Source: a virus
Virus record (IMG/VR): IMGVR_UViG_3300043465_002540
Location: 1 to 58,786 of that record
DNA length: 58,786 nt
Reading direction: 5' to 3' (one strand)
The notes beneath the pieces were generated by a model. It was given only the letters and a program-made list of their open reading frames with translations. It ran no database searches and had not been told where the DNA came from. The position numbers were made by a program, and so were the translations under genes. This document shows positions 1 through 58,786 of this stretch, piece after piece. The first letter of the stretch is position 1. Every line of letters starts with the position of its first letter.

Positions 1-102
1 ACTGGCAAATGGTCTCTTTCTGATGAAGACCTGATTCTTCGCAAAGATTTTGAGGAAAAAGTTAAGAGCTGGCTGCCTGCCGGACTAGGTTTTGGAAAAT
101 AA
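1..102 (+). CDS. 3' end of an unidentified gene
   Basis: Frame 1 is open from the window edge to a TAA at 100-102, giving a 33-residue C-terminus that ends in AGLGFGK. The residues are charged and helical in character, with no recognisable motif. The start lies outside the window, so no function is assigned. Confidence 0.6.
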   Translation, partial: TGKWSLSDEDLILRKDFEEKVKSWLPAGLGFGK

Positions 103-141
103 CGCTTAATAATTTACCCATAATAGTTTCCCAGTCTAGGA

Positions 142-162
142 GCCGAGCGCGCAGCGCCCGGC
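142..162. other. GC-rich imperfect hairpin in leader/intergenic space
   Basis: GCCG and GCGC arms pair with GCGC and CGGC arms around a GCA loop, with one A/C mismatch. The hairpin sits in the 132-bp gap between the first partial gene and the 2H phosphoesterase gene. It lacks a T-tract, so it is not a convincing intrinsic terminator. A TATAAAT box lies downstream at 207-213, but the nearest TTGACT (179-184) is 22 bp away, too far for a normal sigma-70 promoter. Confidence 0.35.
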
Positions 163-234
163 AATTAAATCGGCTAAGTTGACTGCAATCGGCACAAGTA
201 GGCCAATATAAATCGCTAACAGGTCAATATTCTC

Positions 235-705
235 ATGAAGAAATATAACGCATTTGCATACTGCACATTTCCTGCTGAAATAGAGAGCGCATTTCCGCGG
301 TTTGGACGTATTCTTAATGACGACTTTACCCGTCCGCATGCCTCTCTTGTCTATATACCAGGGCTTAGCGCAAGTGAAGTTGGCAAAGTCGCCGCTGCCG
401 TAGAGATGCTGGCAAAACGTTTGCAGCCATTTCAGATATCATTTGGAGACACTAAGTGCTTCGAGTCAAACAGTGATAGCGTTCCATGGTATGTAGAAGT
501 AAAGGGCGAAGGTTTCCTGCGATTGCGGGAGGCGTTGCTTTCCGTCATTGATTCGCTCGATGTCGAAATAAATGAGAAATTTGACAGCTTTGTTCCACAT
601 GCCACGCTACAATACATGAAGCCAGGCGAGAGTTATGAGGGCAAATCGCCGTCAGGCGATTGCACCATAAGTGATGTTCACTTTGCCTTCAAAGAAGCAG
701 AGTAG
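235..705 (+). CDS. 2H phosphoesterase family protein (LigT/Acb1-like fold)
   Basis: This 156-residue protein carries two H-x-[ST]-h motifs, PHASL (His35) and PHATL (His122). These are the signature and spacing of the 2H phosphoesterase superfamily, which includes 2'-5' RNA ligases, cyclic phosphodiesterases and the phage anti-CBASS enzyme Acb1. The length is close to T4 Acb1 (about 150 residues). Members act in the cytoplasm on 2',3'- or 3',5'-cyclic nucleotides or RNA termini. The substrate cannot be told from the motifs. Cleavage of immune cyclic nucleotides is an inference from phage context; RNA end processing is equally possible. The ATG has only a weak ribosome-binding site. Confidence 0.75.
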   Translation: MKKYNAFAYCTFPAEIESAFPRFGRILNDDFTRPHASLVYIPGLSASEVGKVAAAVEMLAKRLQPFQISFGDTKCFESNSDSVPWYVEVKGEGFLRLREALLSVIDSLDVEINEKFDSFVPHATLQYMKPGESYEGKSPSGDCTISDVHFAFKEAE

Positions 706-780
706 GCGGCGCCGGCCCTAAAGTCGGACCCGCCCGATCCGGTAGAGCGGACGGGGTGCCCGGCACCGGATCGCAAGTCT
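706..780 (+). ncRNA. Structured intergenic element, copy A
   Basis: This is the first of three related GC-rich elements (see 8513-8570 and 16278-16328). Hairpin 1 pairs CCGGC (712-716) with GTCGG (723-727) around a CCTAAA loop. A second region pairs CGATCCGGT (735-743) perfectly with ACCGGATCG (765-773) and is followed by a short T-run. From 712, 30 of 36 bases match copy B. It directly follows one stop codon and precedes the gene at 809. It could be a leader, a small RNA or a mobile repeat; its class is not recognised. Confidence 0.5.
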
Positions 781-808
781 TTTTATAGCAACCAGCAACG
801 GAGTAGCC

Positions 809-1045
809 ATGGAAATGATCTCGATCCCGCAGCGCTTTATCGTTTACCAGAATGCAGACCCGGATGTGATCGACGAGTTCACAGTAGTTTATCCGGATGG
901 AGCAGTATTCCTTTTCGACTCACAGGAACCGCATCGACCGCGTTTTCTGTGTTCTTATAAACACTTCACAAAGGACGAAGAAGATGTATTGATTAATTCT
1001 GTGCCAGAGTCGTTACTTGAGGCAATGATCAATCAGGAGATCTGA
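809..1045 (+). CDS. hypothetical protein (78 aa)
   Basis: A small acidic soluble protein with no motif I recognise. The ATG is preceded by GGAG at a good distance. The gene follows structured element A, so that element would be its 5' leader if transcription reads through. The next gene starts a few bases after its stop. Confidence 0.6.
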   Translation: MEMISIPQRFIVYQNADPDVIDEFTVVYPDGAVFLFDSQEPHRPRFLCSYKHFTKDEEDVLINSVPESLLEAMINQEI

Positions 1046-1049
1046 AAAG

Positions 1050-1358
1050 TTGGAACAGCAGAAATTATCAGCATTGCAACAGCTACAAGCAAAGGCGAAG
1101 GCAGCTGGAAGAGCTGCTGTCGTCTCTTCAGAAAACTTTGACGGGCTGGAGGATGACGCAAATCAATTCATTCAGCTTGTTCATCAGGCAGCCGATGAAG
1201 GATTGTGGGAGATTGATCTCACATTTGATAATCGGTCTGCTACTTATTTAAATCGGATAGCAGAAAAGGTTAAAGACGTCCTGTTTGATGTCTTTATCCT
1301 GGTAGACGCAGGCAGTCGCAAGATCCAGGCTTCCTGGAAATCTAGCAACGAAGTTTAA
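1050..1358 (+). CDS. hypothetical protein (102 aa, TTG start)
   Basis: Reads from a TTG codon placed about 10 nt after an AGGAG within the end of the previous gene, which suggests translational coupling. The N-terminus is helical and rich in Gln/Ala/Lys; the rest is mixed alpha/beta by eye. No family is recognised. Confidence 0.55.
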   Translation: MEQQKLSALQQLQAKAKAAGRAAVVSSENFDGLEDDANQFIQLVHQAADEGLWEIDLTFDNRSATYLNRIAEKVKDVLFDVFILVDAGSRKIQASWKSSNEV

Positions 1359-1384
1359 GCCATTTTGGCAGAAAGATGCATACC

Positions 1385-1738
1385 ATGTCGAATACTTTTG
1401 ATACGAACTATGACCGTACCGTTGTTGTTACCGTAGATGACCTTGTCAAGGAGAGTGGCAAGCCAGCGCTTCTTGTGAACAAGGCTCTTAAGGATGCTGG
1501 ATTGCAGTCGGTTGGTACGGTGCGTACTGGCCGCGTAGGCAAGCCCCCGCGCCTTTTTGACCGTGATCAGTTTCTGCGGGCAATTGCCGCATACGAGGAG
1601 CAGCGTACTACGCTTCGTGCTGCTCGTGCCTCTGCTGCTGTTCGCACGGCGCCAAAAGTTACTGTAAACACAGTACCACCGCCGGCGAATGATGATTCGT
1701 CAACTGCCTCATCCGAGGCCGTTGTTTTTGGTGAGTGA
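1385..1738 (+). CDS. possible winged-helix DNA-binding protein
   Basis: About 117 residues. The middle reads like a small helix-turn-helix: VTVDDLVKESGK, a second helix LLVNKALKDAGL, then a basic GRVGKPPRLFDRDQF segment resembling a wing and a return helix. The tail is Ala/Thr/Pro-rich and looks disordered. I prefer the ATG at 1385 over 1376 because the AGAAAG ribosome-binding site touches the earlier codon. DNA binding is an inference from this pattern only. Confidence 0.5.
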   Translation: MSNTFDTNYDRTVVVTVDDLVKESGKPALLVNKALKDAGLQSVGTVRTGRVGKPPRLFDRDQFLRAIAAYEEQRTTLRAARASAAVRTAPKVTVNTVPPPANDDSSTASSEAVVFGE

Positions 1739-1760
1739 ATAAAAGGAATAAGGAAAAAAC

Positions 1761-2045
1761 ATGAATAAGAAAGTTGTTGCCGCTGTTGTTGCTGTTCTTG
1801 TTGCCGTTCTCGGTCTCGTCAAGGTCTTCTCGGGCTCGGATGAGGCTGCTGCCGCTGCCGTAACGGAGGCCGCTGCCGCCGTTGTTGGCGAGGGTGAGGG
1901 CGAAGCTGCCGCTACCGTTACCACGGATTCGGCTGCTCCTGTTGGTGCCGCTGCTGCTACGGCTGCTACGGCTGCTACGGCCGCTACGGCCGCTACCACG
2001 GCTGCCCCAGCCACGGCGCCCGCTGCTGATGCAGCTGCCAAGTGA
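1761..2045 (+). CDS. Ala/Thr-rich single-pass membrane protein
   Basis: A 94-residue protein with a short basic start, one hydrophobic segment (about residues 5-22) and then an extremely Ala-rich low-complexity tail. At DNA level the tail is a run of GCTACG-type repeats around 1960-2010. The layout suggests an N-terminal membrane anchor or signal with a flexible external or periplasmic tail. A strong AAGGA ribosome-binding site supports translation. Leftward reading frames here are shadows of the repeat. Function is unknown. Confidence 0.6.
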   Translation: MNKKVVAAVVAVLVAVLGLVKVFSGSDEAAAAAVTEAAAAVVGEGEGEAAATVTTDSAAPVGAAAATAATAATAATAATTAAPATAPAADAAAK

Positions 2046-2051
2046 AAAAAT

Positions 2052-2127
2052 AGGGCTATGCCCTCTTTACTCCGTGTAAGCGGAGGATATAATCCTCCTA
2101 GCGGCGAAGAGCCGGAACTAGGAGGAT
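2052..2127 (+). promoter_or_regulatory. Switch-like leader sequestering the Hsp20 ribosome-binding site
   Basis: The ribosome-binding region CTAGGAGGAT (2118-2127) is the perfect reverse complement of ATCCTCCTAG (2092-2101). The helix continues inward as CGGC (2102-2105) with GCCG (2111-2114), leaving only a GAA bulge. The same anti-RBS strand can instead pair with GGAGGAT (2082-2088), forming a 7-bp hairpin with an ATA loop that would free the site. A small hairpin, AGGGC/GCCCT, lies at 2052-2064. Two exclusive folds over a ribosome-binding site are the hallmark of an RNA thermometer or riboswitch-type platform. Confidence 0.7.
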
Positions 2128-2129
2128 TT

Positions 2130-2429
2130 ATGTTTGATACGCTATCTCTATTTGATTCAATCTATTTTGTAGAAGAGGCCGATGGGCATACTATTATACA
2201 CATTCCCATGCCAGGAGCTACAAAAGAGGACGTAGACATTGACGCTGAGCCTACAAGGCTAGAGGTCAAAGTAAACACAGATAAGAAGCTGCCGTTCCTA
2301 AAGCAACGACGCTGGCGATTTACCCATAGACTGGGTAACCCAGAGGTTTCTGCAAAAGTAAATAACGGCGTTCTAGAGATTCGTATGTGCGAAGTAGGCC
2401 GTTCACGCTACCGCGTAGAGGTGGCATAG
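2130..2429 (+). CDS. Small heat shock protein, Hsp20/alpha-crystallin family
   Basis: 99 residues that read as an alpha-crystallin domain: PMPGATKEDVDIDAEPTRL is the typical P-G-xx-KEDV-x-I beta strand pair, and NGVLEIRM is the conserved NGVLxI motif near the C-terminus. Hsp20 proteins are cytoplasmic ATP-independent holdases that form oligomers. This one has little N-terminal arm and no clear I-x-I tail, so oligomerisation may differ. The ATG at 2130 is chosen because a perfect AGGAGG lies just upstream; an upstream in-frame ATG at 2058 falls inside the leader hairpins. Hsp20 genes are known in many aquatic T4-like phages. Confidence 0.85.
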   Translation: MFDTLSLFDSIYFVEEADGHTIIHIPMPGATKEDVDIDAEPTRLEVKVNTDKKLPFLKQRRWRFTHRLGNPEVSAKVNNGVLEIRMCEVGRSRYRVEVA

Positions 2430-2438
2430 CGAGGATAA

Positions 2439-3365
2439 ATGCTAGGAGTATGCTGCCAGTGGTTGAATGTCGTTCCTACAAAAACTGGTGAAAAATATGT
2501 TAACGCCCTAGGTGAACGCGCGCTTCAACTAGGGCGTTACTCTTCTGGCGCATATACGCCGGAACACATAGCTGATGTATGGCTCGGTAATGTAAAAGGT
2601 TTGGCCAACATTATACCTACGGTACGCAGCGCCGGCGTAGGTATGTTTAGAGTGGGCAGCACGCTGCTGCCGCTCTTTGATAAGATCGCAGAGAGCCCGC
2701 TTAAAGGCCTGGTCGCAGATGCGGAGTCAGAACTGCGCAAGGTAGGCGCCCTCACTAACGGTATGAGGCTGACCACTCACCCCGGTCAATTCGTAGTAAT
2801 TAGCTCGGATTCTGATACGGTCGTAGCTAACTCTGTTCGTGAGCTAGAGTATCACGCATTTATCATGGACTCTCTAGGGTGCGCCGCAACGCCGCGGTTT
2901 GCAATAAATATTCATGGTGGCAAGCGAGATCGCGGAGATCGCTTGGTTGCTTCAATTAAGTCTCTGCCTAATTCAGTCCGATCCCGCCTTACGCTAGAGA
3001 ATGACGAGAATTGCTGGTCTGTCGCTAACCTGCTGCCGATTTCTGAGCAAACCGGCGTTCCGATTGTCTTCGACTCTCATCATCATCCATTTAATGATGG
3101 CGGTCTAACCGGCGAGGCAGCAATGCTTGCTGCCGCAAGTACGTGGCCAAGCGACATAAGACCGCTACAACACCTTAGTAATACAGAGCCCGGCTTTGAA
3201 GGCGGCTCATTTACAGAGCGCCGACAGCATAGCTGGGCAATTCATTATGTACCGGATTATCAGCGAGACTTCTATCTAGCCGGTAAATCGGACATAGAGA
3301 TGGAGTGCAAAGGCAAGAATCTAGGCTTTATTCCGTATGTAGATGCCCTCGGCATCTATTTATGA
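2439..3365 (+). CDS. uvsE: UV damage endonuclease UvsE/UVDE
   Basis: 308 residues with the UvsE/UVDE signatures in order: an LGVCCQW start, RLTTHPGQFV, INIHGGKRDRG, RLTLENDENCW and VFDSHHH. These supply the metal ligands of the TIM-barrel nuclease, which nicks DNA 5' of UV photoproducts in the cytoplasm without needing excinuclease. It is full length for the family. A GAGGA ribosome-binding site precedes the ATG. The next gene begins inside its stop codon. It would protect phage DNA from sunlight or UV. Confidence 0.92.
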   Translation: MLGVCCQWLNVVPTKTGEKYVNALGERALQLGRYSSGAYTPEHIADVWLGNVKGLANIIPTVRSAGVGMFRVGSTLLPLFDKIAESPLKGLVADAESELRKVGALTNGMRLTTHPGQFVVISSDSDTVVANSVRELEYHAFIMDSLGCAATPRFAINIHGGKRDRGDRLVASIKSLPNSVRSRLTLENDENCWSVANLLPISEQTGVPIVFDSHHHPFNDGGLTGEAAMLAAASTWPSDIRPLQHLSNTEPGFEGGSFTERRQHSWAIHYVPDYQRDFYLAGKSDIEMECKGKNLGFIPYVDALGIYL

Positions 3366-3760
3366 AATTAAGCGATTTTGTATTTAGGAATAAACACTTC
3401 TTCATCGACATGTTTGTCGATCCTTCCAATACAAAATCGCTTAAAGCGGTAGTAGATGACCTCAATGTATACAAATGGGGTATAGCTGAGCCAGGAGCTA
3501 GCGGCAGGATAATCCTGTCTTGCTCCAGTAATGGCGAGATACAGAAGTCTGCTACTCTAGCAGTACTACCCGAACAGCTAACGGTATTTTTCGCCTTCCT
3601 GCCAGAAGGCGATTACTGCCGGTCTGACTTTGATGGCTTAGATTATATAATAGACGTCTGGAGCGAAGGCTCTACCTTCTTTCGCTGCGGAGGTCTTGAG
3701 GTGGTAGTTTACCAGCAAGATTCGTTAGTCGAATTGATCAAGGCAGCCAACGAAGGTTGA
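3362..3760 (+). CDS. hypothetical protein (132 aa)
   Basis: Starts at the ATGA overlap with the uvsE stop, so it is probably translationally coupled. The sequence is mixed and soluble, with no recognised domain. Its 3' end overlaps the end of the leftward gene at 3725-4231 by 36 bp. Confidence 0.6.
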   Translation: MKLSDFVFRNKHFFIDMFVDPSNTKSLKAVVDDLNVYKWGIAEPGASGRIILSCSSNGEIQKSATLAVLPEQLTVFFAFLPEGDYCRSDFDGLDYIIDVWSEGSTFFRCGGLEVVVYQQDSLVELIKAANEG

Positions 3761-4231
3761 ATCCTCGTAGCGCCGAATCTTCTTAATGATATTGCGTATG
3801 CGACCCGGTCGCTTAAGTACATTAGCCGCCAAGTCAAAGCGATTTAATATGTATTCGTATATGTCTTTGACGCTACCGTTCGGCAACACAAAGCCTTCGT
3901 CGCAGAAATCGGCCATGATAATCTGCTTCTTCCCTTTGTTCGGCCAGCTGCATATCTCGCAGAACAACAGCTTGCTGGCGCTATTTTGAAAGCAGCGTAT
4001 TATTCGGCGATTGTTTACCCAGATCTCGGCTACCATGATGCGAGGCCCTTCTAGCTGCACTTCGCCATCTAACCAGTAGTTATAGCCAACGAACTTGCTG
4101 ATAAAAGATTGGCCAGTGCCCAACTTAGCGACATTTAGTCTTATACCGAGGCTCTGCAATTTCACAACTAACTCGATTTCGATGCCTGGATTTCTGTGCT
4201 CTTTGCCACTTGCTGTAATGCTTCTGCACAA
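3725..4231 (-). CDS. hypothetical protein on the opposite strand
   Basis: A 168-residue leftward frame fills the only stretch here lacking a rightward gene. It has a plausible composition: a strand-rich middle (MVAEIWVNNRRIIRCF) and a basic helical end. It converges with the 132-aa gene and diverges from the topoisomerase gene. No Shine-Dalgarno sequence precedes the ATG at 4231, so the true start may be internal, for example a GTG near 4166. No function is recognised. Confidence 0.5.
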   Translation of the reverse strand: MCRSITASGKEHRNPGIEIELVVKLQSLGIRLNVAKLGTGQSFISKFVGYNYWLDGEVQLEGPRIMVAEIWVNNRRIIRCFQNSASKLLFCEICSWPNKGKKQIIMADFCDEGFVLPNGSVKDIYEYILNRFDLAANVLKRPGRIRNIIKKIRRYEDSTFVGCLDQFD

Positions 4232-4249
4232 GAATCTCGAGGGAATTAG

Positions 4250-6094
4250 ATGACCAAGACTAAAGAGTACACTTCCAACTCAATCCAAGTGCTGGACGAT
4301 ATTGCGCATATTCGCCTGCGTCCCGGCCTTTATGTGGGCGGTGCAAATGCTACCGGTCACTTTATTATCCTGAAGGAAATCATTGACAATGCTATTGACG
4401 AGGCTATCGCCGGCCATGCGACAAGGGTGCACGTAAAGATTTCTGACGACGGCAGGAGCGCCGAGGTATTTGATAATGGTCGCGGCATTCCACATGAGAA
4501 GCACCCCAAGACCGGACTAAGTACGCTGGCGACCGTATTTGGCACTGCCAAGTCAGGCGGCAAGTTTGACAACGACACTTATGGGACCTCAGTCGGTACA
4601 CACGGCGTTGGCTCGACCGCTACAAATGCTCTTTCGAAATCTTTTTATGCAGAGTCTTACCGTGGCAAGAAGTCTGCTAGCGTCTCGTTTGTACGTGGCA
4701 AAATGGTCGGCAAGGACGCAGTAATCTCGGACAACAAGACAAAAGAGAAGCGCGGCACCCTGGTGCGCTTTACTCCGGATTACGAAGAGGTATTCAAAGA
4801 CGTATCTGCTTTTAACATGGTCGAGATTGAAGCTCGCCTATCAGACGCAGCCAACCTGCTGCCTAAGACAAAGATAACTCTTGAGTTCGGCGGAGCCTCA
4901 AAAGACTTTAAGTGTGCGGGAGTAGCGGGAATCCTTGGAGTTACCGGGGCATATTCTGCTGACTTCGACATTGAAGTAGAGGTTGGTGGCGATAAAAAGA
5001 CTGCGGGCGTTTCAATTGCTTGGTGCTGGGGCAGCGAAGGCCGCGCAGTGTCGCTTGTTAACCTTAGTCGCACATCTGATGGAGGTCAGCACGCTTCTGG
5101 CTGGGAATCAGCAATTAGCGATTTCTTGTTGGAGCGCTGCAAGAACAAATGCTCTTCAAAAGAAATCCTTGATACCCTGCAGTACGCAGTGCATGTCAGC
5201 CACCCAAATCCGCAGTTCTCTTCGCAGACAAAAGAAAAGCTGATAAACAAGGGACTAGGCAAGGCTATCAGCGAGGCCGCTGTGCCACAGCTTAAGAGCT
5301 GGGCTCGCAGGAATACTGCCGCAGTTGATGCGCTATTGCAGTCAGCTATTGCAGCATATGAGGCGCGCCAGGCGCAGAAAGACCTGAAAGCTGCGCTAAA
5401 GGATCTGAAGACAACCCGCCGCAACAGCCGAGGCATCCTGCCCGATAAGCTGTTCGAAGCCGACTGCAAGCCGTATATGCGCGAGCTATACCTAGTGGAA
5501 GGCGACAGCGCTGCCGGCTCAGCAGTCAAGGGTCGTGACGCAGGGCACCAGGAGATCCTGCCACTAAAGGGCAAGATCCTGAACGTATTCAAGGCTTCCG
5601 AGGCGGAGGCAATTGCTAATGACGAAATCGCTGCAATTGTTGCTTCTGTAGGCGGAGGCTTTGGTGCCAGGTTTAATATGGCTGATGTGCGAATCGGCAA
5701 GGTTATCATCCTGTCTGATTCTGATCACGACGGCCATCACATTAGCAGTCTTATCGTAGGTCTTTTTGCCAAGTACATGCCGGGCCTTCTGGAGAAAGGC
5801 ATGATCTATACCGTAGATGCTCCACTTTACAAAGCTTCGTTGCCTGGCACGCGCACTCGCTGGTTCGGACATACGATGGACGATATTAAAGCAAAGGCTG
5901 GCAAGCAGTTCTCCAAGTGTGATGTTACGCGCCTCAAAGGTCACGGCGAGGCTAATCCAGATGAAGTTGCCGAATACGCCATGGGGAGCACAAGAAAACT
6001 TATTCAGCTGTCCTGGAAGGCTGCGGATGTAGAAGAGATTGTGAGAGTAATGGGCGATGACATCGCCGGCCGCAAAGAACTACTGGGAATCTGA
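4250..6094 (+). CDS. Type IIA topoisomerase ATPase/TOPRIM subunit (GyrB/ParE/T4 gp39-like)
   Basis: 614 residues. The GHKL ATPase is visible as EIIDNAIDEA (Glu43, Asn47) and DNGRGIP (Asp75). The TOPRIM metal site follows as LVEGDSAAGSA and SDSDHDGHH. The QxK-containing transducer lies between them. It hydrolyses ATP to drive strand passage, with the next gene product as the DNA-cleaving partner. The length suits ParE or a single-polypeptide version of T4 gp39 plus gp60. GAGGGA precedes the ATG. The stop overlaps the partner start, fitting a 1:1 complex. Confidence 0.95.
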   Translation: MTKTKEYTSNSIQVLDDIAHIRLRPGLYVGGANATGHFIILKEIIDNAIDEAIAGHATRVHVKISDDGRSAEVFDNGRGIPHEKHPKTGLSTLATVFGTAKSGGKFDNDTYGTSVGTHGVGSTATNALSKSFYAESYRGKKSASVSFVRGKMVGKDAVISDNKTKEKRGTLVRFTPDYEEVFKDVSAFNMVEIEARLSDAANLLPKTKITLEFGGASKDFKCAGVAGILGVTGAYSADFDIEVEVGGDKKTAGVSIAWCWGSEGRAVSLVNLSRTSDGGQHASGWESAISDFLLERCKNKCSSKEILDTLQYAVHVSHPNPQFSSQTKEKLINKGLGKAISEAAVPQLKSWARRNTAAVDALLQSAIAAYEARQAQKDLKAALKDLKTTRRNSRGILPDKLFEADCKPYMRELYLVEGDSAAGSAVKGRDAGHQEILPLKGKILNVFKASEAEAIANDEIAAIVASVGGGFGARFNMADVRIGKVIILSDSDHDGHHISSLIVGLFAKYMPGLLEKGMIYTVDAPLYKASLPGTRTRWFGHTMDDIKAKAGKQFSKCDVTRLKGHGEANPDEVAEYAMGSTRKLIQLSWKAADVEEIVRVMGDDIAGRKELLGI

Positions 6095-7542
6095 TGATAT
6101 CAAAAAAACAAAAAACGCCGCCTCAGGCATCTGTTGTAGTAGGACAATCTGCTGTAGAGTTCGTACGCCGAGCAATGAAGCACTACGGCGACGAGGTCAT
6201 TCAGAACCGCGCGCTACCCCGCCTAGAGGATGGTCTAAAGCCGATTCAGAGACTGCTGCTATGGAGCTGCGTAGACCTTAGCACTACTAGGTTTATCAAG
6301 TCTGCCAAGATCACCGGGCATTGCATTGCATCGTATTCGCCACACGGCGAGATTGCTGCATACGGATCGCTGGTTGGTATGGTAAACGAGCGGCACCCGC
6401 TAGTCGAAGGCCAAGGCAACTTTGGCGGCGCTACCACCGAAGCAGCCAGCGCTCGATACACAGAGAGCCGAATCCACCCACTAGCTCGTCGCCTGATAAC
6501 AGATTTACCTGACATGGCAGTAGTTCCTTATGAAAAGAACTACGATGACACTAAGGATCAGCCTCGCTATCTGCCAGGCCTCCTGCCAATGCTACTGCTA
6601 AATTCTAGCACCGGCATTGCAATGGCAATCACCAGCAAATTCCCTGGGTTCTCGATCCTAGAGGTTGCTGCCGCTGTACTAGAATATCTGGCGAATGGCA
6701 ATGAGAAAAAGGCTGCCAGGCATATTAAGGCTCCTGATGGCAACATCTGCAACCTGCTGTCTACAAAAGAGGAGGTTGCCGAACTACTTGCAACAGGATG
6801 CGGCCAGCTGCTGTACGAATGCAAGTACCACCTGGATAAAAAAGGCGACCGCAAGCTCATCGTAATCACCGGCTATGCTCCAGAGTTTAGCGTTTCTGGT
6901 TTTCTTGCCAAGTGCGGAGAGCTACAGGACTCAGGAATAATCGAAGCAACGCGCAATGAGACTTCAGGTGCCAATGGCGACAGAATCGTTATAGAATATC
7001 GCTCTGACGAAGCGTATGAGAAAGTACGCAAGCTACTTCGCAAAAAAGTTAGCTACCGAATGAATTGCCTGTATGAGGACGGCGGTTCGCTGATTCCAAA
7101 GCAAGTAGGTGTTGCCGACGTAATCAGGGATTGGGTAGCGGTTCGGCGCAAGACGGTTGCAGCTACGCTAGCGGCGTCGCTTAAGCGGCAAGACGAAGAG
7201 ATCAAGCGAGAAGCTGCCAAGCTGAATGCTTGCCTAAATCTAGAGGCAGTATTTGCTGCACTACGGGCTGAAGGCGATTTTAGGCAAAATTTGCAGAAGC
7301 TTGCCGGGCTAGACGACTTCGAGGCAGGCATAGTTTGCGAGATGCGCGTAGAGGCGCTAAAGAAAGCAAGTGCAGAAGCACTACGCAATAAAATAACAGA
7401 TATGCAGACTGCGCGCGCAACAACGGTCACAGATCTCAGCAATGTCGATGCCTATTTAATCCGTCAGATAAAGGCATTCATGAGCTGGTTGAAAGCGGAA
7501 TACCCCGACCTGTTGCTGCGAAAAACGGTCTGGGAAGTATGA
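6094..7542 (+). CDS. Type IIA topoisomerase cleavage subunit (GyrA/ParC/T4 gp52-like)
   Basis: 482 residues. The breakage-reunion domain is clear: ALPRLEDGLKPIQRLLLW, then EGQGNFG and the catalytic tyrosine in SARYTES at residue 122, the same number as in E. coli GyrA. The sequence ends after the coiled coil, so the DNA-wrapping beta-pinwheel of GyrA is absent, as in T4 gp52. This predicts a relaxing or decatenating enzyme rather than a gyrase. It starts at the TGATG overlap with the ATPase subunit. Confidence 0.95.
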   Translation: MISKKQKTPPQASVVVGQSAVEFVRRAMKHYGDEVIQNRALPRLEDGLKPIQRLLLWSCVDLSTTRFIKSAKITGHCIASYSPHGEIAAYGSLVGMVNERHPLVEGQGNFGGATTEAASARYTESRIHPLARRLITDLPDMAVVPYEKNYDDTKDQPRYLPGLLPMLLLNSSTGIAMAITSKFPGFSILEVAAAVLEYLANGNEKKAARHIKAPDGNICNLLSTKEEVAELLATGCGQLLYECKYHLDKKGDRKLIVITGYAPEFSVSGFLAKCGELQDSGIIEATRNETSGANGDRIVIEYRSDEAYEKVRKLLRKKVSYRMNCLYEDGGSLIPKQVGVADVIRDWVAVRRKTVAATLAASLKRQDEEIKREAAKLNACLNLEAVFAALRAEGDFRQNLQKLAGLDDFEAGIVCEMRVEALKKASAEALRNKITDMQTARATTVTDLSNVDAYLIRQIKAFMSWLKAEYPDLLLRKTVWEV

Positions 7543-7925
7543 TGAAGCTGGTGCAGTGGGTAATCATGTATGATCACGACTCGCTACTGAGTCTCGACTC
7601 ACGATTACCCATTCACCCGCAACACAGCAGAGTTCTAGATATCATGACAGTTTGCGACTGGATAATAGATCTGGACATGAAGTCAGGCTGCGGAGCATGG
7701 ATATGTCTTCGCGGCCTTTTTTGTGGCAAGGGCTTTTCACGCGATGCGGACGATATAGACTCAATACTCCATAGAATTGGTAATTCTGTAAAACCATTTC
7801 TAGAGATTTCTCCAAGTGATTCGCTGGATGCTACCTGTGTTCATCAGCTATCCAGCCTGGGTTTTGTAACTGAAAATAACTGTGGCCTACAGGTCATGCG
7901 GTGGTACAAAGATGAAGATTGTTGA
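7539..7925 (+). CDS. hypothetical protein, first of a tandem pair
   Basis: A 128-residue protein that begins inside the topoisomerase stop codon; the adjacent ATG at 7542 is equally possible. The opening MKLVQW, a [D]-rich stretch and PIHPQHSRV align with MKIVEW and PVHPKINDV of the next gene, so the two look like diverged paralogues. The C-terminal LGFVTENNCGLQVMRW vaguely recalls a GNAT acetyltransferase end, which is not enough to assign a function. Confidence 0.55.
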   Translation: MMKLVQWVIMYDHDSLLSLDSRLPIHPQHSRVLDIMTVCDWIIDLDMKSGCGAWICLRGLFCGKGFSRDADDIDSILHRIGNSVKPFLEISPSDSLDATCVHQLSSLGFVTENNCGLQVMRWYKDEDC

Positions 7926-8238
7926 GTGGTTTCTGAGCAAAGACATCGACACTGTTGTCAATAGCCTTCAGGACTTCCCCGTTCATCCAAAGATCAATGA
8001 CGTTGTCGAGTACTCTAGGAAGAACAATATCGGCATCCAGGTCCGCACAAAAGATGATCTGATGGTCCTGGGATTGTCTCCTTCGCTTGTTCGACCTGCC
8101 TGGCTGGCAGAGAGTATGTTTAATTTTTCGTTTGCCGGCTGCCGTATTATTGCCACGGTTTATTCCGAAGAACACCAGTCAAAGTTCCGGGCATGGGGAT
8201 TTAAAGAAAAAGGCCGAACCTTTACCTATACCGGCTGA
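7912..8238 (+). CDS. hypothetical protein, second of a tandem pair
   Basis: 108 residues from an ATG overlapping the previous gene by 14 nt. It shares the MK-[LI]-V-[QE]-W start and the HP-centred segment with its neighbour, and ends with a WGFKEKGRTF segment in the equivalent place. Function is not recognised. Confidence 0.55.
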   Translation: MKIVEWFLSKDIDTVVNSLQDFPVHPKINDVVEYSRKNNIGIQVRTKDDLMVLGLSPSLVRPAWLAESMFNFSFAGCRIIATVYSEEHQSKFRAWGFKEKGRTFTYTG

Positions 8239-8275
8239 GTCAATTAATAAGTGGGCAGTTTTAGACGAGGTTCTG

Positions 8276-8512
8276 ATGCACGACTTCTGCCAGCAAATTG
8301 CCCCATGTGATATCAAAGCTGGTCAGACCATCTTAATAAAGTGCCCAAGAATTAAAGAGATTTTCCGCGGCGACACTGACCAAATGATAGGTACAGTCTC
8401 CGCAGTGTTTGACGCTGGTGGCACGGTTGGCGTTCAAGTAGATATTTCCAATAGAAATCAATGGTGGCGCTGGATACCCTCAATTGATGGCGGCGAAGCA
8501 TTTGTCAAGTGA
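8276..8512 (+). CDS. hypothetical protein (78 aa)
   Basis: The start at 8276 follows GAGG at about 5 nt. The frame extends further upstream but would overlap the whole end of the previous gene. The sequence (AGQTILIKCPRIKEIFRG, then strands with VGVQVDI) suggests a small beta-barrel, without a recognised family. Confidence 0.5.
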   Translation: MHDFCQQIAPCDIKAGQTILIKCPRIKEIFRGDTDQMIGTVSAVFDAGGTVGVQVDISNRNQWWRWIPSIDGGEAFVK

Positions 8513-8570
8513 CTGCTCGCCCCGGCCCTAAAGCCGGTGCCGCCCGATCCTGTTGGGCACAAGGCGAACC
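8513..8570 (+). ncRNA. Structured intergenic element, copy B
   Basis: Second copy of the element seen at 706. CCGGC (8522-8526) pairs with GCCGG (8533-8537) around the same CCTAAA loop. GCCC (8542-8545) pairs with GGGC (8555-8558) around a GATCCTGTT loop. Relative to copy A, the T-to-C change at 8534 turns a G-U pair into G-C, keeping hairpin 1. It lies between a stop codon and the next gene, which has its own AAAGGA site further downstream. Confidence 0.55.
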
Positions 8571-8592
8571 CACAGCAGAAAGGATTTTGAAG

Positions 8593-8982
8593 ATGAACCA
8601 CGGAGAGAAGACAGCTAGCGAGGCAGTTTCTGGAGTCATGGCCGAATTGGCCGTAAAGGACGGCCAGCTGCGAGCAGCTTTCGTTATTCGCGACAAGCAG
8701 AACCCGTACAATGAGCCAACCACTCTTCGCGTAATGACGCTCGAAGATGTAAAGGCTTTCGTGGATGCCGTTCCAGACCAAGTTCACTATCTGGCTCTGT
8801 CAAAAGACGACAACCAGAAGCTTGTCAAGCTGAGCCTAAGCTCGCGTTCACACAAGTACAACGTCCACTGTGGTCAAACTAATCACATGGGATATCTATT
8901 CGACAAGACTCTTTTCGTTCGCCTAGAAGAAGAAATCGGCAACGAATTGATGCCGGATCTGCTCGTTTTCTTGAGCAACTGA
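8593..8982 (+). CDS. hypothetical protein (129 aa)
   Basis: The ATG at 8593 follows AAAGGA; frame-open codons further upstream run through element B and are not used. It is a soluble charged protein with no recognised motif. A strong AAGGGGG site of the following gene lies just after its stop. Confidence 0.6.
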   Translation: MNHGEKTASEAVSGVMAELAVKDGQLRAAFVIRDKQNPYNEPTTLRVMTLEDVKAFVDAVPDQVHYLALSKDDNQKLVKLSLSSRSHKYNVHCGQTNHMGYLFDKTLFVRLEEEIGNELMPDLLVFLSN

Positions 8983-8997
8983 AGTAAGGGGGTTATT

Positions 8998-9312
8998 ATG
9001 ATCAGTAGCGCTGAACAGCAATTTGTTATAAAACTGCAAGACGAAGAAGAACTAGAGCGCCGGTATTTGCTAGATGTTCTAGCTCACAAGCGCCTTGAGA
9101 ATGTCCAGAAATCCGGCGCGGTACTCGCTCCAGATCGCATTCTTGAGGCAGTAACGGTACTTGGAGAAGACTGCCGCCTGGAGTTCCGTGATGGTATGTG
9201 GAACATTGACCTTGGCGGAGCAGATACCAAGAAAAAGGTTAAGATCAGAGCTGAACGGCAGCATATTGCTCTCGCCAAAGCAATGATCATCTATGTCCGC
9301 AAATACCTTTGA
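8998..9312 (+). CDS. hypothetical protein (104 aa)
   Basis: Preceded by a strong purine-rich ribosome-binding site. The N-terminal half is a charged helix (DEEELERRYLL); the end is basic. It overlaps the HNH gene by 20 nt. No family is recognised. Confidence 0.6.
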   Translation: MISSAEQQFVIKLQDEEELERRYLLDVLAHKRLENVQKSGAVLAPDRILEAVTVLGEDCRLEFRDGMWNIDLGGADTKKKVKIRAERQHIALAKAMIIYVRKYL

Positions 9313-9781
9313 TTTCCTAGACCATTGCGGTCCGCAGCTAGTTCCTAGCTCAGCTTGGAACTCGAATCTGCGCGCAATACTGAGCGCAGCCGAATGGCGA
9401 GATCTTAGAGAGCGGGTATTTGCAAAACACGGCAAACAATGCGCTTACTGTGGATCCAGGCCGCGCTCACTAGACTGCCATGAAATCTGGTCGTACTGCA
9501 TAGAAGATGGTCAAGCAGCGGGCAGACAGAGCCTTGTTAAAATTCAACCTCTGTGTAAAGCCTGTCACATGGTGTGTCATATTGGATTCTGGTCGATGCA
9601 AGGCAAGTATGAACAAGTGCTTGCGCATATGATGCGCGTCAGAGGGATAAGTCGTGCAGCAGCTGTCGACGAAGTAGATGCAGCTTTTGCTACTTTTGAA
9701 TTACTGAGCCGCTTTGAATGGATACTCGACATAGGGGCGGTAAGCTTCTATGCAGATGAAACTCAAAAAATTCTTCCCTAG
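9293..9781 (+). CDS. HNH-type zinc endonuclease-like protein
   Basis: 162 residues. CAYCG and CKACH supply two CxxC-like zinc half-sites. LDCHEIWSY and the LCKACHMVCHIG segment give the His-containing beta-beta-alpha core of HNH nucleases. There is no intron or insertion signature around it, and it sits in frame with operon neighbours, so it looks like a resident gene rather than a free-standing homing element. The DNA target is unknown. Confidence 0.65.
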   Translation: MSANTFDFLDHCGPQLVPSSAWNSNLRAILSAAEWRDLRERVFAKHGKQCAYCGSRPRSLDCHEIWSYCIEDGQAAGRQSLVKIQPLCKACHMVCHIGFWSMQGKYEQVLAHMMRVRGISRAAAVDEVDAAFATFELLSRFEWILDIGAVSFYADETQKILP

Positions 9782-10211
9782 GCACGATCTAGATTTCCTG
9801 CTGGATTCTATTTTCGGCTGCCCCGAACCCAGACGCTTGATAGACATTGCCCGCAGCGCCAGTAGCCGCCTTGATTTTCCGCTATTTCAAGCGAGCATAG
9901 GCCAGGGCGATACCCCGTTTATTGTCGGCGACAACCCGCTTACAAGCGTGCACATGATCACATGGTTCAGGCAAAGCGCCGCCAAAGAGCGAATAGTCAC
10001 AGGATATCCTACCGCACACCCATTGTCAAGCTATTATCTGGGCTTATGGTATGCCTACGGATGGAGGCGTCCAGATAGCGAGATGCAGCGCATGCTAGAT
10101 GACTTAAGTAGTATTGGACAAATTCACACAAGAAACAGCTGGGCCTGGATAATAATAGACCCGGGCACAACCTTTGATCTAGGAGTTTTTTATGCAGTTT
10201 TCGGAGAATAA
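9750..10211 (+). CDS. hypothetical protein (153 aa)
   Basis: Overlaps the HNH gene by 32 nt; an ATG at 9756 is an alternative start. The sequence is aromatic-rich (SSYYLGLWYAYGWRR) and soluble in character. No domain is recognised. Confidence 0.55.
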   Translation: MQMKLKKFFPRHDLDFLLDSIFGCPEPRRLIDIARSASSRLDFPLFQASIGQGDTPFIVGDNPLTSVHMITWFRQSAAKERIVTGYPTAHPLSSYYLGLWYAYGWRRPDSEMQRMLDDLSSIGQIHTRNSWAWIIIDPGTTFDLGVFYAVFGE

Positions 10212-10680
10212 GCCACAGAACAACGGCTGCTATGCCGTCAAGTACGACGGAATTGTTTGGGCCTCGTTTAGGAAAGAGGCGTTGATGCAGTATTTTCACG
10301 ACGTAGAGAATATTGAGCAAGCCTCCAAGTTCTTTGAAGCACAGCCGGTTTTTGACGAGAGCAATCCTTTGGCTGATCCACTAGACCGACGGGATCTGCG
10401 CGCAGGCGAGAAACACCTAAAATATCTCGTATGCGACCGAACGGCACTAGAGTTCCAGCTAACATGCGCCGCCCGATCAGACGCACTAGGAATCGTAGCT
10501 TCTGAGATCTGCAATATTCTTGTTAATCGAGAAGAGGCGGCAGAGCTACTAGGTGTCCTGCGAGCGGATACGTTAGCAGTCGCAGCAGAAGACGACTGGT
10601 ATCAAAAGAATGGCGAGCGGTCACATGTCATGTTTGAAGAGACGTGCAAGGCCGCCGGCAAAGAACTAGGCAAGTGTTGA
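10192..10680 (+). CDS. hypothetical protein (162 aa)
   Basis: AGGAG stands about 8 nt before the ATG, within the end of the previous gene. The protein is acidic and mostly helical by eye, with a DPLDRRDLRAGEKHLKY stretch. No family is recognised. Confidence 0.55.
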   Translation: MQFSENKPQNNGCYAVKYDGIVWASFRKEALMQYFHDVENIEQASKFFEAQPVFDESNPLADPLDRRDLRAGEKHLKYLVCDRTALEFQLTCAARSDALGIVASEICNILVNREEAAELLGVLRADTLAVAAEDDWYQKNGERSHVMFEETCKAAGKELGKC

Positions 10681-11136
10681 ATGAAGATTAAGTCATTCCT
10701 GTACAATCAAGAGACAGAGGCTACGATAGATCTCGCATATAAGAGCGCGTCAGAGGTCGCCAAGAAGCTTGGTGTCAAGCTAAAGCCGGAAAAAGATTTC
10801 CGTTTCAGAATGAACTATGCTATCGCGCGCGCACGCAAGAGTCGTTGGAGCGACAAGCTAAACGAAATCAAGTCGATCCGACTTTCAGTTGGCGTTTCTT
10901 ATCATTCGCCTTGGTCTTCTGCAAGTCGCGAGACGCTAGAATACAGCATCTGCCATGAATTGACCGATGCGGCTGTAACAGACATAGGACTTTGCTCGGA
11001 GCTTATCAATTACGCCAGCTCCATCAAGATTGTTATCACGGTTGATTATTATCAAGCCTGGAGGCGTCAGGCCCGCAAAAAACAGCAGCAAACTACTGCC
11101 AACCTAAAAGGAACTCTCAGTGGATCAGGAGCGTAG
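10681..11136 (+). CDS. hypothetical protein with degenerate zincin-like motif
   Basis: 151 residues; the ATG abuts the previous stop. The segment LEYSICHELTDAAV resembles the helix of an HExxH metalloprotease such as SprT, but the second histidine is replaced by Asp (HELTD), so protease activity is unlikely as written. The tail is basic and Gln-rich. The zincin relationship is a weak inference. Confidence 0.5.
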   Translation: MKIKSFLYNQETEATIDLAYKSASEVAKKLGVKLKPEKDFRFRMNYAIARARKSRWSDKLNEIKSIRLSVGVSYHSPWSSASRETLEYSICHELTDAAVTDIGLCSELINYASSIKIVITVDYYQAWRRQARKKQQQTTANLKGTLSGSGA

Positions 11137-11533
11137 AATAGAAACAAAGATCTATCACGTTGACTGGGAGCAGCGCATCCTCTCGCATGTAGAGATCTTG
11201 TCTTCGGATGCTGCTGAAATGCCGGAACAGGGCGCGCTATTTGAGCGACTATTTGCTGCCGGCGATACAATCCTCACTACCTTCTCTACAGAGCATCCGC
11301 ACAATCGGATGCCGGATGCAATGCTAGGGCATCCGATAGGTACGCTCAAGTGGAACAAGAACTACTCAATACCGGATTTTGGCTATGATGAGTCCGGCGT
11401 CTATGGAAATCTCAGCTTCAACTCAAGGCTACAGTTCGTTTATATCTCCTGGAGCTCAATCTTGGAGATCACCGGACAAACCTCAGGGATTTCTGCAGCA
11501 TGGCAACTACCGCCAGAAAGCGAAAAAACATGA
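11120..11533 (+). CDS. SspB-like ClpXP adaptor (putative)
   Basis: 137 residues from a GTG preceded by AAAGGA. The core follows the SspB pattern: TFSTEHPHNRMPDAML aligns with the TF-T-xP-V-xP-L segment, then strands, then GNLSFNSRLQFVYISWSSIL, which matches the LSF-GG-xx-x-V-P-xx-A-I segment of SspB. SspB proteins tether ssrA-tagged substrates to ClpXP. The long acidic tail with the ClpX-binding end is not obvious here. A host-protease decoy role is possible. Confidence 0.4.
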   Translation: MDQERRIETKIYHVDWEQRILSHVEILSSDAAEMPEQGALFERLFAAGDTILTTFSTEHPHNRMPDAMLGHPIGTLKWNKNYSIPDFGYDESGVYGNLSFNSRLQFVYISWSSILEITGQTSGISAAWQLPPESEKT

Positions 11534-12240
11534 GTGATTATGCTCGAGTCATTCAGCATTGCTGGGACAAAACGCTTCGTGGAGCAGAGCCGAATGGCTC
11601 GTATTTTTTCTCGAAGGCTGACCTCGAGCAGTCTGCCGCTACACTTGGTCTAGTGATCAAAAACATAGCAGATATTCGCTATACGTTTGATTCAAGAGAG
11701 CCGCTGCCATTCTCGCACGATTACGGCATACTCCAGCTAGGCAAAGGCAAGTATGCTTTTGTGCCAGTCAAAGCTAACCTGGTTGACATGCCGCAGATTG
11801 ATGAGGCGCTTGCAGTAAAAGACTGCACCCCCGCTTTTGCAAAGAAGTATCTATCTAATGACGAGCAGGCAGCTATAACGCGCATGATGAGCAGCGGATG
11901 CTTTAACATGCTACCAGGCATATCTTGTGTACAGCGGTTGCAAGATCACTGGCGTACGACATGTAGCTTTGGACAAGTAGAGGTCGATGGTTTGGCCTCT
12001 GCAAAAGAGGGCGGGCGAGACTGCATACTGCTTATATCTGCAAAGCAATATCCTGGTAAAATAAGCAAGACGTACATCTATAATCTCGGGCGCCTCGCAA
12101 AGGAAAAGTTTCCTTCAGAAGTGGTTAAGATTGTCAATGTGTATTGCGCAGATGACTGCTATGTAGCATGGAGTTGTTGCGCCGGTGACAGCCCGGATGC
12201 AGTAGAGATAACAGATAGCACTGCATTCCATCTCTACTGA
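11530..12240 (+). CDS. putative PD-(D/E)XK nuclease-like protein
   Basis: 236 residues starting at the ATGA overlap. The C-terminal half contains GQVEVDGLA followed by ILLISAKQYPGKISKTYIYN, which reads as the E-x-D ... x-A-K core of restriction-endonuclease-like folds (acidic residues before a strand ending in a catalytic Lys). The N-terminus shows a possible wing or DNA-binding region. No methyltransferase lies nearby, so a restriction system is not indicated. The assignment rests on the motif only. Confidence 0.4.
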   Translation: MSDYARVIQHCWDKTLRGAEPNGSYFFSKADLEQSAATLGLVIKNIADIRYTFDSREPLPFSHDYGILQLGKGKYAFVPVKANLVDMPQIDEALAVKDCTPAFAKKYLSNDEQAAITRMMSSGCFNMLPGISCVQRLQDHWRTTCSFGQVEVDGLASAKEGGRDCILLISAKQYPGKISKTYIYNLGRLAKEKFPSEVVKIVNVYCADDCYVAWSCCAGDSPDAVEITDSTAFHLY

Positions 12241-12266
12241 AATAAGGTTAAGATTAAGTTGTGGTT

Positions 12267-12284
12267 GCCGCGATTCGTCGCGGC
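12267..12284 (+). other. TTCG-capped hairpin just before a start codon
   Basis: GCCGCGA (12267-12273) pairs with TCGCGGC (12278-12284) around a TTCG tetraloop, three bases before the first ATG of the FtsK-like gene. There is no T-tract, so termination is unlikely. Position suggests an effect on translation initiation or mRNA stability. Confidence 0.55.
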
Positions 12285-12286
12285 TT

Positions 12287-13309
12287 ATGGTGTTTATGGA
12301 GAACTATGTTGCGTATCTCAAAGCCAACAAAATACATGGCACAGATTTCGTTTTCTCGAGTAACAAATTCACCCGTTCGCTTTCATTCCGACCTGGCATA
12401 GGCACAAGGCTTTCGGCAGTAGAGAAAATAGTAAAAGACTTCTCGTTGTTTGCAGGCTCGGTAGGCGTTGCAACCGTATCTGCACACTACAACGACGGTA
12501 GAATTAAAATCGAATGGCTACATGAACCGCTGCAAAGCAGCACCCTGCCCGGTCGGCCAGACTTCTATAGCGTTCCACTTGGTATCACCACAAAAGGCGA
12601 GCCAAGAAATATCCATCTGCCCAAGGCGCCACACATTCTAGTGGCCGGAACAACCGGTAGTGGCAAGACCTATTGGATGCATGGTGCTATTCGCTGGGCT
12701 CTAAAGCAGGAAATGCAGGTCTATGCAATCGATCCAAAGTGGGGCGAGTTCGTTGCGTACAGCAAAGACGCACGCTTTAGGCACCTTACCGAGGACGAAG
12801 ATATCCTAGGAACAGTTAATGATCTGGTCTCCCGAATGGATCTGCGCTATCGGCGCATGGCAGAACTCAAGATGTCAGACATTGTTACGCTAAATCGGAT
12901 GTCTGGTAAGAAAATGGATCCGATACTATTGGTAGTGGACGAGCTTGCTGACCTCGTAGCAAAGCATGGAGATGCATTCCTCAAGCCGCTACAGCGCCTT
13001 GCCCAGAAAGGCCGAGCCGCTGGTATACATATTATTTGTGCGACGCAGGCGCCAACCGCCAAGCTGCTAAATGGCGAGCTAAAGGCAAACTTCCCGGTGC
13101 GCGTGGCGTTCAGAACTGCTTCGGCCGTAGCCAGCAGAGTAATTCTTGACGCATCAGGTGCTGAGAATCTAGCAGGGGCTGGTGATGGCATCTGTATCGC
13201 AGAGGGCGGCGAATGGGTTAGGTTCAAGGGTTATGCTCTTGGTAATGCGCCGCTAGAGATAAAGCCAAAGTCTATCTGGCATATGCTCAAAGAAATGGTT
13301 AACATATGA
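12287..13309 (+). CDS. FtsK/SpoIIIE-type DNA translocase
   Basis: 340 residues with the FtsK motor: HILVAGTTGSGKT (Walker A near residues 121-128), YAIDPKWGEF, Walker B LLVVDELADL and the sensor segment GIHIICATQAPTAKLL. FtsK motors pump double-stranded DNA. No transmembrane segment and no gamma domain are seen, so it is a bare motor. Possible jobs are genome resolution, partition or moving DNA in the cell. It could also start at 12296. A TTCG hairpin precedes the start. Confidence 0.85.
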   Translation: MVFMENYVAYLKANKIHGTDFVFSSNKFTRSLSFRPGIGTRLSAVEKIVKDFSLFAGSVGVATVSAHYNDGRIKIEWLHEPLQSSTLPGRPDFYSVPLGITTKGEPRNIHLPKAPHILVAGTTGSGKTYWMHGAIRWALKQEMQVYAIDPKWGEFVAYSKDARFRHLTEDEDILGTVNDLVSRMDLRYRRMAELKMSDIVTLNRMSGKKMDPILLVVDELADLVAKHGDAFLKPLQRLAQKGRAAGIHIICATQAPTAKLLNGELKANFPVRVAFRTASAVASRVILDASGAENLAGAGDGICIAEGGEWVRFKGYALGNAPLEIKPKSIWHMLKEMVNI

Positions 13310-13701
13310 ACAATCGTATCGCTTATGCGCTAATTAAAGAGATCCCGCTGCCCAGGCTGCTTGCTGCACTTGAAGGCGCTAGCGAGGCACCTCCGGCTGA
13401 GCTTGCAGAGGCAGCAGACAAAGTAAGCAAGCTCATATATGGCTCAGAAGAGAACGACCAAATGCTGCGAGACATTGCAAAGCTTCTGGTTACGACGCCA
13501 GCTCTTACGAGTAGCATAATTATGCGCTCGCCTGCCGTAGAGGGCTTGCTTGCAAGCCAAGCCGTTTCGCAGGCTATTGAGTTGCTAAAAAATGCAGGAT
13601 TTGGTGCCCTACACATAGCAGAACAAAAAGCAGAGCACCGTAGTCCGGTGCTCAGCAAGTTTCTTAAGATTTGCCAGGAAGAGCTATCTGGTCGCTCATG
13701 A
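13306..13701 (+). CDS. hypothetical protein (131 aa)
   Basis: Starts at the overlap with the FtsK-like stop codon and is probably coupled to it. It is helical, with Ala/Glu/Leu-rich segments and no recognised domain. It ends head to head with the leftward acidic gene. Confidence 0.55.
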   Translation: MNNRIAYALIKEIPLPRLLAALEGASEAPPAELAEAADKVSKLIYGSEENDQMLRDIAKLLVTTPALTSSIIMRSPAVEGLLASQAVSQAIELLKNAGFGALHIAEQKAEHRSPVLSKFLKICQEELSGRS

Positions 13702-14058
13702 CTCCGGTTCGTCTACTTCTACCGCTTCCTCTATGTGGGCATCAGACTCTTCTTCTAGATCTGCGTCATCCCCGTCACCGTCGCCTTCATCTGCGTCTAG
13801 CATTCCTTTCAGCCTATTTGCAAGCTCCTTTACAGGATCAGTCGCTGGAAGCTCTGGCATTGGTGGGGCTTTAGTTGCACCGGCAGCAGGATCAGCTGGC
13901 AATGGGACTTCTGAGATCGCATCTCCGCCAGCGGCAGGATTCTTTTGATCAGTCCCCATTTGTTGGACAAGCGAGTCTATTTTGACAGAAGGGTCAACCG
14001 CAGGAGCGGCCTCGTCTGCGGTTTTAAAAAGACTAAAATTAAACACGGAATACCTCAT
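13696..14058 (-). CDS. acidic low-complexity protein on the opposite strand
   Basis: About 120 residues. After a short hydrophobic start (MRYSVFNFSLF), a Pro/Ala-rich middle (PLPADPAAGATKAPPMPELP) leads to a very acidic tail (DADEGDGDGDDADLEEE). The rightward frames here are low-complexity Ser/Pro shadows of this coding sequence. Its start codon shares bases with that of the rightward gene at 14057 (CATG at 14056-14059). No ribosome-binding site is obvious. Such tails often bind basic proteins; its function is unknown. Confidence 0.55.
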   Translation of the reverse strand: MRYSVFNFSLFKTADEAAPAVDPSVKIDSLVQQMGTDQKNPAAGGDAISEVPLPADPAAGATKAPPMPELPATDPVKELANRLKGMLDADEGDGDGDDADLEEESDAHIEEAVEVDEPES

Positions 14059-14383
14059 GAGTGAAAACGAAGAACTATCTCTATATTCGTCTGCAAAAGA
14101 ATTGAGCAAGAAAAAGCTGCTCGATGGGATTATTTCGCAAATCTCCGATCCGGGATTCGATATCATTAACTTTGCCAGACTCCTAGAGCAGGATGACGGC
14201 GGCGACAATGGTCTAAATCCACTGCACTCTGTATTTACACAGTACAATGTGCAGCAAGCGAAAAAATTCTTAAGAGCAGTAGAACTACTTGATCAGTATT
14301 TTGCATCTATTCCAGATGATCCTTTAGATGGATCGCCTGATGGAGCAGAAGAGATCGTAGCAGAGGTGGCGGATGACGACTGA
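14057..14383 (+). CDS. hypothetical acidic protein (108 aa)
   Basis: Starts at MSENEELSLYSSAKE and ends in an acidic tail. The ATG overlaps the complementary ATG of the leftward gene, so the two genes diverge from the same four bases. The ribosome-binding site is weak (CGGAA). No domain is recognised. Confidence 0.55.
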   Translation: MSENEELSLYSSAKELSKKKLLDGIISQISDPGFDIINFARLLEQDDGGDNGLNPLHSVFTQYNVQQAKKFLRAVELLDQYFASIPDDPLDGSPDGAEEIVAEVADDD

Positions 14384-14753
14384 CGCACTACTGCCAGGCC
14401 GCCGGGTGCGGGTTTACCGCAATCTGCACAGTGGCAACTTCTCGGTTCAGTGCACCAAAAGTGGGCTAGTTGTTGCGCGAGTGTCGCGCATAGTTCTTGC
14501 TAATGCCGCATTTGTGGTCAGGCCAGCCGGCCGCGCAAAGGTTCTAGCGCAAAAGAAAAAGAATGTGCATGCCTTTGTCGTAGGAGAGGTAAGCGCAGAG
14601 GCGCTAGCAGGGACAAGGCAGGTAAAATATAACCCATATGCTGCCGGGCATTTTTGGATCAACAGCCCCGAACAAGAAATCAGCCGTGCCAACCTGGTAC
14701 TGCTAGTCGACAACAAGATCTTTATCCGAAAGGAAAGTAATGAACAGCAATAA
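14373..14753 (+). CDS. conserved phage protein with KNVHAFVVG motif
   Basis: 126 residues. The pattern [12 protein letters not shown], a central [11 protein letters not shown] and [11 protein letters not shown] is one I know from small conserved phage proteins of unknown function. It is probably a small beta-rich fold. It overlaps both neighbours slightly, in the same operon as the IF-1 gene. Confidence 0.6.
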
Positions 14754-14973
14754 TAGCGACAAGGTAAAACTCACAGGCTTGGTTACAAACGTAAACAATT
14801 CGATTATCTTTGTAGAGGTGCAGCACGGCGAAAGGCGGCTTAACATTACCGCATATCCCGGCGGCAAGCTCCGTAAGAACTCGATCATGATTACGCTAGG
14901 TGATACCGTAGATCTAGAAGTCAGTCCTTATGATCTAACCAAGGGTCGCATAGTTTATCGGCATGCTAAGTGA
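14740..14973 (+). CDS. infA: Translation initiation factor IF-1 homologue
   Basis: 77 residues matching IF-1 along its length: an S1-type OB fold with [17 protein letters not shown], the [12 protein letters not shown] segment and the diagnostic ending [18 protein letters not shown]-1 binds the 30S A site and works with IF-2 and IF-3 at initiation. Bacterial IF-1 is about 72 residues, so this is full length. AAAGGA precedes the ATG. A phage copy may bias initiation on phage mRNAs; that is inference. Confidence 0.88.
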
Positions 14974-15185
14974 TAGCAGGTATAGAAGTAGATGCTGCTG
15001 TTACCAAAGCAGCAGGCATGCTGGCTGCAGACAAGATAGTCGCAATAATCGGACTGCTTTGCAATTCTAGTAAATGCGCAGTTGATACGCTTTCGGTTTA
15101 TCTTGTCGAGCTACAGGGAGCTGAGCAGCCAGATCACCTAATGATCGGACTAGTGAAATACTATATATCACAGAGCGGTGGATGA
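14970..15185 (+). CDS. hypothetical protein (71 aa, GTG start)
   Basis: The GTG overlaps the IF-1 stop, suggesting translational coupling. It is a small, helical, moderately hydrophobic protein with two cysteines. No family is recognised. Confidence 0.5.
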
Positions 15186-16033
15186 TGATAAAAAACGAAA
15201 ACATTAAGCTTGCCGACGAAGTACATACTATATTCCAGGCCATGCGGCCAACTTTTATGTACCTTGCTCGCGGCTACCGAATTCCTAATCCAGGTAATTA
15301 CGTAGACGAGTGGCTAGCACGAGCCTTCTTTATTGCGAAGAAGTTCGACGATGGCGAGCTACAGCGCAAGGCTCTTTCTGACGATGGTCTAGCTGAAGCC
15401 GATGGAGCAGACTCCGAGATCGACTTCTTAAAGCTTTTCAAGTCCTATCTAAAGACTTCGTTCCGGAATGATCTCAATCGGGATTATGGCAAGAAGCTTA
15501 AGACTGTTGCTATCGAAGACTTAGTAGCCAAGTCTGCTGGTGGCGATACGCAGCAGGCGCCTGATCGAGCGATTGATGGCGTTACCTTGCAACCGGATAT
15601 CGGCATAGACTCCGCTACCATCCCCGACTTACTAGAGATCATTTGCTCTGATCTAGAAAAGGCAAAAAAAGATGAAGAGTTTGCCGCAGACCGGGTTAAT
15701 GTCGTATTCTATGATGCGCTGCGAGGCGCCCTAATGAATCTTGGGCAGATCTGGATGCAAGACCCGGTGGTGCCCAACTTTGTATCTACCGAGAACAAGA
15801 ATTACTTTGACGCAGATTTTAGAGAAATGCTTACGCCAAGAGTTGCCTTCTACATGGCAGAAGCTGCGCTGGCAGAAGACTCGCCGCTGGTTGCCAGCAA
15901 GGTTGCAGACATATGCCTGAGCCATGCTGGTATGGCATTGCAGCGGCGCATGTATAGGTATTTCTTTGACTACCAGGGCGGACTACAGAAACGCATCCCA
16001 CGCTTTCGCGCTGCCAAAAAGAAGGAAAAATGA
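15182..16033 (+). CDS. possible sigma-factor-like protein
   Basis: 283 residues. The N-terminal region has the helical arrangement of sigma region 2: VDEWLARAFFIAKKFDD, then FLKLFKSYLKTSFRNDLNRD, close to the F-xx-YL-xx-xx-RN-xx-D-xx-R pattern of T4 gp55 and ECF factors. A clear region 4 helix-turn-helix is not visible, and the protein is longer than gp55. It could be a late-transcription sigma or an unrelated helical protein. Confidence 0.35.
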   Translation: MMIKNENIKLADEVHTIFQAMRPTFMYLARGYRIPNPGNYVDEWLARAFFIAKKFDDGELQRKALSDDGLAEADGADSEIDFLKLFKSYLKTSFRNDLNRDYGKKLKTVAIEDLVAKSAGGDTQQAPDRAIDGVTLQPDIGIDSATIPDLLEIICSDLEKAKKDEEFAADRVNVVFYDALRGALMNLGQIWMQDPVVPNFVSTENKNYFDADFREMLTPRVAFYMAEAALAEDSPLVASKVADICLSHAGMALQRRMYRYFFDYQGGLQKRIPRFRAAKKKEK

Positions 16034-16293
16034 AGAACTTCGGGTTATCTGAAAAAGAGCTAAAGCAGATCGTAGACAATGTTCATCCCGAGGGATGGAC
16101 GCGAAAGAAGATTCCTGGTAAAAAGAAGGAGGAACTAGAGCCTTCGGCCGAGCAGCTAGAAGCGGTAAGGATTCATTTGGAGTCTATTTACATGCTAGAC
16201 AAGCGCAAGGCTTATCTTCAGCAGCTAGTTGACCGATTGAGGCCAGAGGTAGAAGGTCGAAAAGTGCCATCAGGCAGTGGGCGCCCGGCCTAA
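16030..16293 (+). CDS. hypothetical basic protein (87 aa)
   Basis: Starts at the ATGA overlap after AAGGA. Lys/Glu-rich and helical, with IPGKKKEELEP and a likely coiled-coil end. Its stop codon lies in the loop of structured element C, so its last codons are part of that element. Confidence 0.55.
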   Translation: MKNFGLSEKELKQIVDNVHPEGWTRKKIPGKKKEELEPSAEQLEAVRIHLESIYMLDKRKAYLQQLVDRLRPEVEGRKVPSGSGRPA

Positions 16294-16328
16294 AGGCGGG
16301 CGGCGCTGATCCTGAAGGGCGCCCGGAG
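16278..16328 (+). ncRNA. Structured intergenic element, copy C
   Basis: Third copy. GCCCG and CC arms pair with GG and CGGGC around a TAAA loop that contains the stop codon of the upstream gene. GGCGC (16302-16306) pairs with GCGCC (16319-16323) around TGATCCTGAAGG. It shares CCTAAAG and GATCCTG with copies A and B, while the stem bases differ but still pair. The ribosome-binding GGAG of the next gene sits at its 3' edge, so the stem could affect its access. Confidence 0.5.
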
Positions 16329-16333
16329 CGAAG

Positions 16334-16693
16334 ATGCTGAACGAAGCAGACATAATAAATATCGCAAGCACTTACCTTGATGCCTATCGTGGCGTACTGG
16401 TAATTGATCCGCTGTTGCGATTTAGCGTTAGAACGGTTGGCTCCGGCCCTGTTGCCGAAACTATAAAAGACGCAAACAGTAAACTCAGCTGGATATTGCA
16501 GCTAAATGCAAACCAGCACAGCACTATCGAAGACGTAAGGGACTCAGCAATTGAGTTCCTAGCTAACATAATGCTAGTTGACATGGATTTGCTAGAGAGT
16601 GACCTTGTAAAAGACATAAAAGAGCGAATTAGTTGTAGGCTCTTCTGCGCACTTCAAAACATGCTGCCTGACCTAGCGGATGAAGAAGAATGA
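16334..16693 (+). CDS. hypothetical protein (119 aa)
   Basis: The ATG follows GGAG at 6 nt, immediately after structured element C. It is a helical acidic protein ending LADEEE, with no recognised domain. It overlaps the next start. Confidence 0.55.
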   Translation: MLNEADIINIASTYLDAYRGVLVIDPLLRFSVRTVGSGPVAETIKDANSKLSWILQLNANQHSTIEDVRDSAIEFLANIMLVDMDLLESDLVKDIKERISCRLFCALQNMLPDLADEEE

Positions 16694-16881
16694 AGAATGT
16701 TCAAATTGCCAGCCTAGTGTGCGTAGAGTGGGATCGCGAAAGCGACCGGGTTTTTCTTAAGTTTGAAGTATTCGACAGCAAGTACAAAGACTTTGCGCTG
16801 CGTGTTGCCGGTCGAGACGATATCGCTCTTAACCTGATAGGCGAGCGACTAGAGGCAGAAATGCCAGACGAGGAGGCGTGA
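16690..16881 (+). CDS. hypothetical protein (63 aa)
   Basis: ATGA overlap with the previous gene. It is a small strand-rich protein with an acidic end; nothing more is recognisable. Confidence 0.5.
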   Translation: MKNVQIASLVCVEWDRESDRVFLKFEVFDSKYKDFALRVAGRDDIALNLIGERLEAEMPDEEA

Positions 16882-17216
16882 TGCCACAATATCTTTATCG
16901 CTGTGACAAATGCGGCTTTAGCAAGAAGCACTATTTTAACCACGACAGCAAGCGCACAGTCAGCTGCGGCAAATGCGGTGAAGTAGAGGCTTATACCCGA
17001 AGAGTCGGTACATTTAATACTCATGTGAATTACCAGACCATGGCCGAAATCATGGAGCACGAGATTGACCCGCTTGTCAATCGAACCTATGAAAAGATTG
17101 GTACGGAGCTGGTAAATGGTGATGTGCAGACTCTACAGAATCTGGTCGGCGACCAGAAGATGAAGGACACCTTTTACGAGGACGACACTTGGGTCGACCC
17201 GCTGGACATGCCCTGA
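16881..17216 (+). CDS. FmdB-like zinc-ribbon protein
   Basis: 111 residues. The N-terminus MPQYLYRCDKCGFSKKH followed by SCGKCGEV gives two CxxC knuckles of a zinc ribbon, in the form of the FmdB putative regulatory family. An AGGAGG stands just before the ATG at 16881; the GTG at 16878 is less likely. The remaining two thirds are acidic and unrecognised. Nucleic-acid or protein binding is possible. Confidence 0.65.
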   Translation: MPQYLYRCDKCGFSKKHYFNHDSKRTVSCGKCGEVEAYTRRVGTFNTHVNYQTMAEIMEHEIDPLVNRTYEKIGTELVNGDVQTLQNLVGDQKMKDTFYEDDTWVDPLDMP

Positions 17217-17217
17217 T

Positions 17218-17661
17218 ATGATAGATGCTAAGAGATTGCACAAGTATCTTTATCTTGCGGACGTGGCAGTCTGCTGTGATATATGCGGAAAAGATACTTG
17301 GACTTGCACCCTACCAGAGAATGAAATCTTCGTAGAGCATCGCTGGCACCATGCCACCTGTCCGCTTCAAGGAAGAGCAGATGTCTATAGCGACTGGGGA
17401 GGTCATCTTGATCCGGAAGTTGCCCCATGGAGCGGCAAGGTTGTGCTGAGTGCTAGGTTTGACCAAGGCAAACGCATTCATACACTGTGGCTAGAGACAC
17501 ATGATTCAAAGCGCTATCGTATAGTTCCTATTTCAGAGTTCGGATTGTATGACGCAGACCCTTGCTTGCTTGACGGCAAAGATGTGCATATAGTCGGCAG
17601 CCTTGTTAACAACGAAACAATTTACTACTCAATGATGATGCAGAGGTTTGAACATGAGTGA
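17218..17661 (+). CDS. hypothetical protein with CxxC pair
   Basis: 147 residues. CCDICGKDTWTC near the N-terminus and HHATC may form a zinc site. The C-terminal half looks like a small OB-type barrel (SGKVVLSARFDQGKRIHTLWL). No family is recognised. It overlaps the dUTPase start. Confidence 0.5.
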   Translation: MIDAKRLHKYLYLADVAVCCDICGKDTWTCTLPENEIFVEHRWHHATCPLQGRADVYSDWGGHLDPEVAPWSGKVVLSARFDQGKRIHTLWLETHDSKRYRIVPISEFGLYDADPCLLDGKDVHIVGSLVNNETIYYSMMMQRFEHE

Positions 17662-18166
17662 TCAGGAAACACCGGTTTTTCATTTTTGTCGATCAACGCT
17701 TAGCCCACACATCGATGCTTCTTTTCTACCCAAGAAGCAGAATAATGGCGACGCCGGATTTGATGTACGCGCAGTAATCCTGGATGATAATGGCGAGCCG
17801 GGATCAATTGCTCTTCAGCCAGATCAGGCTGTCAAAATTGATCTCGGTATTCGAGTGATTGCTCCTCCTGGCTGGTGGCTTCAGCTAAATCCGCGTAGCA
17901 GTACATTTGCCAAACTGCATCTTGCCTGCCTTGTTGGCGTTGTCGACAACGGCTATGAAGGACCTATGATGTTGGCTGGCAAGTATCTGCCGCCGTCAAA
18001 TGAAACGATTACGATTAAACACGGTGATCGAATTGGTCAGCTCATTCCGATGCGACTCGAGCAGATGGATGCTCGCTGGGTATCGGAAGAAGAGTTTGAC
18101 CTACTAAGCCGCTCGCGTAACAATACTCGCGGCACAGGCGGATTCGGCAGCAGCGGAACGAACTGA
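17654..18166 (+). CDS. dut: dUTP diphosphatase
   Basis: 170 residues with all five trimeric dUTPase motifs in order: DAGFDVRA, NPRSST, GVVDNGYEG, GDRIGQLIP and the C-terminal P-loop-like RGTGGFGSSG. It hydrolyses dUTP to dUMP and pyrophosphate, which keeps uracil out of phage DNA and feeds dTMP synthesis. With the thymidylate kinase at 30.06 kb it forms a thymidine nucleotide branch. The ATG at 17654 is preferred over an in-frame TTG at 17648. Confidence 0.95.
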   Translation: MSDQETPVFHFCRSTLSPHIDASFLPKKQNNGDAGFDVRAVILDDNGEPGSIALQPDQAVKIDLGIRVIAPPGWWLQLNPRSSTFAKLHLACLVGVVDNGYEGPMMLAGKYLPPSNETITIKHGDRIGQLIPMRLEQMDARWVSEEEFDLLSRSRNNTRGTGGFGSSGTN

Positions 18167-18183
18167 AGGGACAAGGCAGGAAG

Positions 18184-19755
18184 TTGAAACCACTCAAAGA
18201 GCATTATCCATTTCCTGCCTTTCGCCCTGGCGTAGAGGAGCTGCTTGACGCGCTAGACAGCAGCGAGCAAAAGAAATACTTTATTATACGCGGCAGAACA
18301 GGGTCAGGCAAAAGCGCAATTTCAGTTGCACTTTCGCGAAAGTACGAAGCACACATCCTAACTGCCACTAAGCTCCTACAGGACCAGTATTCAGGCACTC
18401 CTGTATTCAATGCGGAGTTCGTGCTCAAAGGCAAGAGCAATTATTCTTGTACTATTTCTGGCGGCAGCATGTCTGATGCGCCATGTGGTAGCAGGAAGCT
18501 GCTTCAGCTAGGTAAGGCAAAATACAGCTTGCCGGAGAATACGCAGGCCGAGTTGCGACAGGCATGTGCCAAAAATAACAGGTGCGAGTATTACCAGAAA
18601 AAGTATGCACTGCCGCATACAGCTGGCGGGATCCTGAACTATGACCTGGCATTTTCTAGCGCCTTTACCGGAAAAGCTATTATCCTTGACGAAGCACATA
18701 ACTTCATCGACAAGGTGCTGGACTTCTATTCTCTAGAGATTCCTGTAAAACGCATCGTCTCGCTGCTTAAAATAAAAGACCTGCCAAATCAAACCAATTA
18801 CGCTGACTGGCTAAAGCGTGTTCGCGGTGCTGCGGCTATCCGTGCCGAAGTATCATCTGATGCAAAAACAATCGAGCAGTGTAAGCAGATCGCAGACCGA
18901 GTATCTGCCATTCTACAGGAGGCGCGCCTGCCAGGCGACTTCTATGTAGACTCAGAAAACGAAAAGGTGCAGATTAAACCAATCTATCCGCATAGCATTG
19001 CGCATAAATTTTTGTCGCGCTTTGAAAAGATCTTTTTTCTTTCAGCCACAATAGACGCAAAGTTTGCAGAAGTACTTGGCCTTGAGCCCGAGCGCACAGC
19101 AGAATTTAATCTAGAGTCCAGCTTTCCACTTGAAAATCGGCCTATTTACTTTCCGAAAGACATACCTACGATCAACTACTCTACCAAGTTTGATCGCAGC
19201 CTGCCTTGTATCCAGTTGCTTGATTCAATTCTAGAGCGGCATCAGGGCCAACGCGGAATTATACACACCTCGAATTATCGAGTATTTAATGCGCTACAGC
19301 TAATGTACGGCACAAATAAGCGCTTTACTTGGGTCGAACAGGGTGCCAATAAAAGCCTGGCGCTATCGGCGCATCGGGCACAACCAGACTCTGTATTAGT
19401 AAGTCCTTCCATGATGGAAGGCGTAGACCTTGCAGGCGATCTAGGCAGGTTTCAGGTTATTCTAAAACTGCCGTTTCCAGCCCGTTCGGACTACATGGAA
19501 GCGCTAAATAACGCCATGCCAGGTATCTATGAAATGGCAACCCGTAATGCTCTAGTGCAGGCATATGGTCGCGCGGTAAGATCAGATGATGACTGGGCTC
19601 ATACTTATGTGCTGGACGGTAGCTTGCGATTTATGCTTGAAAGTATCGATTCATATTTTGCTAAAGCAGTACGCATGGGTTCATGGGAAAAGCTCAAGGG
19701 AGCTTTGCAGTCTGGTGCTATTGGCCAAGATATAAAAGCAAAGCAGGAGAAGTGA
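18184..19755 (+). CDS. XPD/DinG-like superfamily 2 DNA helicase
   Basis: 523 residues. Walker A GRTGSGKS (37-44), four cysteines at 89, 101, 128 and 134 placed like the iron-sulfur cluster of XPD/DinG helicases, and DEAH (169-172). The motor's second half shows FFLSATID, MMEGVDLAGD and YGRAVRSDDD. Such enzymes unwind DNA 5' to 3'. The start is TTG after AAGGCAGGA. The stop overlaps the AAA+ gene, suggesting joint expression. A repair or replication-fork role is likely. Confidence 0.88.
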   Translation: MKPLKEHYPFPAFRPGVEELLDALDSSEQKKYFIIRGRTGSGKSAISVALSRKYEAHILTATKLLQDQYSGTPVFNAEFVLKGKSNYSCTISGGSMSDAPCGSRKLLQLGKAKYSLPENTQAELRQACAKNNRCEYYQKKYALPHTAGGILNYDLAFSSAFTGKAIILDEAHNFIDKVLDFYSLEIPVKRIVSLLKIKDLPNQTNYADWLKRVRGAAAIRAEVSSDAKTIEQCKQIADRVSAILQEARLPGDFYVDSENEKVQIKPIYPHSIAHKFLSRFEKIFFLSATIDAKFAEVLGLEPERTAEFNLESSFPLENRPIYFPKDIPTINYSTKFDRSLPCIQLLDSILERHQGQRGIIHTSNYRVFNALQLMYGTNKRFTWVEQGANKSLALSAHRAQPDSVLVSPSMMEGVDLAGDLGRFQVILKLPFPARSDYMEALNNAMPGIYEMATRNALVQAYGRAVRSDDDWAHTYVLDGSLRFMLESIDSYFAKAVRMGSWEKLKGALQSGAIGQDIKAKQEK

Positions 19756-21059
19756 TGGCAGAGAAAAATTTCTTGGACAAGCTAAAGCAGAAGGCCGGCG
19801 AAGTATTAGGTCACCCGTATTTGCAGCAGGCTTCGTCGCTGGGAAATAATCTGCTTGAAATTACTGCTAATCTCACGCACAATAAAAATCCGCTCAGCAT
19901 TGGATCTGCTGTGCTTGCTGGAGCAAATGTAATTGCGGATGCCCTGAACGTCGAATTCACCAATCCTATAAACTTCTACGCATCAAAGCACGACCTGCGC
20001 GTACATGACGGACACCTTCACAAGCTCCTGTTGCGCTCCGGAGTTACCAGCCAATTCCCGCTCGCAACTGTTCTTAAGTATGATACAATGAGTTTTGTAA
20101 AGCTGGCTTTTAGCGAAGAGTCGGCCATGTACTGGATTAAGCAAGTGCCACAGGTAAAGTCGTATGACGTCTATGCTGCGACAGACGAATCTGCAAATCA
20201 ATACTGGGTTAGTCCTAATTTCGACAGCTCATTGGTACACAATTTTCTGTGGAGTAAGTTTAAAAACGGCATAAATCTATCCTATGGCAGCTCTGCTGAT
20301 GATCATTCAGGACTAGACGTAGAAATCTCAGAGCTTCCAGACCTAGGGACATATACCGAGCTAACCGAGCGGTCTGCTGCGGAAATGGTCGACTACATCA
20401 AGCTTTCAAAGAGCATTGGAATAAGCCGCAGCTTCCTGCTGTACGGCAAGCCTGGAACTGGCAAGACAAGCTGGACCGAGCAGATCGCGAAGTCATTCGG
20501 TAGCCGGCTTGTCAAGGTAGACTCCTCATTCTTAGAGCAAGTAGATAATAAAGAGATTGAGCAGATCCTGTCGCTGCTTAAGCCAGAGCTGGTACTGTTT
20601 GACGATTTTGATCGGGTTGATTTCGAAGAATTCGAAGGCAAGTTCCTCTATATAACCGAGAACTTAAAGCGCAAATATCCTAATATTGCGTTCTTTGCTA
20701 CCGCCAACAACACCGAGGTCATTGGCGAAGCTCTTATGCGACCAGGCCGTTTTGATGAGAAGTACGAGTTCTCTTGCCCAACATCAAAAGCTTGCCTAGA
20801 GATAATGGACGTTTACGCTAAGAATCTTGGCGTGCAAATTGATGCTGCGGATGCCATGCTAGCGATATCAAAATACAGCCTTACTCCGGCAGAGTGCAAG
20901 GAGATAGTTCTGCGGTTGCGCCTACGCCCCGGCCTCAAGATAAAGGCGATAGTTGCAGATCTTAAGAAGTTTGAGATCACTGACGACAATGACGGTGAGC
21001 CCTTGCCAGAGCAAGGCGCAAAAAAGCGCGGTCGCCCGCGAAAGAACCCAGAAGAATGA
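19755..21059 (+). CDS. AAA+ ATPase, BCS1-like, with AT-hook-like tail
   Basis: 434 residues. The AAA+ module has Walker A GKPGTGKT (about 231-238), Walker B LVLFDDFD, sensor ATANN and the RPGRFDEKYEF segment that carries the arginine finger in BCS1/FtsH-type ATPases. The N-terminal 200 residues are not recognised and may bind substrate. The last residues, KKRGRPRKNPEE, match the AT-hook core RGRP, suggesting DNA binding. AGGAGA precedes the ATG. Its substrate is unknown. Confidence 0.8.
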   Translation: MAEKNFLDKLKQKAGEVLGHPYLQQASSLGNNLLEITANLTHNKNPLSIGSAVLAGANVIADALNVEFTNPINFYASKHDLRVHDGHLHKLLLRSGVTSQFPLATVLKYDTMSFVKLAFSEESAMYWIKQVPQVKSYDVYAATDESANQYWVSPNFDSSLVHNFLWSKFKNGINLSYGSSADDHSGLDVEISELPDLGTYTELTERSAAEMVDYIKLSKSIGISRSFLLYGKPGTGKTSWTEQIAKSFGSRLVKVDSSFLEQVDNKEIEQILSLLKPELVLFDDFDRVDFEEFEGKFLYITENLKRKYPNIAFFATANNTEVIGEALMRPGRFDEKYEFSCPTSKACLEIMDVYAKNLGVQIDAADAMLAISKYSLTPAECKEIVLRLRLRPGLKIKAIVADLKKFEITDDNDGEPLPEQGAKKRGRPRKNPEE

Positions 21060-22129
21060 AAAAGATTAATTTTGTATCTCCTATAAAGACCCAGATGGGA
21101 TATGCCCAGATGGCTCGTCTTATCTGGCCTGCACTAAAGCAGGCGGGTCAGGTCGGATGCCATGACATAGATATGCAAACCACGGGCGCCGAATTAGGGC
21201 CTGTTAATCGCGAAATGCTTGCCGCCAAATTTAACAGCAGCCCTGATGTTACCATAGTTAACATGGTACCAGTATTGTGGCGGCGACTGGCTGGACAGAG
21301 CAGGAATATAGGCTATACCACATTTGAAGCCGACAGCATTCCGCGCGACTGGACACAGACTATAAACTCTTTTGACTGCTGCTGGACAACATCTGAGTGG
21401 AACAAGTCAGTCATGGAGAACTCTGGAGTACTTAAGCCAATCCGCGTTGTCACTCCTATCGCTGAGGCACCGGCTGTAACTGCGCCAGAGGAAGAAAAAT
21501 TTACCTTCTTAGCTTCATTCCAGTGGAGTGAGCGCAAGAATCCCGGCGCGCTTATAAAGGCATTCTGCGCTGCATTTAATGGCAGCCCGGATGTGCGACT
21601 AGTAATTAAGACGCACGTAAGCTCTAATGCAGCTGCATCGAGTACTGCCGTGCAAAAAGATATTGCATCTTTGCTGTCTGGCATACAGACTCGCAAACCT
21701 CCAGATATAAAAGTAAACTGCAATATCGAGTCGGCCGCCAGCATCCAAAAGCTTAATGCTTCGTCGCATGCTCATTTTAGCATGTCTCATGGAGAAGGCT
21801 GGGGGCTTCCTGCATGGGAAGCGGCTCTAGCTGGCAAGCCGGTAATAGCTCCAGGTTGGTCGGCAACATCTGAGTGGCTTGGTAGCAACTATCCGTACAA
21901 GGTGCGATATAATATGACTCCGGTATCTGGAGTTAGCCGAGAGATCTCTCCATTCTTTGATATCTCAATGAGCTGGGCAGAGCCACACATTGATGATGCT
22001 GTAGACAAGCTGCGATATGTGGTAAAGAACTATTCGACAGCAGCCGAAGTTGCACGGCAGCGTGCGGCAGAGCTGCTGCAAGAATACAGTGAAGAACGTA
22101 CGCTGTCCGCTATAATCAATAGCATCTGA
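21056..22129 (+). CDS. Glycosyltransferase, GT4-type (GT-B fold)
   Basis: 357 residues. The C-terminal domain has the GT4 donor-site pattern: SFQWSERKNPGALIKAF, HAHFSMSHGEGWGLPAWEA and GKPVIAPGWS, including the E-x7-E-like glutamates. The N-terminus is a second Rossmann-like half. It would transfer a sugar from a nucleotide donor; the acceptor is unknown (phage DNA, virion protein or host surface glycan). It starts inside the AAA+ stop codon. Confidence 0.85.
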   Translation: MKKINFVSPIKTQMGYAQMARLIWPALKQAGQVGCHDIDMQTTGAELGPVNREMLAAKFNSSPDVTIVNMVPVLWRRLAGQSRNIGYTTFEADSIPRDWTQTINSFDCCWTTSEWNKSVMENSGVLKPIRVVTPIAEAPAVTAPEEEKFTFLASFQWSERKNPGALIKAFCAAFNGSPDVRLVIKTHVSSNAAASSTAVQKDIASLLSGIQTRKPPDIKVNCNIESAASIQKLNASSHAHFSMSHGEGWGLPAWEAALAGKPVIAPGWSATSEWLGSNYPYKVRYNMTPVSGVSREISPFFDISMSWAEPHIDDAVDKLRYVVKNYSTAAEVARQRAAELLQEYSEERTLSAIINSI

Positions 22130-22139
22130 CTGGAGATAT

Positions 22140-22823
22140 ATGAACCTGGCCATGACAATGACGGCATTTCGCCGAGCAGATTACCTAAAGACTGTTCTTA
22201 AAAGCCTAGAGGGCAATTCTGGCACAGAAGACTATGTCCTGCATTTTGGCGTAGAACCGGTTGACCAGAACGTCATCAATGTATGTAGAGGCGTAAGCTT
22301 TATGCGTACGGTTACAACCGTAAATCCCGAGCGTCTAGGAGTACTCAAGAATCCATTCGAGCTGCTGCGCCGCACATTTGACACTGGCGCTGACGGAGTG
22401 TTATATCTAGAGGATGACGTCGTACTTAGTCCAGATGCAGTTGCAATGGCTTCTTGGTATTTCAATCATCCTGCTGCAAACAACTATATCTGTCTAAATC
22501 TATATAACCACGACAGTGTACCAGGAGCTGATCCAGCCGCTCTATTTGGCGGAGATAAATTCTCTGCCCTTGGTATCGGCATTACGCGCCATCAGTGGAA
22601 GACGCATTTCGAGCCAAACTGGGAAAAGGATAAGCGCGGCTGGGACTTCAGCATTACCGGCTTGCTTTCAAGCGGCATGAAGGTATTGCAGCCCCGCTAC
22701 TCCCGATCACACCATATCGGTCGCGAAGGCGGAATCCATTACCGAGCAGTGCTTCATGACAAGATGTATGTGAACAATGCTCTGTGGACTGGAAACGTCA
22801 GCGACTTTAAGATCGAGGAGTGA
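22140..22823 (+). CDS. Glycosyltransferase, GT-A fold (GT13/GNT-I-like)
   Basis: 227 residues. VLYLEDDVVLSPD holds the metal-binding E-D-D (DxD-type) motif, and KRGWDFSITGLL supplies the conserved W-D acid used by GNT-I-like enzymes. GGAG precedes the ATG. It forms a pair with the GT4 enzyme upstream, so two sequential sugar additions are plausible. Confidence 0.75.
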   Translation: MNLAMTMTAFRRADYLKTVLKSLEGNSGTEDYVLHFGVEPVDQNVINVCRGVSFMRTVTTVNPERLGVLKNPFELLRRTFDTGADGVLYLEDDVVLSPDAVAMASWYFNHPAANNYICLNLYNHDSVPGADPAALFGGDKFSALGIGITRHQWKTHFEPNWEKDKRGWDFSITGLLSSGMKVLQPRYSRSHHIGREGGIHYRAVLHDKMYVNNALWTGNVSDFKIEE

Positions 22824-22826
22824 GGA

Positions 22827-23390
22827 ATGAAAGGCGAAGTAATTCCATTTGGGCAGATCGCTCCTGACAAGCTAGTGGAAAAAACCCTTGTAGGTCTTGA
22901 GGCCGAGAAAGGTCGCTTCGAACTACACGAGGTGGTGACAAAGGTTGCTACAGGTCAAGATCACGCCGACATGCTAATCTGCCGCTCCTTTATAGAGCCA
23001 GACAAGATAAAGACGATTAGCTTCTGGACTGACCTTGAAAAGCAGATTTTTCTACCAGAAAAGGCCGCCAGCATCTCCGACTTTGTTTTCGTTGCGCCGC
23101 TGAATACATCTGCTTTAGCTAGCGATGCAGCACAAGCTGATCTGTCTAATGTAATCCTACGCGGAGAAAAAGCGCTTGTGTATTATGCTGAAAAGACCAT
23201 GTCTAGTGGACGCATTAAGTTTGCCCTCATTCAGCAGACTGGCAAAAACTTCGAGCTATATGAGCTGATGTCTGGTGCAGTACCTCGTCGCAGCAATCCT
23301 ATTAAGTTGTACACCAAGTATGATGTTGAGTGCAACACAAAGCGCCTCTCCAAGCTTGGCTACAAAGAAAAGCAACTGCACGCCAAATGA
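22827..23390 (+). CDS. hypothetical protein (187 aa)
   Basis: Follows the glycosyltransferase by 3 bases, with GAGTGAGGA as ribosome-binding site. It is a soluble mixed alpha/beta protein, with a basic C-terminus. No recognised motif. Confidence 0.6.
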   Translation: MKGEVIPFGQIAPDKLVEKTLVGLEAEKGRFELHEVVTKVATGQDHADMLICRSFIEPDKIKTISFWTDLEKQIFLPEKAASISDFVFVAPLNTSALASDAAQADLSNVILRGEKALVYYAEKTMSSGRIKFALIQQTGKNFELYELMSGAVPRRSNPIKLYTKYDVECNTKRLSKLGYKEKQLHAK

Positions 23391-23998
23391 AGCTCGAGTT
23401 ATACATAATCAGATATGGCAGCCGAGAAGAGTTGCTAGATTCAGAGCATTCTGATGTATGTGTAACAATCGTCATGGCCCTACCACCAGAAATACGCGCT
23501 AGGATTAGCGGAGTAGGACCAAGCTGGACGAGTAGTAGTGGAGATGGCAACGTTGAATTGCGTTTTTCTCCTGGCACATTTATAGTCAGCCGCGTAGACA
23601 GGAATATATTTGTACCGTTTTTTCTAGAGGATGCAGGTAGTTTTGGTTTGCTCCGCTGGCAAATGGCAAGATATGCTCGCACCGGATTATGGATTGAGCC
23701 ACGAGAAGGCATCAATTCTAGCACACTAGGATTTAGGACTCCGCATTCAAAATGGGAACGAGTGGAGATGTTTGCCCTGGTAGGTGCTGCTCCACTTATT
23801 TTTCCACTGTTAGTACTAGCTGACAATGTTTTAAAAACAGTCAGAAGGATAACTGGCTATTTTAAAAACGCGTTGCGCCGGGCGCTACCAACGCGCGCGC
23901 CCGCGCGGGCGCGCGGCGGGGCGGCGGCGGCGGCGGGGCCGCGCGCGGGGCGCGGGGGCGGGGGCGCCCGGCGCCGAACTTGGCAAGATATAAAATGA
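23387..23998 (+). CDS. membrane-anchored hypothetical protein with anomalous tail
   Basis: 203 residues starting at an ATGA overlap. A hydrophobic segment (MFALVGAAPLIFPLLVLA, about residues 125-142) predicts one membrane span after a soluble N-terminal domain. From about residue 165 the sequence becomes an Arg/Ala/Gly tail encoded by an 85-nt run of only G and C (23892-23976). That run is unlike anything around it and may be an assembly or sequencing artefact. The stop overlaps the ligase start. Confidence 0.5.
   Translation: MKLELYIIRYGSREELLDSEHSDVCVTIVMALPPEIRARISGVGPSWTSSSGDGNVELRFSPGTFIVSRVDRNIFVPFFLEDAGSFGLLRWQMARYARTGLWIEPREGINSSTLGFRTPHSKWERVEMFALVGAAPLIFPLLVLADNVLKTVRRITGYFKNALRRALPTRAPARARGGAAAAAGPRAGRGGGGARRRTWQDIK
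23892..23976. repeat. 85-nt run of only G and C with 22-nt palindrome
   Basis: Not one A or T occurs across 23892-23976 in a genome that is roughly half GC. The run begins with a perfect 22-nt palindrome (23894-23915) and continues with GGC triplet repeats and G-rich tracts that could form quadruplexes. It codes for the end of the membrane protein. Real insertion, expanded repeat and base-calling artefact are all possible. Confidence 0.6.
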
Positions 23999-25110
23999 GG
24001 TTTAATGTGAGTGAAGCTTTTTCAATGCCATCTCTTTATTCTAGGACTGAGACCGGTGCCGTCCAGGTTTGGATTGTAGAGGTCGAAGACAATCGCTTTA
24101 GAACAATCAGTGGCCAACTAGAGGGCAAGAAGATCACTTCAGAATGGACTGTCTGCCACGGCAAGAACACTGGTCGCAAGAATGCTACAACAGATGATCA
24201 GCAGGCACAGGCAGAAGCGGCTGCAAAGTGGAAAAAGAAGCTAGAGTCGGGCTACCGCGAATCGGTAGACCAGATTGACCAGCGAGCCTTTATCGAACCG
24301 ATGCTTGCCAAAAACTACCCGGACTACGCCGACGAGATCCGGTTCCCGGTGTTCTCCCAGCCAAAGTATGACGGCATCCGCTGTGTGGTAGATGCCTCTT
24401 CTATGCGCACCAGGAACGGTAAGGCTATCCTTAGTGCACCCCATATTCAGGCAGCCCTTGCCCCGATTTTTGAAAAATTTCCAAATTTGGTGCTTGATGG
24501 CGAGCTGTACTGCGACAAGCTTGCAAACGACTTTAACAAGATTTGTTCGCTAGTTAAGAAAACAAAACCAGCGGAAGCTGACCTTGTTGAGAGCGCTGTC
24601 AGCATTCAATACTGGATTTATGATATCGCAGACTCCTCTCTAGCATTTTCGCAGCGAACTGCCTGGATAAAAGACAATATCCCCGCCAGCGATTGCATAA
24701 AGATCGTTCCTACTGAGCAAGTAGACGACGCTAGCCGGCTAGATGCACTGTACACCAAGTACATGGACGAGGGTTACGAAGGACAGATGGTGCGCCTCGA
24801 CAGCAAGTACGAGTTCAAGCGCAGTCGCTCGCTCCTAAAGCGCAAGGAATTCGTTGACGAGGAGTTCAAGATCCTAGGAATTATCGAGGGCGAAGGCAAC
24901 AAGACCGGCATGGCCGGGTCAATGATCTTTAAAAATGCCGCCGGATCGCAATTTAATTCAAACATAAAGGGTGACCGGGAATACCTGCGCAGTCTGCTGC
25001 TAAACTCAGGGACAATCGTAGGCAAGCTTGCAACAGTAAAATACTTCAATCTAACGCCTGATGGCGTGCCGCGTTTTCCTTATGTCGTGGCAATCAGAGA
25101 TTACGAGTGA
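23995..25110 (+). CDS. lig: ATP-dependent DNA ligase
   Basis: 371 residues. The adenylation site is QPKYDGIR with the nucleophilic lysine, followed by LDGELY (motif III), DEGYEGQMVR (motif IV) and LLKRKEF (motif V), then an OB-fold end. The first 90 residues (VQVWIVEVEDN ... GRKNATTDDQQAQ) look like the WGR-type N-terminal module common in phage ligases. It seals nicks in phage DNA. The ATG lies on the preceding stop codon; an upstream TTG is less likely. Confidence 0.92.
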   Translation: MRFNVSEAFSMPSLYSRTETGAVQVWIVEVEDNRFRTISGQLEGKKITSEWTVCHGKNTGRKNATTDDQQAQAEAAAKWKKKLESGYRESVDQIDQRAFIEPMLAKNYPDYADEIRFPVFSQPKYDGIRCVVDASSMRTRNGKAILSAPHIQAALAPIFEKFPNLVLDGELYCDKLANDFNKICSLVKKTKPAEADLVESAVSIQYWIYDIADSSLAFSQRTAWIKDNIPASDCIKIVPTEQVDDASRLDALYTKYMDEGYEGQMVRLDSKYEFKRSRSLLKRKEFVDEEFKILGIIEGEGNKTGMAGSMIFKNAAGSQFNSNIKGDREYLRSLLLNSGTIVGKLATVKYFNLTPDGVPRFPYVVAIRDYE

Positions 25111-25113
25111 AAC

Positions 25114-25572
25114 ATGAAAATAACTAAAGCATCAACCGCTGGAATTGAATTAATCAAGAAATTCGAGTCATTCGTCGCCAAGCCTTATAAGTGCAGCGCC
25201 GGAGTGCCAACAATTGGCTACGGTGCAACGTACTATCCGGATGGTCGCAAGGTGACTCTGAATGATCCGCCCATTAGCGAAGCGTACGCAGTCTCGCTGT
25301 TAGAAGAGATGCTGGTTTCATTTGAGAAGTCAGTAGATTCTTTTTGCCGTGATGACGTTAATCAGAATCAGTTCGACGCTCTTGTTTGCTTTGCCTATAA
25401 CATAGGGACGAGCGCTCTAAAAAAGAGCACGCTGTTAAAGAAAGTAAACGAAAACCCGGCGGATCCTACGATCCGAGCGGAGTTCTTGAAGTGGAACAAG
25501 GCTGCTGGGCGAGTGCTAAAGGGCCTAACTCGTCGTCGCGAAGAAGAGGCGGCGCTCTATTTCAAAGCCTGA
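25114..25572 (+). CDS. Endolysin, GH24 lysozyme
   Basis: 152 residues. Glu18, Cys27 and Thr33 occupy the spacing of the T4 lysozyme triad Glu11, Asp20 and Thr26, with Cys in place of Asp as in some lysozymes of this family. GVPTIGYGATY and the NQFDALVCFAYNIG helix are typical. It cleaves the glycan backbone of peptidoglycan. No signal or signal-arrest segment is present, so a holin is needed; none is recognised next to it. Confidence 0.9.
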   Translation: MKITKASTAGIELIKKFESFVAKPYKCSAGVPTIGYGATYYPDGRKVTLNDPPISEAYAVSLLEEMLVSFEKSVDSFCRDDVNQNQFDALVCFAYNIGTSALKKSTLLKKVNENPADPTIRAEFLKWNKAAGRVLKGLTRRREEEAALYFKA

Positions 25573-25573
25573 A

Positions 25574-25924
25574 ATGCAAGAAACTGCAGAAATACCGGAG
25601 CTGCTAGTACAGGTTGATTGCCCCGTTATTGTCCGGTTTATATCGGACTCTTTGCATGGCGAAAGTCCTGAGGGAATAGCTCTTGTTGAGCTCCGAGAAA
25701 TTCCCTGGGAAAACTACTATGCACTTAGGTGTAGCAGCGATGTGCTAGAGGAAATCCGGCGTCTATCTTCTAAATACGACTTTTGTAAATGGGAATTTGA
25801 AGTAAAGAATATAGGCGAGGGCAAGCTTGTTGTCCTCCCAGAACAAGAAATAGTATGCAAGCAAGAGGATCCAGATGAAAAAAATAACACACAGCTGGCT
25901 ACAGAAGAACCGAGACTTTCATGA
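25574..25924 (+). CDS. hypothetical protein (116 aa)
   Basis: Begins right after the endolysin stop, without a strong ribosome-binding site. It is acidic and strand-rich with three cysteines. It overlaps the next small gene. A spanin or holin role is not supported: no membrane segment or lipobox is present. Confidence 0.5.
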   Translation: MQETAEIPELLVQVDCPVIVRFISDSLHGESPEGIALVELREIPWENYYALRCSSDVLEEIRRLSSKYDFCKWEFEVKNIGEGKLVVLPEQEIVCKQEDPDEKNNTQLATEEPRLS

Positions 25925-26033
25925 CCGATATGGAATGAAGCCGGTCATTAGCCGAGCGCCGTGGTACTGGCGTCTATGGTTCGCCGTAACCAATCCAATT
26001 ACATATGTTTTGTTTGGATTCAAGCGCCTATGA
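25875..26033 (+). CDS. small basic/hydrophobic protein (52 aa)
   Basis: An ATG behind AGAGGA opens a 52-codon frame ending at 26033. The first 28 residues are basic and polar (HSWLQKNRDFHDRYG); the rest is aromatic and hydrophobic (WYWRLWFAVTNPITYVLFG), which could insert in a membrane. It overlaps both neighbours. Near an endolysin it might help lysis, but this is a guess. Confidence 0.45.
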   Translation: MKKITHSWLQKNRDFHDRYGMKPVISRAPWYWRLWFAVTNPITYVLFGFKRL

Positions 26034-26461
26034 TGCCCCGTCTTGCACTGCGCGCAATAGCAGTATCTGCCTGGAAATGGATGCCAGGTATGATGGCTAA
26101 TGGCCGCATACTTGACTTTAGTCCTGCCGGCAGCACAGTAATAAGAGGCACTTTTCTAGTTACCGAAGTAGATGGCAATATACCGCGAACCGCTTGGGGA
26201 TCTCAGGCAATACTAGATGCCTCACCGGTACTGGAAGATCCTGCTACAAAAGGCTGCTTGCTGCAGCTTGTCCGCAACGCATTCCCAGAGGCGCCTGCTA
26301 CAACGGATAGCATCCTTGCCTGGTGCAAGGCCGAGCGGCGAGACAGGCACAAGTGGGTTTGCAATTACAAGAACAATGATGGATTTTGCCAGGCAATTGG
26401 CGACACCGAAGAAGAGGCTCTAGTGCTCGCACTAGAGGCTTCTGATGGAGATGCAAAATGA
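26030..26461 (+). CDS. hypothetical protein (143 aa)
   Basis: The start at 26030 overlaps the small gene's stop; ATG 26033 is equivalent. The C-terminal part, WVCNYKNNDGFCQAIGDTEEEAL, resembles a phage family in which a DUF2591-like stretch ends in an acidic helix, but I cannot name it with confidence. Confidence 0.5.
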   Translation: MMPRLALRAIAVSAWKWMPGMMANGRILDFSPAGSTVIRGTFLVTEVDGNIPRTAWGSQAILDASPVLEDPATKGCLLQLVRNAFPEAPATTDSILAWCKAERRDRHKWVCNYKNNDGFCQAIGDTEEEALVLALEASDGDAK

Positions 26462-26667
26462 ATAAAGCACCAAACATGTCAGATGATATTGAGCGCATTG
26501 CAAAAGAATATTTTCGTGTAGAAACCTTAGATACGCGCCGCAGTGATCGCCTGGACTTCTATGATGTCGCCGTCTGGAGCATTAAGTCGGCACTGACTGC
26601 GGCATATATGGCTGGCGCATCTGCTCGCAAAGACGTTAAAGTTCAGACCGTAAGCGGTGATGCGTGA
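26458..26667 (+). CDS. conserved small phage protein (69 aa)
   Basis: ATGA overlap. The core, IAKEYFRVETLDTRRSDRLD followed by FYDVAVWSIKSALTAAYMAG, matches a small conserved family of unknown function (the pattern ETL-xxR-xSD-xDFxxV ... L-xx-AY-xAG, DUF6900-like). It is helical and about the usual length. Confidence 0.55.
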   Translation: MNKAPNMSDDIERIAKEYFRVETLDTRRSDRLDFYDVAVWSIKSALTAAYMAGASARKDVKVQTVSGDA

Positions 26668-27038
26668 AGCTCGTTTATGTTGCCGGTCCGTATCGTGGCC
26701 CATCTACATGGCAGATCGACCGCAACATAAGTGCTGCACGCGAATGGGGTATGCTGGTCGCAATGTGCGGAGCATATCCGGTAATTCCTCATTCAAATAC
26801 TGCTCATTTTGATGGTACACTAGATGACCGATTCTGGCTTGAAGGCACTCTCGAGTTGCTATCAAGATGCGACGGCAGCATATTCATCCCTGGATGGATC
26901 CGGTCTACCGGATCTCGTGGTGAATGGACCTTAGCAGAGCGCATGGGAATTCCTGCTTTGGATCTAGAAGAAGTAGATCTTGGGTCGTCAATCAAGATAC
27001 TAACTGGCTGGATTTCTGGCCTAGGTGCTCGCAAATGA
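26664..27038 (+). CDS. nucleoside 2-deoxyribosyltransferase-like protein (DUF4406 type)
   Basis: 124 residues from a GTG on the preceding stop. YVAGPYRGPS, the AYPVIPHSNTAHF segment and a distal SIFIPGWIRSTGSRGEW with its Glu fit the Rossmann-like NDT/DUF4406 fold, which breaks or transfers the N-glycosidic bond of deoxynucleosides. A salvage or nucleotide-clearing role is inferred; enzymatic activity is unproven for most DUF4406 members. Confidence 0.6.
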   Translation: MKLVYVAGPYRGPSTWQIDRNISAAREWGMLVAMCGAYPVIPHSNTAHFDGTLDDRFWLEGTLELLSRCDGSIFIPGWIRSTGSRGEWTLAERMGIPALDLEEVDLGSSIKILTGWISGLGARK

Positions 27039-27478
27039 ATGCAACAATGGCAGCTAAGTTCAAGGCACTTGTAGACAAGCTCGAGGGCACGTCCCTACCG
27101 CATGGCGCGCTCGCCTGCAGCGATAGCCGGCGCTGGCGAGATCCTGCCGTTGATACAGAGCTACTGCTATCAAAAGCAGAGGCCGCCGGTTCCGCTGATT
27201 TCGAGGAAGTGCTGATGCTATGTGATCGCATTCACGAACTAGAGGCCGAGCTAGACTTTTTAAACTCTTCGTATGCGCCTGATGATGATTCAAATCTAAC
27301 TGCAGGCGGCATCAAGATTGCGCGAAATGCACGAGCACTGATTGCCTTGAAGACAAAAAATGAACGGCTGGCTGGCGCGTGCAAAACTGCTATTTCAGAG
27401 ATACTGCTTGCGTCGGAATTGTCTACTGAAGCAAGAAATCGAATGCTTCTCGTTATCTCTGCCGCACTATCTGACTGA
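27035..27478 (+). CDS. hypothetical helical protein (147 aa)
   Basis: Starts at the ATGA overlap with the previous gene. Mostly helical with a predicted coiled-coil stretch (VLMLCDRIHELEAELDFLN). No family is recognised. A terminator follows its stop, marking the end of this operon segment. Confidence 0.55.
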   Translation: MNATMAAKFKALVDKLEGTSLPHGALACSDSRRWRDPAVDTELLLSKAEAAGSADFEEVLMLCDRIHELEAELDFLNSSYAPDDDSNLTAGGIKIARNARALIALKTKNERLAGACKTAISEILLASELSTEARNRMLLVISAALSD

Positions 27479-27502
27479 ACCCGCCGTCTGCCACTTTATC
27501 CC

Positions 27503-27542
27503 GAGCCGATCCAGTATTACGATTGGATCGGCTCAGATTTTT
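27503..27542 (+). terminator. intrinsic terminator before lon
   Basis: GAGCCGATCC (27503-27512) pairs perfectly with GGATCGGCTC (27525-27534), followed by AGATTTTT. It separates the upstream operon from lon. A second small hairpin, GCTGC/GCAGC at 27567-27581, lies in the lon leader just before its CGGAG ribosome-binding site. Confidence 0.85.
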
Positions 27543-27591
27543 AATCTGTAAGATTCTAAGACAAATGCTGCATTCCGCAGCCGGAGTATAA

Positions 27592-30012
27592 ATGACATCA
27601 AGTAGTCGTCCAGAATTCAATATGAGCGAAGTGCCCGAGCAGCTACCTCTCCTGCCACTTCGCAACAGCGTATTTTTTCCAGGGGCGGTTATGCCGCTCA
27701 CAATCGGCCGCCAGAAGACCATCCGTCTTATCGAAGAGACTATGCGCGAGAATGCGCTTATTGGCGTCGTGGCTCAGCGTTCGCCCGAGATCGACGACCC
27801 AGCCGCTACCGATATGTATCAGATCGGCACGATTGCGCGAGTGATCAAGCTTACTCGCACGGGCAAGGAAGGTTTTTCCATCGTAGTGGAGGGCCTTGCC
27901 CGATTTAAGACTGATGAGATTACCCAGACCGATCCGTACTTCTTTGCTCGTGTAACGCCACTGCTTGACGTTGGCGCGGGCGACGCCGAGACGGCTGCGC
28001 TCGCAGCAACAGTAAAGGCGACTGCTCGTGAAATCGTCGATATGCTTCCCGAGATGCCAGTCATGGCCAAGCAGCTACTCGAGAGCATCTCTGACCCAGG
28101 CCACCTGGCAGATCTCATCACGGCGAACATGGATGCCATGATCGAGGAAAAGCAGGAAGTTCTTGAGTCACTAAACGTCAAGAACCGACTGAAAGCCGTT
28201 CTCAATCTGCTGACTCAGCAGGCTGAGGTCACTAAGCTGAGCAACAAGATCAACTCGCAGGTAAAAGGCGAGATGAGCAAGTCGCAGCGCGATTACTACC
28301 TCCGTCAGCAGATGAAGGCAATTAAGGACGAGCTAGGTGAGCGCGAGGATGACGAGAGCGGGCTTGACGAGCTAGAGCGTCGACTGCGTAACGCCGGTCT
28401 CTCTGAAGAGGCGGAGAAGGCCGCTAATCGTGAGCTGCGACGCCTCCGCAACATGCAGCCAACCCAGGCTGAGTACACTGTAGCGCGTACCTATCTCGAG
28501 TGGCTTGCCGAAATGCCATGGGTCACTGCTTCTGTAGATAATCTTGATATCAGCAATGCCCAGCGCCAACTTGACGAGGACCACTACGGCCTCGACAAGA
28601 TTAAGAAGCGTATCGTCGAGTACCTCGCCGTCCGCAAGCTGAAGGCCGACATGAAAGGCCCAATCCTTTGCTTTGTAGGCCCACCCGGTGTAGGCAAGAC
28701 ATCACTCGGTCGTTCAATCGCTGATAGCCTTGGCCGCAAATTTGGGCGTATTGCGCTGGGCGGTGTTCGTGATGAGGCCGAGATCCGCGGTCATCGTCGC
28801 ACATACATTGGCGCTCTCCCAGGTCGCCTTATTCAGGCTATGAAGAAGGCTGGCACAACGAACCCGGTAGTTCTTCTTGACGAGATCGACAAGCTCGGTC
28901 ATGACGTACGAGGAGATCCCGCTGCTGCGCTGCTTGAGGTACTTGATCCAGAGCAGAATAACAGCTTCAATGACCACTACCTTGATTTGCCATATGACCT
29001 TTCCAAGGTCCTGTTTATCGCGACGGCTAACCAGCTCGACACAATTCCTGCGCCGCTCCGTGATCGCATGGAAATCATCGAAGTCCCTGGCTATACTTTC
29101 GAGGAAAAACTAAACATTGCTAAGCAGCACCTGGTGCCAAAGCAGATGCGCGAACACGGTATCACTGATGCACACATCGAGATCCCTGATGCGACCCTGT
29201 TGAAGCTTGCTATGAGCTATACCCGCGAAGCCGGTGTACGTAATCTGGAGCGTGAGGTTGCTAGCGTTTGTCGCGGAGTTGCCGTAGATGTTGCTCGTCA
29301 CGATGCCACTGCTGGTGAGTTTAACCGTGTTGTCGTAGATGTTTCCAAGCTAGATGACATCCTCGGCGCCGAGCGCTACTTCAATGAAACTGCCGAGCGC
29401 ACGTCGGTCCCTGGCGTTGCGACCGGTCTTGCCTGGACGGCCGCAGGCGGCGACCTGCTCTTCATCGAAGCAACCAAGATGGGCGGCAAGGGCTCACTGA
29501 TCCTTACGGGCCAACTTGGCGATGTCATGAAGGAATCGGCTCAGGCAGCCATGTCATGGATCCGCAGCCGTGCTGTAGACCTCGGCATTGCGACTGACCT
29601 TGAGCACCACTTCCTTGACAAGAGCGACCTGCACCTCCATTTCCCGGCTGGCGCAATTCCAAAGGATGGTCCTTCTGCCGGCGTAACGATTACTACTGCA
29701 ATTGTTTCGCTGCTAACTGGCAAGAACGTACGCTCTGATACTGCGATGAGCGGCGAGATCACTCTGCGCGGCCACGTTCTACCAGTAGGCGGAATCAAGG
29801 AAAAGGTACTTGCTGCGCATCGCGGTGGTGCTCGTCGCGTAATCCTGCCCGCTCGCAACGAAAAAGATCTACGTGATATTCCAAAGAATGTACGCGAAGA
29901 GATGGAGTTCATCTTTGCGAAGACAATCGATACCGTGCTGGAGAATGCTATCGAGGGCGGCTTTCACTTTAGAATGGGTGACGGCACTACAGTGCCTCAG
30001 GCCGATGCCTGA
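27592..30012 (+). CDS. lon: ATP-dependent Lon protease
   Basis: 806 residues, full length for bacterial LonA. The N-terminal substrate domain begins [19 protein letters not shown]. Then the AAA+ module: Walker A GPPGVGKT (363-370), Walker [10 protein letters not shown] and sensor ATANQ. The protease domain carries the Ser-Lys dyad at Ser695 (DGPSAGVT) and Lys736 (VGGIKEK). It unfolds and degrades proteins in the cytoplasm. It stands alone between two strong terminators, so it has its own transcription unit. A full-length Lon is rare in phages and could target host regulators or misfolded virion proteins. Confidence 0.97.
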
Positions 30013-30016
30013 ATCT

Positions 30017-30044
30017 AAAAAGGGCCCGCAAGGGCCCTTTTTTT
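30017..30044 (+). terminator. intrinsic terminator after lon
   Basis: AAAAAGGGCCC pairs with GGGCCCTTTTT around a GCAA tetraloop, and the T-tract runs to 30044. The A-run before the stem suggests that it works in both directions. Confidence 0.92.
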
Positions 30045-30061
30045 ATTGTAACGAGGACATG

Positions 30062-30670
30062 ATGAAGAACGGAAGATTTATAGTTATAGAGGGGGCAGAC
30101 GGCGTTGGCTCGACTACCCAGGCGAAGCTACTGGTCGAGCACCTTAATAGGGCCGGCGTACAAACCGTCTTCACAGCAGAGCCATCCGGTGGAGAGATCG
30201 GCACACTAGCTCGAAGAATGCTGCGGGGGGACTCTAAGCAAAAGCCCGAAACGCTGGCACTGCTATTCGCTGCAGACAGGCTTCAGCACTACCACTCTGA
30301 AATTGCACCGGCACTAGAACACGGAATTACGGTAGTTTCGGACAGGTATGTGTTATCTAGCCTTGTTTACCAGTCACTAGATATTGCAACAGACTGGGTA
30401 AGGCAAATAAACAGCTTTGCACCGGCCCCCGATGCTACTGCACTAATAACAGTGCCTTTCGAGACTGCTTGGAGCAGGATCCGCAGCCGAATTGCTGCTG
30501 GCAACACCGAAGAGATTTTTGACAAGAGGGACCTGCAACAAAGGATCCATGCCCTATACGAACAACTATTATTGGACGTAAATGGTTATATGGTAGACGG
30601 CAGTGGCACACCAGAGGAAGTATTAAACCTGCTTATTAAAGCAGTTGCGCCACATATTGCCGCTATCTGA
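30062..30670 (+). CDS. tmk: Thymidylate kinase with altered P-loop
   Basis: About 202 residues. FIVIEGADGVGSTTQAKLL is the TMK P-loop, TAEPSGGEIG the substrate loop, and SDRYVLSSLVYQS the DR-x motif. It phosphorylates dTMP to dTDP. The normal P-loop lysine (GxGKTT) is Ser here; I recall similar Ser/Thr forms in some bacterial TMKs, so it may still be active. GAGGA spacing favours the second ATG (30062) over 30059. It works downstream of the dUTPase. Confidence 0.88.
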   Translation: MKNGRFIVIEGADGVGSTTQAKLLVEHLNRAGVQTVFTAEPSGGEIGTLARRMLRGDSKQKPETLALLFAADRLQHYHSEIAPALEHGITVVSDRYVLSSLVYQSLDIATDWVRQINSFAPAPDATALITVPFETAWSRIRSRIAAGNTEEIFDKRDLQQRIHALYEQLLLDVNGYMVDGSGTPEEVLNLLIKAVAPHIAAI

Positions 30671-30676
30671 GGCCAT

Positions 30677-31009
30677 ATGAGCGAGGCAGACAGGCTGTAT
30701 TTCGAGGCTCTGAACGCAATAAAAGAGGCAGCTGATCAGCAGGTCGGCCCCCTGAGCAGCAATACCCGGCGCGTAGCTGCTGCCAAGGCAGACATAAGTG
30801 ACGCCCTTATGGCCCACGGAGTAGACCTTATTATTCAGGCTCTGATGCTGGACCTTCAAGAAGATATAGAGCTGCGCAAGAAGGTCGGAGTCGAGTGCCG
30901 AGTAGCAGAAAAAAAGCTAGAGATGCTATCCAAGGCGCTTTATTGTTCTATTCGAAATGCAGATAAGCCTGTGATTGAGATAGAAGAGTTTGAGGAACTT
31001 GATGAGTAA
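30677..31009 (+). CDS. hypothetical helical protein (110 aa)
   Basis: GAGG precedes the ATG. The protein is almost entirely charged helix and probably a coiled coil, with an acidic end (EEFEELDE). It overlaps the deformylase start. No domain is recognised. Confidence 0.55.
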   Translation: MSEADRLYFEALNAIKEAADQQVGPLSSNTRRVAAAKADISDALMAHGVDLIIQALMLDLQEDIELRKKVGVECRVAEKKLEMLSKALYCSIRNADKPVIEIEEFEELDE

Positions 31010-31427
31010 ATTTGAATTGCTGTCCAGCGATCATCCTGCCCTGCGGCAGGTGTGCAGGCCGGTGAGTTTTGATGATGATATCCTTGAGCTGCGCGAAGCG
31101 CTCTTTCGCATATGCAAAGAAAATGCCGGCATGGGTCTGGCAGCAAATCAAATAGGCAGCAATCTACGGGCTTTCGTAATAGACAATGGCGGATTAAAAC
31201 TTTATGCAAATCCTGAAATAGTAGAGGCATCAGAGCCTTTCGTTTTTGATGGAGAGGGCTGTTTGTCCTTTCCGGGCGAGGTATTATGCACCCGCCGCTA
31301 CAAAAAAATTCTGCTGCGCAGCGATAGCGGTCCGGATGAAATTCTGACCGGTATCGTTGCAGTTGCAGCCCAGCATGAGCTGGATCATTTAAATGGCATA
31401 ACAATGCACGATAGGAGTAAGATATGA
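31002..31427 (+). CDS. def: Peptide deformylase
   Basis: 141 residues with all three motifs: GMGLAANQIG, EGCLSFP (metal-ligand Cys) and QHELDHLNG (two His ligands and catalytic Glu). It removes formyl groups from nascent chains at the ribosome. It is shorter than bacterial Def (about 168 residues), lacking the C-terminal extension, as in marine phage deformylases. The start at 31002 sits inside the preceding gene's end. It links functionally to IF-1 and GroEL in this window. Confidence 0.93.
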   Translation: MSKFELLSSDHPALRQVCRPVSFDDDILELREALFRICKENAGMGLAANQIGSNLRAFVIDNGGLKLYANPEIVEASEPFVFDGEGCLSFPGEVLCTRRYKKILLRSDSGPDEILTGIVAVAAQHELDHLNGITMHDRSKI

Positions 31428-31690
31428 CTGCTAGAAAAATCTCACGAGACCGGGCAAAAACTGCACTTAAGAAGCTGAAGAAAGAGGGTCGACTGCCGCG
31501 CAATTATCCTCTGGCCGCCTACTACAAGCTTCATCTTCTGCAGGAGAAGGGCGAGCGCCTACTTGCCCAGACGCAGTTCGCCATGAGCCAGCGTGAAGTT
31601 GCCGGCGATTTTAGCGCTGATTCCTCGATGGAAGTTGATCTTATTGAGGCAACAGATGACACGGTGGCTGCTGAAAGCGTCAGCGAATGA
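31424..31690 (+). CDS. hypothetical protein (88 aa)
   Basis: Overlaps the deformylase stop (ATGA). The N-terminus is strongly basic (RKISRDRAKTALKKLKKEG), the C-terminus acidic. Such a layout could bind RNA or the ribosome, but nothing specific is recognisable. Confidence 0.55.
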   Translation: MTARKISRDRAKTALKKLKKEGRLPRNYPLAAYYKLHLLQEKGERLLAQTQFAMSQREVAGDFSADSSMEVDLIEATDDTVAAESVSE

Positions 31691-32103
31691 TGATCCGCAG
31701 GATCAATGAGGAACTAGCAGCGGGCAAACTTCTGCCCGTTGTTTTTCCATTTCCACCATCAAAAATACCAGTTGATGACGCACTAAACGTACGAGCAGAT
31801 GCAGAGCATGTTCTATACAGCTCCTTAGTCTGGCTAGTAGACGAATCCGCTTGGGGCATTTTTGAGTTCGATCAAACGATACATGATGCGCTAACTGGCT
31901 ACGCTTTCCGTAACGGTGGCATGCAGAAGCTAGAATGTCTTCTTAGTAGATACCCAGATGGAAGTCTGCGTATAAATGCTGGAAGAATCTTATCTCCTGC
32001 TATTGACATTATCGGACCTGATGTTTATAATGAAATGCGTGGGCGCGCAGGACGCCTCAAAGATCGCTACCTGAAGTTTGAAAAGTATACCTTCATGGTA
32101 TAA
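31687..32103 (+). CDS. hypothetical protein (138 aa)
   Basis: ATGA overlap with the previous gene; ends just before the GroEL ribosome-binding site, so it is probably in one operon with def and groL. Soluble mixed fold, unrecognised. Confidence 0.55.
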   Translation: MMIRRINEELAAGKLLPVVFPFPPSKIPVDDALNVRADAEHVLYSSLVWLVDESAWGIFEFDQTIHDALTGYAFRNGGMQKLECLLSRYPDGSLRINAGRILSPAIDIIGPDVYNEMRGRAGRLKDRYLKFEKYTFMV

Positions 32104-32113
32104 TGGAGAAAAA

Positions 32114-33826
32114 ATGAAAGCACGTGATATTGTATTCGGCAAAGAGGCGCAGGACAAGATTACTCGCGGCCTCGAAAAGACTGCGAAAGCCGTACAGAGC
32201 ACCCTCGGGCCACGCGGCCGCAACGTACTGATTCAGACGCCCTCTGGTTACCAGTTCACGAAGGATGGGATTACAGTCGCCAAGAACGTAGAGTTTAAGG
32301 ATGCGTTTGAAAACATGGGCGCCCAGCTTGCTCGTGAAGCCGGCAATCGCTCGGTTCGTGCTGCAGGTGACGGTACCTCTTCTACGATCACCCTTCTCAA
32401 TGCTATTGTGCAGGAAGGCAAACGTCAGATCAGCCTCGGTACCGATCCCATGAGCCTTCGCCGTGGCATTGACGCTGCGTGTACGCGTATTGTTAAGTGG
32501 GTCGAGGATCAAGCGGTACCAGTAAAGGGCATGGAAGATCTACTTCGCGTTGCCACTATCTCTGCAAACGGAGATGGCGAAATCGGCCGAATTATCGCAG
32601 ATACGCTTGACAAGGTTGGTACTGATGCCACCGTCACCCTGGAAGAGGGCAAGGGAAATGTCACGAAAGTTACTCTGACAAAGGGCTTTGAGTTTGACCG
32701 TGGCATGGTCACCGAGCATTTCATGCGCGATTTTGAAAAGCAGCGCACGGTTTACGGTGACTCGGTTGACGACAGCATTCTCGCTCAGACGGACGCGCGT
32801 TTTTCAAACGCAGAAGACCCGCGCAGTGCGTATGTATGGCTCATCAACGGTCGCCTGGGCAGCCTTGCACAGGCCGAGGTCCGGGAGTCTTTCACCGCAA
32901 TCCTGAATATGATTCACCAGACAAACGTTCCATTGCTTATTGTTGCTGAGGCTGTCGAGGGTGATGCCCTTAAGCTGCTTGCGCAGAATGCCATGCGCGG
33001 TATTCTTAATGTCGTAGCCGTACGAGCGCCTGGATTTGGCCAGGATCGCCGCGATCTAATGGAAGATCTTGCTACGGCCACTGGCGCAAAGGTTCGTCGT
33101 ACCGATGCTGGTGACTCGCTCTTTGAGGATTTTTCTCTGGCAGAGCTCGGGACTGCGCGCTTTGTGCAGGTTGGTCTGGACAAGACGATCATCATTCCAC
33201 CTGATGAGCAGGCCGAGTCAATCGAGCGCCGTGTCTCAGAAATTGATGCAAAGATTGCCGTAACCACCGAAGATGATTTCCGCCACACTCTCACCCGCCG
33301 GCGCTCAATGCTTACGGGCGGCGTAGCGAATATCATTGTAGGCGGTCGCAGCGACGCCGAGGTGCGCGAGAAGCGCGATCTGTATGAGGATGCGCTGCTG
33401 GCTGCTCGTGCTGCTGCTCAGTCTGGCATCGTTCCTGGCGCGGGCACAATGCTCACTCGCGCCTCGGACATGCTAGCTGATTTCAGCACTGGCAACGAAG
33501 AGCAGAACGTAGGCGTTCATATTCTAAAGAAGGCCCTGCTTGTTCCATTCCAGGAGATCATCAAGAATGGCGGTGGCAGTGCAGAGGTAGTGCTTCATAA
33601 TGTTCGCACGTCAACGGATCGTCATGCGGGCTATGATAGTAATCGTAACGAGTATTGCAATCTTCTAGAGCGCGGCATTATCGACCCCGCCCGTGTGATT
33701 GTAAGCGAAGTAGAGCATGCATGTAGCATGGCCGGCCTACTGCTGAGCACTGATGTTGTCATTGGATTTGCGGATGAGCCTGATCTGATCAGAGCGCTGT
33801 CCGCAGCAAAACAGCAAAACGCTTGA
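32114..33826 (+). CDS. groL: GroEL-type chaperonin (Hsp60)
   Basis: 570 residues. The equatorial ATP site reads STLGPRGRNV, DGITVAKNVEF and AGDGTSST (DGTTT-like, with the catalytic Asp). The apical and intermediate parts follow, including YEDALLAARAAAQSGIVPGAG with the conserved acidic residue of the hydrolysis switch. The flexible GGM tail is missing. No GroES gene is present in the window, so it may use the host co-chaperonin or work without one, as reported for the Pseudomonas phage EL chaperonin. GGAG precedes the ATG; a terminator follows. Confidence 0.96.
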   Translation: MKARDIVFGKEAQDKITRGLEKTAKAVQSTLGPRGRNVLIQTPSGYQFTKDGITVAKNVEFKDAFENMGAQLAREAGNRSVRAAGDGTSSTITLLNAIVQEGKRQISLGTDPMSLRRGIDAACTRIVKWVEDQAVPVKGMEDLLRVATISANGDGEIGRIIADTLDKVGTDATVTLEEGKGNVTKVTLTKGFEFDRGMVTEHFMRDFEKQRTVYGDSVDDSILAQTDARFSNAEDPRSAYVWLINGRLGSLAQAEVRESFTAILNMIHQTNVPLLIVAEAVEGDALKLLAQNAMRGILNVVAVRAPGFGQDRRDLMEDLATATGAKVRRTDAGDSLFEDFSLAELGTARFVQVGLDKTIIIPPDEQAESIERRVSEIDAKIAVTTEDDFRHTLTRRRSMLTGGVANIIVGGRSDAEVREKRDLYEDALLAARAAAQSGIVPGAGTMLTRASDMLADFSTGNEEQNVGVHILKKALLVPFQEIIKNGGGSAEVVLHNVRTSTDRHAGYDSNRNEYCNLLERGIIDPARVIVSEVEHACSMAGLLLSTDVVIGFADEPDLIRALSAAKQQNA

Positions 33827-33829
33827 AAT

Positions 33830-33859
33830 AGGGGCCGGCAAACGGCCCTTATTTTTTTT
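33830..33859 (+). terminator. intrinsic terminator after groL
   Basis: GGGCCG (33832-33837) pairs with CGGCCC (33843-33848) around GCAAA, followed by a TTATTTTTTTT tract. It ends the tmk-def-groL transcription unit. Confidence 0.9.
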
Positions 33860-33867
33860 GGAGAAAC

Positions 33868-34926
33868 ATGATAAACCTGGATCGTGCCGCACTTAATTCG
33901 CCATTTCCACGAGCAGAGGGCACAATATCACGTGCCATGCGACTGCATCGTCCGGCATCAAATGTACCTGGACAGGAAGCTCGATCTGCCGTAATAGAAT
34001 GGCGCTCTGCTATTGCTGATCATCTGCAGCGAGATCATACCGATCTCAGTTTTTTCGGTTCTGCTACCGCTGCAGTTCGCTTTCTAGCTGACAAGTTAAA
34101 GGGCAAAGGCTTGGTCATCTATTGCTCAGAAGTGGAGCATTCGTGCTCCAGGAGCGTCGCAGATACGCTGCTGCCAGTAGACAGCGAAGGGCAGATATTC
34201 GGCAAGCTGGGCGGCGAAGACAATGTTCTGATCATCAGTGCAAAGAATAATGAGACCGGTATTCAGCCCACTGGCGAGACACGCAGGATTGTATCAGAGT
34301 TCCGGGACCGTGGAGGCATATGCGTGGTTGACGCTACAGGAGCAGACTGGCGCGATCCACTTGTGCTTGAGGCCGATTATATTTTTGCATCGGCTGGAAA
34401 GTGGAACGGACTGCCTGGAATGGGCCTGCTTGCAGGAACAAAAGGGATATGGGATAACCAGAACACAGAAGGCATGGGCGGGCTGATAGCTGGAAGCCCT
34501 AATACGATTGGTATTGCATGCCTTGCAGACGCAATGAGCTGGATTTCAAGTTCCCATGGGGACGGCCTGAAAGAAAAAGCGCGCAACTATAACGCAGCTT
34601 TTGATGAGCTGGCCGCAGAACTAGGCTGGATTAAAAATGGCTCAGGAGATTTTATAGCTAATTACTGCACAGGTATTCCGTCTGACCTATTCGTCGCTGC
34701 TGCAGGCGAACACGAGTTGGCGATAAGCGCAGGGTCTGCATGTAATTCTGGTTTTGCTACAGGCTCTCATGTCATTGCAGCTATGCACGGCGATGACCGG
34801 GCGCGATGCAGTGTACGCTTTAGCTGGGACAGGCTAACAAAAGAAACAGAGATATCACAGGCTATCGCGATTGTAAGAAAGATCGACAATGAACTAAAGG
34901 CACTTCTGCCTAAAGGAGATAGATAA
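33868..34926 (+). CDS. cysteine desulfurase-like PLP enzyme (NifS/IscS/DndA family)
   Basis: 352 residues with the class V layout: His91 in VEHSCS, SAKNNETGIQ (127-131), Asp155 for the PLP nitrogen, PLP-binding Lys178 (SAGKWNGLPG) and the mobile catalytic Cys292 in AISAGSACNSG. The family takes sulfur from cysteine as a persulfide for tRNA, Fe-S clusters or DNA phosphorothioation. The usual His before the PLP lysine is Gly here. No dnd genes, scaffold or thiolase lies alongside. GGAG precedes the ATG. Confidence 0.85.
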   Translation: MINLDRAALNSPFPRAEGTISRAMRLHRPASNVPGQEARSAVIEWRSAIADHLQRDHTDLSFFGSATAAVRFLADKLKGKGLVIYCSEVEHSCSRSVADTLLPVDSEGQIFGKLGGEDNVLIISAKNNETGIQPTGETRRIVSEFRDRGGICVVDATGADWRDPLVLEADYIFASAGKWNGLPGMGLLAGTKGIWDNQNTEGMGGLIAGSPNTIGIACLADAMSWISSSHGDGLKEKARNYNAAFDELAAELGWIKNGSGDFIANYCTGIPSDLFVAAAGEHELAISAGSACNSGFATGSHVIAAMHGDDRARCSVRFSWDRLTKETEISQAIAIVRKIDNELKALLPKGDR

Positions 34927-35516
34927 TGTCAAAGTCAAAGAAGAATGAAGCCGCTACAGAAGTCAGTGCTGCGCCAGTTGCTGCCGTAGAGGATACCCGT
35001 TTTGCCGATCTTGCTGCGCTGCTCGAGGCGCTAGATACGCGAGTCTCTGCCCTGGAGACTGGCCTTGCTAAGTTTGGCTCGGCTGCAGCGGCGCCTACGG
35101 ATGCTGACCGCACCGAACCAAAGCGCAAGTCTGCTAAGATTGCTGCAGAGGCCCGAGGCGGTGCTACGACTGATGGCAGCTTTAATCCGGCCGTTGGCGG
35201 CGCCGCTCTTGCCCCAGATGTACTTGCCAAGTACGCCGAGCTGCAGGAGAAGCGTCAGCGTGATGCCGCTGCTCGTGCCGACTCACGCGTTCGCAAGGTA
35301 GTCGAGCCAGGTCGTCTGGAGCAGCTTGCTCGTGAGTTCGAAGGAGCCAACGTCACCTCGGCTCGCATGCGCCTGCAGGATCTGCAGACCAAAGGCACGA
35401 TCTCTGACTTCCGAGTACTGCCACCAGGCTCAGCCATGCCGGCCGATACCAATCCTGCTCGCATCCTGTTGACGACCGATGCACATGGTTTTATCATCAG
35501 TGCCGACGTAGGTTGA
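34926..35516 (+). CDS. hypothetical Ala-rich protein (196 aa)
   Basis: TAATG overlap with the desulfurase gene and AAGGAG upstream. Basic start, then an Ala/Leu coiled-coil stretch (FADLAALLEALDTRVSALE), a charged helical middle and a folded-looking end. No family is recognised; it may be abundant, given the strong ribosome-binding site and commoner codons. Confidence 0.6.
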   Translation: MSKSKKNEAATEVSAAPVAAVEDTRFADLAALLEALDTRVSALETGLAKFGSAAAAPTDADRTEPKRKSAKIAAEARGGATTDGSFNPAVGGAALAPDVLAKYAELQEKRQRDAAARADSRVRKVVEPGRLEQLAREFEGANVTSARMRLQDLQTKGTISDFRVLPPGSAMPADTNPARILLTTDAHGFIISADVG

Positions 35517-35530
35517 TAAAAAAGAAGTAG

Positions 35531-35567
35531 AATGAGAAAGGCGGGCGTTTTGCCCGCCTTTCTCATT
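35531..35567. terminator. bidirectional terminator between convergent blocks
   Basis: AATGAGAAAGGCGGGC pairs perfectly with GCCCGCCTTTCTCATT around GTTTT. A-rich and T-rich edges on both sides suit termination from either direction. It separates the rightward early/middle block from the leftward tail-fibre block. Confidence 0.93.
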
Positions 35568-35610
35568 TCCTGAAACCCGGCCTAGGACTGGTAACAAGAA
35601 GCGCTAGCCC

Positions 35611-38600
35611 TTACACGTTACTGATGCAGTACCAGGCAGTGCTTATCCAGACCCAAGTCTGCCCGCCACCAGCGGTCATCGTGCGCGCTACGCCGGTCGA
35701 AGGGGTTACCGTAGACCCGGCGCCCGAGATATTGACGAGCGAGATGGTGAGGCCGTCGTCGCTCACGGTCATCGCAGGGAGTGCCACTGCAGCTACGTTC
35801 ACTGTGTAGGCGACGTTCGTGCGGAGGTTTGCTGCTGTTGGTGTTGCCGGACAACTGCCCAGCGCCTTCACGCTGCTGGCCAGTTTGTCGAGAGCCGACC
35901 AGACCGTGGTGGGGTCAGGGTCGAGCCATTGGGTAGGCACCGTCGGCGTGTACGCGAGCGAGCGCGAGTCGTCGAGGAAGTCGTAGGCGACGAGCGCGGA
36001 GACGGTGTACGTCGTCCCGGCAGCGGGGATCGGACTCCACGCAGGCGACACCGTGATGACCGTCCCGGTGTTGGACGAGACGGTGCGCGTCTGCCCCGAT
36101 CCGGTTCCGCCCGTCAACGTGATCGTGCCGCCCACCCACTGATTTGTCGTGAACGCCTTACTGGTGTCCGTGATCGTCGCAGATGCGCCCGCTGTTGCCG
36201 TTCCAGAACTCGTCGGGATGTTCAGCGGGCGCGCAGTGAGCACGCCGGTTGTCGTGCTGCGGCTGAACGCGAGCGTCGTGTACGACGTCGAGTCCATCTT
36301 GTAGCGAGCGCCGCCTCCAGAAGAACCGATCTGGTACCGCGAAGCCGGGATTCCCGTACCCGAATACACGCGGAACTGGTCGACGACCATTCCGAGGTAG
36401 GACGTCGAGGTCGATCCGGTGACACCGCCATTGTCGACGGTGCCGAGCATCGTGCGGTCGATGTCATAGATGCGGCAGCCGTCGATCTCACCGATGACCA
36501 GAGTCGGGCCGAGGGCTGCGCCAAGTGTTGAGTTATGGCACTTGAGCGTGACGACACCTGACGGTGCTTTGTTCGCCGTGCCGATCAGCGAGTAGCCGGT
36601 GCTATTGGCAAGTGGCAGCAGCGGCGACCACGCGGGCGTGACCGTCAGCGTGTTCGCCGTGTTGGAAACGACCGTAGCCGTCTGGCCCGAACCTTGTCCT
36701 CCCGTCAGCGTGACCGTAGCACCAGCATACTGGTTGACCGTCCATGCCTTCGTCGTGTCTTGCAGGGTCGTGCTGCTCTGGGTGCCCGTGGCTTGGCCCG
36801 TGCCGAGGTTCCACGTCGACGGGCTGGAAGCGTAGGCGTAAGGCACCGCGCCGAGATAGGTGCGAACGAAGCCTGCCTCGCCGACGGTGCAGCCGTCGAT
36901 CTCGATGACGCACGTCGGAAGACCGTTTGTCGTCGGGATCGTGTACGCGGTCGCGATAACCTGACCACCAATCAGGTTGGCCCGGTTCGCGTAGAAATTG
37001 AACTGCCCGTAGTTGGCATCCCAGTTTTGGCCGAGGTTCGATCCGGGGAAAGTCGGCTCGTTGAACAAGAGAGTGCTCAAGCCCGTGACCAACAGCGGAT
37101 CAGAAGTCGCGTCGGCCTCGACACCGCCACCGACAGCACCCGTGATCTCGAACGTCGTCAGCGCACCCGCACCAGTCCACGGCGCAGGGAAGCTCGCCCT
37201 GATAGACTGCATGTTCGATGCTGGGAAGTCGGCACGCACAGCAGCGAGCGTGACGTTTCCGACGATCTGCACGCCGTTGCCGATCAACTGCACTCGCGCC
37301 CGCTTGAAGCCGAGTGTCACGTCACCGACGTAGCGCCCCGGCGCAAGCTGGAAGATCAGCTTCTCAGTGACGAACTGGCCGACGCTTGCGTTGTAGGTGG
37401 TGTTGCTGGGATCGCCAAGCGAAGGAACCTGCGAGTAGGCGTAGTTGATGCTCGCGTAGGGTTGGCCGAGCGTTCCGCCACCGGGGGCATCGGTGCCGTT
37501 GACCGGGTCGACGTAGACGGTGAGCGCCCCAGCGAAAACTGCGCCCGTTGCTGGCGCGCTCCACGCCACGCCAGTCGCTTGCGTGCTGTCGGCGGTGAGT
37601 ACTTGACCGTTGGTGCCAACTGGGACACGAGTATTCGCGGTGCTGAAACCGAGAACGTCGCCCTTTGTCGTCAGCGGCGAAAGCGCGCCGAACGCTGCAG
37701 AGACAGTCGTCTGTCCTGTACCACCATTTAATACAGGAAGTATTCCTATTATTTCACTAGGGCCGTCACCTAGATCAATAGGGGATGCAGGTGACTGCAC
37801 TACGCCATCAATCACATGTATGACGCCTGTCCCGGATATTCCAAGGATAGTTGTCAACACATGGCTTGGATGACCATCTCCAAAATGGAAGGACACAGTG
37901 TGGCCAGCATCTGTGCATGTAGCTTCAAGCTCTACATAAACTCTGTCAGTTGACAGCACAGTTGTTGATGAAAGCACAACAGAGCAAGTGTACTGTGTAA
38001 TTGACCCAGGATTATATATAGGCGTTGGCTCTGAAGTAGTAAGAAGATTGGCGGTATATCCGTCATACTTATATACTTTTGCACGCATGTATGCTGCGCC
38101 GGGAAGGTCAACATCTGATGACGCCCATACGTTGAAGTCCCAGATTCCAGCTGGAATCACAGTTATCCCCGGAACATCAACTGCAGTCAAGAAGCCACCT
38201 ACATAATCGTATACTCCTCCAGTTGACAGTACATTTGAAGTAAAGACCGTGTCTGCTGGATTTGATAAAAGAGTAAGTGCCTTAGTTGAATAAGGCGTAG
38301 ACGGGAGTCCACCTAGTGGAGATTCTGCATCAGAACCGGCCTCCAGGAAGTAGGTCACTCCTCCACCGCCTCCAGAACCGCCGGATGCATTTGCTCCAGG
38401 AACCCAGGCGCTGCCGCTCCACGTAAGAACTTGCCCCGCTACTGGAGAAAGGCTGGACACCGCATTGCCGCGCAGTGCAATCACATCTGGAGAGAAAAGA
38501 CTGCCCGACAGATCGCCGTCTACAGTAGATGATTTAATTGCGTCAATTGCATCTTGAACATTCGTAACACCAAACGCAGGAGCAGCCAGCGAATCATCGT

Positions 38601-39144
38601 AGCTTATTCCATCTGCACTGTTAATGATTGCGGGCGGCACTACCCACGACAGGGCTCCATAACCATCATTGGCAAGCATCCCCTCCTCATCAATCGGCCA
38701 ACCAGGAAAAGAGATATCAGGCGCAAGTCCTCCTGATGAAGCGAGTGGTGATGTCGCTGTAACGCTCGACACTCCGCCACTGCCACCTCCCCCGCCGGAC
38801 AACCACTTCAGCTCTCCGCTCTCGAATCCAAGGACCGCTCCCTCGAAATAAGCATTAGATGTCGAGAAGGAATCGGCAGATACGCCTGCGCCAGCATGGG
38901 TTGGGTTTACAAACTCGATGACTCGGATTACATTTAGTACTTTCCAGAGCCTGTATATCTCGCCACTTGGAGACTCCAGTTCTTTTAGAACGGTGGCTGT
39001 TAGTGAGCCAAAATCATTATACTCTAGCTCCGCGTACAAGTCTCTCTCTTCACCAGGACGCAGCTTGACCCTGCCAAGAATATTAACATCTGACCTTGAT
39101 ATATTCCTTATTAAAAGTACTGGTTTTATCGGCGTAAAAGACAT
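35611..39144 (-). CDS. tail fibre-like protein 1
   Basis: 1177 residues. Residues 8-115 form an N-terminal anchor shared with fibre 2 ([37 protein letters not shown]). Gly-rich linkers and beta-rich modules follow, then the fibre motif VLNGGTGQTT near residue 475, where base composition switches from phage-like to GC-rich. Downstream are a pectate-lyase-like right-handed helix stretch and two copies of a module ending SNTxxxxTVxPAWSP. AGAGGGA precedes the ATG. Receptor binding is inferred. Confidence 0.8.
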   Translation of the reverse strand: MSFTPIKPVLLIRNISRSDVNILGRVKLRPGEERDLYAELEYNDFGSLTATVLKELESPSGEIYRLWKVLNVIRVIEFVNPTHAGAGVSADSFSTSNAYFEGAVLGFESGELKWLSGGGGGSGGVSSVTATSPLASSGGLAPDISFPGWPIDEEGMLANDGYGALSWVVPPAIINSADGISYDDSLAAPAFGVTNVQDAIDAIKSSTVDGDLSGSLFSPDVIALRGNAVSSLSPVAGQVLTWSGSAWVPGANASGGSGGGGGVTYFLEAGSDAESPLGGLPSTPYSTKALTLLSNPADTVFTSNVLSTGGVYDYVGGFLTAVDVPGITVIPAGIWDFNVWASSDVDLPGAAYMRAKVYKYDGYTANLLTTSEPTPIYNPGSITQYTCSVVLSSTTVLSTDRVYVELEATCTDAGHTVSFHFGDGHPSHVLTTILGISGTGVIHVIDGVVQSPASPIDLGDGPSEIIGILPVLNGGTGQTTVSAAFGALSPLTTKGDVLGFSTANTRVPVGTNGQVLTADSTQATGVAWSAPATGAVFAGALTVYVDPVNGTDAPGGGTLGQPYASINYAYSQVPSLGDPSNTTYNASVGQFVTEKLIFQLAPGRYVGDVTLGFKRARVQLIGNGVQIVGNVTLAAVRADFPASNMQSIRASFPAPWTGAGALTTFEITGAVGGGVEADATSDPLLVTGLSTLLFNEPTFPGSNLGQNWDANYGQFNFYANRANLIGGQVIATAYTIPTTNGLPTCVIEIDGCTVGEAGFVRTYLGAVPYAYASSPSTWNLGTGQATGTQSSTTLQDTTKAWTVNQYAGATVTLTGGQGSGQTATVVSNTANTLTVTPAWSPLLPLANSTGYSLIGTANKAPSGVVTLKCHNSTLGAALGPTLVIGEIDGCRIYDIDRTMLGTVDNGGVTGSTSTSYLGMVVDQFRVYSGTGIPASRYQIGSSGGGARYKMDSTSYTTLAFSRSTTTGVLTARPLNIPTSSGTATAGASATITDTSKAFTTNQWVGGTITLTGGTGSGQTRTVSSNTGTVITVSPAWSPIPAAGTTYTVSALVAYDFLDDSRSLAYTPTVPTQWLDPDPTTVWSALDKLASSVKALGSCPATPTAANLRTNVAYTVNVAAVALPAMTVSDDGLTISLVNISGAGSTVTPSTGVARTMTAGGGQTWVWISTAWYCISNV

Positions 39145-39183
39145 GGTTCGCTCCCTCTAATTATTCTTTTCTGCAAAAAGCCC

Positions 39184-39430
39184 TCAAAATAAACCTAACT
39201 CAATGATAAGGTCCGCATCAGCAGAGCCATCCACTTGAAACAAAAAAAGCAATATATGAGCAAGATTAACTCTGCGCAAATAGCTAGCGGCATCGGTCTC
39301 TGTGCCGATGGAAGTTAATTTCATTAATATCGCAGTATCACAAGCACTCACTGCATTAACTTCTAGCGGCGACATGGATAAAATGCCCTTTACCGCGACT
39401 ACAGATACCCGGATGATTTTATTAAATCAC
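39184..39430 (-). pseudogene. remnant of a tail fibre tip
   Basis: A leftward frame open from a stop near 39430 ends in SYLRRVNLAHILLFLFQVDG and DADLIIELGLF. This aligns with the last ~60 residues of fibre 2 ([31 protein letters not shown]). No ribosome-binding site or full-length start exists. It looks like the leftover tip of an older fibre gene after a new C-terminus was acquired. The rest of the 306-bp gap (39145-39450) holds nothing else recognisable. Confidence 0.6.
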
Positions 39431-39450
39431 TGCGGCATGCATCTGCCTTG

Positions 39451-42400
39451 CTAGTAGAGATCTATCTCTACAACGAGGTCCGCAGCCAACGACCCGTTGG
39501 AGCAATCGACCTGCACCGAGAGATAGTCGAATTGCGCGAAATCCACGCTGCGAAGGTAGCTGGTGGCGCTCGTTGAGGTACCACTTATCGTAGCCTTCAT
39601 CAGTGTCGCGACGCCCGTATTACCCATGCCCGTTGTCGACTTGTTGATCGTGACCGTGAGGTCTTCGCCGACGCCGCCTGCGGTGCGGATATTAATGAAC
39701 ATGCCTTGCAAAATCGTCTTCTGCTGAAAGCGATAAAATACTTCATCCGGGTCCATGCTGTTGACAAGTGTTCCAGGCCACAGGTAATGCTTACCGGAGT
39801 CGATATTACCCCGTACACAAAACTGAATCGTTGTCGGAGTGACGTAAGTGGTAAACGGGTGCGTGCAGGCAGTCTTTGTAACAAGATCGGTTCCCGGCCC
39901 TAGCTGTATGCCGTTTGTTCCGTTGCCTGCCTGTGGTGCGGACTGCAGAATGTCGCCGCCCGCGTACCGCTGCACCCACGTCAACGCTGCTGTTCCGACG
40001 AGGCCCGTGGTTGTACACTCCCAGCCTGTATACGCAAAGGTGCCGTCGTTGCAGAAGGTATATGCACCGAGCGCCTGGGAGCCCGATGCCATGTCGCCTG
40101 CACGCGTCCATGCACCTGCGGCAACGACGTAGATGCCGTTATCCACAGGGTTAGTTTGGCCAGTGGCAAGCACACGGTCACCGGCAACAAGGGCTACGCC
40201 TTGCAGCGTGTAGAGGCCAGTCAGCGCAGTGCTTGACGTTGTCACGACAACTGGCAGCTTTAGCTGTATTGCAGGATAAGGCGAACCTGCAATGCTTGTT
40301 GAGCGCGTCTGAATTTGCGAACCGCTATTCTCGACATAGACTCCGACATAGAGGCCCGTCGAGGTCGCGGTCGTCGGTGCCGCGACGTATATGTTGAGGT
40401 CGCGCGTCGAGAGCTGATTTCCTGCGCCCGTCGACGGCTGGTAGACGCCGAACTTGTTGCCCGCGCCGTTGCTACGGACGTTGAGCGTGCTGCCCTTCAA
40501 GCAGTTGAACGAGAACGTCGCGACGTTGAGAGCACCCGTGCCGTTAGAGAGCACCCCGTAGACGTTCGTCGTCGTGCCAACAGCGAGGCCGCTGTTGTCA
40601 ACGGTGAGGACCGACGTGCGAAGTTTGCTCGTCACGCTCGTCGTGCCGGGGAGCGCGATGCCGACGAGATTCGTCGTCGCGTTCGCTGAGTTGAGCGTGA
40701 GGCTCAAGTCCTCGACACGCGTGTTCTCGCCCATCGTCAGCAACGTGACCGTGCCGCCGGGGTTGCTCGCGCTCATCACGATCCGCGTCGTCTGCAACGA
40801 CATGCCGCGCAGTGAACAGTTGGCTGGGATCGTGAGGCCCGTCGTCGCCGACGCGAGCGTATACGTCCCCGGCATGATCCACACGCTTACGCCTGTGAGG
40901 GAGTTCGTGTTAATATGCGAGATTGCGGCTTCGACGGTGAGGAACGGCGGACCGTTCACGGTGCCCGTCGCGTCGTTGCCGTTCACGCCGTCCACGATCA
41001 GTACGTTGCCGAGCTTCGGAGTCAGCGCGCCGCTCGGAAGAGCGATTGCGACATTCGACGCGCTCGTGATGCGGCCCTTAGCGTCAACAGCTATCTGAGC
41101 AACGCTGGTGCTGCTACCATAAGTATTAGCTGCAACACCCGTCGTTGTCAGCGTTGGGTTCGGATACGTATCGGTGAGGTCACCACCAGCAGGACCGCTT
41201 GGCGGGAGACTTGTTGGAGGCGCAGGGAACGCGATTGGGGTCGTCGTCGCGGTGGTGACGTGGCCCTTCGCGTCCACGGTGACCTGCGCGACGTTGGTGC
41301 CGTCGCCGTAGGTACCTGCGACGACGCCGCTGGCGTTGTGGGAGACGACCGGGTTCGCTCCTGTCGTCACGTTGATCGGGGCGGTGCCGGTGACTGACTG
41401 GATCGGAGCCGCCGGGAACGCGATGGCGACTTCCGTCGCCGACGTGACGCGACCCTTCGTATCGACGGCGACCTGTGCGACGTGCGTACCGTCGCCGTAG
41501 GTGGTCGCGACGACTCCCGTCGTCGTGAGCGTTGGGTTCGGATAGCTGCCAGTCAGATCGCCACCCGCTGGGCCGTTCGGCGGAAGGCTCGTCGGAGGTG
41601 CGGGGAACGCAATAGGGGTAGTCGTTGCCGAGGTGACATGCCCCTTGGCATCGACCGTGAGCCTCGCGCTATTCGTACCGTCACCGTAGGTGGCAGCCAC
41701 GACACCGCTCGCATCATGACTGACGGTCGGGTTCACACCCGCAGTGACGCTGATAGGAGCAGTACCAGTGACCGATTGAATCGGTGAGGAGGGGAACGCA
41801 ATCGCAACGCTACTCGCGCTCGTGACACGACCCTTGGCGTCGACCGTGACCTGAGCAACGCTGGTGCCGCTGCCATAGGTATTAGCGGCAACCCCTGTTG
41901 TCGTCAGCGTTGGGTTCGGGTAGGTGCCCGTGAGATCGCCGCCGGCGCTTCCGTTCGGAGGGATGCTTGCTGGAAATGATATCGGAGTTGTCGTCGCCGA
42001 GGTGATGCGACCTTTTGCGTCGACCGTCAAACTAGCACTATTTGTGCCGTCGCCATAGGTATTTGCGACCACACCTGTTGCCGTAAGTGTCGGATTTGGA
42101 TAAGTCCCAGAGAGATCCCCTCCAGCAGAACCCAATGGAGGCAGTGCAGCTGGAAATGATATCGGCTCATTGCTTGCACTTGTAATTATGCCTTTTTCAC
42201 TTACGGTCAGTATGGGCACAGTTGCGCCGTTGCCATAGGTACCTGCAACTACTCCGCTATCCTGAATACTTATATTTGGCGTTACTCCGCCTGTAGATGA
42301 TAGCGGGTTCGATGCACTCACGCCTGATACGCCTACTGTCGCGCCGCCGGCAAGCCACTTTAATCCGCCGCTTTCAAAACCTAGTACAGCTCCTTCGAAA

Positions 42401-42699
42401 TAGCTATTTGTTGTTTGAATAGCGCTTGCAACTAATCCATCGCCTTGGTAAGATGGATTTATAAAGTTAATTACTTCAATCTTTCTATATATCTTCCACA
42501 GAAGATAGATCTCTCCTGCCGGAGCCTCGAGCTCTCTTAGTATTGTGCTGGTAAGAGGAGATCCATACTCTTTATATTCTAGCCGACTATAAAGATCAAC
42601 AATTTCCCCTGGTCTTATCTTTACTTTTCCAAGTAGATTGACATCAGATTTAGTTATATTCTTTACAGTAAATATCGGAAATACCGGATCAGTCCTCAT
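39451..42699 (-). CDS. tail fibre-like protein 2 with internal repeats
   Basis: 1082 residues. The N-terminal 115 residues are paralogous to fibre 1 ([20 protein letters not shown]). Then come tandem repeats of the type [19 protein letters not shown] and YGDGTNxAxxTVDAKGxVT, common in phage fibres that assemble as trimers. A beta-helix-like middle and a compact tip follow, ending VVEIDLY. The middle is markedly GC-rich, while the N-terminal 200 codons are not. GAGGGGGCG precedes the ATG. Confidence 0.8.
41100..42130 (-). repeat. tandem coding repeats in fibre 2
   Basis: The phrase GTCAGCGTTGGGTTCGGATA and its variants recurs at about 41150, 41525, 41900 and (more diverged) 42085, a period near 375 bp over the first three. 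Each unit codes for one AGGDLTxxYPNPTL plus TVDAKGxVTxA module. Units nearest the C-terminus are most alike, which suggests recent homogenisation by recombination. Confidence 0.7.
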
Positions 42700-42718
42700 G
42701 AGTCGCCCCCTCTTCTAC

Positions 42719-45700
42719 TCACTTCAGCGGCTCTAGTAATAGCTCTAATGCTGCCAGTCTGGCTTCTAGATCCTGATTCTTCTGATGCAGCTCCTGGCAT
42801 GCCTTTACGACGACGGGAAATAGTCGCAGTGGGGTTGCCTCTAATCTATCTGGATTATCTTTTAGGGCCAGGCCCATCCACTCCGCATTAGCAGCAGTCT
42901 GCGCGGCGTCGAGTTCCTGCGCAATGAATCCGCCCTCAAACTTTTCCTGCTTCTTGCTGCCGTCAGACACCCCCGGTGTCTGGCCGATAACATTGCCTTC
43001 GTCGTCGAGGACTGGAGAGGAGTACCACTCACGGCGGTCCCATTTGAACTGCACAGGGCGCACGGTCGAGAGAAAATCTATGCCGAGCGAAATGTCTTGG
43101 ATGTCAGCCTTGTCGCGCGCGTCGGAGATCAGCGTGATCGTGTTAACTGCGCAACGCAGCGTCGTCACCGACGAGTTGCCAAGCGTGATCTGATTTGTCG
43201 CACTAACGGCAGTCGGAGTCGCGCCATTTCCGATACAAGTCAGGTTCGTTCCTGATAGAAAAGCGACGCCGCCTGCCGTCTGCCCGAGCACGGTGTTCGT
43301 GATCTGCGAGCCCAGCCCTCTTCCGACGTTCAAGCCGTTGATCAGCGCATCACCGCCTTGAACATCAAGCGTGGCCGCAGGGTTGACGTTCCCGCCAGTC
43401 GCATTTACCAGTACCCTGTTGTTTGACGTATCTACTGCAAATATGCGTACTGAACCGGCTGCATTTTGTACCTGAAATGCAGTGGTATTGCCCGTATTCG
43501 CTCTGGCTATAACAGAGCCAGCGATTCCAGCGTTCGCTCTTGCTCCTGCGACAATCACTACGTCGCCGCCGTTTGTGTTTCCTACTGCTGCACCGGCTTG
43601 AGCAGTCAGAGTGATACTTGTTCCGTTGCCAGACCCGGCCGTGCCACCTGCCACTTGCAGCGGCCCTGTAGGCGTCGACGTACCGACTCCGAGCCGTGAG
43701 TTCGTGTTATCCCAGAACAGCCTAGCATTATTCTGCGAATAGATGCCTGATGCGCCAGCGAAAACAACGCTGCCTAGGGTGAACGCGGTTGCCGTTCCCG
43801 TGCCGCCGTTCGCTGCACTGACCGTGCTCCATGAAAACGTGCCCGACCCGTTGTTCGTCAATACGCCCGAAGCGTTCGCTGCCGGGAACGTCGTCGTCTG
43901 ACCCCGGATGGCGACGATGTCGCCATCCGCGCTGACTTGAAACTGACCCGTCGTGCCGACGTTGAGCGTCGATGACAACGTGCGCGAACTGGAGGCCACC
44001 GTCGTCGTCGTGTAATAGCCAGACGGGAGTGTCAGCCCGCCGTTCACTATCGTTGGCGTCGCCAAGATGGCAAAATTTGTGGGAGCTAGCAGAGCCGACG
44101 CCAGTGTGTTTCCGGTGACGCCCGTTCCGTACCGAACCATGACCGAGCTAGCAGTGTTCACGTCTCTGACGACGGTTCCAGCCGGGACAAACAGGTCAAA
44201 CGACGCCTCAACGGTACACACTGCTGTCGTGGTCAGGGAAATAGTCGTACTGCCGAGCGTGAGAACGCCGCTGAACGTGACCGCAGGGACAAAGCCAATG
44301 CCCAACCGGTTGTTCGTGTCGTCCCAGAATAGGTTGTTGTTGTCCTGCGTATAGACACCCGACGCGCCAGCGAAGACAACGCTGCCGAGGGTCAACGCAG
44401 GGCCGCTCGGTGCAGTTGCCCATGACAGATTGCCTGCACCATCATTAACAAGAGCTCCTACTGCATCTGGAGTAGGGAACCCGCGATCCAATACGCCGCC
44501 GCCTAGTAACTCGTAAGAAGATGCAGTTATCCTGCCGCCATTTGAAATAGTTACTTGAGGAATTCCCGTCTCAGAAATATTGAGATAGCCGTCATCAATA
44601 TTTACTCCTATGGACCAGTCTGCTGGAAATGCAGACTCGCTAAGTTTAGAGACCAGGTGCAGGGACGTTGGGCCGAAATACCCATCTGCCCAGCGGTTTG
44701 CGTATGACCCTATTTCATATGCAAGATCGGTATCAGGAATGAGCGAGGCATTTATAGACGTAGTTGTGAGATTACTAAGTGCTCTGTTGGCTATGCTGGC
44801 ATCGTCTATAGTATCAAGCGCACTCTGAACAGTGGTGTCCGCTGGAGACAATATGCCATTAAAGCTAGCTGTGTCAGTGTATATCGCACTCGCCGGATGA
44901 TCTGGATCAAGTAGCCCAGAAAGATTACCGTGATCGCTTATCTGATTTATTGGCAACGAAGAGACTTTGCGCAAGTCTACGTAATTTGCGCCTGTATCGG
45001 TGGACACAATTCTACCTTTTATGGCATTTGTATAGGCATTTGCTGTTTGATATATAACTGTGCCAATTATCACTATCTCTGCGAATGGCAGACCCGACAG
45101 CGTAGCAAGCTCGGTTGTAGCTCCGGAGCGGGCCGCACTTATGTTGTTGTATTCGTTTATGCCCTGTATTGCTATAATTGGATGATTTATGTCATTTGTT
45201 GCAAAGACATGCACTAGCACGAAATTGCCGCTTGTCAGCTCTGTTAGCTGCCACGTAGAGCCGGTCCACTGATTATAAGGAAGCCTCCCGCCAGCACCTG
45301 TATAGCCCGCAGTTCCAGAATAGATTATAGGAAATGTGTCGGCCGTCTTACTTCTCCAATTACCGGAGACTCCCTCTCTAAAGAAAACCGGTATGCTGGC
45401 AATTGGAGCAAGCTCCTGGGGGGCACCATCTGTTATTATATGCTTTATGTCTTCGTCATAAAACATGCCATTTCCGGCAGAAAACTGGCCATGAATTGCG
45501 CTGTCTCCGGCGCCGTCAACATTGAAATCGCTTAGTGCGAATCCATTTATAAAAGCAGCGCCCATGCTATTATGTAGCCACAGGTGCGTTCCGCCGTCCA
45601 TGACAAGACCATGACGCTCATCTGCAACGTATATCGCCTTGTTGTTTCCGGCGTCCCAGTATACGATTGATACGATTGCATAGGATAAAATCAAGTCATC

Positions 45701-45964
45701 TGAAAATGTTTGTGTGGTCTCTAGCGTGTAGCCATCAAAATAAAAAAACCACAGCCCCTCTGTGTCTGTTATAGAAGCAGATGCAGCGGACAGATGAGTA
45801 TATTTCACTCCTTGTGCATAGTACTCGAAACGAGATGATGTCGGGGTAATCGTAAGAGTGCGACTTGTGTCATCAAACGACAGCGTCGTGTCGGCTCTGT
45901 TGGGAAAACCGGTTGGCTCCTTGGACATCTCATATATTGTCTTTACGTTTGGATTGTGCGACAT
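42719..45964 (-). CDS. tail fibre/spike protein with S74 intramolecular chaperone
   Basis: 1081 residues. The C-terminal ~130 residues are a peptidase S74 endosialidase chaperone: SDARDKADIQDISLGIDFL, RPVQFKWDRREW, EGGFIAQEL and a Leu-rich coiled coil at the end. This domain trimerises the fibre and then cuts itself off at the Ser of the SDxRxK region. Upstream, two LGSVVFAGASGxY...RLGxG modules repeat. GGTGGAG precedes the ATG. The distal half is GC-rich, the N-terminal half phage-like. Confidence 0.88.
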   Translation of the reverse strand: MSHNPNVKTIYEMSKEPTGFPNRADTTLSFDDTSRTLTITPTSSRFEYYAQGVKYTHLSAASASITDTEGLWFFYFDGYTLETTQTFSDDLILSYAIVSIVYWDAGNNKAIYVADERHGLVMDGGTHLWLHNSMGAAFINGFALSDFNVDGAGDSAIHGQFSAGNGMFYDEDIKHIITDGAPQELAPIASIPVFFREGVSGNWRSKTADTFPIIYSGTAGYTGAGGRLPYNQWTGSTWQLTELTSGNFVLVHVFATNDINHPIIAIQGINEYNNISAARSGATTELATLSGLPFAEIVIIGTVIYQTANAYTNAIKGRIVSTDTGANYVDLRKVSSLPINQISDHGNLSGLLDPDHPASAIYTDTASFNGILSPADTTVQSALDTIDDASIANRALSNLTTTSINASLIPDTDLAYEIGSYANRWADGYFGPTSLHLVSKLSESAFPADWSIGVNIDDGYLNISETGIPQVTISNGGRITASSYELLGGGVLDRGFPTPDAVGALVNDGAGNLSWATAPSGPALTLGSVVFAGASGVYTQDNNNLFWDDTNNRLGIGFVPAVTFSGVLTLGSTTISLTTTAVCTVEASFDLFVPAGTVVRDVNTASSVMVRYGTGVTGNTLASALLAPTNFAILATPTIVNGGLTLPSGYYTTTTVASSSRTLSSTLNVGTTGQFQVSADGDIVAIRGQTTTFPAANASGVLTNNGSGTFSWSTVSAANGGTGTATAFTLGSVVFAGASGIYSQNNARLFWDNTNSRLGVGTSTPTGPLQVAGGTAGSGNGTSITLTAQAGAAVGNTNGGDVVIVAGARANAGIAGSVIARANTGNTTAFQVQNAAGSVRIFAVDTSNNRVLVNATGGNVNPAATLDVQGGDALINGLNVGRGLGSQITNTVLGQTAGGVAFLSGTNLTCIGNGATPTAVSATNQITLGNSSVTTLRCAVNTITLISDARDKADIQDISLGIDFLSTVRPVQFKWDRREWYSSPVLDDEGNVIGQTPGVSDGSKKQEKFEGGFIAQELDAAQTAANAEWMGLALKDNPDRLEATPLRLFPVVVKACQELHQKNQDLEARLAALELLLEPLK

Positions 45965-45980
45965 ATTTACTCCACCCTGA

Positions 45981-48900
45981 TCAGATTATCCACCAAGCGC
46001 TGCCATCCGATTGAATCTTTATTGCTTCATACTGTGTGCTGAGCGTGTATGTTGTCGCGCCGTCTATTAGTTCGGACGCATCAGCATCTACGGTGACAAT
46101 ATTCGCCGTGATGTCTTTTTTCTTTATAGTAAATATGCGTTCGACTGCTGATGCAGCGGATGGCAGCGTCATCGTTATTGCGCCGGAAGAAGCATCGGCC
46201 AAAATTGTGCCATCGGAAGAGGCCAGAGTATAATTGGCAGTTTTGGTTGAAATCGGCGCAGTGCTGTTCTGTGCGGCGCCCGAGGTCCATGACAGAGTTC
46301 CGCTTCCATTGTTTGTTAGAATAGAATTTGCAGAGCCCTGAGATGATGGGAAGCTATATGGGATATCGTTTATTCTAGTTAGATCCCCGCTAGAGCTTAC
46401 CTGGAACTGCGAGCTGGCGCCGACGGATAGCGCCGAAGCTGGCGCGTTCGTACCGACACCGACACGCGCATTCGTCGTGTCGACGTCGAAGATGGTCGAG
46501 CCCGCTGCGTTCTGCACCGAGAATGCGGTCGTGCCGTCCGACGTGTTCCTCGAGAGCACGACGCCGTCGTTGCCGACGCTGAAAGTGGTCGTGCCGTTAT
46601 CACGGGCAAGGAAGATTGGATCGCCCTTGTCCATGTTGTCTGCTATCAGCGCCGCTGAGGCGTTGACCGTAGGCTGCGACGCGCCTGTGGTCTGCAAAGC
46701 GAACAGGCCGCCGATGCGGATACCGCTGTTGTTCTTCGCCATGCCCGTGACGGCTATGTTGGCACCAGTGCCGTCGCCTGTTGTGTTGCCGAAGACGGCG
46801 TAGTTGCGGGCGCCGTTCGACGCGAGGCCCATCATACCGATGTTGTGGCCAGATGCCGTCGTGCCCGCAGCCGAGCCTTGCAGCGCGAAGTTGGCTTGTA
46901 GCGCCGAGACGGGGTCTTGTCCGCTGCCTGCGATCACGGTGCCGAAGCTGCCCGCGTAAGAAGTTGACGGCGTACCTGCGCCGCTCAAATAACCGATAAC
47001 GCCGTAGACCGGGGCGACGACGCTCGCAGATACGCTTCCTTCAATGTACGAAACGATGGTTCCGCCGCCAGGGGTCAGGGTTGCGTCGACGTTCAGCGCG
47101 TACACGCCACTGGCCGTCGAGCCTGCCTGCACGTCGACGACGTGCGCCGGAGTTGCTATGCCTACGCCTAGGCGATTATTTGAATCGTCCCAGTACAGGT
47201 TGGAATCCGATGATAGCGATGAAGTGCCGCTCCAAAATGCCACGCGCGTAGCTACGCCACTGCCTGTAACAGTACCTGCTGGTGACCATGACAGGTTGCC
47301 CGAGCCATCATTTGTCAGCGCGCCCGACGCATTCGCCGCCGGGAACGTCGTCGTCTGGCCCCGGATAGCGACAATGTCGCCCGAGGAATTAACTTGGAAC
47401 TGAGAGGATGAGCCAACAGATAATAGCGATATAGGACTTGTAGTCCCTATGCCAACGCTCCCGGCATTTGTGATACGCACACGCTCAGTCGTTGAGCTGC
47501 CTAACGTAGTAAATCCATCAGTGCCGCTAGCAGTCGTGTGAAATTCAATTCGACCGCCGCTCGCCGTCGACGTAAAAGCCTGCTCGGCCTTCATAGTCAT
47601 CATCGCGCCGTAGTTAATGCCGCCCGTGGCAGTCCAACCTGCACCGAGCACATTGATCATGCCGTCGCCAGCGCCGATCTGCGTCGGCGCGGCCTTCGTT
47701 CCTCTCGAACGCACACCGGCAAACTGACCACCGCGATATGACTCTTGAAGCACGGTTCCAGCGGCGCCGTGCCCAAGCATCACCGCGCCTGCTGTCACGT
47801 CAGAACTGTCAAACGTAAACTGCCCGTATACAGTCGACGTTCCAACCAGAAACACGGGCGATCCGCCCGACTGCTGGAAGCGCGCGATCTCCGTGCCGTT
47901 GACGCCGACACCGATAATATCGTTCGACGGCGAGAAGAAGCCGCTGTTCAGGTTGTCGCGGAAGGCGACGGCGGGAGCGGCGGCGCTACCATCGGGGATG
48001 GCGAGTTGGCCGCTGGCGATGTCAAGGGCGGCAACGGGGGCGTTGGTGCCGATACCCAGTTTACCGCTGCCCGTGTTGTCCCAATAGAGGTTCGCATTCG
48101 ACGACAGCGACGAAGCGCCATCCCAGAATGCCACACGCGTTGCAGTACCGCTGCCGGTGACCGTGCCACTTCCGCCCGCCGCAGCCCACGACACGTTGCC
48201 GGCGCCGTCTGTCGTGAGTACTTCACCGCTCGCGCCGTCTATCATTGGAAGGGTAAATGCATCGCTTATATTTACCGGAGTGGTGACGGAACCGATGGTT
48301 ACCCCAGTTGTTAAATAATAGGCCGAATTATTTCCTATTTTAATTGGTCCGCCATCATTATCAATCCACAGCGGCTTCTCAATCGGATACTCGTTATTGG
48401 TATAGCGAAGCGAAAGACCAGGCGAGAATCCAAGTGACCCCTGAAGCTGTAGGAGTGCAGTGTCGTCGGTAGCGCCGAGCTTAAGATAAAGCGCAGGGTC
48501 GCCCAGATCTAGACCGAGTGCAGCCTCGTTGCCCCCTATAGAAGGGACCAACGGCCCCGCCACAAATCGGGCATACTGACTGGATAAAATTCCTTCTACT
48601 CCAAGATTCTCGACTACCACTGCTCCAGTAGTCAGCCACTTCAAGGCAGAGCTGCCGTCAAAAACTCCTGCATTGCTAAATTGAATCGCCCGATCTGGAC
48701 CGCCTGGTGCGCCACTTGCAGGCGAATCCCACGATAGATTTCCGGCTCCATCGTTCGTTAATACAGTTCCGGCAGAGCCCACGGCCGCAGGCCAGGCCGC
48801 ATCAACGCCTCCAGACCCCAGAAACAAGGTTCCTATTGCAGAAATCTGAATGTCAGCAAAGCTTGACAGCGATATATTTTCTGTGCCAGAGACAGAAAAC

Positions 48901-49268
48901 TCGCCATTCCCGGAATCCGTTGTAATCGTGTTGCCCGACTCATAAGCAGCCTGTAAGCTAGAGCTAGCAGAGGAAAGAAGGGCAAGTAGGCTGTCAACAC
49001 TTATTTTATTTAACTCTGTAGAGGCATAATCTATGTACGCAATGTAGCCGTCTAGCAGCGGTGGTACTATTGGAGCCACCAGGAATTCGCCATAAAAGTA
49101 GCCATCTGCCGAGCCGGACAACCCCTGATATGACCCACCATCCAGTGAAAGCTCTATTCGGCCAAGGTCGTAGTTATACCTAATTATGGCCATACCGGCT
49201 TCTGGAACGCCTAGACCCTCGCCCGCCCTAAAGGTCAGAAAAGGAATTGTTTGTTTTTTCTGCGTCAT
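45981..49268 (-). CDS. tail fibre-like protein 4
   Basis: About 1095 residues from the ATG at 49268, chosen for its GAGGAG site; the frame stays open to 49349. N-terminal region FRAGEGLGVPEAGMAIIRYN is followed by beta-rich modules. Two units share RVAFWxGxSSLSSxxNLYWD, and the end (TYTLSTQYEAIKIQSDGSAW) is a known phage fibre C-terminus. GC-rich segments alternate with phage-like ones. It is the first gene of the leftward operon, with a candidate promoter at 49352-49378. Confidence 0.78.
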   Translation of the reverse strand: MTQKKQTIPFLTFRAGEGLGVPEAGMAIIRYNYDLGRIELSLDGGSYQGLSGSADGYFYGEFLVAPIVPPLLDGYIAYIDYASTELNKISVDSLLALLSSASSSLQAAYESGNTITTDSGNGEFSVSGTENISLSSFADIQISAIGTLFLGSGGVDAAWPAAVGSAGTVLTNDGAGNLSWDSPASGAPGGPDRAIQFSNAGVFDGSSALKWLTTGAVVVENLGVEGILSSQYARFVAGPLVPSIGGNEAALGLDLGDPALYLKLGATDDTALLQLQGSLGFSPGLSLRYTNNEYPIEKPLWIDNDGGPIKIGNNSAYYLTTGVTIGSVTTPVNISDAFTLPMIDGASGEVLTTDGAGNVSWAAAGGSGTVTGSGTATRVAFWDGASSLSSNANLYWDNTGSGKLGIGTNAPVAALDIASGQLAIPDGSAAAPAVAFRDNLNSGFFSPSNDIIGVGVNGTEIARFQQSGGSPVFLVGTSTVYGQFTFDSSDVTAGAVMLGHGAAGTVLQESYRGGQFAGVRSRGTKAAPTQIGAGDGMINVLGAGWTATGGINYGAMMTMKAEQAFTSTASGGRIEFHTTASGTDGFTTLGSSTTERVRITNAGSVGIGTTSPISLLSVGSSSQFQVNSSGDIVAIRGQTTTFPAANASGALTNDGSGNLSWSPAGTVTGSGVATRVAFWSGTSSLSSDSNLYWDDSNNRLGVGIATPAHVVDVQAGSTASGVYALNVDATLTPGGGTIVSYIEGSVSASVVAPVYGVIGYLSGAGTPSTSYAGSFGTVIAGSGQDPVSALQANFALQGSAAGTTASGHNIGMMGLASNGARNYAVFGNTTGDGTGANIAVTGMAKNNSGIRIGGLFALQTTGASQPTVNASAALIADNMDKGDPIFLARDNGTTTFSVGNDGVVLSRNTSDGTTAFSVQNAAGSTIFDVDTTNARVGVGTNAPASALSVGASSQFQVSSSGDLTRINDIPYSFPSSQGSANSILTNNGSGTLSWTSGAAQNSTAPISTKTANYTLASSDGTILADASSGAITMTLPSAASAVERIFTIKKKDITANIVTVDADASELIDGATTYTLSTQYEAIKIQSDGSAWWII

Positions 49269-49351
49269 ATGCTCCTCAGCGCCAGGGGATCCAGCCCAAT
49301 ACAATGCACGGAGAACCATAGTTATTAAATGCGGGTGGTCCGCGAGCATTA

Positions 49352-49378
49352 ATTATATTTGCGTCAGATCGCAAACAA
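49352..49378 (-). promoter_or_regulatory. candidate sigma-70 promoter for the fibre operon
   Basis: On the leftward strand TATAAT occupies 49357-49352, with TTGTTT upstream at a spacer of 15 bp. The -10 is perfect, the -35 and spacer are imperfect. It lies about 85 bp before the first fibre gene start, and no other good candidate is seen in the gap. Confidence 0.45.
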
Positions 49379-49453
49379 GCCGCGACCGCCGGCTGCAACT
49401 GAAGGCAACTAATTGAATAACAGTCTTTCTGATCTTTTCACATGGAGCAAATA

Positions 49454-50353
49454 ATGAAATTTCCGCTTATAAAGATGGCAGCTGACCCCAGCCTAGGCAA
49501 AACCTGGCACGATATCTTTAAAAAAACTCCTGTCGCCCAGTTTGTTTCTTCCTTCAGCGGAAGCGACGATGCTTCGCGTAAAAAGGCACTTCAGCCGATA
49601 TACGACAGCTACGTGGTATATATGACCACGCTGTCTGATGCAGCGGAAAAAGAACTGGCAATGAAAAATATTCAAGAGTTGGTGACGGCTCTAACTGCCA
49701 GCCCCAAGGCTCCGCAGGCAACGCCCGCGACGGGCAATGCCTCCCCTGCTGCGCAACCAAAAAAGACCGATACCAATAAATCTGGCCCGCACCCTGGTAT
49801 GACCGCTCTACAGCAAAAGCTAAATGAATATCTCGCTGCAAATCCAAAAGAAGGCGTTTCGCCAGTAAAAGTGACCGGCTACCAGGGTGACCAGGGCACA
49901 TGGGGAGTGATAAAGAAAGTATGGCCGCAATGGTTCGATGGCAACAAGACGAAGTTCAAAAGCTATTCACAGGTGACTGGCTGGATTGAGAAAGAGATGA
50001 GCGCGAAGCCGGCCGGCGCGCCAGATGCTCAAAAAGCTGCACTAAACAACAAAATTGTCTCAGAAGAAGATCGGCAATTGGTGGCTGCATGGAGAGCATT
50101 CTTGCAGGCAGACTCGCTAAATGTAGGCGCTGATGTCGTCAGCACATATGCGGCCGGCAGCCCTAAGACGGTCGGATCCAATATTGCAAAATACATTGCA
50201 GATGGAAAGATGAAAACACCGGTAAAAGCGCCGCTTGAAGCTGCGCAGGCCCATCTTGCAATTGGTTTCCCAGCAGAAGCGACAAAGGCCCTTGCCCAAG
50301 GCGCTGCAGCTGCAAAAAAATACAAGGGCATGCGAAAGCTGGATAATAAATGA
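49454..50353 (+). CDS. hypothetical protein, possibly virion-associated (299 aa)
   Basis: The start at 49454 has GGAG at a good distance; the ATG at 49442 has none. Helical N-terminal 80 residues, a Pro/Ala/Thr linker (PKAPQATPATGNASPAAQPK), then two helical segments and a basic end. The linker layout suits a structural or scaffold-type protein; no family is recognised. It diverges from the fibre operon and is followed by a terminator. Confidence 0.6.
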   Translation: MKFPLIKMAADPSLGKTWHDIFKKTPVAQFVSSFSGSDDASRKKALQPIYDSYVVYMTTLSDAAEKELAMKNIQELVTALTASPKAPQATPATGNASPAAQPKKTDTNKSGPHPGMTALQQKLNEYLAANPKEGVSPVKVTGYQGDQGTWGVIKKVWPQWFDGNKTKFKSYSQVTGWIEKEMSAKPAGAPDAQKAALNNKIVSEEDRQLVAAWRAFLQADSLNVGADVVSTYAAGSPKTVGSNIAKYIADGKMKTPVKAPLEAAQAHLAIGFPAEATKALAQGAAAAKKYKGMRKLDNK

Positions 50354-50443
50354 GCGTCTGCTGCACACAGCATGAGAAATAAACCAACTTTTGACCTCGA
50401 GTCCTCGGCATAGTCCGAGGACTTCTTTTTTGCCGCTTGATAA
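50353..50443 (+). pseudogene. vestigial duplicate of the rnhB 5' end
   Basis: From ATG 50372 the reading is MRNKPTFDLESSA, stop, SEDFFFAA, stop. This matches the rnhB start MIKNSPTFALESSAW followed by SEDLFFAAC. The similarity begins upstream (GCGTCT ... AGCATGA in both) and ends at 50443. An in-frame TAG replaces the Trp codon. The fragment is separated from the intact gene by the exostosin-like gene, indicating a duplication or insertion event. Confidence 0.7.
50400..50431 (+). terminator. intrinsic terminator inside the rnhB-like fragment
   Basis: AGTCCTCGG (50400-50408) pairs with CCGAGGACT (50415-50423), followed by TC and six T. It ends transcription of the 49454 gene. Its sequence is derived from rnhB coding sequence, which carries the same hairpin at 52526-52558. 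Confidence 0.85.
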
Positions 50444-50539
50444 AGAGAGGTGCGCGAGGCCATCAGTAACAAGCCGAATATCAATATATTAGCAAAACGA
50501 CAGAGGCGGGCAAGATAAATGATACTTAAATATTAAAAT

Positions 50540-52441
50540 ATGAAGTATTTTGTATACAAAGTAGATCACGACTTTAAGCGGCCAGGTGGCTTTCAAGAGG
50601 CCACGGATGCAGAGGACAAGATATGGTCGTGTCTAAAGATGTTTCACCAAGAAGTCGACAGCATCGACAATGCTGACATAGCCTTTATAGGATTGAATAA
50701 TGCTTCATTTTACTTCAATAAGGGTGACCTTAAGAAAGTGTGGCAAGAGTCTGTTTGCCCAAGACTCGTCAATAAAGATATCCCACATGTGGCAATATTC
50801 ACTTACGTTATAAATGAAGATGACCTGAGCTTTATCCCGCCATGGATAACAATATGGGCATACGAAACAGAATGCTCGCATCACGACTCCCCGTCTCTGC
50901 AGACCACGGACAGCGGATGCGGAGACCGGATGTGCATGATACCATATGTACTCACTCCTCAGACACATCCTGCGGCAGGAGTTATTGAGACCACAAATAT
51001 AAATCCTGAAAACTTCAATACCGAGCTGTGGACCAGGAGATCTAACACGGCATTTATAGGCTCTTTACAGGCAGGCGGGCGACCGCGCATAAATACTCGC
51101 GCTAGCCAAGTTATTGGCTGGCAGTCGCAAATTGGGTGCGACATATATGGAGATCGACAAGCTACCGAGCCAAATGACACGTACTCTAGATACAAATTCG
51201 CTCTAATTCTGCGAGGGGATACTCCGACTCGTAAAGCGTTCTATCAAGCCATTGCAGCCGGGGCAATTCCAGTAATTACTGAAAGCGCATGGCAACAGTA
51301 CAGCGAGCTGTACAGAGGTCATTGCGAAAGCCTGGCCGACATAGTCGTAGTTGTGCCAGATAATGCCGAGCTATGGGACTGCGCCGAAATACAAAAGATC
51401 CTAAATAAAAGAGCAATGGAGTGCGCTACGTTGCTTCCACGGCTGCACAGCTGGTCGAGCAAATATCTTGATTATGACAGCGGCGGGGTCGTAGATGCGG
51501 CAATGCGCGCAACTCTGGCCAAAGTGAGGAAGCCAGCCATGCCCTTGGCATACATCCACTCACTGGAGCCAGCAAGCGTATATCGACCGACAAGCGTAAA
51601 GATTAGTGAACAAGAGGTGATAACTGAAGAAAACATACTAGAAAGCCAGTATGCCCTGGAGCAAATAATTCTCAAAACCGTCTACAACTATCCTTATAAA
51701 ACTGGTTGCCTAGACAAGGCAACGGCTGCAATAGTACCAGTTCATACCTTTTTAACATGCTGGAATCGGCCGAATCACTATTCCGTGATCGACTCTGTAA
51801 ACGTAATAAAAAAAGCTTTAAATGCGCTCCCTGCATGGAAAAACAGCAGCGTGCCCCATTACCTTGGATATGCCGATGTTCTTTGGAATGACGAGCGCGT
51901 CTTTCTCCGACACGTAGATATTCCTGATAATACAACAGTTATTGCCCTGGAGGCTTGCGACCTTCCGGTGCAACAAGAGGCAGTCCCATTTCCATGCGGA
52001 AGCATGCCTGGTGTTCTTTCATCAGCGGATCGGCAATTAGCTGTGTACATAGGAAGGGAGAGAGAAGAGGTCAGCGGGTACGATATCGATTACGAGATGA
52101 TAAACACACCTGGCTGGCACTCTACAAATACCCAAAACACCAGGATTGTGCAGGCCTACTCCCAGCATAAATTTTCTTTGCAACCTCACGGAGACCGAGT
52201 GACAAGGCGAGGCTTCTATCAGTCCGTGGCATGCGGGTGCATACCCGTGATTACTGCTGACTGCGTCAAGGCGTATAGCGATGCTACCGGGCTGGATGTA
52301 TCAGAGTTTTGCATAATTATCCCGGAGTGGCACGAAAACGTTGTAGAACTATTGCGACAATCAGACTTCGAGTCCATGCAAAAGAAATTGCCCCAGTTAT
52401 CATTATCAGGCAGGATCTTGAAAATCACGGGGTTGTACTGA
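50540..52441 (+). CDS. exostosin-like glycosyltransferase with duplicated domain
   Basis: 633 residues. Two halves each end in the GT47/exostosin donor-site pattern: YKFALILRGDTPTRKAFYQA then IAAGAIPVI, and HKFSLQPHGDRVTRRGFYQS then VACGCIPVI. The protein thus looks like a fused duplication. Exostosins add sugars from nucleotide donors in an inverting manner. No ribosome-binding site precedes the ATG, which follows an AT-rich stretch. Flanking rnhB-like repeats suggest that the gene was inserted here. Confidence 0.7.
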   Translation: MKYFVYKVDHDFKRPGGFQEATDAEDKIWSCLKMFHQEVDSIDNADIAFIGLNNASFYFNKGDLKKVWQESVCPRLVNKDIPHVAIFTYVINEDDLSFIPPWITIWAYETECSHHDSPSLQTTDSGCGDRMCMIPYVLTPQTHPAAGVIETTNINPENFNTELWTRRSNTAFIGSLQAGGRPRINTRASQVIGWQSQIGCDIYGDRQATEPNDTYSRYKFALILRGDTPTRKAFYQAIAAGAIPVITESAWQQYSELYRGHCESLADIVVVVPDNAELWDCAEIQKILNKRAMECATLLPRLHSWSSKYLDYDSGGVVDAAMRATLAKVRKPAMPLAYIHSLEPASVYRPTSVKISEQEVITEENILESQYALEQIILKTVYNYPYKTGCLDKATAAIVPVHTFLTCWNRPNHYSVIDSVNVIKKALNALPAWKNSSVPHYLGYADVLWNDERVFLRHVDIPDNTTVIALEACDLPVQQEAVPFPCGSMPGVLSSADRQLAVYIGREREEVSGYDIDYEMINTPGWHSTNTQNTRIVQAYSQHKFSLQPHGDRVTRRGFYQSVACGCIPVITADCVKAYSDATGLDVSEFCIIIPEWHENVVELLRQSDFESMQKKLPQLSLSGRILKITGLY

Positions 52442-52495
52442 GGCAATGCTCTCGGCTCTGCGTCTGGGCTTTTTTTCTAAGCGTCTCGCGTTAGC

Positions 52496-53107
52496 ATGAT
52501 CAAAAATTCGCCAACATTCGCTCTTGAGTCCTCGGCGTGGTCCGAGGATCTCTTTTTTGCTGCTTGCGATGAGGCAGGCTATGGCTGTGCTGCAGGCAGC
52601 ATGTGGGTGGCCGCAACAATCTGGCCCAAGAATAGTCCCATTCTGCCGTCGATGTCGGGCATAAAAGACAGCAAAAAGACTACAGCGGCACAGCGAGAAG
52701 AGCTGGTCAAGCTGATTAAAGACAGCTGTCAGTGGTTCTTATGGGAGATAACAGTCGACCAGATCAACTCAGGCAATCCATATTGGCTTCGCTTCGAAGC
52801 CGCTGACACAGGCCTGGCATCTCTGCCCCCGCTAGTCACATGCTTTGATGGGAATGTCTGCTTGAAGAATAACAAGCACCACAACACTTGCCAAGTAAAA
52901 GGTGACGCGATAAGTATCAGCATAGCTGCGGCGTCTATTCTTGCGAAACATGCTAAAGATTTAGAATGTAAGGACCTACACGAAAAACATCCAGCATATG
53001 GATTCATTAATCACAGCGGATACTTAACAGAAGAGCACACAAAAGCACTAAAGACGTTCGGCCCAGCGCCCTGTCATCGCAGCAAATACATATCAGCTCA
53101 CATATAA
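52496..53107 (+). CDS. rnhB: Ribonuclease HII
   Basis: 203 residues. ACDEAGYGCAAG (Asp25, Glu26), GIKDSKK (Asp58), KGDAISISIAAASILAKHAKD and HPAYGF plus a GYLTEEH helix are the RNase HII motifs. It cuts RNA in RNA/DNA hybrids and at single ribonucleotides. The usual DEAGRG arginine is Tyr here. Codons 10-21 form a terminator-like hairpin (52526-52558). It neighbours the polymerase-like gene, which fits primer removal during replication. Confidence 0.9.
   Translation: MIKNSPTFALESSAWSEDLFFAACDEAGYGCAAGSMWVAATIWPKNSPILPSMSGIKDSKKTTAAQREELVKLIKDSCQWFLWEITVDQINSGNPYWLRFEAADTGLASLPPLVTCFDGNVCLKNNKHHNTCQVKGDAISISIAAASILAKHAKDLECKDLHEKHPAYGFINHSGYLTEEHTKALKTFGPAPCHRSKYISAHI
52526..52558 (+). promoter_or_regulatory. 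terminator-like hairpin within rnhB coding sequence
   Basis: GAGTCCTCGG pairs with CCGAGGA, one T bulge and CTC, around CGTGGT, and is followed directly by six T (52553-52558). Structurally it is an intrinsic terminator at codons 11-21 of rnhB, so it could attenuate transcription into rnhB unless ribosomes cover it. Confidence 0.6.
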
Positions 53108-53152
53108 ACCGCGCAAAACTTCGACAAAGTAAGAAAAAATGATAGGATAGAT

Positions 53153-54847
53153 ATGAGCGCGCAATGGCTGCCGGTACTGGCAAGCCCTAAGACAAGTAAC
53201 AAGCATCTCGGGAGAAAAGGTCAAGTGACTTTTTCCGGCGATGCCTTTGATAAACTTGTTGCAAGCGCAAATATCTCGCTGCAGAACTGGCCGCGCATGG
53301 TGCCGCACCGTGCCGAATTTCGCGTTCTAGTCGAGGCGACATTTCCTGGGTTCTGGGCGCGAGCAGAGGGCGTTGGCGTAGAGCTGGCTACGCGTCTTGT
53401 CATGGCCGCCGGACGTGCCGCCGAGACTGGTGCAGCAGTCAAGATCCCAGCTGGCGATGTTTTTCTATATAAAGCGAAGCAGCTAGGTTTTGCTCAGAAA
53501 AAGAACCACTCTTACTTTGCAGAGCGCGAGCGCGCTCGTCAGTTTGTTGCGCGACGTGGCGGTGGCAGCAGCGCATCACGTATCCTAAAAGATGCCGTAA
53601 ATAAACTAGGCATGCAGAATCACTGCAGCATTGCCGTCTATGCTGCGCCAAGCGCCACTCACGTAGTGTTGATACCACATTCTGCCGACGCAGATGTCGG
53701 CAGAGTTTATACTGCCGGCCGCGGCGACCAATTCTATCTGGCTGCCGAAGAAGCAGGAAACAACAACAATCATGTGTCGCGCTACATGACCAGCGTACCA
53801 GTAGGCCGCTGGCAGTCTACCGCCTCTAGGCAGCAAATACTGCAGCTTATTGATGAGCGCTGCTCACATGCTGGTTATCGCGAAATTCTAAAAGAGACCG
53901 TGATCGTCGGCATGGCGAGCGACTTTCGCTCAAACTATATTCAAGAGCACGACTCGCAGCGAGTATTTGCGACTGGCGCCAGCATGCAGTTTATGCCATC
54001 CTGGTTGCGCAGTGCGTTGTTTCCAGAATGGTTTGAGATGGACTTCTCAAACATGCATCTTGCAATCCTCAATAGCCAAGCCGATCTCGGCATCAACCTG
54101 GATACTTCTATTTGGACCCAGATCATGGATACCTGGGAGACTGCGATCAATGCCGCAGGAGAAGCCCTGGGTCGCGAGGCGATGCTAGATGAGGCCGGAA
54201 TAAAAGACCTGTTCGACGGCAGCATGAACAGCGGAAATAGCAAAACACTGTTTTTCGATACCTCCAAGGTTGATCGGACTGCCCTAAAGAAGGCGCTAAA
54301 GGTGAGCCTATATAGCCTGCAATTCGGGATGACAGCGCCAGCAGCGCGGCGCGGCTTTACTGGCGACTTGCTTAAAATGGGCTTCTCGCGCGGAGAGGCT
54401 ACATTCCTGGGGAACCTTTGGTCACGCGATCCGATCCTGCAAAAGATTGCCAGTGGTATAAAGGCATACTGCGAAACACATGCCATTAGCCCCAGCGAAT
54501 TGGCGCTCCGCTGCCAGGCAATCGAAACCACCCTGGTAAAAGAAATCTATACAGTTGCACGCAGATTTAAGCGCTCAGACGTCTGCATCACCCTGCACAG
54601 CCATGACGGTGTATCAGTGTGGTCGCGTAGCGCGAGCGTAGGGCGAAAGTTTCATGCGCGCTGTGCGGCACGATGTGCGCGCCTTCTGGAGAAGCTAGGA
54701 ATCCAGTCACGACTGGAGAGCAAAGGCTTGCCAAAAGAGGTCCGGACAGAAAAGGCACCCGCGCCCAAGTCAGAAGTGACGTCTTGTGTAGAACTGGCCC
54801 TGGTCACTGAGCGCGATTCACGTCCCGTGGCAACCGGCCCTCCTTAG
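53153..54847 (+). CDS. divergent family-A/T7-like polymerase (putative)
   Basis: 564 residues. The C-terminal half carries the palm motifs of Pol A-type enzymes in order: motif A WFEMDFSNMHLAIL (Asp297), an O-helix-like LKKALKVSLYSLQFGM (Lys379-Gly392), QAIETTLVKEIY (455-466, where Pol I has QGTAADIIK) and motif C TLHSHDGVSVW (His484-Asp485). The N-terminal 200 residues are not recognised; no 3'-5' exonuclease motif is seen. The type of nucleic acid made is unknown: DNA polymerase, RNA polymerase or primase are all possible. It lies next to rnhB. Confidence 0.55.
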   Translation: MSAQWLPVLASPKTSNKHLGRKGQVTFSGDAFDKLVASANISLQNWPRMVPHRAEFRVLVEATFPGFWARAEGVGVELATRLVMAAGRAAETGAAVKIPAGDVFLYKAKQLGFAQKKNHSYFAERERARQFVARRGGGSSASRILKDAVNKLGMQNHCSIAVYAAPSATHVVLIPHSADADVGRVYTAGRGDQFYLAAEEAGNNNNHVSRYMTSVPVGRWQSTASRQQILQLIDERCSHAGYREILKETVIVGMASDFRSNYIQEHDSQRVFATGASMQFMPSWLRSALFPEWFEMDFSNMHLAILNSQADLGINLDTSIWTQIMDTWETAINAAGEALGREAMLDEAGIKDLFDGSMNSGNSKTLFFDTSKVDRTALKKALKVSLYSLQFGMTAPAARRGFTGDLLKMGFSRGEATFLGNLWSRDPILQKIASGIKAYCETHAISPSELALRCQAIETTLVKEIYTVARRFKRSDVCITLHSHDGVSVWSRSASVGRKFHARCAARCARLLEKLGIQSRLESKGLPKEVRTEKAPAPKSEVTSCVELALVTERDSRPVATGPP

Positions 54848-54870
54848 AACTGCTACAGCTTAAATCCGCA

Positions 54871-54897
54871 GCTGCCTGAGAGACCGGCGGCTTTTTG
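54871..54897 (+). terminator. intrinsic terminator after the polymerase-like gene
   Basis: GCTGCC (54871-54876) pairs with GGCGGC (54886-54891), with one G-U, followed by TTTTT. The rest of the 197-bp gap holds an AT-rich CATATAAAAT (about 54909-54918) that could be a promoter -10, and a small GCGCC/GGCGC hairpin; no gene is seen. Confidence 0.75.
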
Positions 54898-55044
54898 TGT
54901 TTCTCTTTCATATAAAATCAGCAAAAGCAGCGCCGCCCAGGGCGCCAGAGAAGTAAGAGCAGATAATCAACGGCAGTCAGCTAGGTGCGGATACTGCCAA
55001 ATAGCCACTGAGCGTACAGCTTAGGTAAAGAGATTGGTACCTGT

Positions 55045-55431
55045 ATGAAATTAGAACAAAGTCTTCATATCATGAATGAGTTAGAATTATCACGCTACTT
55101 GCTCGCCCGCGGGTTTCCCGAGGAGCTACCGTGTTTCTCTGTCTACGACCTCTCAATGTTCATGATGGGTCGCCAGGTCACGGAGGCTGAGATTATTACT
55201 GGTGGCAAGTCCGTATGCTTGTTTTGGTCATCTAAGAATCTAATTGCTACTACAAATATTCTAGAGGAGCCGTGTGCAAGCACCGTTATTCTATCTTCTT
55301 TGCGTGGCAGCAATTTCTCTATCACACTGAGGAGAGCCGGGTTCCACAGTTCTATTCATCCAATTCAATATACTCCAGAGTGGGTGGACTGTTTTGTGTT
55401 TTCGTTGGGCGCGGGGGTGAAGTATGAGTAA
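55045..55431 (+). CDS. 128-aa partner protein of a tagged glycosyltransferase, copy 1
   Basis: Paralogue of the protein at 56225-56611: both have 128 residues, start MKLE, and share CLFWSS/CVFWSS, LSSLRGSNFS/VSALRGSSFS and SIHPxxYTPEWVxCFVF. Each lies directly upstream of, and overlaps, a glycosyltransferase gene with the MSKTA tag. It is cysteine-bearing and strand-rich, otherwise unrecognised. A chaperone, adaptor or specificity role for the transferase is inferred from the repeated pairing. Confidence 0.6.
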   Translation: MKLEQSLHIMNELELSRYLLARGFPEELPCFSVYDLSMFMMGRQVTEAEIITGGKSVCLFWSSKNLIATTNILEEPCASTVILSSLRGSNFSITLRRAGFHSSIHPIQYTPEWVDCFVFSLGAGVKYE

Positions 55432-56209
55432 GACGGCAGCGCAACAGTATGCCGAGCTTAAACGAAATAAGCTAAACGCCGCGCGTCAAGCAAAGCTAGA
55501 ATTAGCTGCATCTAGAGCCAGAAGAGCATCTGTTGCCAAAGATGACAGCATTGTGCCTTCTGCATCTGCCAATACTATCGGGAAAAGGAATATGAAAAAG
55601 GTACCGCTTTACTTCAATTTTGTTGGATCCAGACGCGACATGCTTGACACAGCGATGGAGTCATATGATCGAGTCGCTGGCGATCTGATAGACGTCAGAG
55701 TGCACTATTCATACAGACCGCGCAGATTCACAGAATGCTTAAATGAAATCCTGAAGATAAATGATGAGCCATACTTCTTCGCTCACTTTGATTCTGTTCT
55801 GACAGATCGTAGCGCTATAGAGAATATCCTTGCACATGAGCCAGGTCCCGCTGGACTAGTAGCGCACTGCTTGATTGTGGACCTTCTCATGTTGGTCGTG
55901 CCGAAGGCCGTAAGAAGCATAGGCGGGTGGGACGAAGCATACAGCAATTCCTGCATGGATCTCGACCTGCAACAGCGGCTGCATAGGAGTGGCCAGACGA
56001 TGCACATAATTCATTCTGATATAGAGCAGGGCCGCGGAGTTGATCATTTTAATGCCAGTGCCGCTAGAAAAGATCCTGCTATGAGAAAAGTGTATGGCGT
56101 AACAATGCAGCAGGATTACGACCGATACTATGACAAGTATCACAATCGGTCGGACCCAGGCTATTTGCATGTGTGTGAGTACATTAAAAAAGAATTTGGC
56201 GACGGCTGA
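55424..56209 (+). CDS. tagged glycosyltransferase 1 (GT2-like)
   Basis: 261 residues. The first ~35 residues (MSKTAAQQYAELKRNKLNAA, then a basic helix) match the start of the protein at 56608. The catalytic part has a GT-A layout: VPLYFNFVGSRRDMLDTA, YFFAHFDSVLTDR in the DxD position, and SIGGWDEAYSNSCMDLDLQQ, the GGWDExxxxxxxDxDL pattern of GT2 enzymes. Overlaps its 128-aa partner by 8 nt, after a strong GGGGGTGAAG site. Confidence 0.65.
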   Translation: MSKTAAQQYAELKRNKLNAARQAKLELAASRARRASVAKDDSIVPSASANTIGKRNMKKVPLYFNFVGSRRDMLDTAMESYDRVAGDLIDVRVHYSYRPRRFTECLNEILKINDEPYFFAHFDSVLTDRSAIENILAHEPGPAGLVAHCLIVDLLMLVVPKAVRSIGGWDEAYSNSCMDLDLQQRLHRSGQTMHIIHSDIEQGRGVDHFNASAARKDPAMRKVYGVTMQQDYDRYYDKYHNRSDPGYLHVCEYIKKEFGDG

Positions 56210-56224
56210 TCTGGACTAGTCGGC

Positions 56225-56611
56225 ATGAAGCTTGAAGATCAACTGCATTTGCTAGAGCCTGTCAGCCTTGCAAGATTTTTTTCTTCCTGCGGTGGGTTTC
56301 CATCAGATTGCCAGAGTATGTCCGCGCACGAGGTCGCAGTGAGCTTGCTCAACAGAGAGCTGTACGAAGCAGAATGGTCCACTGGAAACATGGAAACTGC
56401 TTGTGTATTCTGGTCATCAGGAAAGCTACGCTTAATAAGGCGTCAAACTTTTGACACTTTTGTGCCGCATGTGGTGGTGGTATCTGCACTTAGGGGTAGT
56501 TCGTTCTCGGCAAATGCTGTGCGCCTTGGTCTTTTGCGCTCTATTCATCCTTTTGCATACACTCCTGAATGGGTCGAATGTTTTGTGTTTGGCGCTAGGG
56601 GGGAGGTATGA
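56225..56611 (+). CDS. 128-aa partner protein of a tagged glycosyltransferase, copy 2
   Basis: Second copy of the 128-residue family, identical in length to the first and similar throughout the C-terminal half (ALRGSSFS; SIHPFAYTPEWVECFVF). It overlaps the next gene at ATGA. No ribosome-binding site is evident before its ATG. Confidence 0.6.
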   Translation: MKLEDQLHLLEPVSLARFFSSCGGFPSDCQSMSAHEVAVSLLNRELYEAEWSTGNMETACVFWSSGKLRLIRRQTFDTFVPHVVVVSALRGSSFSANAVRLGLLRSIHPFAYTPEWVECFVFGARGEV

Positions 56612-57948
56612 GCAAGACAGCAGAGCAACGTTATGCCGAGTTCAAGAGGAATAGGCTAAATGCCGCGCGACAGGCCAGGATAGAAATGGCCAAGGAAAGG
56701 ATGCGCAAAGCCTCCGCCATTAAAAATAGCGCCATTTCTTCTAGTCAGACAACTGTATTAGATAGCCCGCCCCAAGAGTCACCGATAGCAGTCAGCCATG
56801 TAGATAGTTCTTCTGCCGAGCAAGCAAGCACCATTAGTGATGGCTTGTATCAAGGCCTAGGTGATGAAGAATTTATAATACGACAATTCAAGGATTTCTG
56901 TGGTCGCAGTCCCAGTGCAGGCGAACTCAATGCCCATGTCGGTTCGCTTGCATCCATGTCGCGATCCGCCGTCAATGACAGATTTGCTTACTGTGACGAG
57001 GTCGTGCGCCGTACATGGGCACACAAGAGTGCGCCATTTGATTCTCGATCTACATTTAGCGGCTTCCATGGATTGCGAATTGCTGTTCTTCTTACTGGTC
57101 ACCTAAGAACATTTAAGCAAACCTATCCTGTTTTGCGTTCGCAATTAATTACCCCGGCATCCGCAGACGTTTTTGTTCATACGTGGGATACGCTAGGCAT
57201 CCAGAGGCATGATCCTATATATGGTCCTATTCCTGATGACACTCTAAAAGTCGATATCTCTGAGATATATAGACTGCTTCCGGAGACGGTTGACGTTAGA
57301 GTAGAGGGCAATGCTGCATTTATCGCATGTGCGAAAACGCGCAACAGTCGTCCATATGTATTTGGATCAGGCAGTGGTCCTAATTCGAAAATGCTTAGCG
57401 CTAAGCCGGTTCTTATCGAGAGTCAGTTGTACGGCATATCTTCTGCTTTTAAGCTAATGGAGCAGCACGAAATAAAAAACGGCTTCAGATATGATCTTGT
57501 TATAAAGCTACGCTCGGACATGGAGGTTTTAGATTTTTTTCCTGATCTGGCAAATTTGAGCACAAAGGATCTTTGGGTTTCAAGCCCACCAGAGAATAAT
57601 CACAACCACCCTGTATGCTTTGCATGCGAGAGAGGGCCGCACGAAGGGTGTCATGCGACAGATGTGTGCGATACATATGCATATGGTGGCCGCGAAGCGA
57701 TGGCACATTACTGCAGTCTGTGGGATAATCTCGAGACAGTATATGCCCGCATGTGCGCAGAAAATAATGTTAATATTATGGATCCAACCGCATCTCACGG
57801 TCTTAGGGATGGGCACGTAGTTGTTCCAATTTGGAAAAATGGCGCTAGCCATCGTCTGCATTGCTTTTATCCAGAAAGAATACTAAGACTGTATCTAGAG
57901 GGCTGGCATCTGAAAAAAGGACGCGTTTCGTGCAAGGTGAAGCGATGA
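56608..57948 (+). CDS. tagged glycosyltransferase 2
   Basis: 446 residues. The tag MSKTAEQRYAEFKRNRLNAA and basic helix repeat that of the neighbour, followed by a Ser-rich linker and a small helical domain (about residues 85-130). The C-terminal 300 residues (RIAVLLTGHLRTFKQTYPVL, DVFVHTWDT, YDLVIKLRSDM) resemble glycosyltransferases of the HTWD/RxD type that modify surface glycans. It differs from the GT2-like neighbour, so one tag serves two catalytic domains. GGGGGAGG precedes the ATG. Confidence 0.65.
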   Translation: MSKTAEQRYAEFKRNRLNAARQARIEMAKERMRKASAIKNSAISSSQTTVLDSPPQESPIAVSHVDSSSAEQASTISDGLYQGLGDEEFIIRQFKDFCGRSPSAGELNAHVGSLASMSRSAVNDRFAYCDEVVRRTWAHKSAPFDSRSTFSGFHGLRIAVLLTGHLRTFKQTYPVLRSQLITPASADVFVHTWDTLGIQRHDPIYGPIPDDTLKVDISEIYRLLPETVDVRVEGNAAFIACAKTRNSRPYVFGSGSGPNSKMLSAKPVLIESQLYGISSAFKLMEQHEIKNGFRYDLVIKLRSDMEVLDFFPDLANLSTKDLWVSSPPENNHNHPVCFACERGPHEGCHATDVCDTYAYGGREAMAHYCSLWDNLETVYARMCAENNVNIMDPTASHGLRDGHVVVPIWKNGASHRLHCFYPERILRLYLEGWHLKKGRVSCKVKR

Positions 57949-58034
57949 ATAAGACGCACCTGCACTTCAACCATGCCGGTGCTCAGTCGTACGGCTGCAT
58001 CATCCAGTATGTATGCTGCATTAATGAAGGCTGA
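57945..58034 (+). CDS. possible 29-aa peptide
   Basis: An ATGA overlap with the preceding stop opens a 29-codon frame rich in His, Cys and Tyr (HLHFNHAGAQSYGC). It may be a real leader-size peptide or a decayed fragment. The rest of the 199-bp gap to 58147 holds only a promoter candidate. Confidence 0.2.
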   Translation: MNKTHLHFNHAGAQSYGCIIQYVCCINEG

Positions 58035-58104
58035 CCTGGAGACATGTTGTAGTCAAAAAGCGATCCAGATCTCCTCAGACTTGAGGCGCATATTCTAGAG
58101 GTAT

Positions 58105-58133
58105 TTGGATAAACACACGATCTGCATTATAAT
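58105..58133 (+). promoter_or_regulatory. sigma-70-type promoter for the last glycosyltransferase
   Basis: TTGGAT (58105-58110), a 17-bp spacer and a perfect TATAAT (58128-58133). Transcription would start near 58140, only about 8 nt before the ATG, and no ribosome-binding site lies between. The message may be nearly leaderless. Confidence 0.6.
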
Positions 58134-58147
58134 TTTAAAACAAACAG

Positions 58148-58786
58148 ATGATGAAAAAAATCGCAATCATAATGCCAACTCGTTCCGCTGGCGGCATCCG
58201 TAATACGGCTGCCCAACTAGCTTTTGCCAGCTGGCAGGCAACAACCTCTGGTCACTCCGACTTCTATTATGGCATGGACACAGATGATCATCATCTTTAT
58301 GTAGTGCCTGCTGGTGCGAAAACTCTTATAAATGAGAGGTTGCGCCTTGTGCCAAAGCTAAATAGGATGGCGCAGCAGCTTCAAGAAGAGTACAAGTATT
58401 TGTATTTCATAGGCGATGATCATAGATTTGTGACAGCTGCATGGGAAGAGCGCTTTCTAGAGGATGCCGAAAAGACAGCTGGTTTAACCATAATGTACGG
58501 TAATGATCTACTGCAGGGTGCGGCTCTACCGACTGCGGTCTTCATAAGTACTGCTATCACCTCTGCGCTTGGCTTTATGGCACCTCCATGCATTCAGCAT
58601 ATGTATGCTGATAATTTTTGGAAGGACCTGGGCAGCTCTCTCGGTGTACTAAAATACTATCCCGATATCATAGTAGAACACATGCATTTCTCAGTTAAGA
58701 AATCTAAGTCTGATGCACAATATCGTGAGGTTGCTGCCCTACATAGATCTGATGAAGTTGCTTATAAAGAATATCTAAAAAATACT
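58148..58786 (+). CDS. glycosyltransferase-like protein, 3' truncated by window
   Basis: 213 codons are visible and the frame is open at the window end. MKKIAIIMPTRSAGGIRNTA opens a GT-A-like Rossmann start; YLYFIGDDHRF supplies the DD metal motif; a LPTAVFIST stretch, then HMYADNFWKDLG and IIVEHMHFS continue the fold. The sugar and acceptor are unknown. It has its own promoter. An adjacent ATG at 58151 is an alternative start. Confidence 0.6.
   Translation, partial: MMKKIAIIMPTRSAGGIRNTAAQLAFASWQATTSGHSDFYYGMDTDDHHLYVVPAGAKTLINERLRLVPKLNRMAQQLQEEYKYLYFIGDDHRFVTAAWEERFLEDAEKTAGLTIMYGNDLLQGAALPTAVFISTAITSALGFMAPPCIQHMYADNFWKDLGSSLGVLKYYPDIIVEHMHFSVKKSKSDAQYREVAALHRSDEVAYKEYLKNT

Follow-up and report, generated by a model that had tools for sequence, protein, structure and literature searches.

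The translation start of a small heat shock gene, hsp20, in a jumbo phage is enclosed in a strong RNA hairpin that is conserved in the sole relative found to carry the gene, and the upstream arm of this hairpin overlaps a promoter-like site that is conserved as well. The best explanation of this arrangement, to which we give about an even chance of being right, is a lock like that of T4 gene e with a promoter embedded in it, and it replaces the bistable thermometer that a sequence-only reading of the same DNA had proposed.

The window (the whole stretch of DNA that was analysed, 58,786 bases) is part of the jumbo phage contig IMGVR_UViG_3300035212_003113 (371,675 bases), from which it differs by 1 mismatch. 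Judged by two proteins, GyrB and GroEL, the phage appears to be without a close named relative, as all 1208 GyrB-matching and 258 GroEL-matching phage records showed less than 60% identity. The gene starts of the contig were taken from a purpose-made simple gene caller, and 432 of the 460 called genes lie on the + strand. The hsp20 gene is flanked by a short gene ending at 2045, which leaves a gap of 84 nt before hsp20, and by a UvdE gene downstream. Its product exceeded the Pfam cut-offs with 21.5 bits for PF00011 (cut-off 20.8, thus barely over) and 24.3 bits for PF17886 (cut-off 22.5). The AlphaFold model was of modest confidence (mean pLDDT 70), and a Foldseek search with it gave three matches at E <= 0.001, which were the small heat shock proteins 3aac, 3vqm and 3w1z (best E-value 6e-4, TM ~0.5). 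No match was obtained for Hsp20 against PHROGs at E 0.001 or for the Hsp20 alignment against PDB sequences at E 0.01, and tblastn (E 0.01) against the phage collection matched zero records. The near-cut-off Pfam scores and the match of the predicted fold together point to an alpha-crystallin domain. A Lon protease and a divergent GroEL-like chaperonin are also encoded in the window (27592-30012 and 32114-33826), and hsp20 may belong with these two to a larger proteostasis set. The elements of the hsp20 leader that are discussed below are as follows.

2052-2064, + strand: small hairpin AGGGCTATGCCCT after the upstream gene, a weak terminator at best on this strand
2066-2071, + strand: -35-like hexamer TTTACT (4/6 match), unchanged in the relative
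2082-2088, + strand: GGAGGAT, alternative partner of the anti-SD arm; GGCGAAT in the relative and thus not conserved
2088-2093, + strand: -10-like hexamer TATAAT (6/6 match, 16-nt spacer), overlapping the 5' arm
2091-2101, + strand: 5' (anti-SD) arm AATCCTCCTAG; the predicted arm reaches upstream to 2086 and pairs beyond the start codon
2102-2114, + strand: inner stem-loop CGGC-GAAGA-GCCG (CGGC 2102-2105, GCCG 2111-2114)
2118-2128, + strand: 3' arm CTAGGAGGATT, which contains the SD; in the predicted fold it stays paired across the AUG as far as 2134
2120-2125, + strand: AGGAGG, the hsp20 Shine-Dalgarno sequence (SD), within the 3' arm
2130-2429, + strand: hsp20, a 99-aa alpha-crystallin-domain small heat shock protein

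The sequence-only reading had let hsp20 begin at 2052, which is wrong, since the start is the ATG at 2130. An in-frame ATG at 2058 as the start, or translational coupling via an upstream in-frame ORF, was rejected because in the relative 2058 corresponds to a CTG and the frame meets a TAA immediately ahead of the SD. The small hairpin at 2052-2064 scored as terminator-like on the - strand only, and the relative has a 9-bp stem in its place.

The strings on which the sequence-only reading was built lie where it had put them (ATCCTCCTAG at 2092-2101, CTAGGAGGAT at 2118-2127, GGAGGAT at 2082-2088 and CGGC/GCCG at 2102-2105/2111-2114), and the perfect pairing that it described between the ribosome-binding strand and the upstream strand is even one pair longer, with a perfect 11-bp helix between 2091-2101 and 2118-2128 in addition to CGGC/GCCG. 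Pairing beyond the start codon brings the predicted outer helix to 16 pairs with one bulged base. The folding energy of the leader is -42.7 kcal/mol, and that of its shuffles -22.5 +- 3.2 (z -6.4). That a 10-bp self-complement of the SD should be unlikely to arise by chance holds for the leader itself, where 3000 shuffles gave a perfect helix over the SD zone of 10 bp once and of 11 bp never, but it does not hold for a genome as a whole. Among the 449 contig gene starts with 100 bases upstream, two (including hsp20) have a perfect 11-bp SD-zone helix, compared with 1 of 2245 shuffled starts, so that a single such helix per genome is within reach of chance, and more weight falls on its conservation in the relative. 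Of 448 starts in this contig, the leader came 5th in folding energy and 10th in inaccessibility, which makes it extreme but not unique.

SD-zone helices of at least 5 bp were somewhat rarer at real than at shuffled starts (95/449 versus 608/2245), while those of at least 8 bp were somewhat commoner (9/449 versus 21/2245), and the genome may therefore hold a few selected SD hairpins. An 11-bp perfect hairpin, GCCCTCCCCGG/CCGGGGAGGGC (L018:18470-18506), covers the SD zone of a gene assigned by Pfam as a PP-loop ATPase (start L018:18507). Another SD-hiding hairpin, ATCTCCTG/CAGGAGAT with an inner CTCT/AGAG (L026:8579-8616), precedes an IMP dehydrogenase/GMP reductase-like gene (L026:8617), and by eye no obvious promoter was seen within its arm. 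The paired motif TCCTCC-N8..38-GGAGGA occurred only at hsp20, once in each of the three records searched, and its reversed control occurred once per strand in the large contig. A DNA operator or dispersed repeat was rejected on this single occurrence per record and on the inner stem, which is kept in the relative by a register shift and fits RNA better. When viral contigs were searched for the exact hairpin, 32 stretches came up, of which 2 are the contigs already known. In the unrelated viral contigs L048, L053, L062 and L064 the exact TCCTCCTAG/CTAGGAGGA hairpin lies just before an ORF of 96-219 aa, with a TTGACA upstream of it in L048; for the 30 other stretches, ORFs were gauged by length alone, and several of at least 96 aa begin just downstream.

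Relatives were sought with Hsp20 alone, UvdE, GyrB, the Hsp20 alignment and the GyrB alignment, a search that left out inspection for hsp20 of two distant GyrB loci (L074 and L075; 32% identity), and an Hsp20 relative was found in the same two contigs only. The sole other genotype with hsp20, IMGVR_UViG_3300044701_005655 (36,085 bases), encodes an Hsp20 with 84% amino acid identity. The two genotypes are 76% identical over 25,082 aligned bases, 73% in 2,533 noncoding bases and 51% at 7,371 third codon positions, and the hsp20 leader of the relative, likewise 84 nt long, is 87% identical. All bases of 2087-2102 (16/16) and 2118-2129 (12/12) are unchanged. The related phage thus conserves the pairing, as the sequence-only reading had expected: all 16 outer pairs are present in both genotypes, of which 15 are invariant and one shows a consistent change from G.U to A-U, so with two genotypes compared there is almost no covariation. 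The inner stem of the relative, CGGC-GCAA-GCCG, is shifted in register by one base and has a different loop. With an identity of 0.87 the leader was third of 17 aligned intergenic regions, three others lying near it at 0.86-0.91, and some of the high-identity regions near this rank are perhaps unrecognised coding sequence. The identical run from 2087 (20 bases in the gapped alignment, 16 ungapped) is the fourth longest in noncoding DNA. The longest identical noncoding run in the aligned window is a GC-rich stretch of 39 bases at 23885-23923. Fold and conservation together bear out the claim that a strong hairpin conceals the ribosome-binding site of a phage Hsp20.

By computation, the hairpin is closed too tightly for a thermometer. 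In the long RNA the computed cost of opening the SD was 14.7-14.8 kcal/mol at 37 C and 12.1-12.2 kcal/mol at 50 C, which corresponds in the model to opening probabilities of ~4e-11 and 5e-9, respectively, and the modelled SD remained closed to 60 C and beyond. This means that in the model the hairpin does not melt, or come near melting, in any physiological range. The ROSE elements of E. coli ibpA and ibpB and the FourU element of agsA likewise sequester the SD of small heat shock genes within the leader, but the helix found here is long and perfect, and opening it costs approximately three to five times as much as for ibpA (3.0-3.7 kcal/mol) or ibpB (4.7-5.4 kcal/mol), the two leaders, agsA not being among them, to which the same calculation was applied at 37 C. 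In Rfam the window had no match at the gathering score, and 2030-2200 gave 6 weak hits, none of them a thermometer family, which agrees with the earlier statement that the fold is of neither the ROSE nor the FourU type. That heating melts the hairpin and so switches on the heat-shock protein, as the temperature-dependent opening in the sequence-only reading implied, is therefore very improbable, and an SD hairpin on a heat-shock gene should not by itself be taken for a thermometer. Still less credible is the bistable leader of the same reading, in which either 2082-2088 or the SD strand takes the anti-SD arm, and this competition, possibly acting while the RNA is being made, can trap the leader in the open state. 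The 7-bp helix between GGAGGAT and the anti-SD arm does exist in the window and would form first during synthesis. It falls to 5 of 7 pairs in the relative, however, where the closed helix is intact, and when this alternative was forced the fold reached only -30.3 kcal/mol, 12.4 kcal/mol worse than the closed state. Two competing folds that are both conserved were thus not found, and the alternative pairing is most likely incidental. In this respect the leader differs from that of lambda cIII, a bistable phage leader with two proposed exclusive folds over its ribosome-binding site; a similar pair of folds was proposed here, yet the second is 12.4 kcal/mol away from the first and lacks conservation.

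A different way to free the SD is suggested by the promoter-like site at 2066-2093, a 10/12 match to a sigma70 promoter whose -10-like box lies partly within the 5' arm. The relative keeps both hexamers (12 bases) and the 16-nt spacing, while 5 of the 16 spacer bases are changed. RNA synthesis is predicted to start at about A2100, since the TATAAT ends 7 bases before this position, which fits the usual spacing from a -10 box to the start. From a start at 2100 the computed cost of opening the SD drops to 0.8-1.0 kcal/mol, and the relative shows the same contrast (18.9 kcal/mol for the long RNA and 0.7 for the short one). Sites with at least 10/12 matches are rare: counting this one, the contig has only 5 in its 56,008 noncoding bases on the + strand, and the chance of one such site in the 15 positions that would fit is ~0.0013, a post hoc figure. 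The conservation of TATAAT could be due in part to its pairing with the AUG region. No enrichment of TATAAT before phage genes was found (14 of 231 intergenic regions versus 10.6 +- 2.8 in shuffles) or in the window (24 versus 22.3 +- 4.5 expected), and sigma70-like sites in window positions 1-20000 were if anything rare (15 versus 21.8 +- 3.6 in shuffles); this phage is therefore only a putative user of sigma70-like promoters. The sequence-only reading had counted a transcription start downstream of 2101 against itself, and the predicted start comes close to this, by prediction only. Such a start does not remove the interest of the leader, because in T4 the same layout is the switch itself; it is the explanation that changes.

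Lysozyme gene e of T4 is described as silent in early read-through RNA, in which a hairpin hides its start, and its late promoters as located where the DNA encodes the 5' strand of the hairpin, so that the late RNA is made without that strand (PMC3014915). I-TevI is reported to have the same layout, and I-TevII, I-TevIII, segB and mobE are reported to have similar ones (PMC2988022). The hsp20 leader resembles the leader of gene e (and those of soc, 49, I-TevI, segB and Aeh1 mobE) in having a strong hairpin over the SD and start in RNA that would read through; it may further resemble them in that a promoter box, putative in the case of hsp20, overlaps the 5' arm such that RNA from this promoter would lack the arm. 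The cost of opening the SD is also similar, as the same calculation gave 13.4 kcal/mol for the long gene e RNA against 14.7 for hsp20, and 3.2-3.5 kcal/mol for gene e RNAs from short starts placed 5-7 bases after the first late promoter box.

In the lock that we propose for hsp20, transcripts from upstream promoters that read into the gene would carry both arms, and hsp20 would stay untranslated from them; computation indeed places the SD and the AUG of such RNA in a stable helix of ~16 pairs. The second promoter would be TTTACT-N16-TATAAT, with its -10 box overlapping the 5' arm. RNA begun at about A2100 would lack the 5' arm and have no structure left at its 5' end but the small inner hairpin, so that the SD would be accessible and the message translated. 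The output of hsp20 would then track its own promoter and ignore read-through. The hsp20 leader differs from gene e in having a sigma70-like site rather than TATAAATA, in guarding a chaperone gene, and in belonging to a distant jumbo phage. As TATAAATA was absent from the leader and from the 231 intergenic regions, and as the site also differs from the candidate late motif CTATT[AC]AT described below, the site does not appear to be a late promoter of this phage, and the claim is limited to saying that the leader may work like that of gene e, whatever the class of its promoter.

Read-through into hsp20 is plausible given the co-directional genes and a putative early element upstream, of which the nearest copy is the following.

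717-742, + strand: CCTAAA-N13-GATCC(T/G)G element, closest copy upstream of hsp20 (L023:7665; counterpart in the relative at L037:11345)

This copy, on the same strand as hsp20 and 1.4 kb ahead of it, may be where read-through originates: provided that it is a promoter, RNA made from it could extend into hsp20 and would fall under the lock. The CCTAAA-N13-GATCCTG repeat occurs in the window at 717-742, 8527-8552 and 16289-16314, and in L018-L024, L035, L036 and L037. When spacers of 9-17 were allowed in the two contigs, 71 of 72 matches had a spacer of 13 and 70 of 72 were on the + strand, and among matches within 600 bases the median position was ~45 bases before a + strand start. In one part of the contig the element precedes 45 of 167 starts, with 64 + strand copies in 171,675 bases, compared with none in the 200,000 bases of L025-L034. 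A stricter version of the pattern hit 16 stretches in the viral collection, none of them outside the same two contigs. The element looks like a lineage-specific early promoter; some of its spacers are GC-rich and could form a hairpin, and others are AT-rich. In L025-L034, the late region (contig 140-340 kb), motif discovery yielded CTATT[AC]AT as a candidate late promoter motif, present in 8 of 85 intergenic regions versus 0.6 in shuffles and in 0 of 167 elsewhere, a motif both chosen and counted on the same data; in 4 regions it is followed by CC. The promoter-like site at 2066-2093 matches neither the CCTAAA-N13-GATCCTG element nor CTATT[AC]AT. A divergent sigma-factor-like protein of 262 aa (L026:17957-18745), with weak C-terminal helix-turn-helix matches, two CxxC motifs, a Sigma70_r2 match below the curated cut-off and a PHROG sigma match, is a candidate phage transcription factor, and the contig gave no match to the beta-prime family PF04998.

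Three further readings remain to be weighed. The hairpin may be a standing attenuator or 5' stabiliser that holds down translation of hsp20 from a polycistronic RNA, or serves to protect or punctuate that message, with nothing to switch it and an incidental TATAAT. The lack of enrichment of TATAAT and sigma70-like sites is what one would then expect, and the conservation of the hairpin fits this reading too, its extension across the AUG sufficing to conserve ATATAA. Against this, ~15 kcal/mol means near-total shut-off in the model rather than attenuation, under which a conserved intact ORF is hard to explain without some relief, and the strong SD AGGAGG has been retained. We consider this reading unlikely, though it is the strongest competitor. 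Somewhat less likely still, in our judgement, is that the lock is opened in trans by an endonuclease (RNase III-like, or cutting GGAG as RegB does), by a small RNA on the anti-SD arm or by a protein. A long perfect RNA duplex is a plausible RNase III substrate, and should the promoter prove spurious, no alternative route of release that is conserved can be seen; moreover, GGAG within initiation regions is described as a target of T4 RegB (PMC3014915). A cut at the SD would, however, destroy it, and no factor or pairing RNA was identified, the paired TCCTCC and GGAGGA being confined to hsp20 in the records searched. With comparably low probability, the arrangement could sort RNAs by the identity of their promoter, hsp20 being deaf to RNA from the CCTAAA-N13-GATCCTG element and answering only to the host-type promoter in the arm; the chaperone would then be made in proportion to the surviving activity of host-type RNA polymerase and not according to the phage programme.

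The T4 gene e-type lock remains the preferred reading, and the hsp20 leader is a candidate example of it in a new class of gene and a new phage lineage. Small heat shock proteins encoded by phages are described in cyanophages and pmoC freshwater phages (PMC3827213, PMC7674155), as one is here in a jumbo phage. The words promoter, thermometer, upstream and untranslated are absent from the main text of PMC3827213, and no SD hairpin or thermometer on a phage hsp20 is named in the titles and abstract openings of the open-access literature searched. If the lock is real, the timing device of T4 lysozyme would also guard a chaperone gene in a distant jumbo phage, and placing a promoter inside the anti-SD arm would be a more general trick than the described T4 genes and homing endonucleases suggest. 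It would further provide a handle on the timing of phage Hsp20, a protein whose purpose is uncertain in cyanophages and large freshwater phages.
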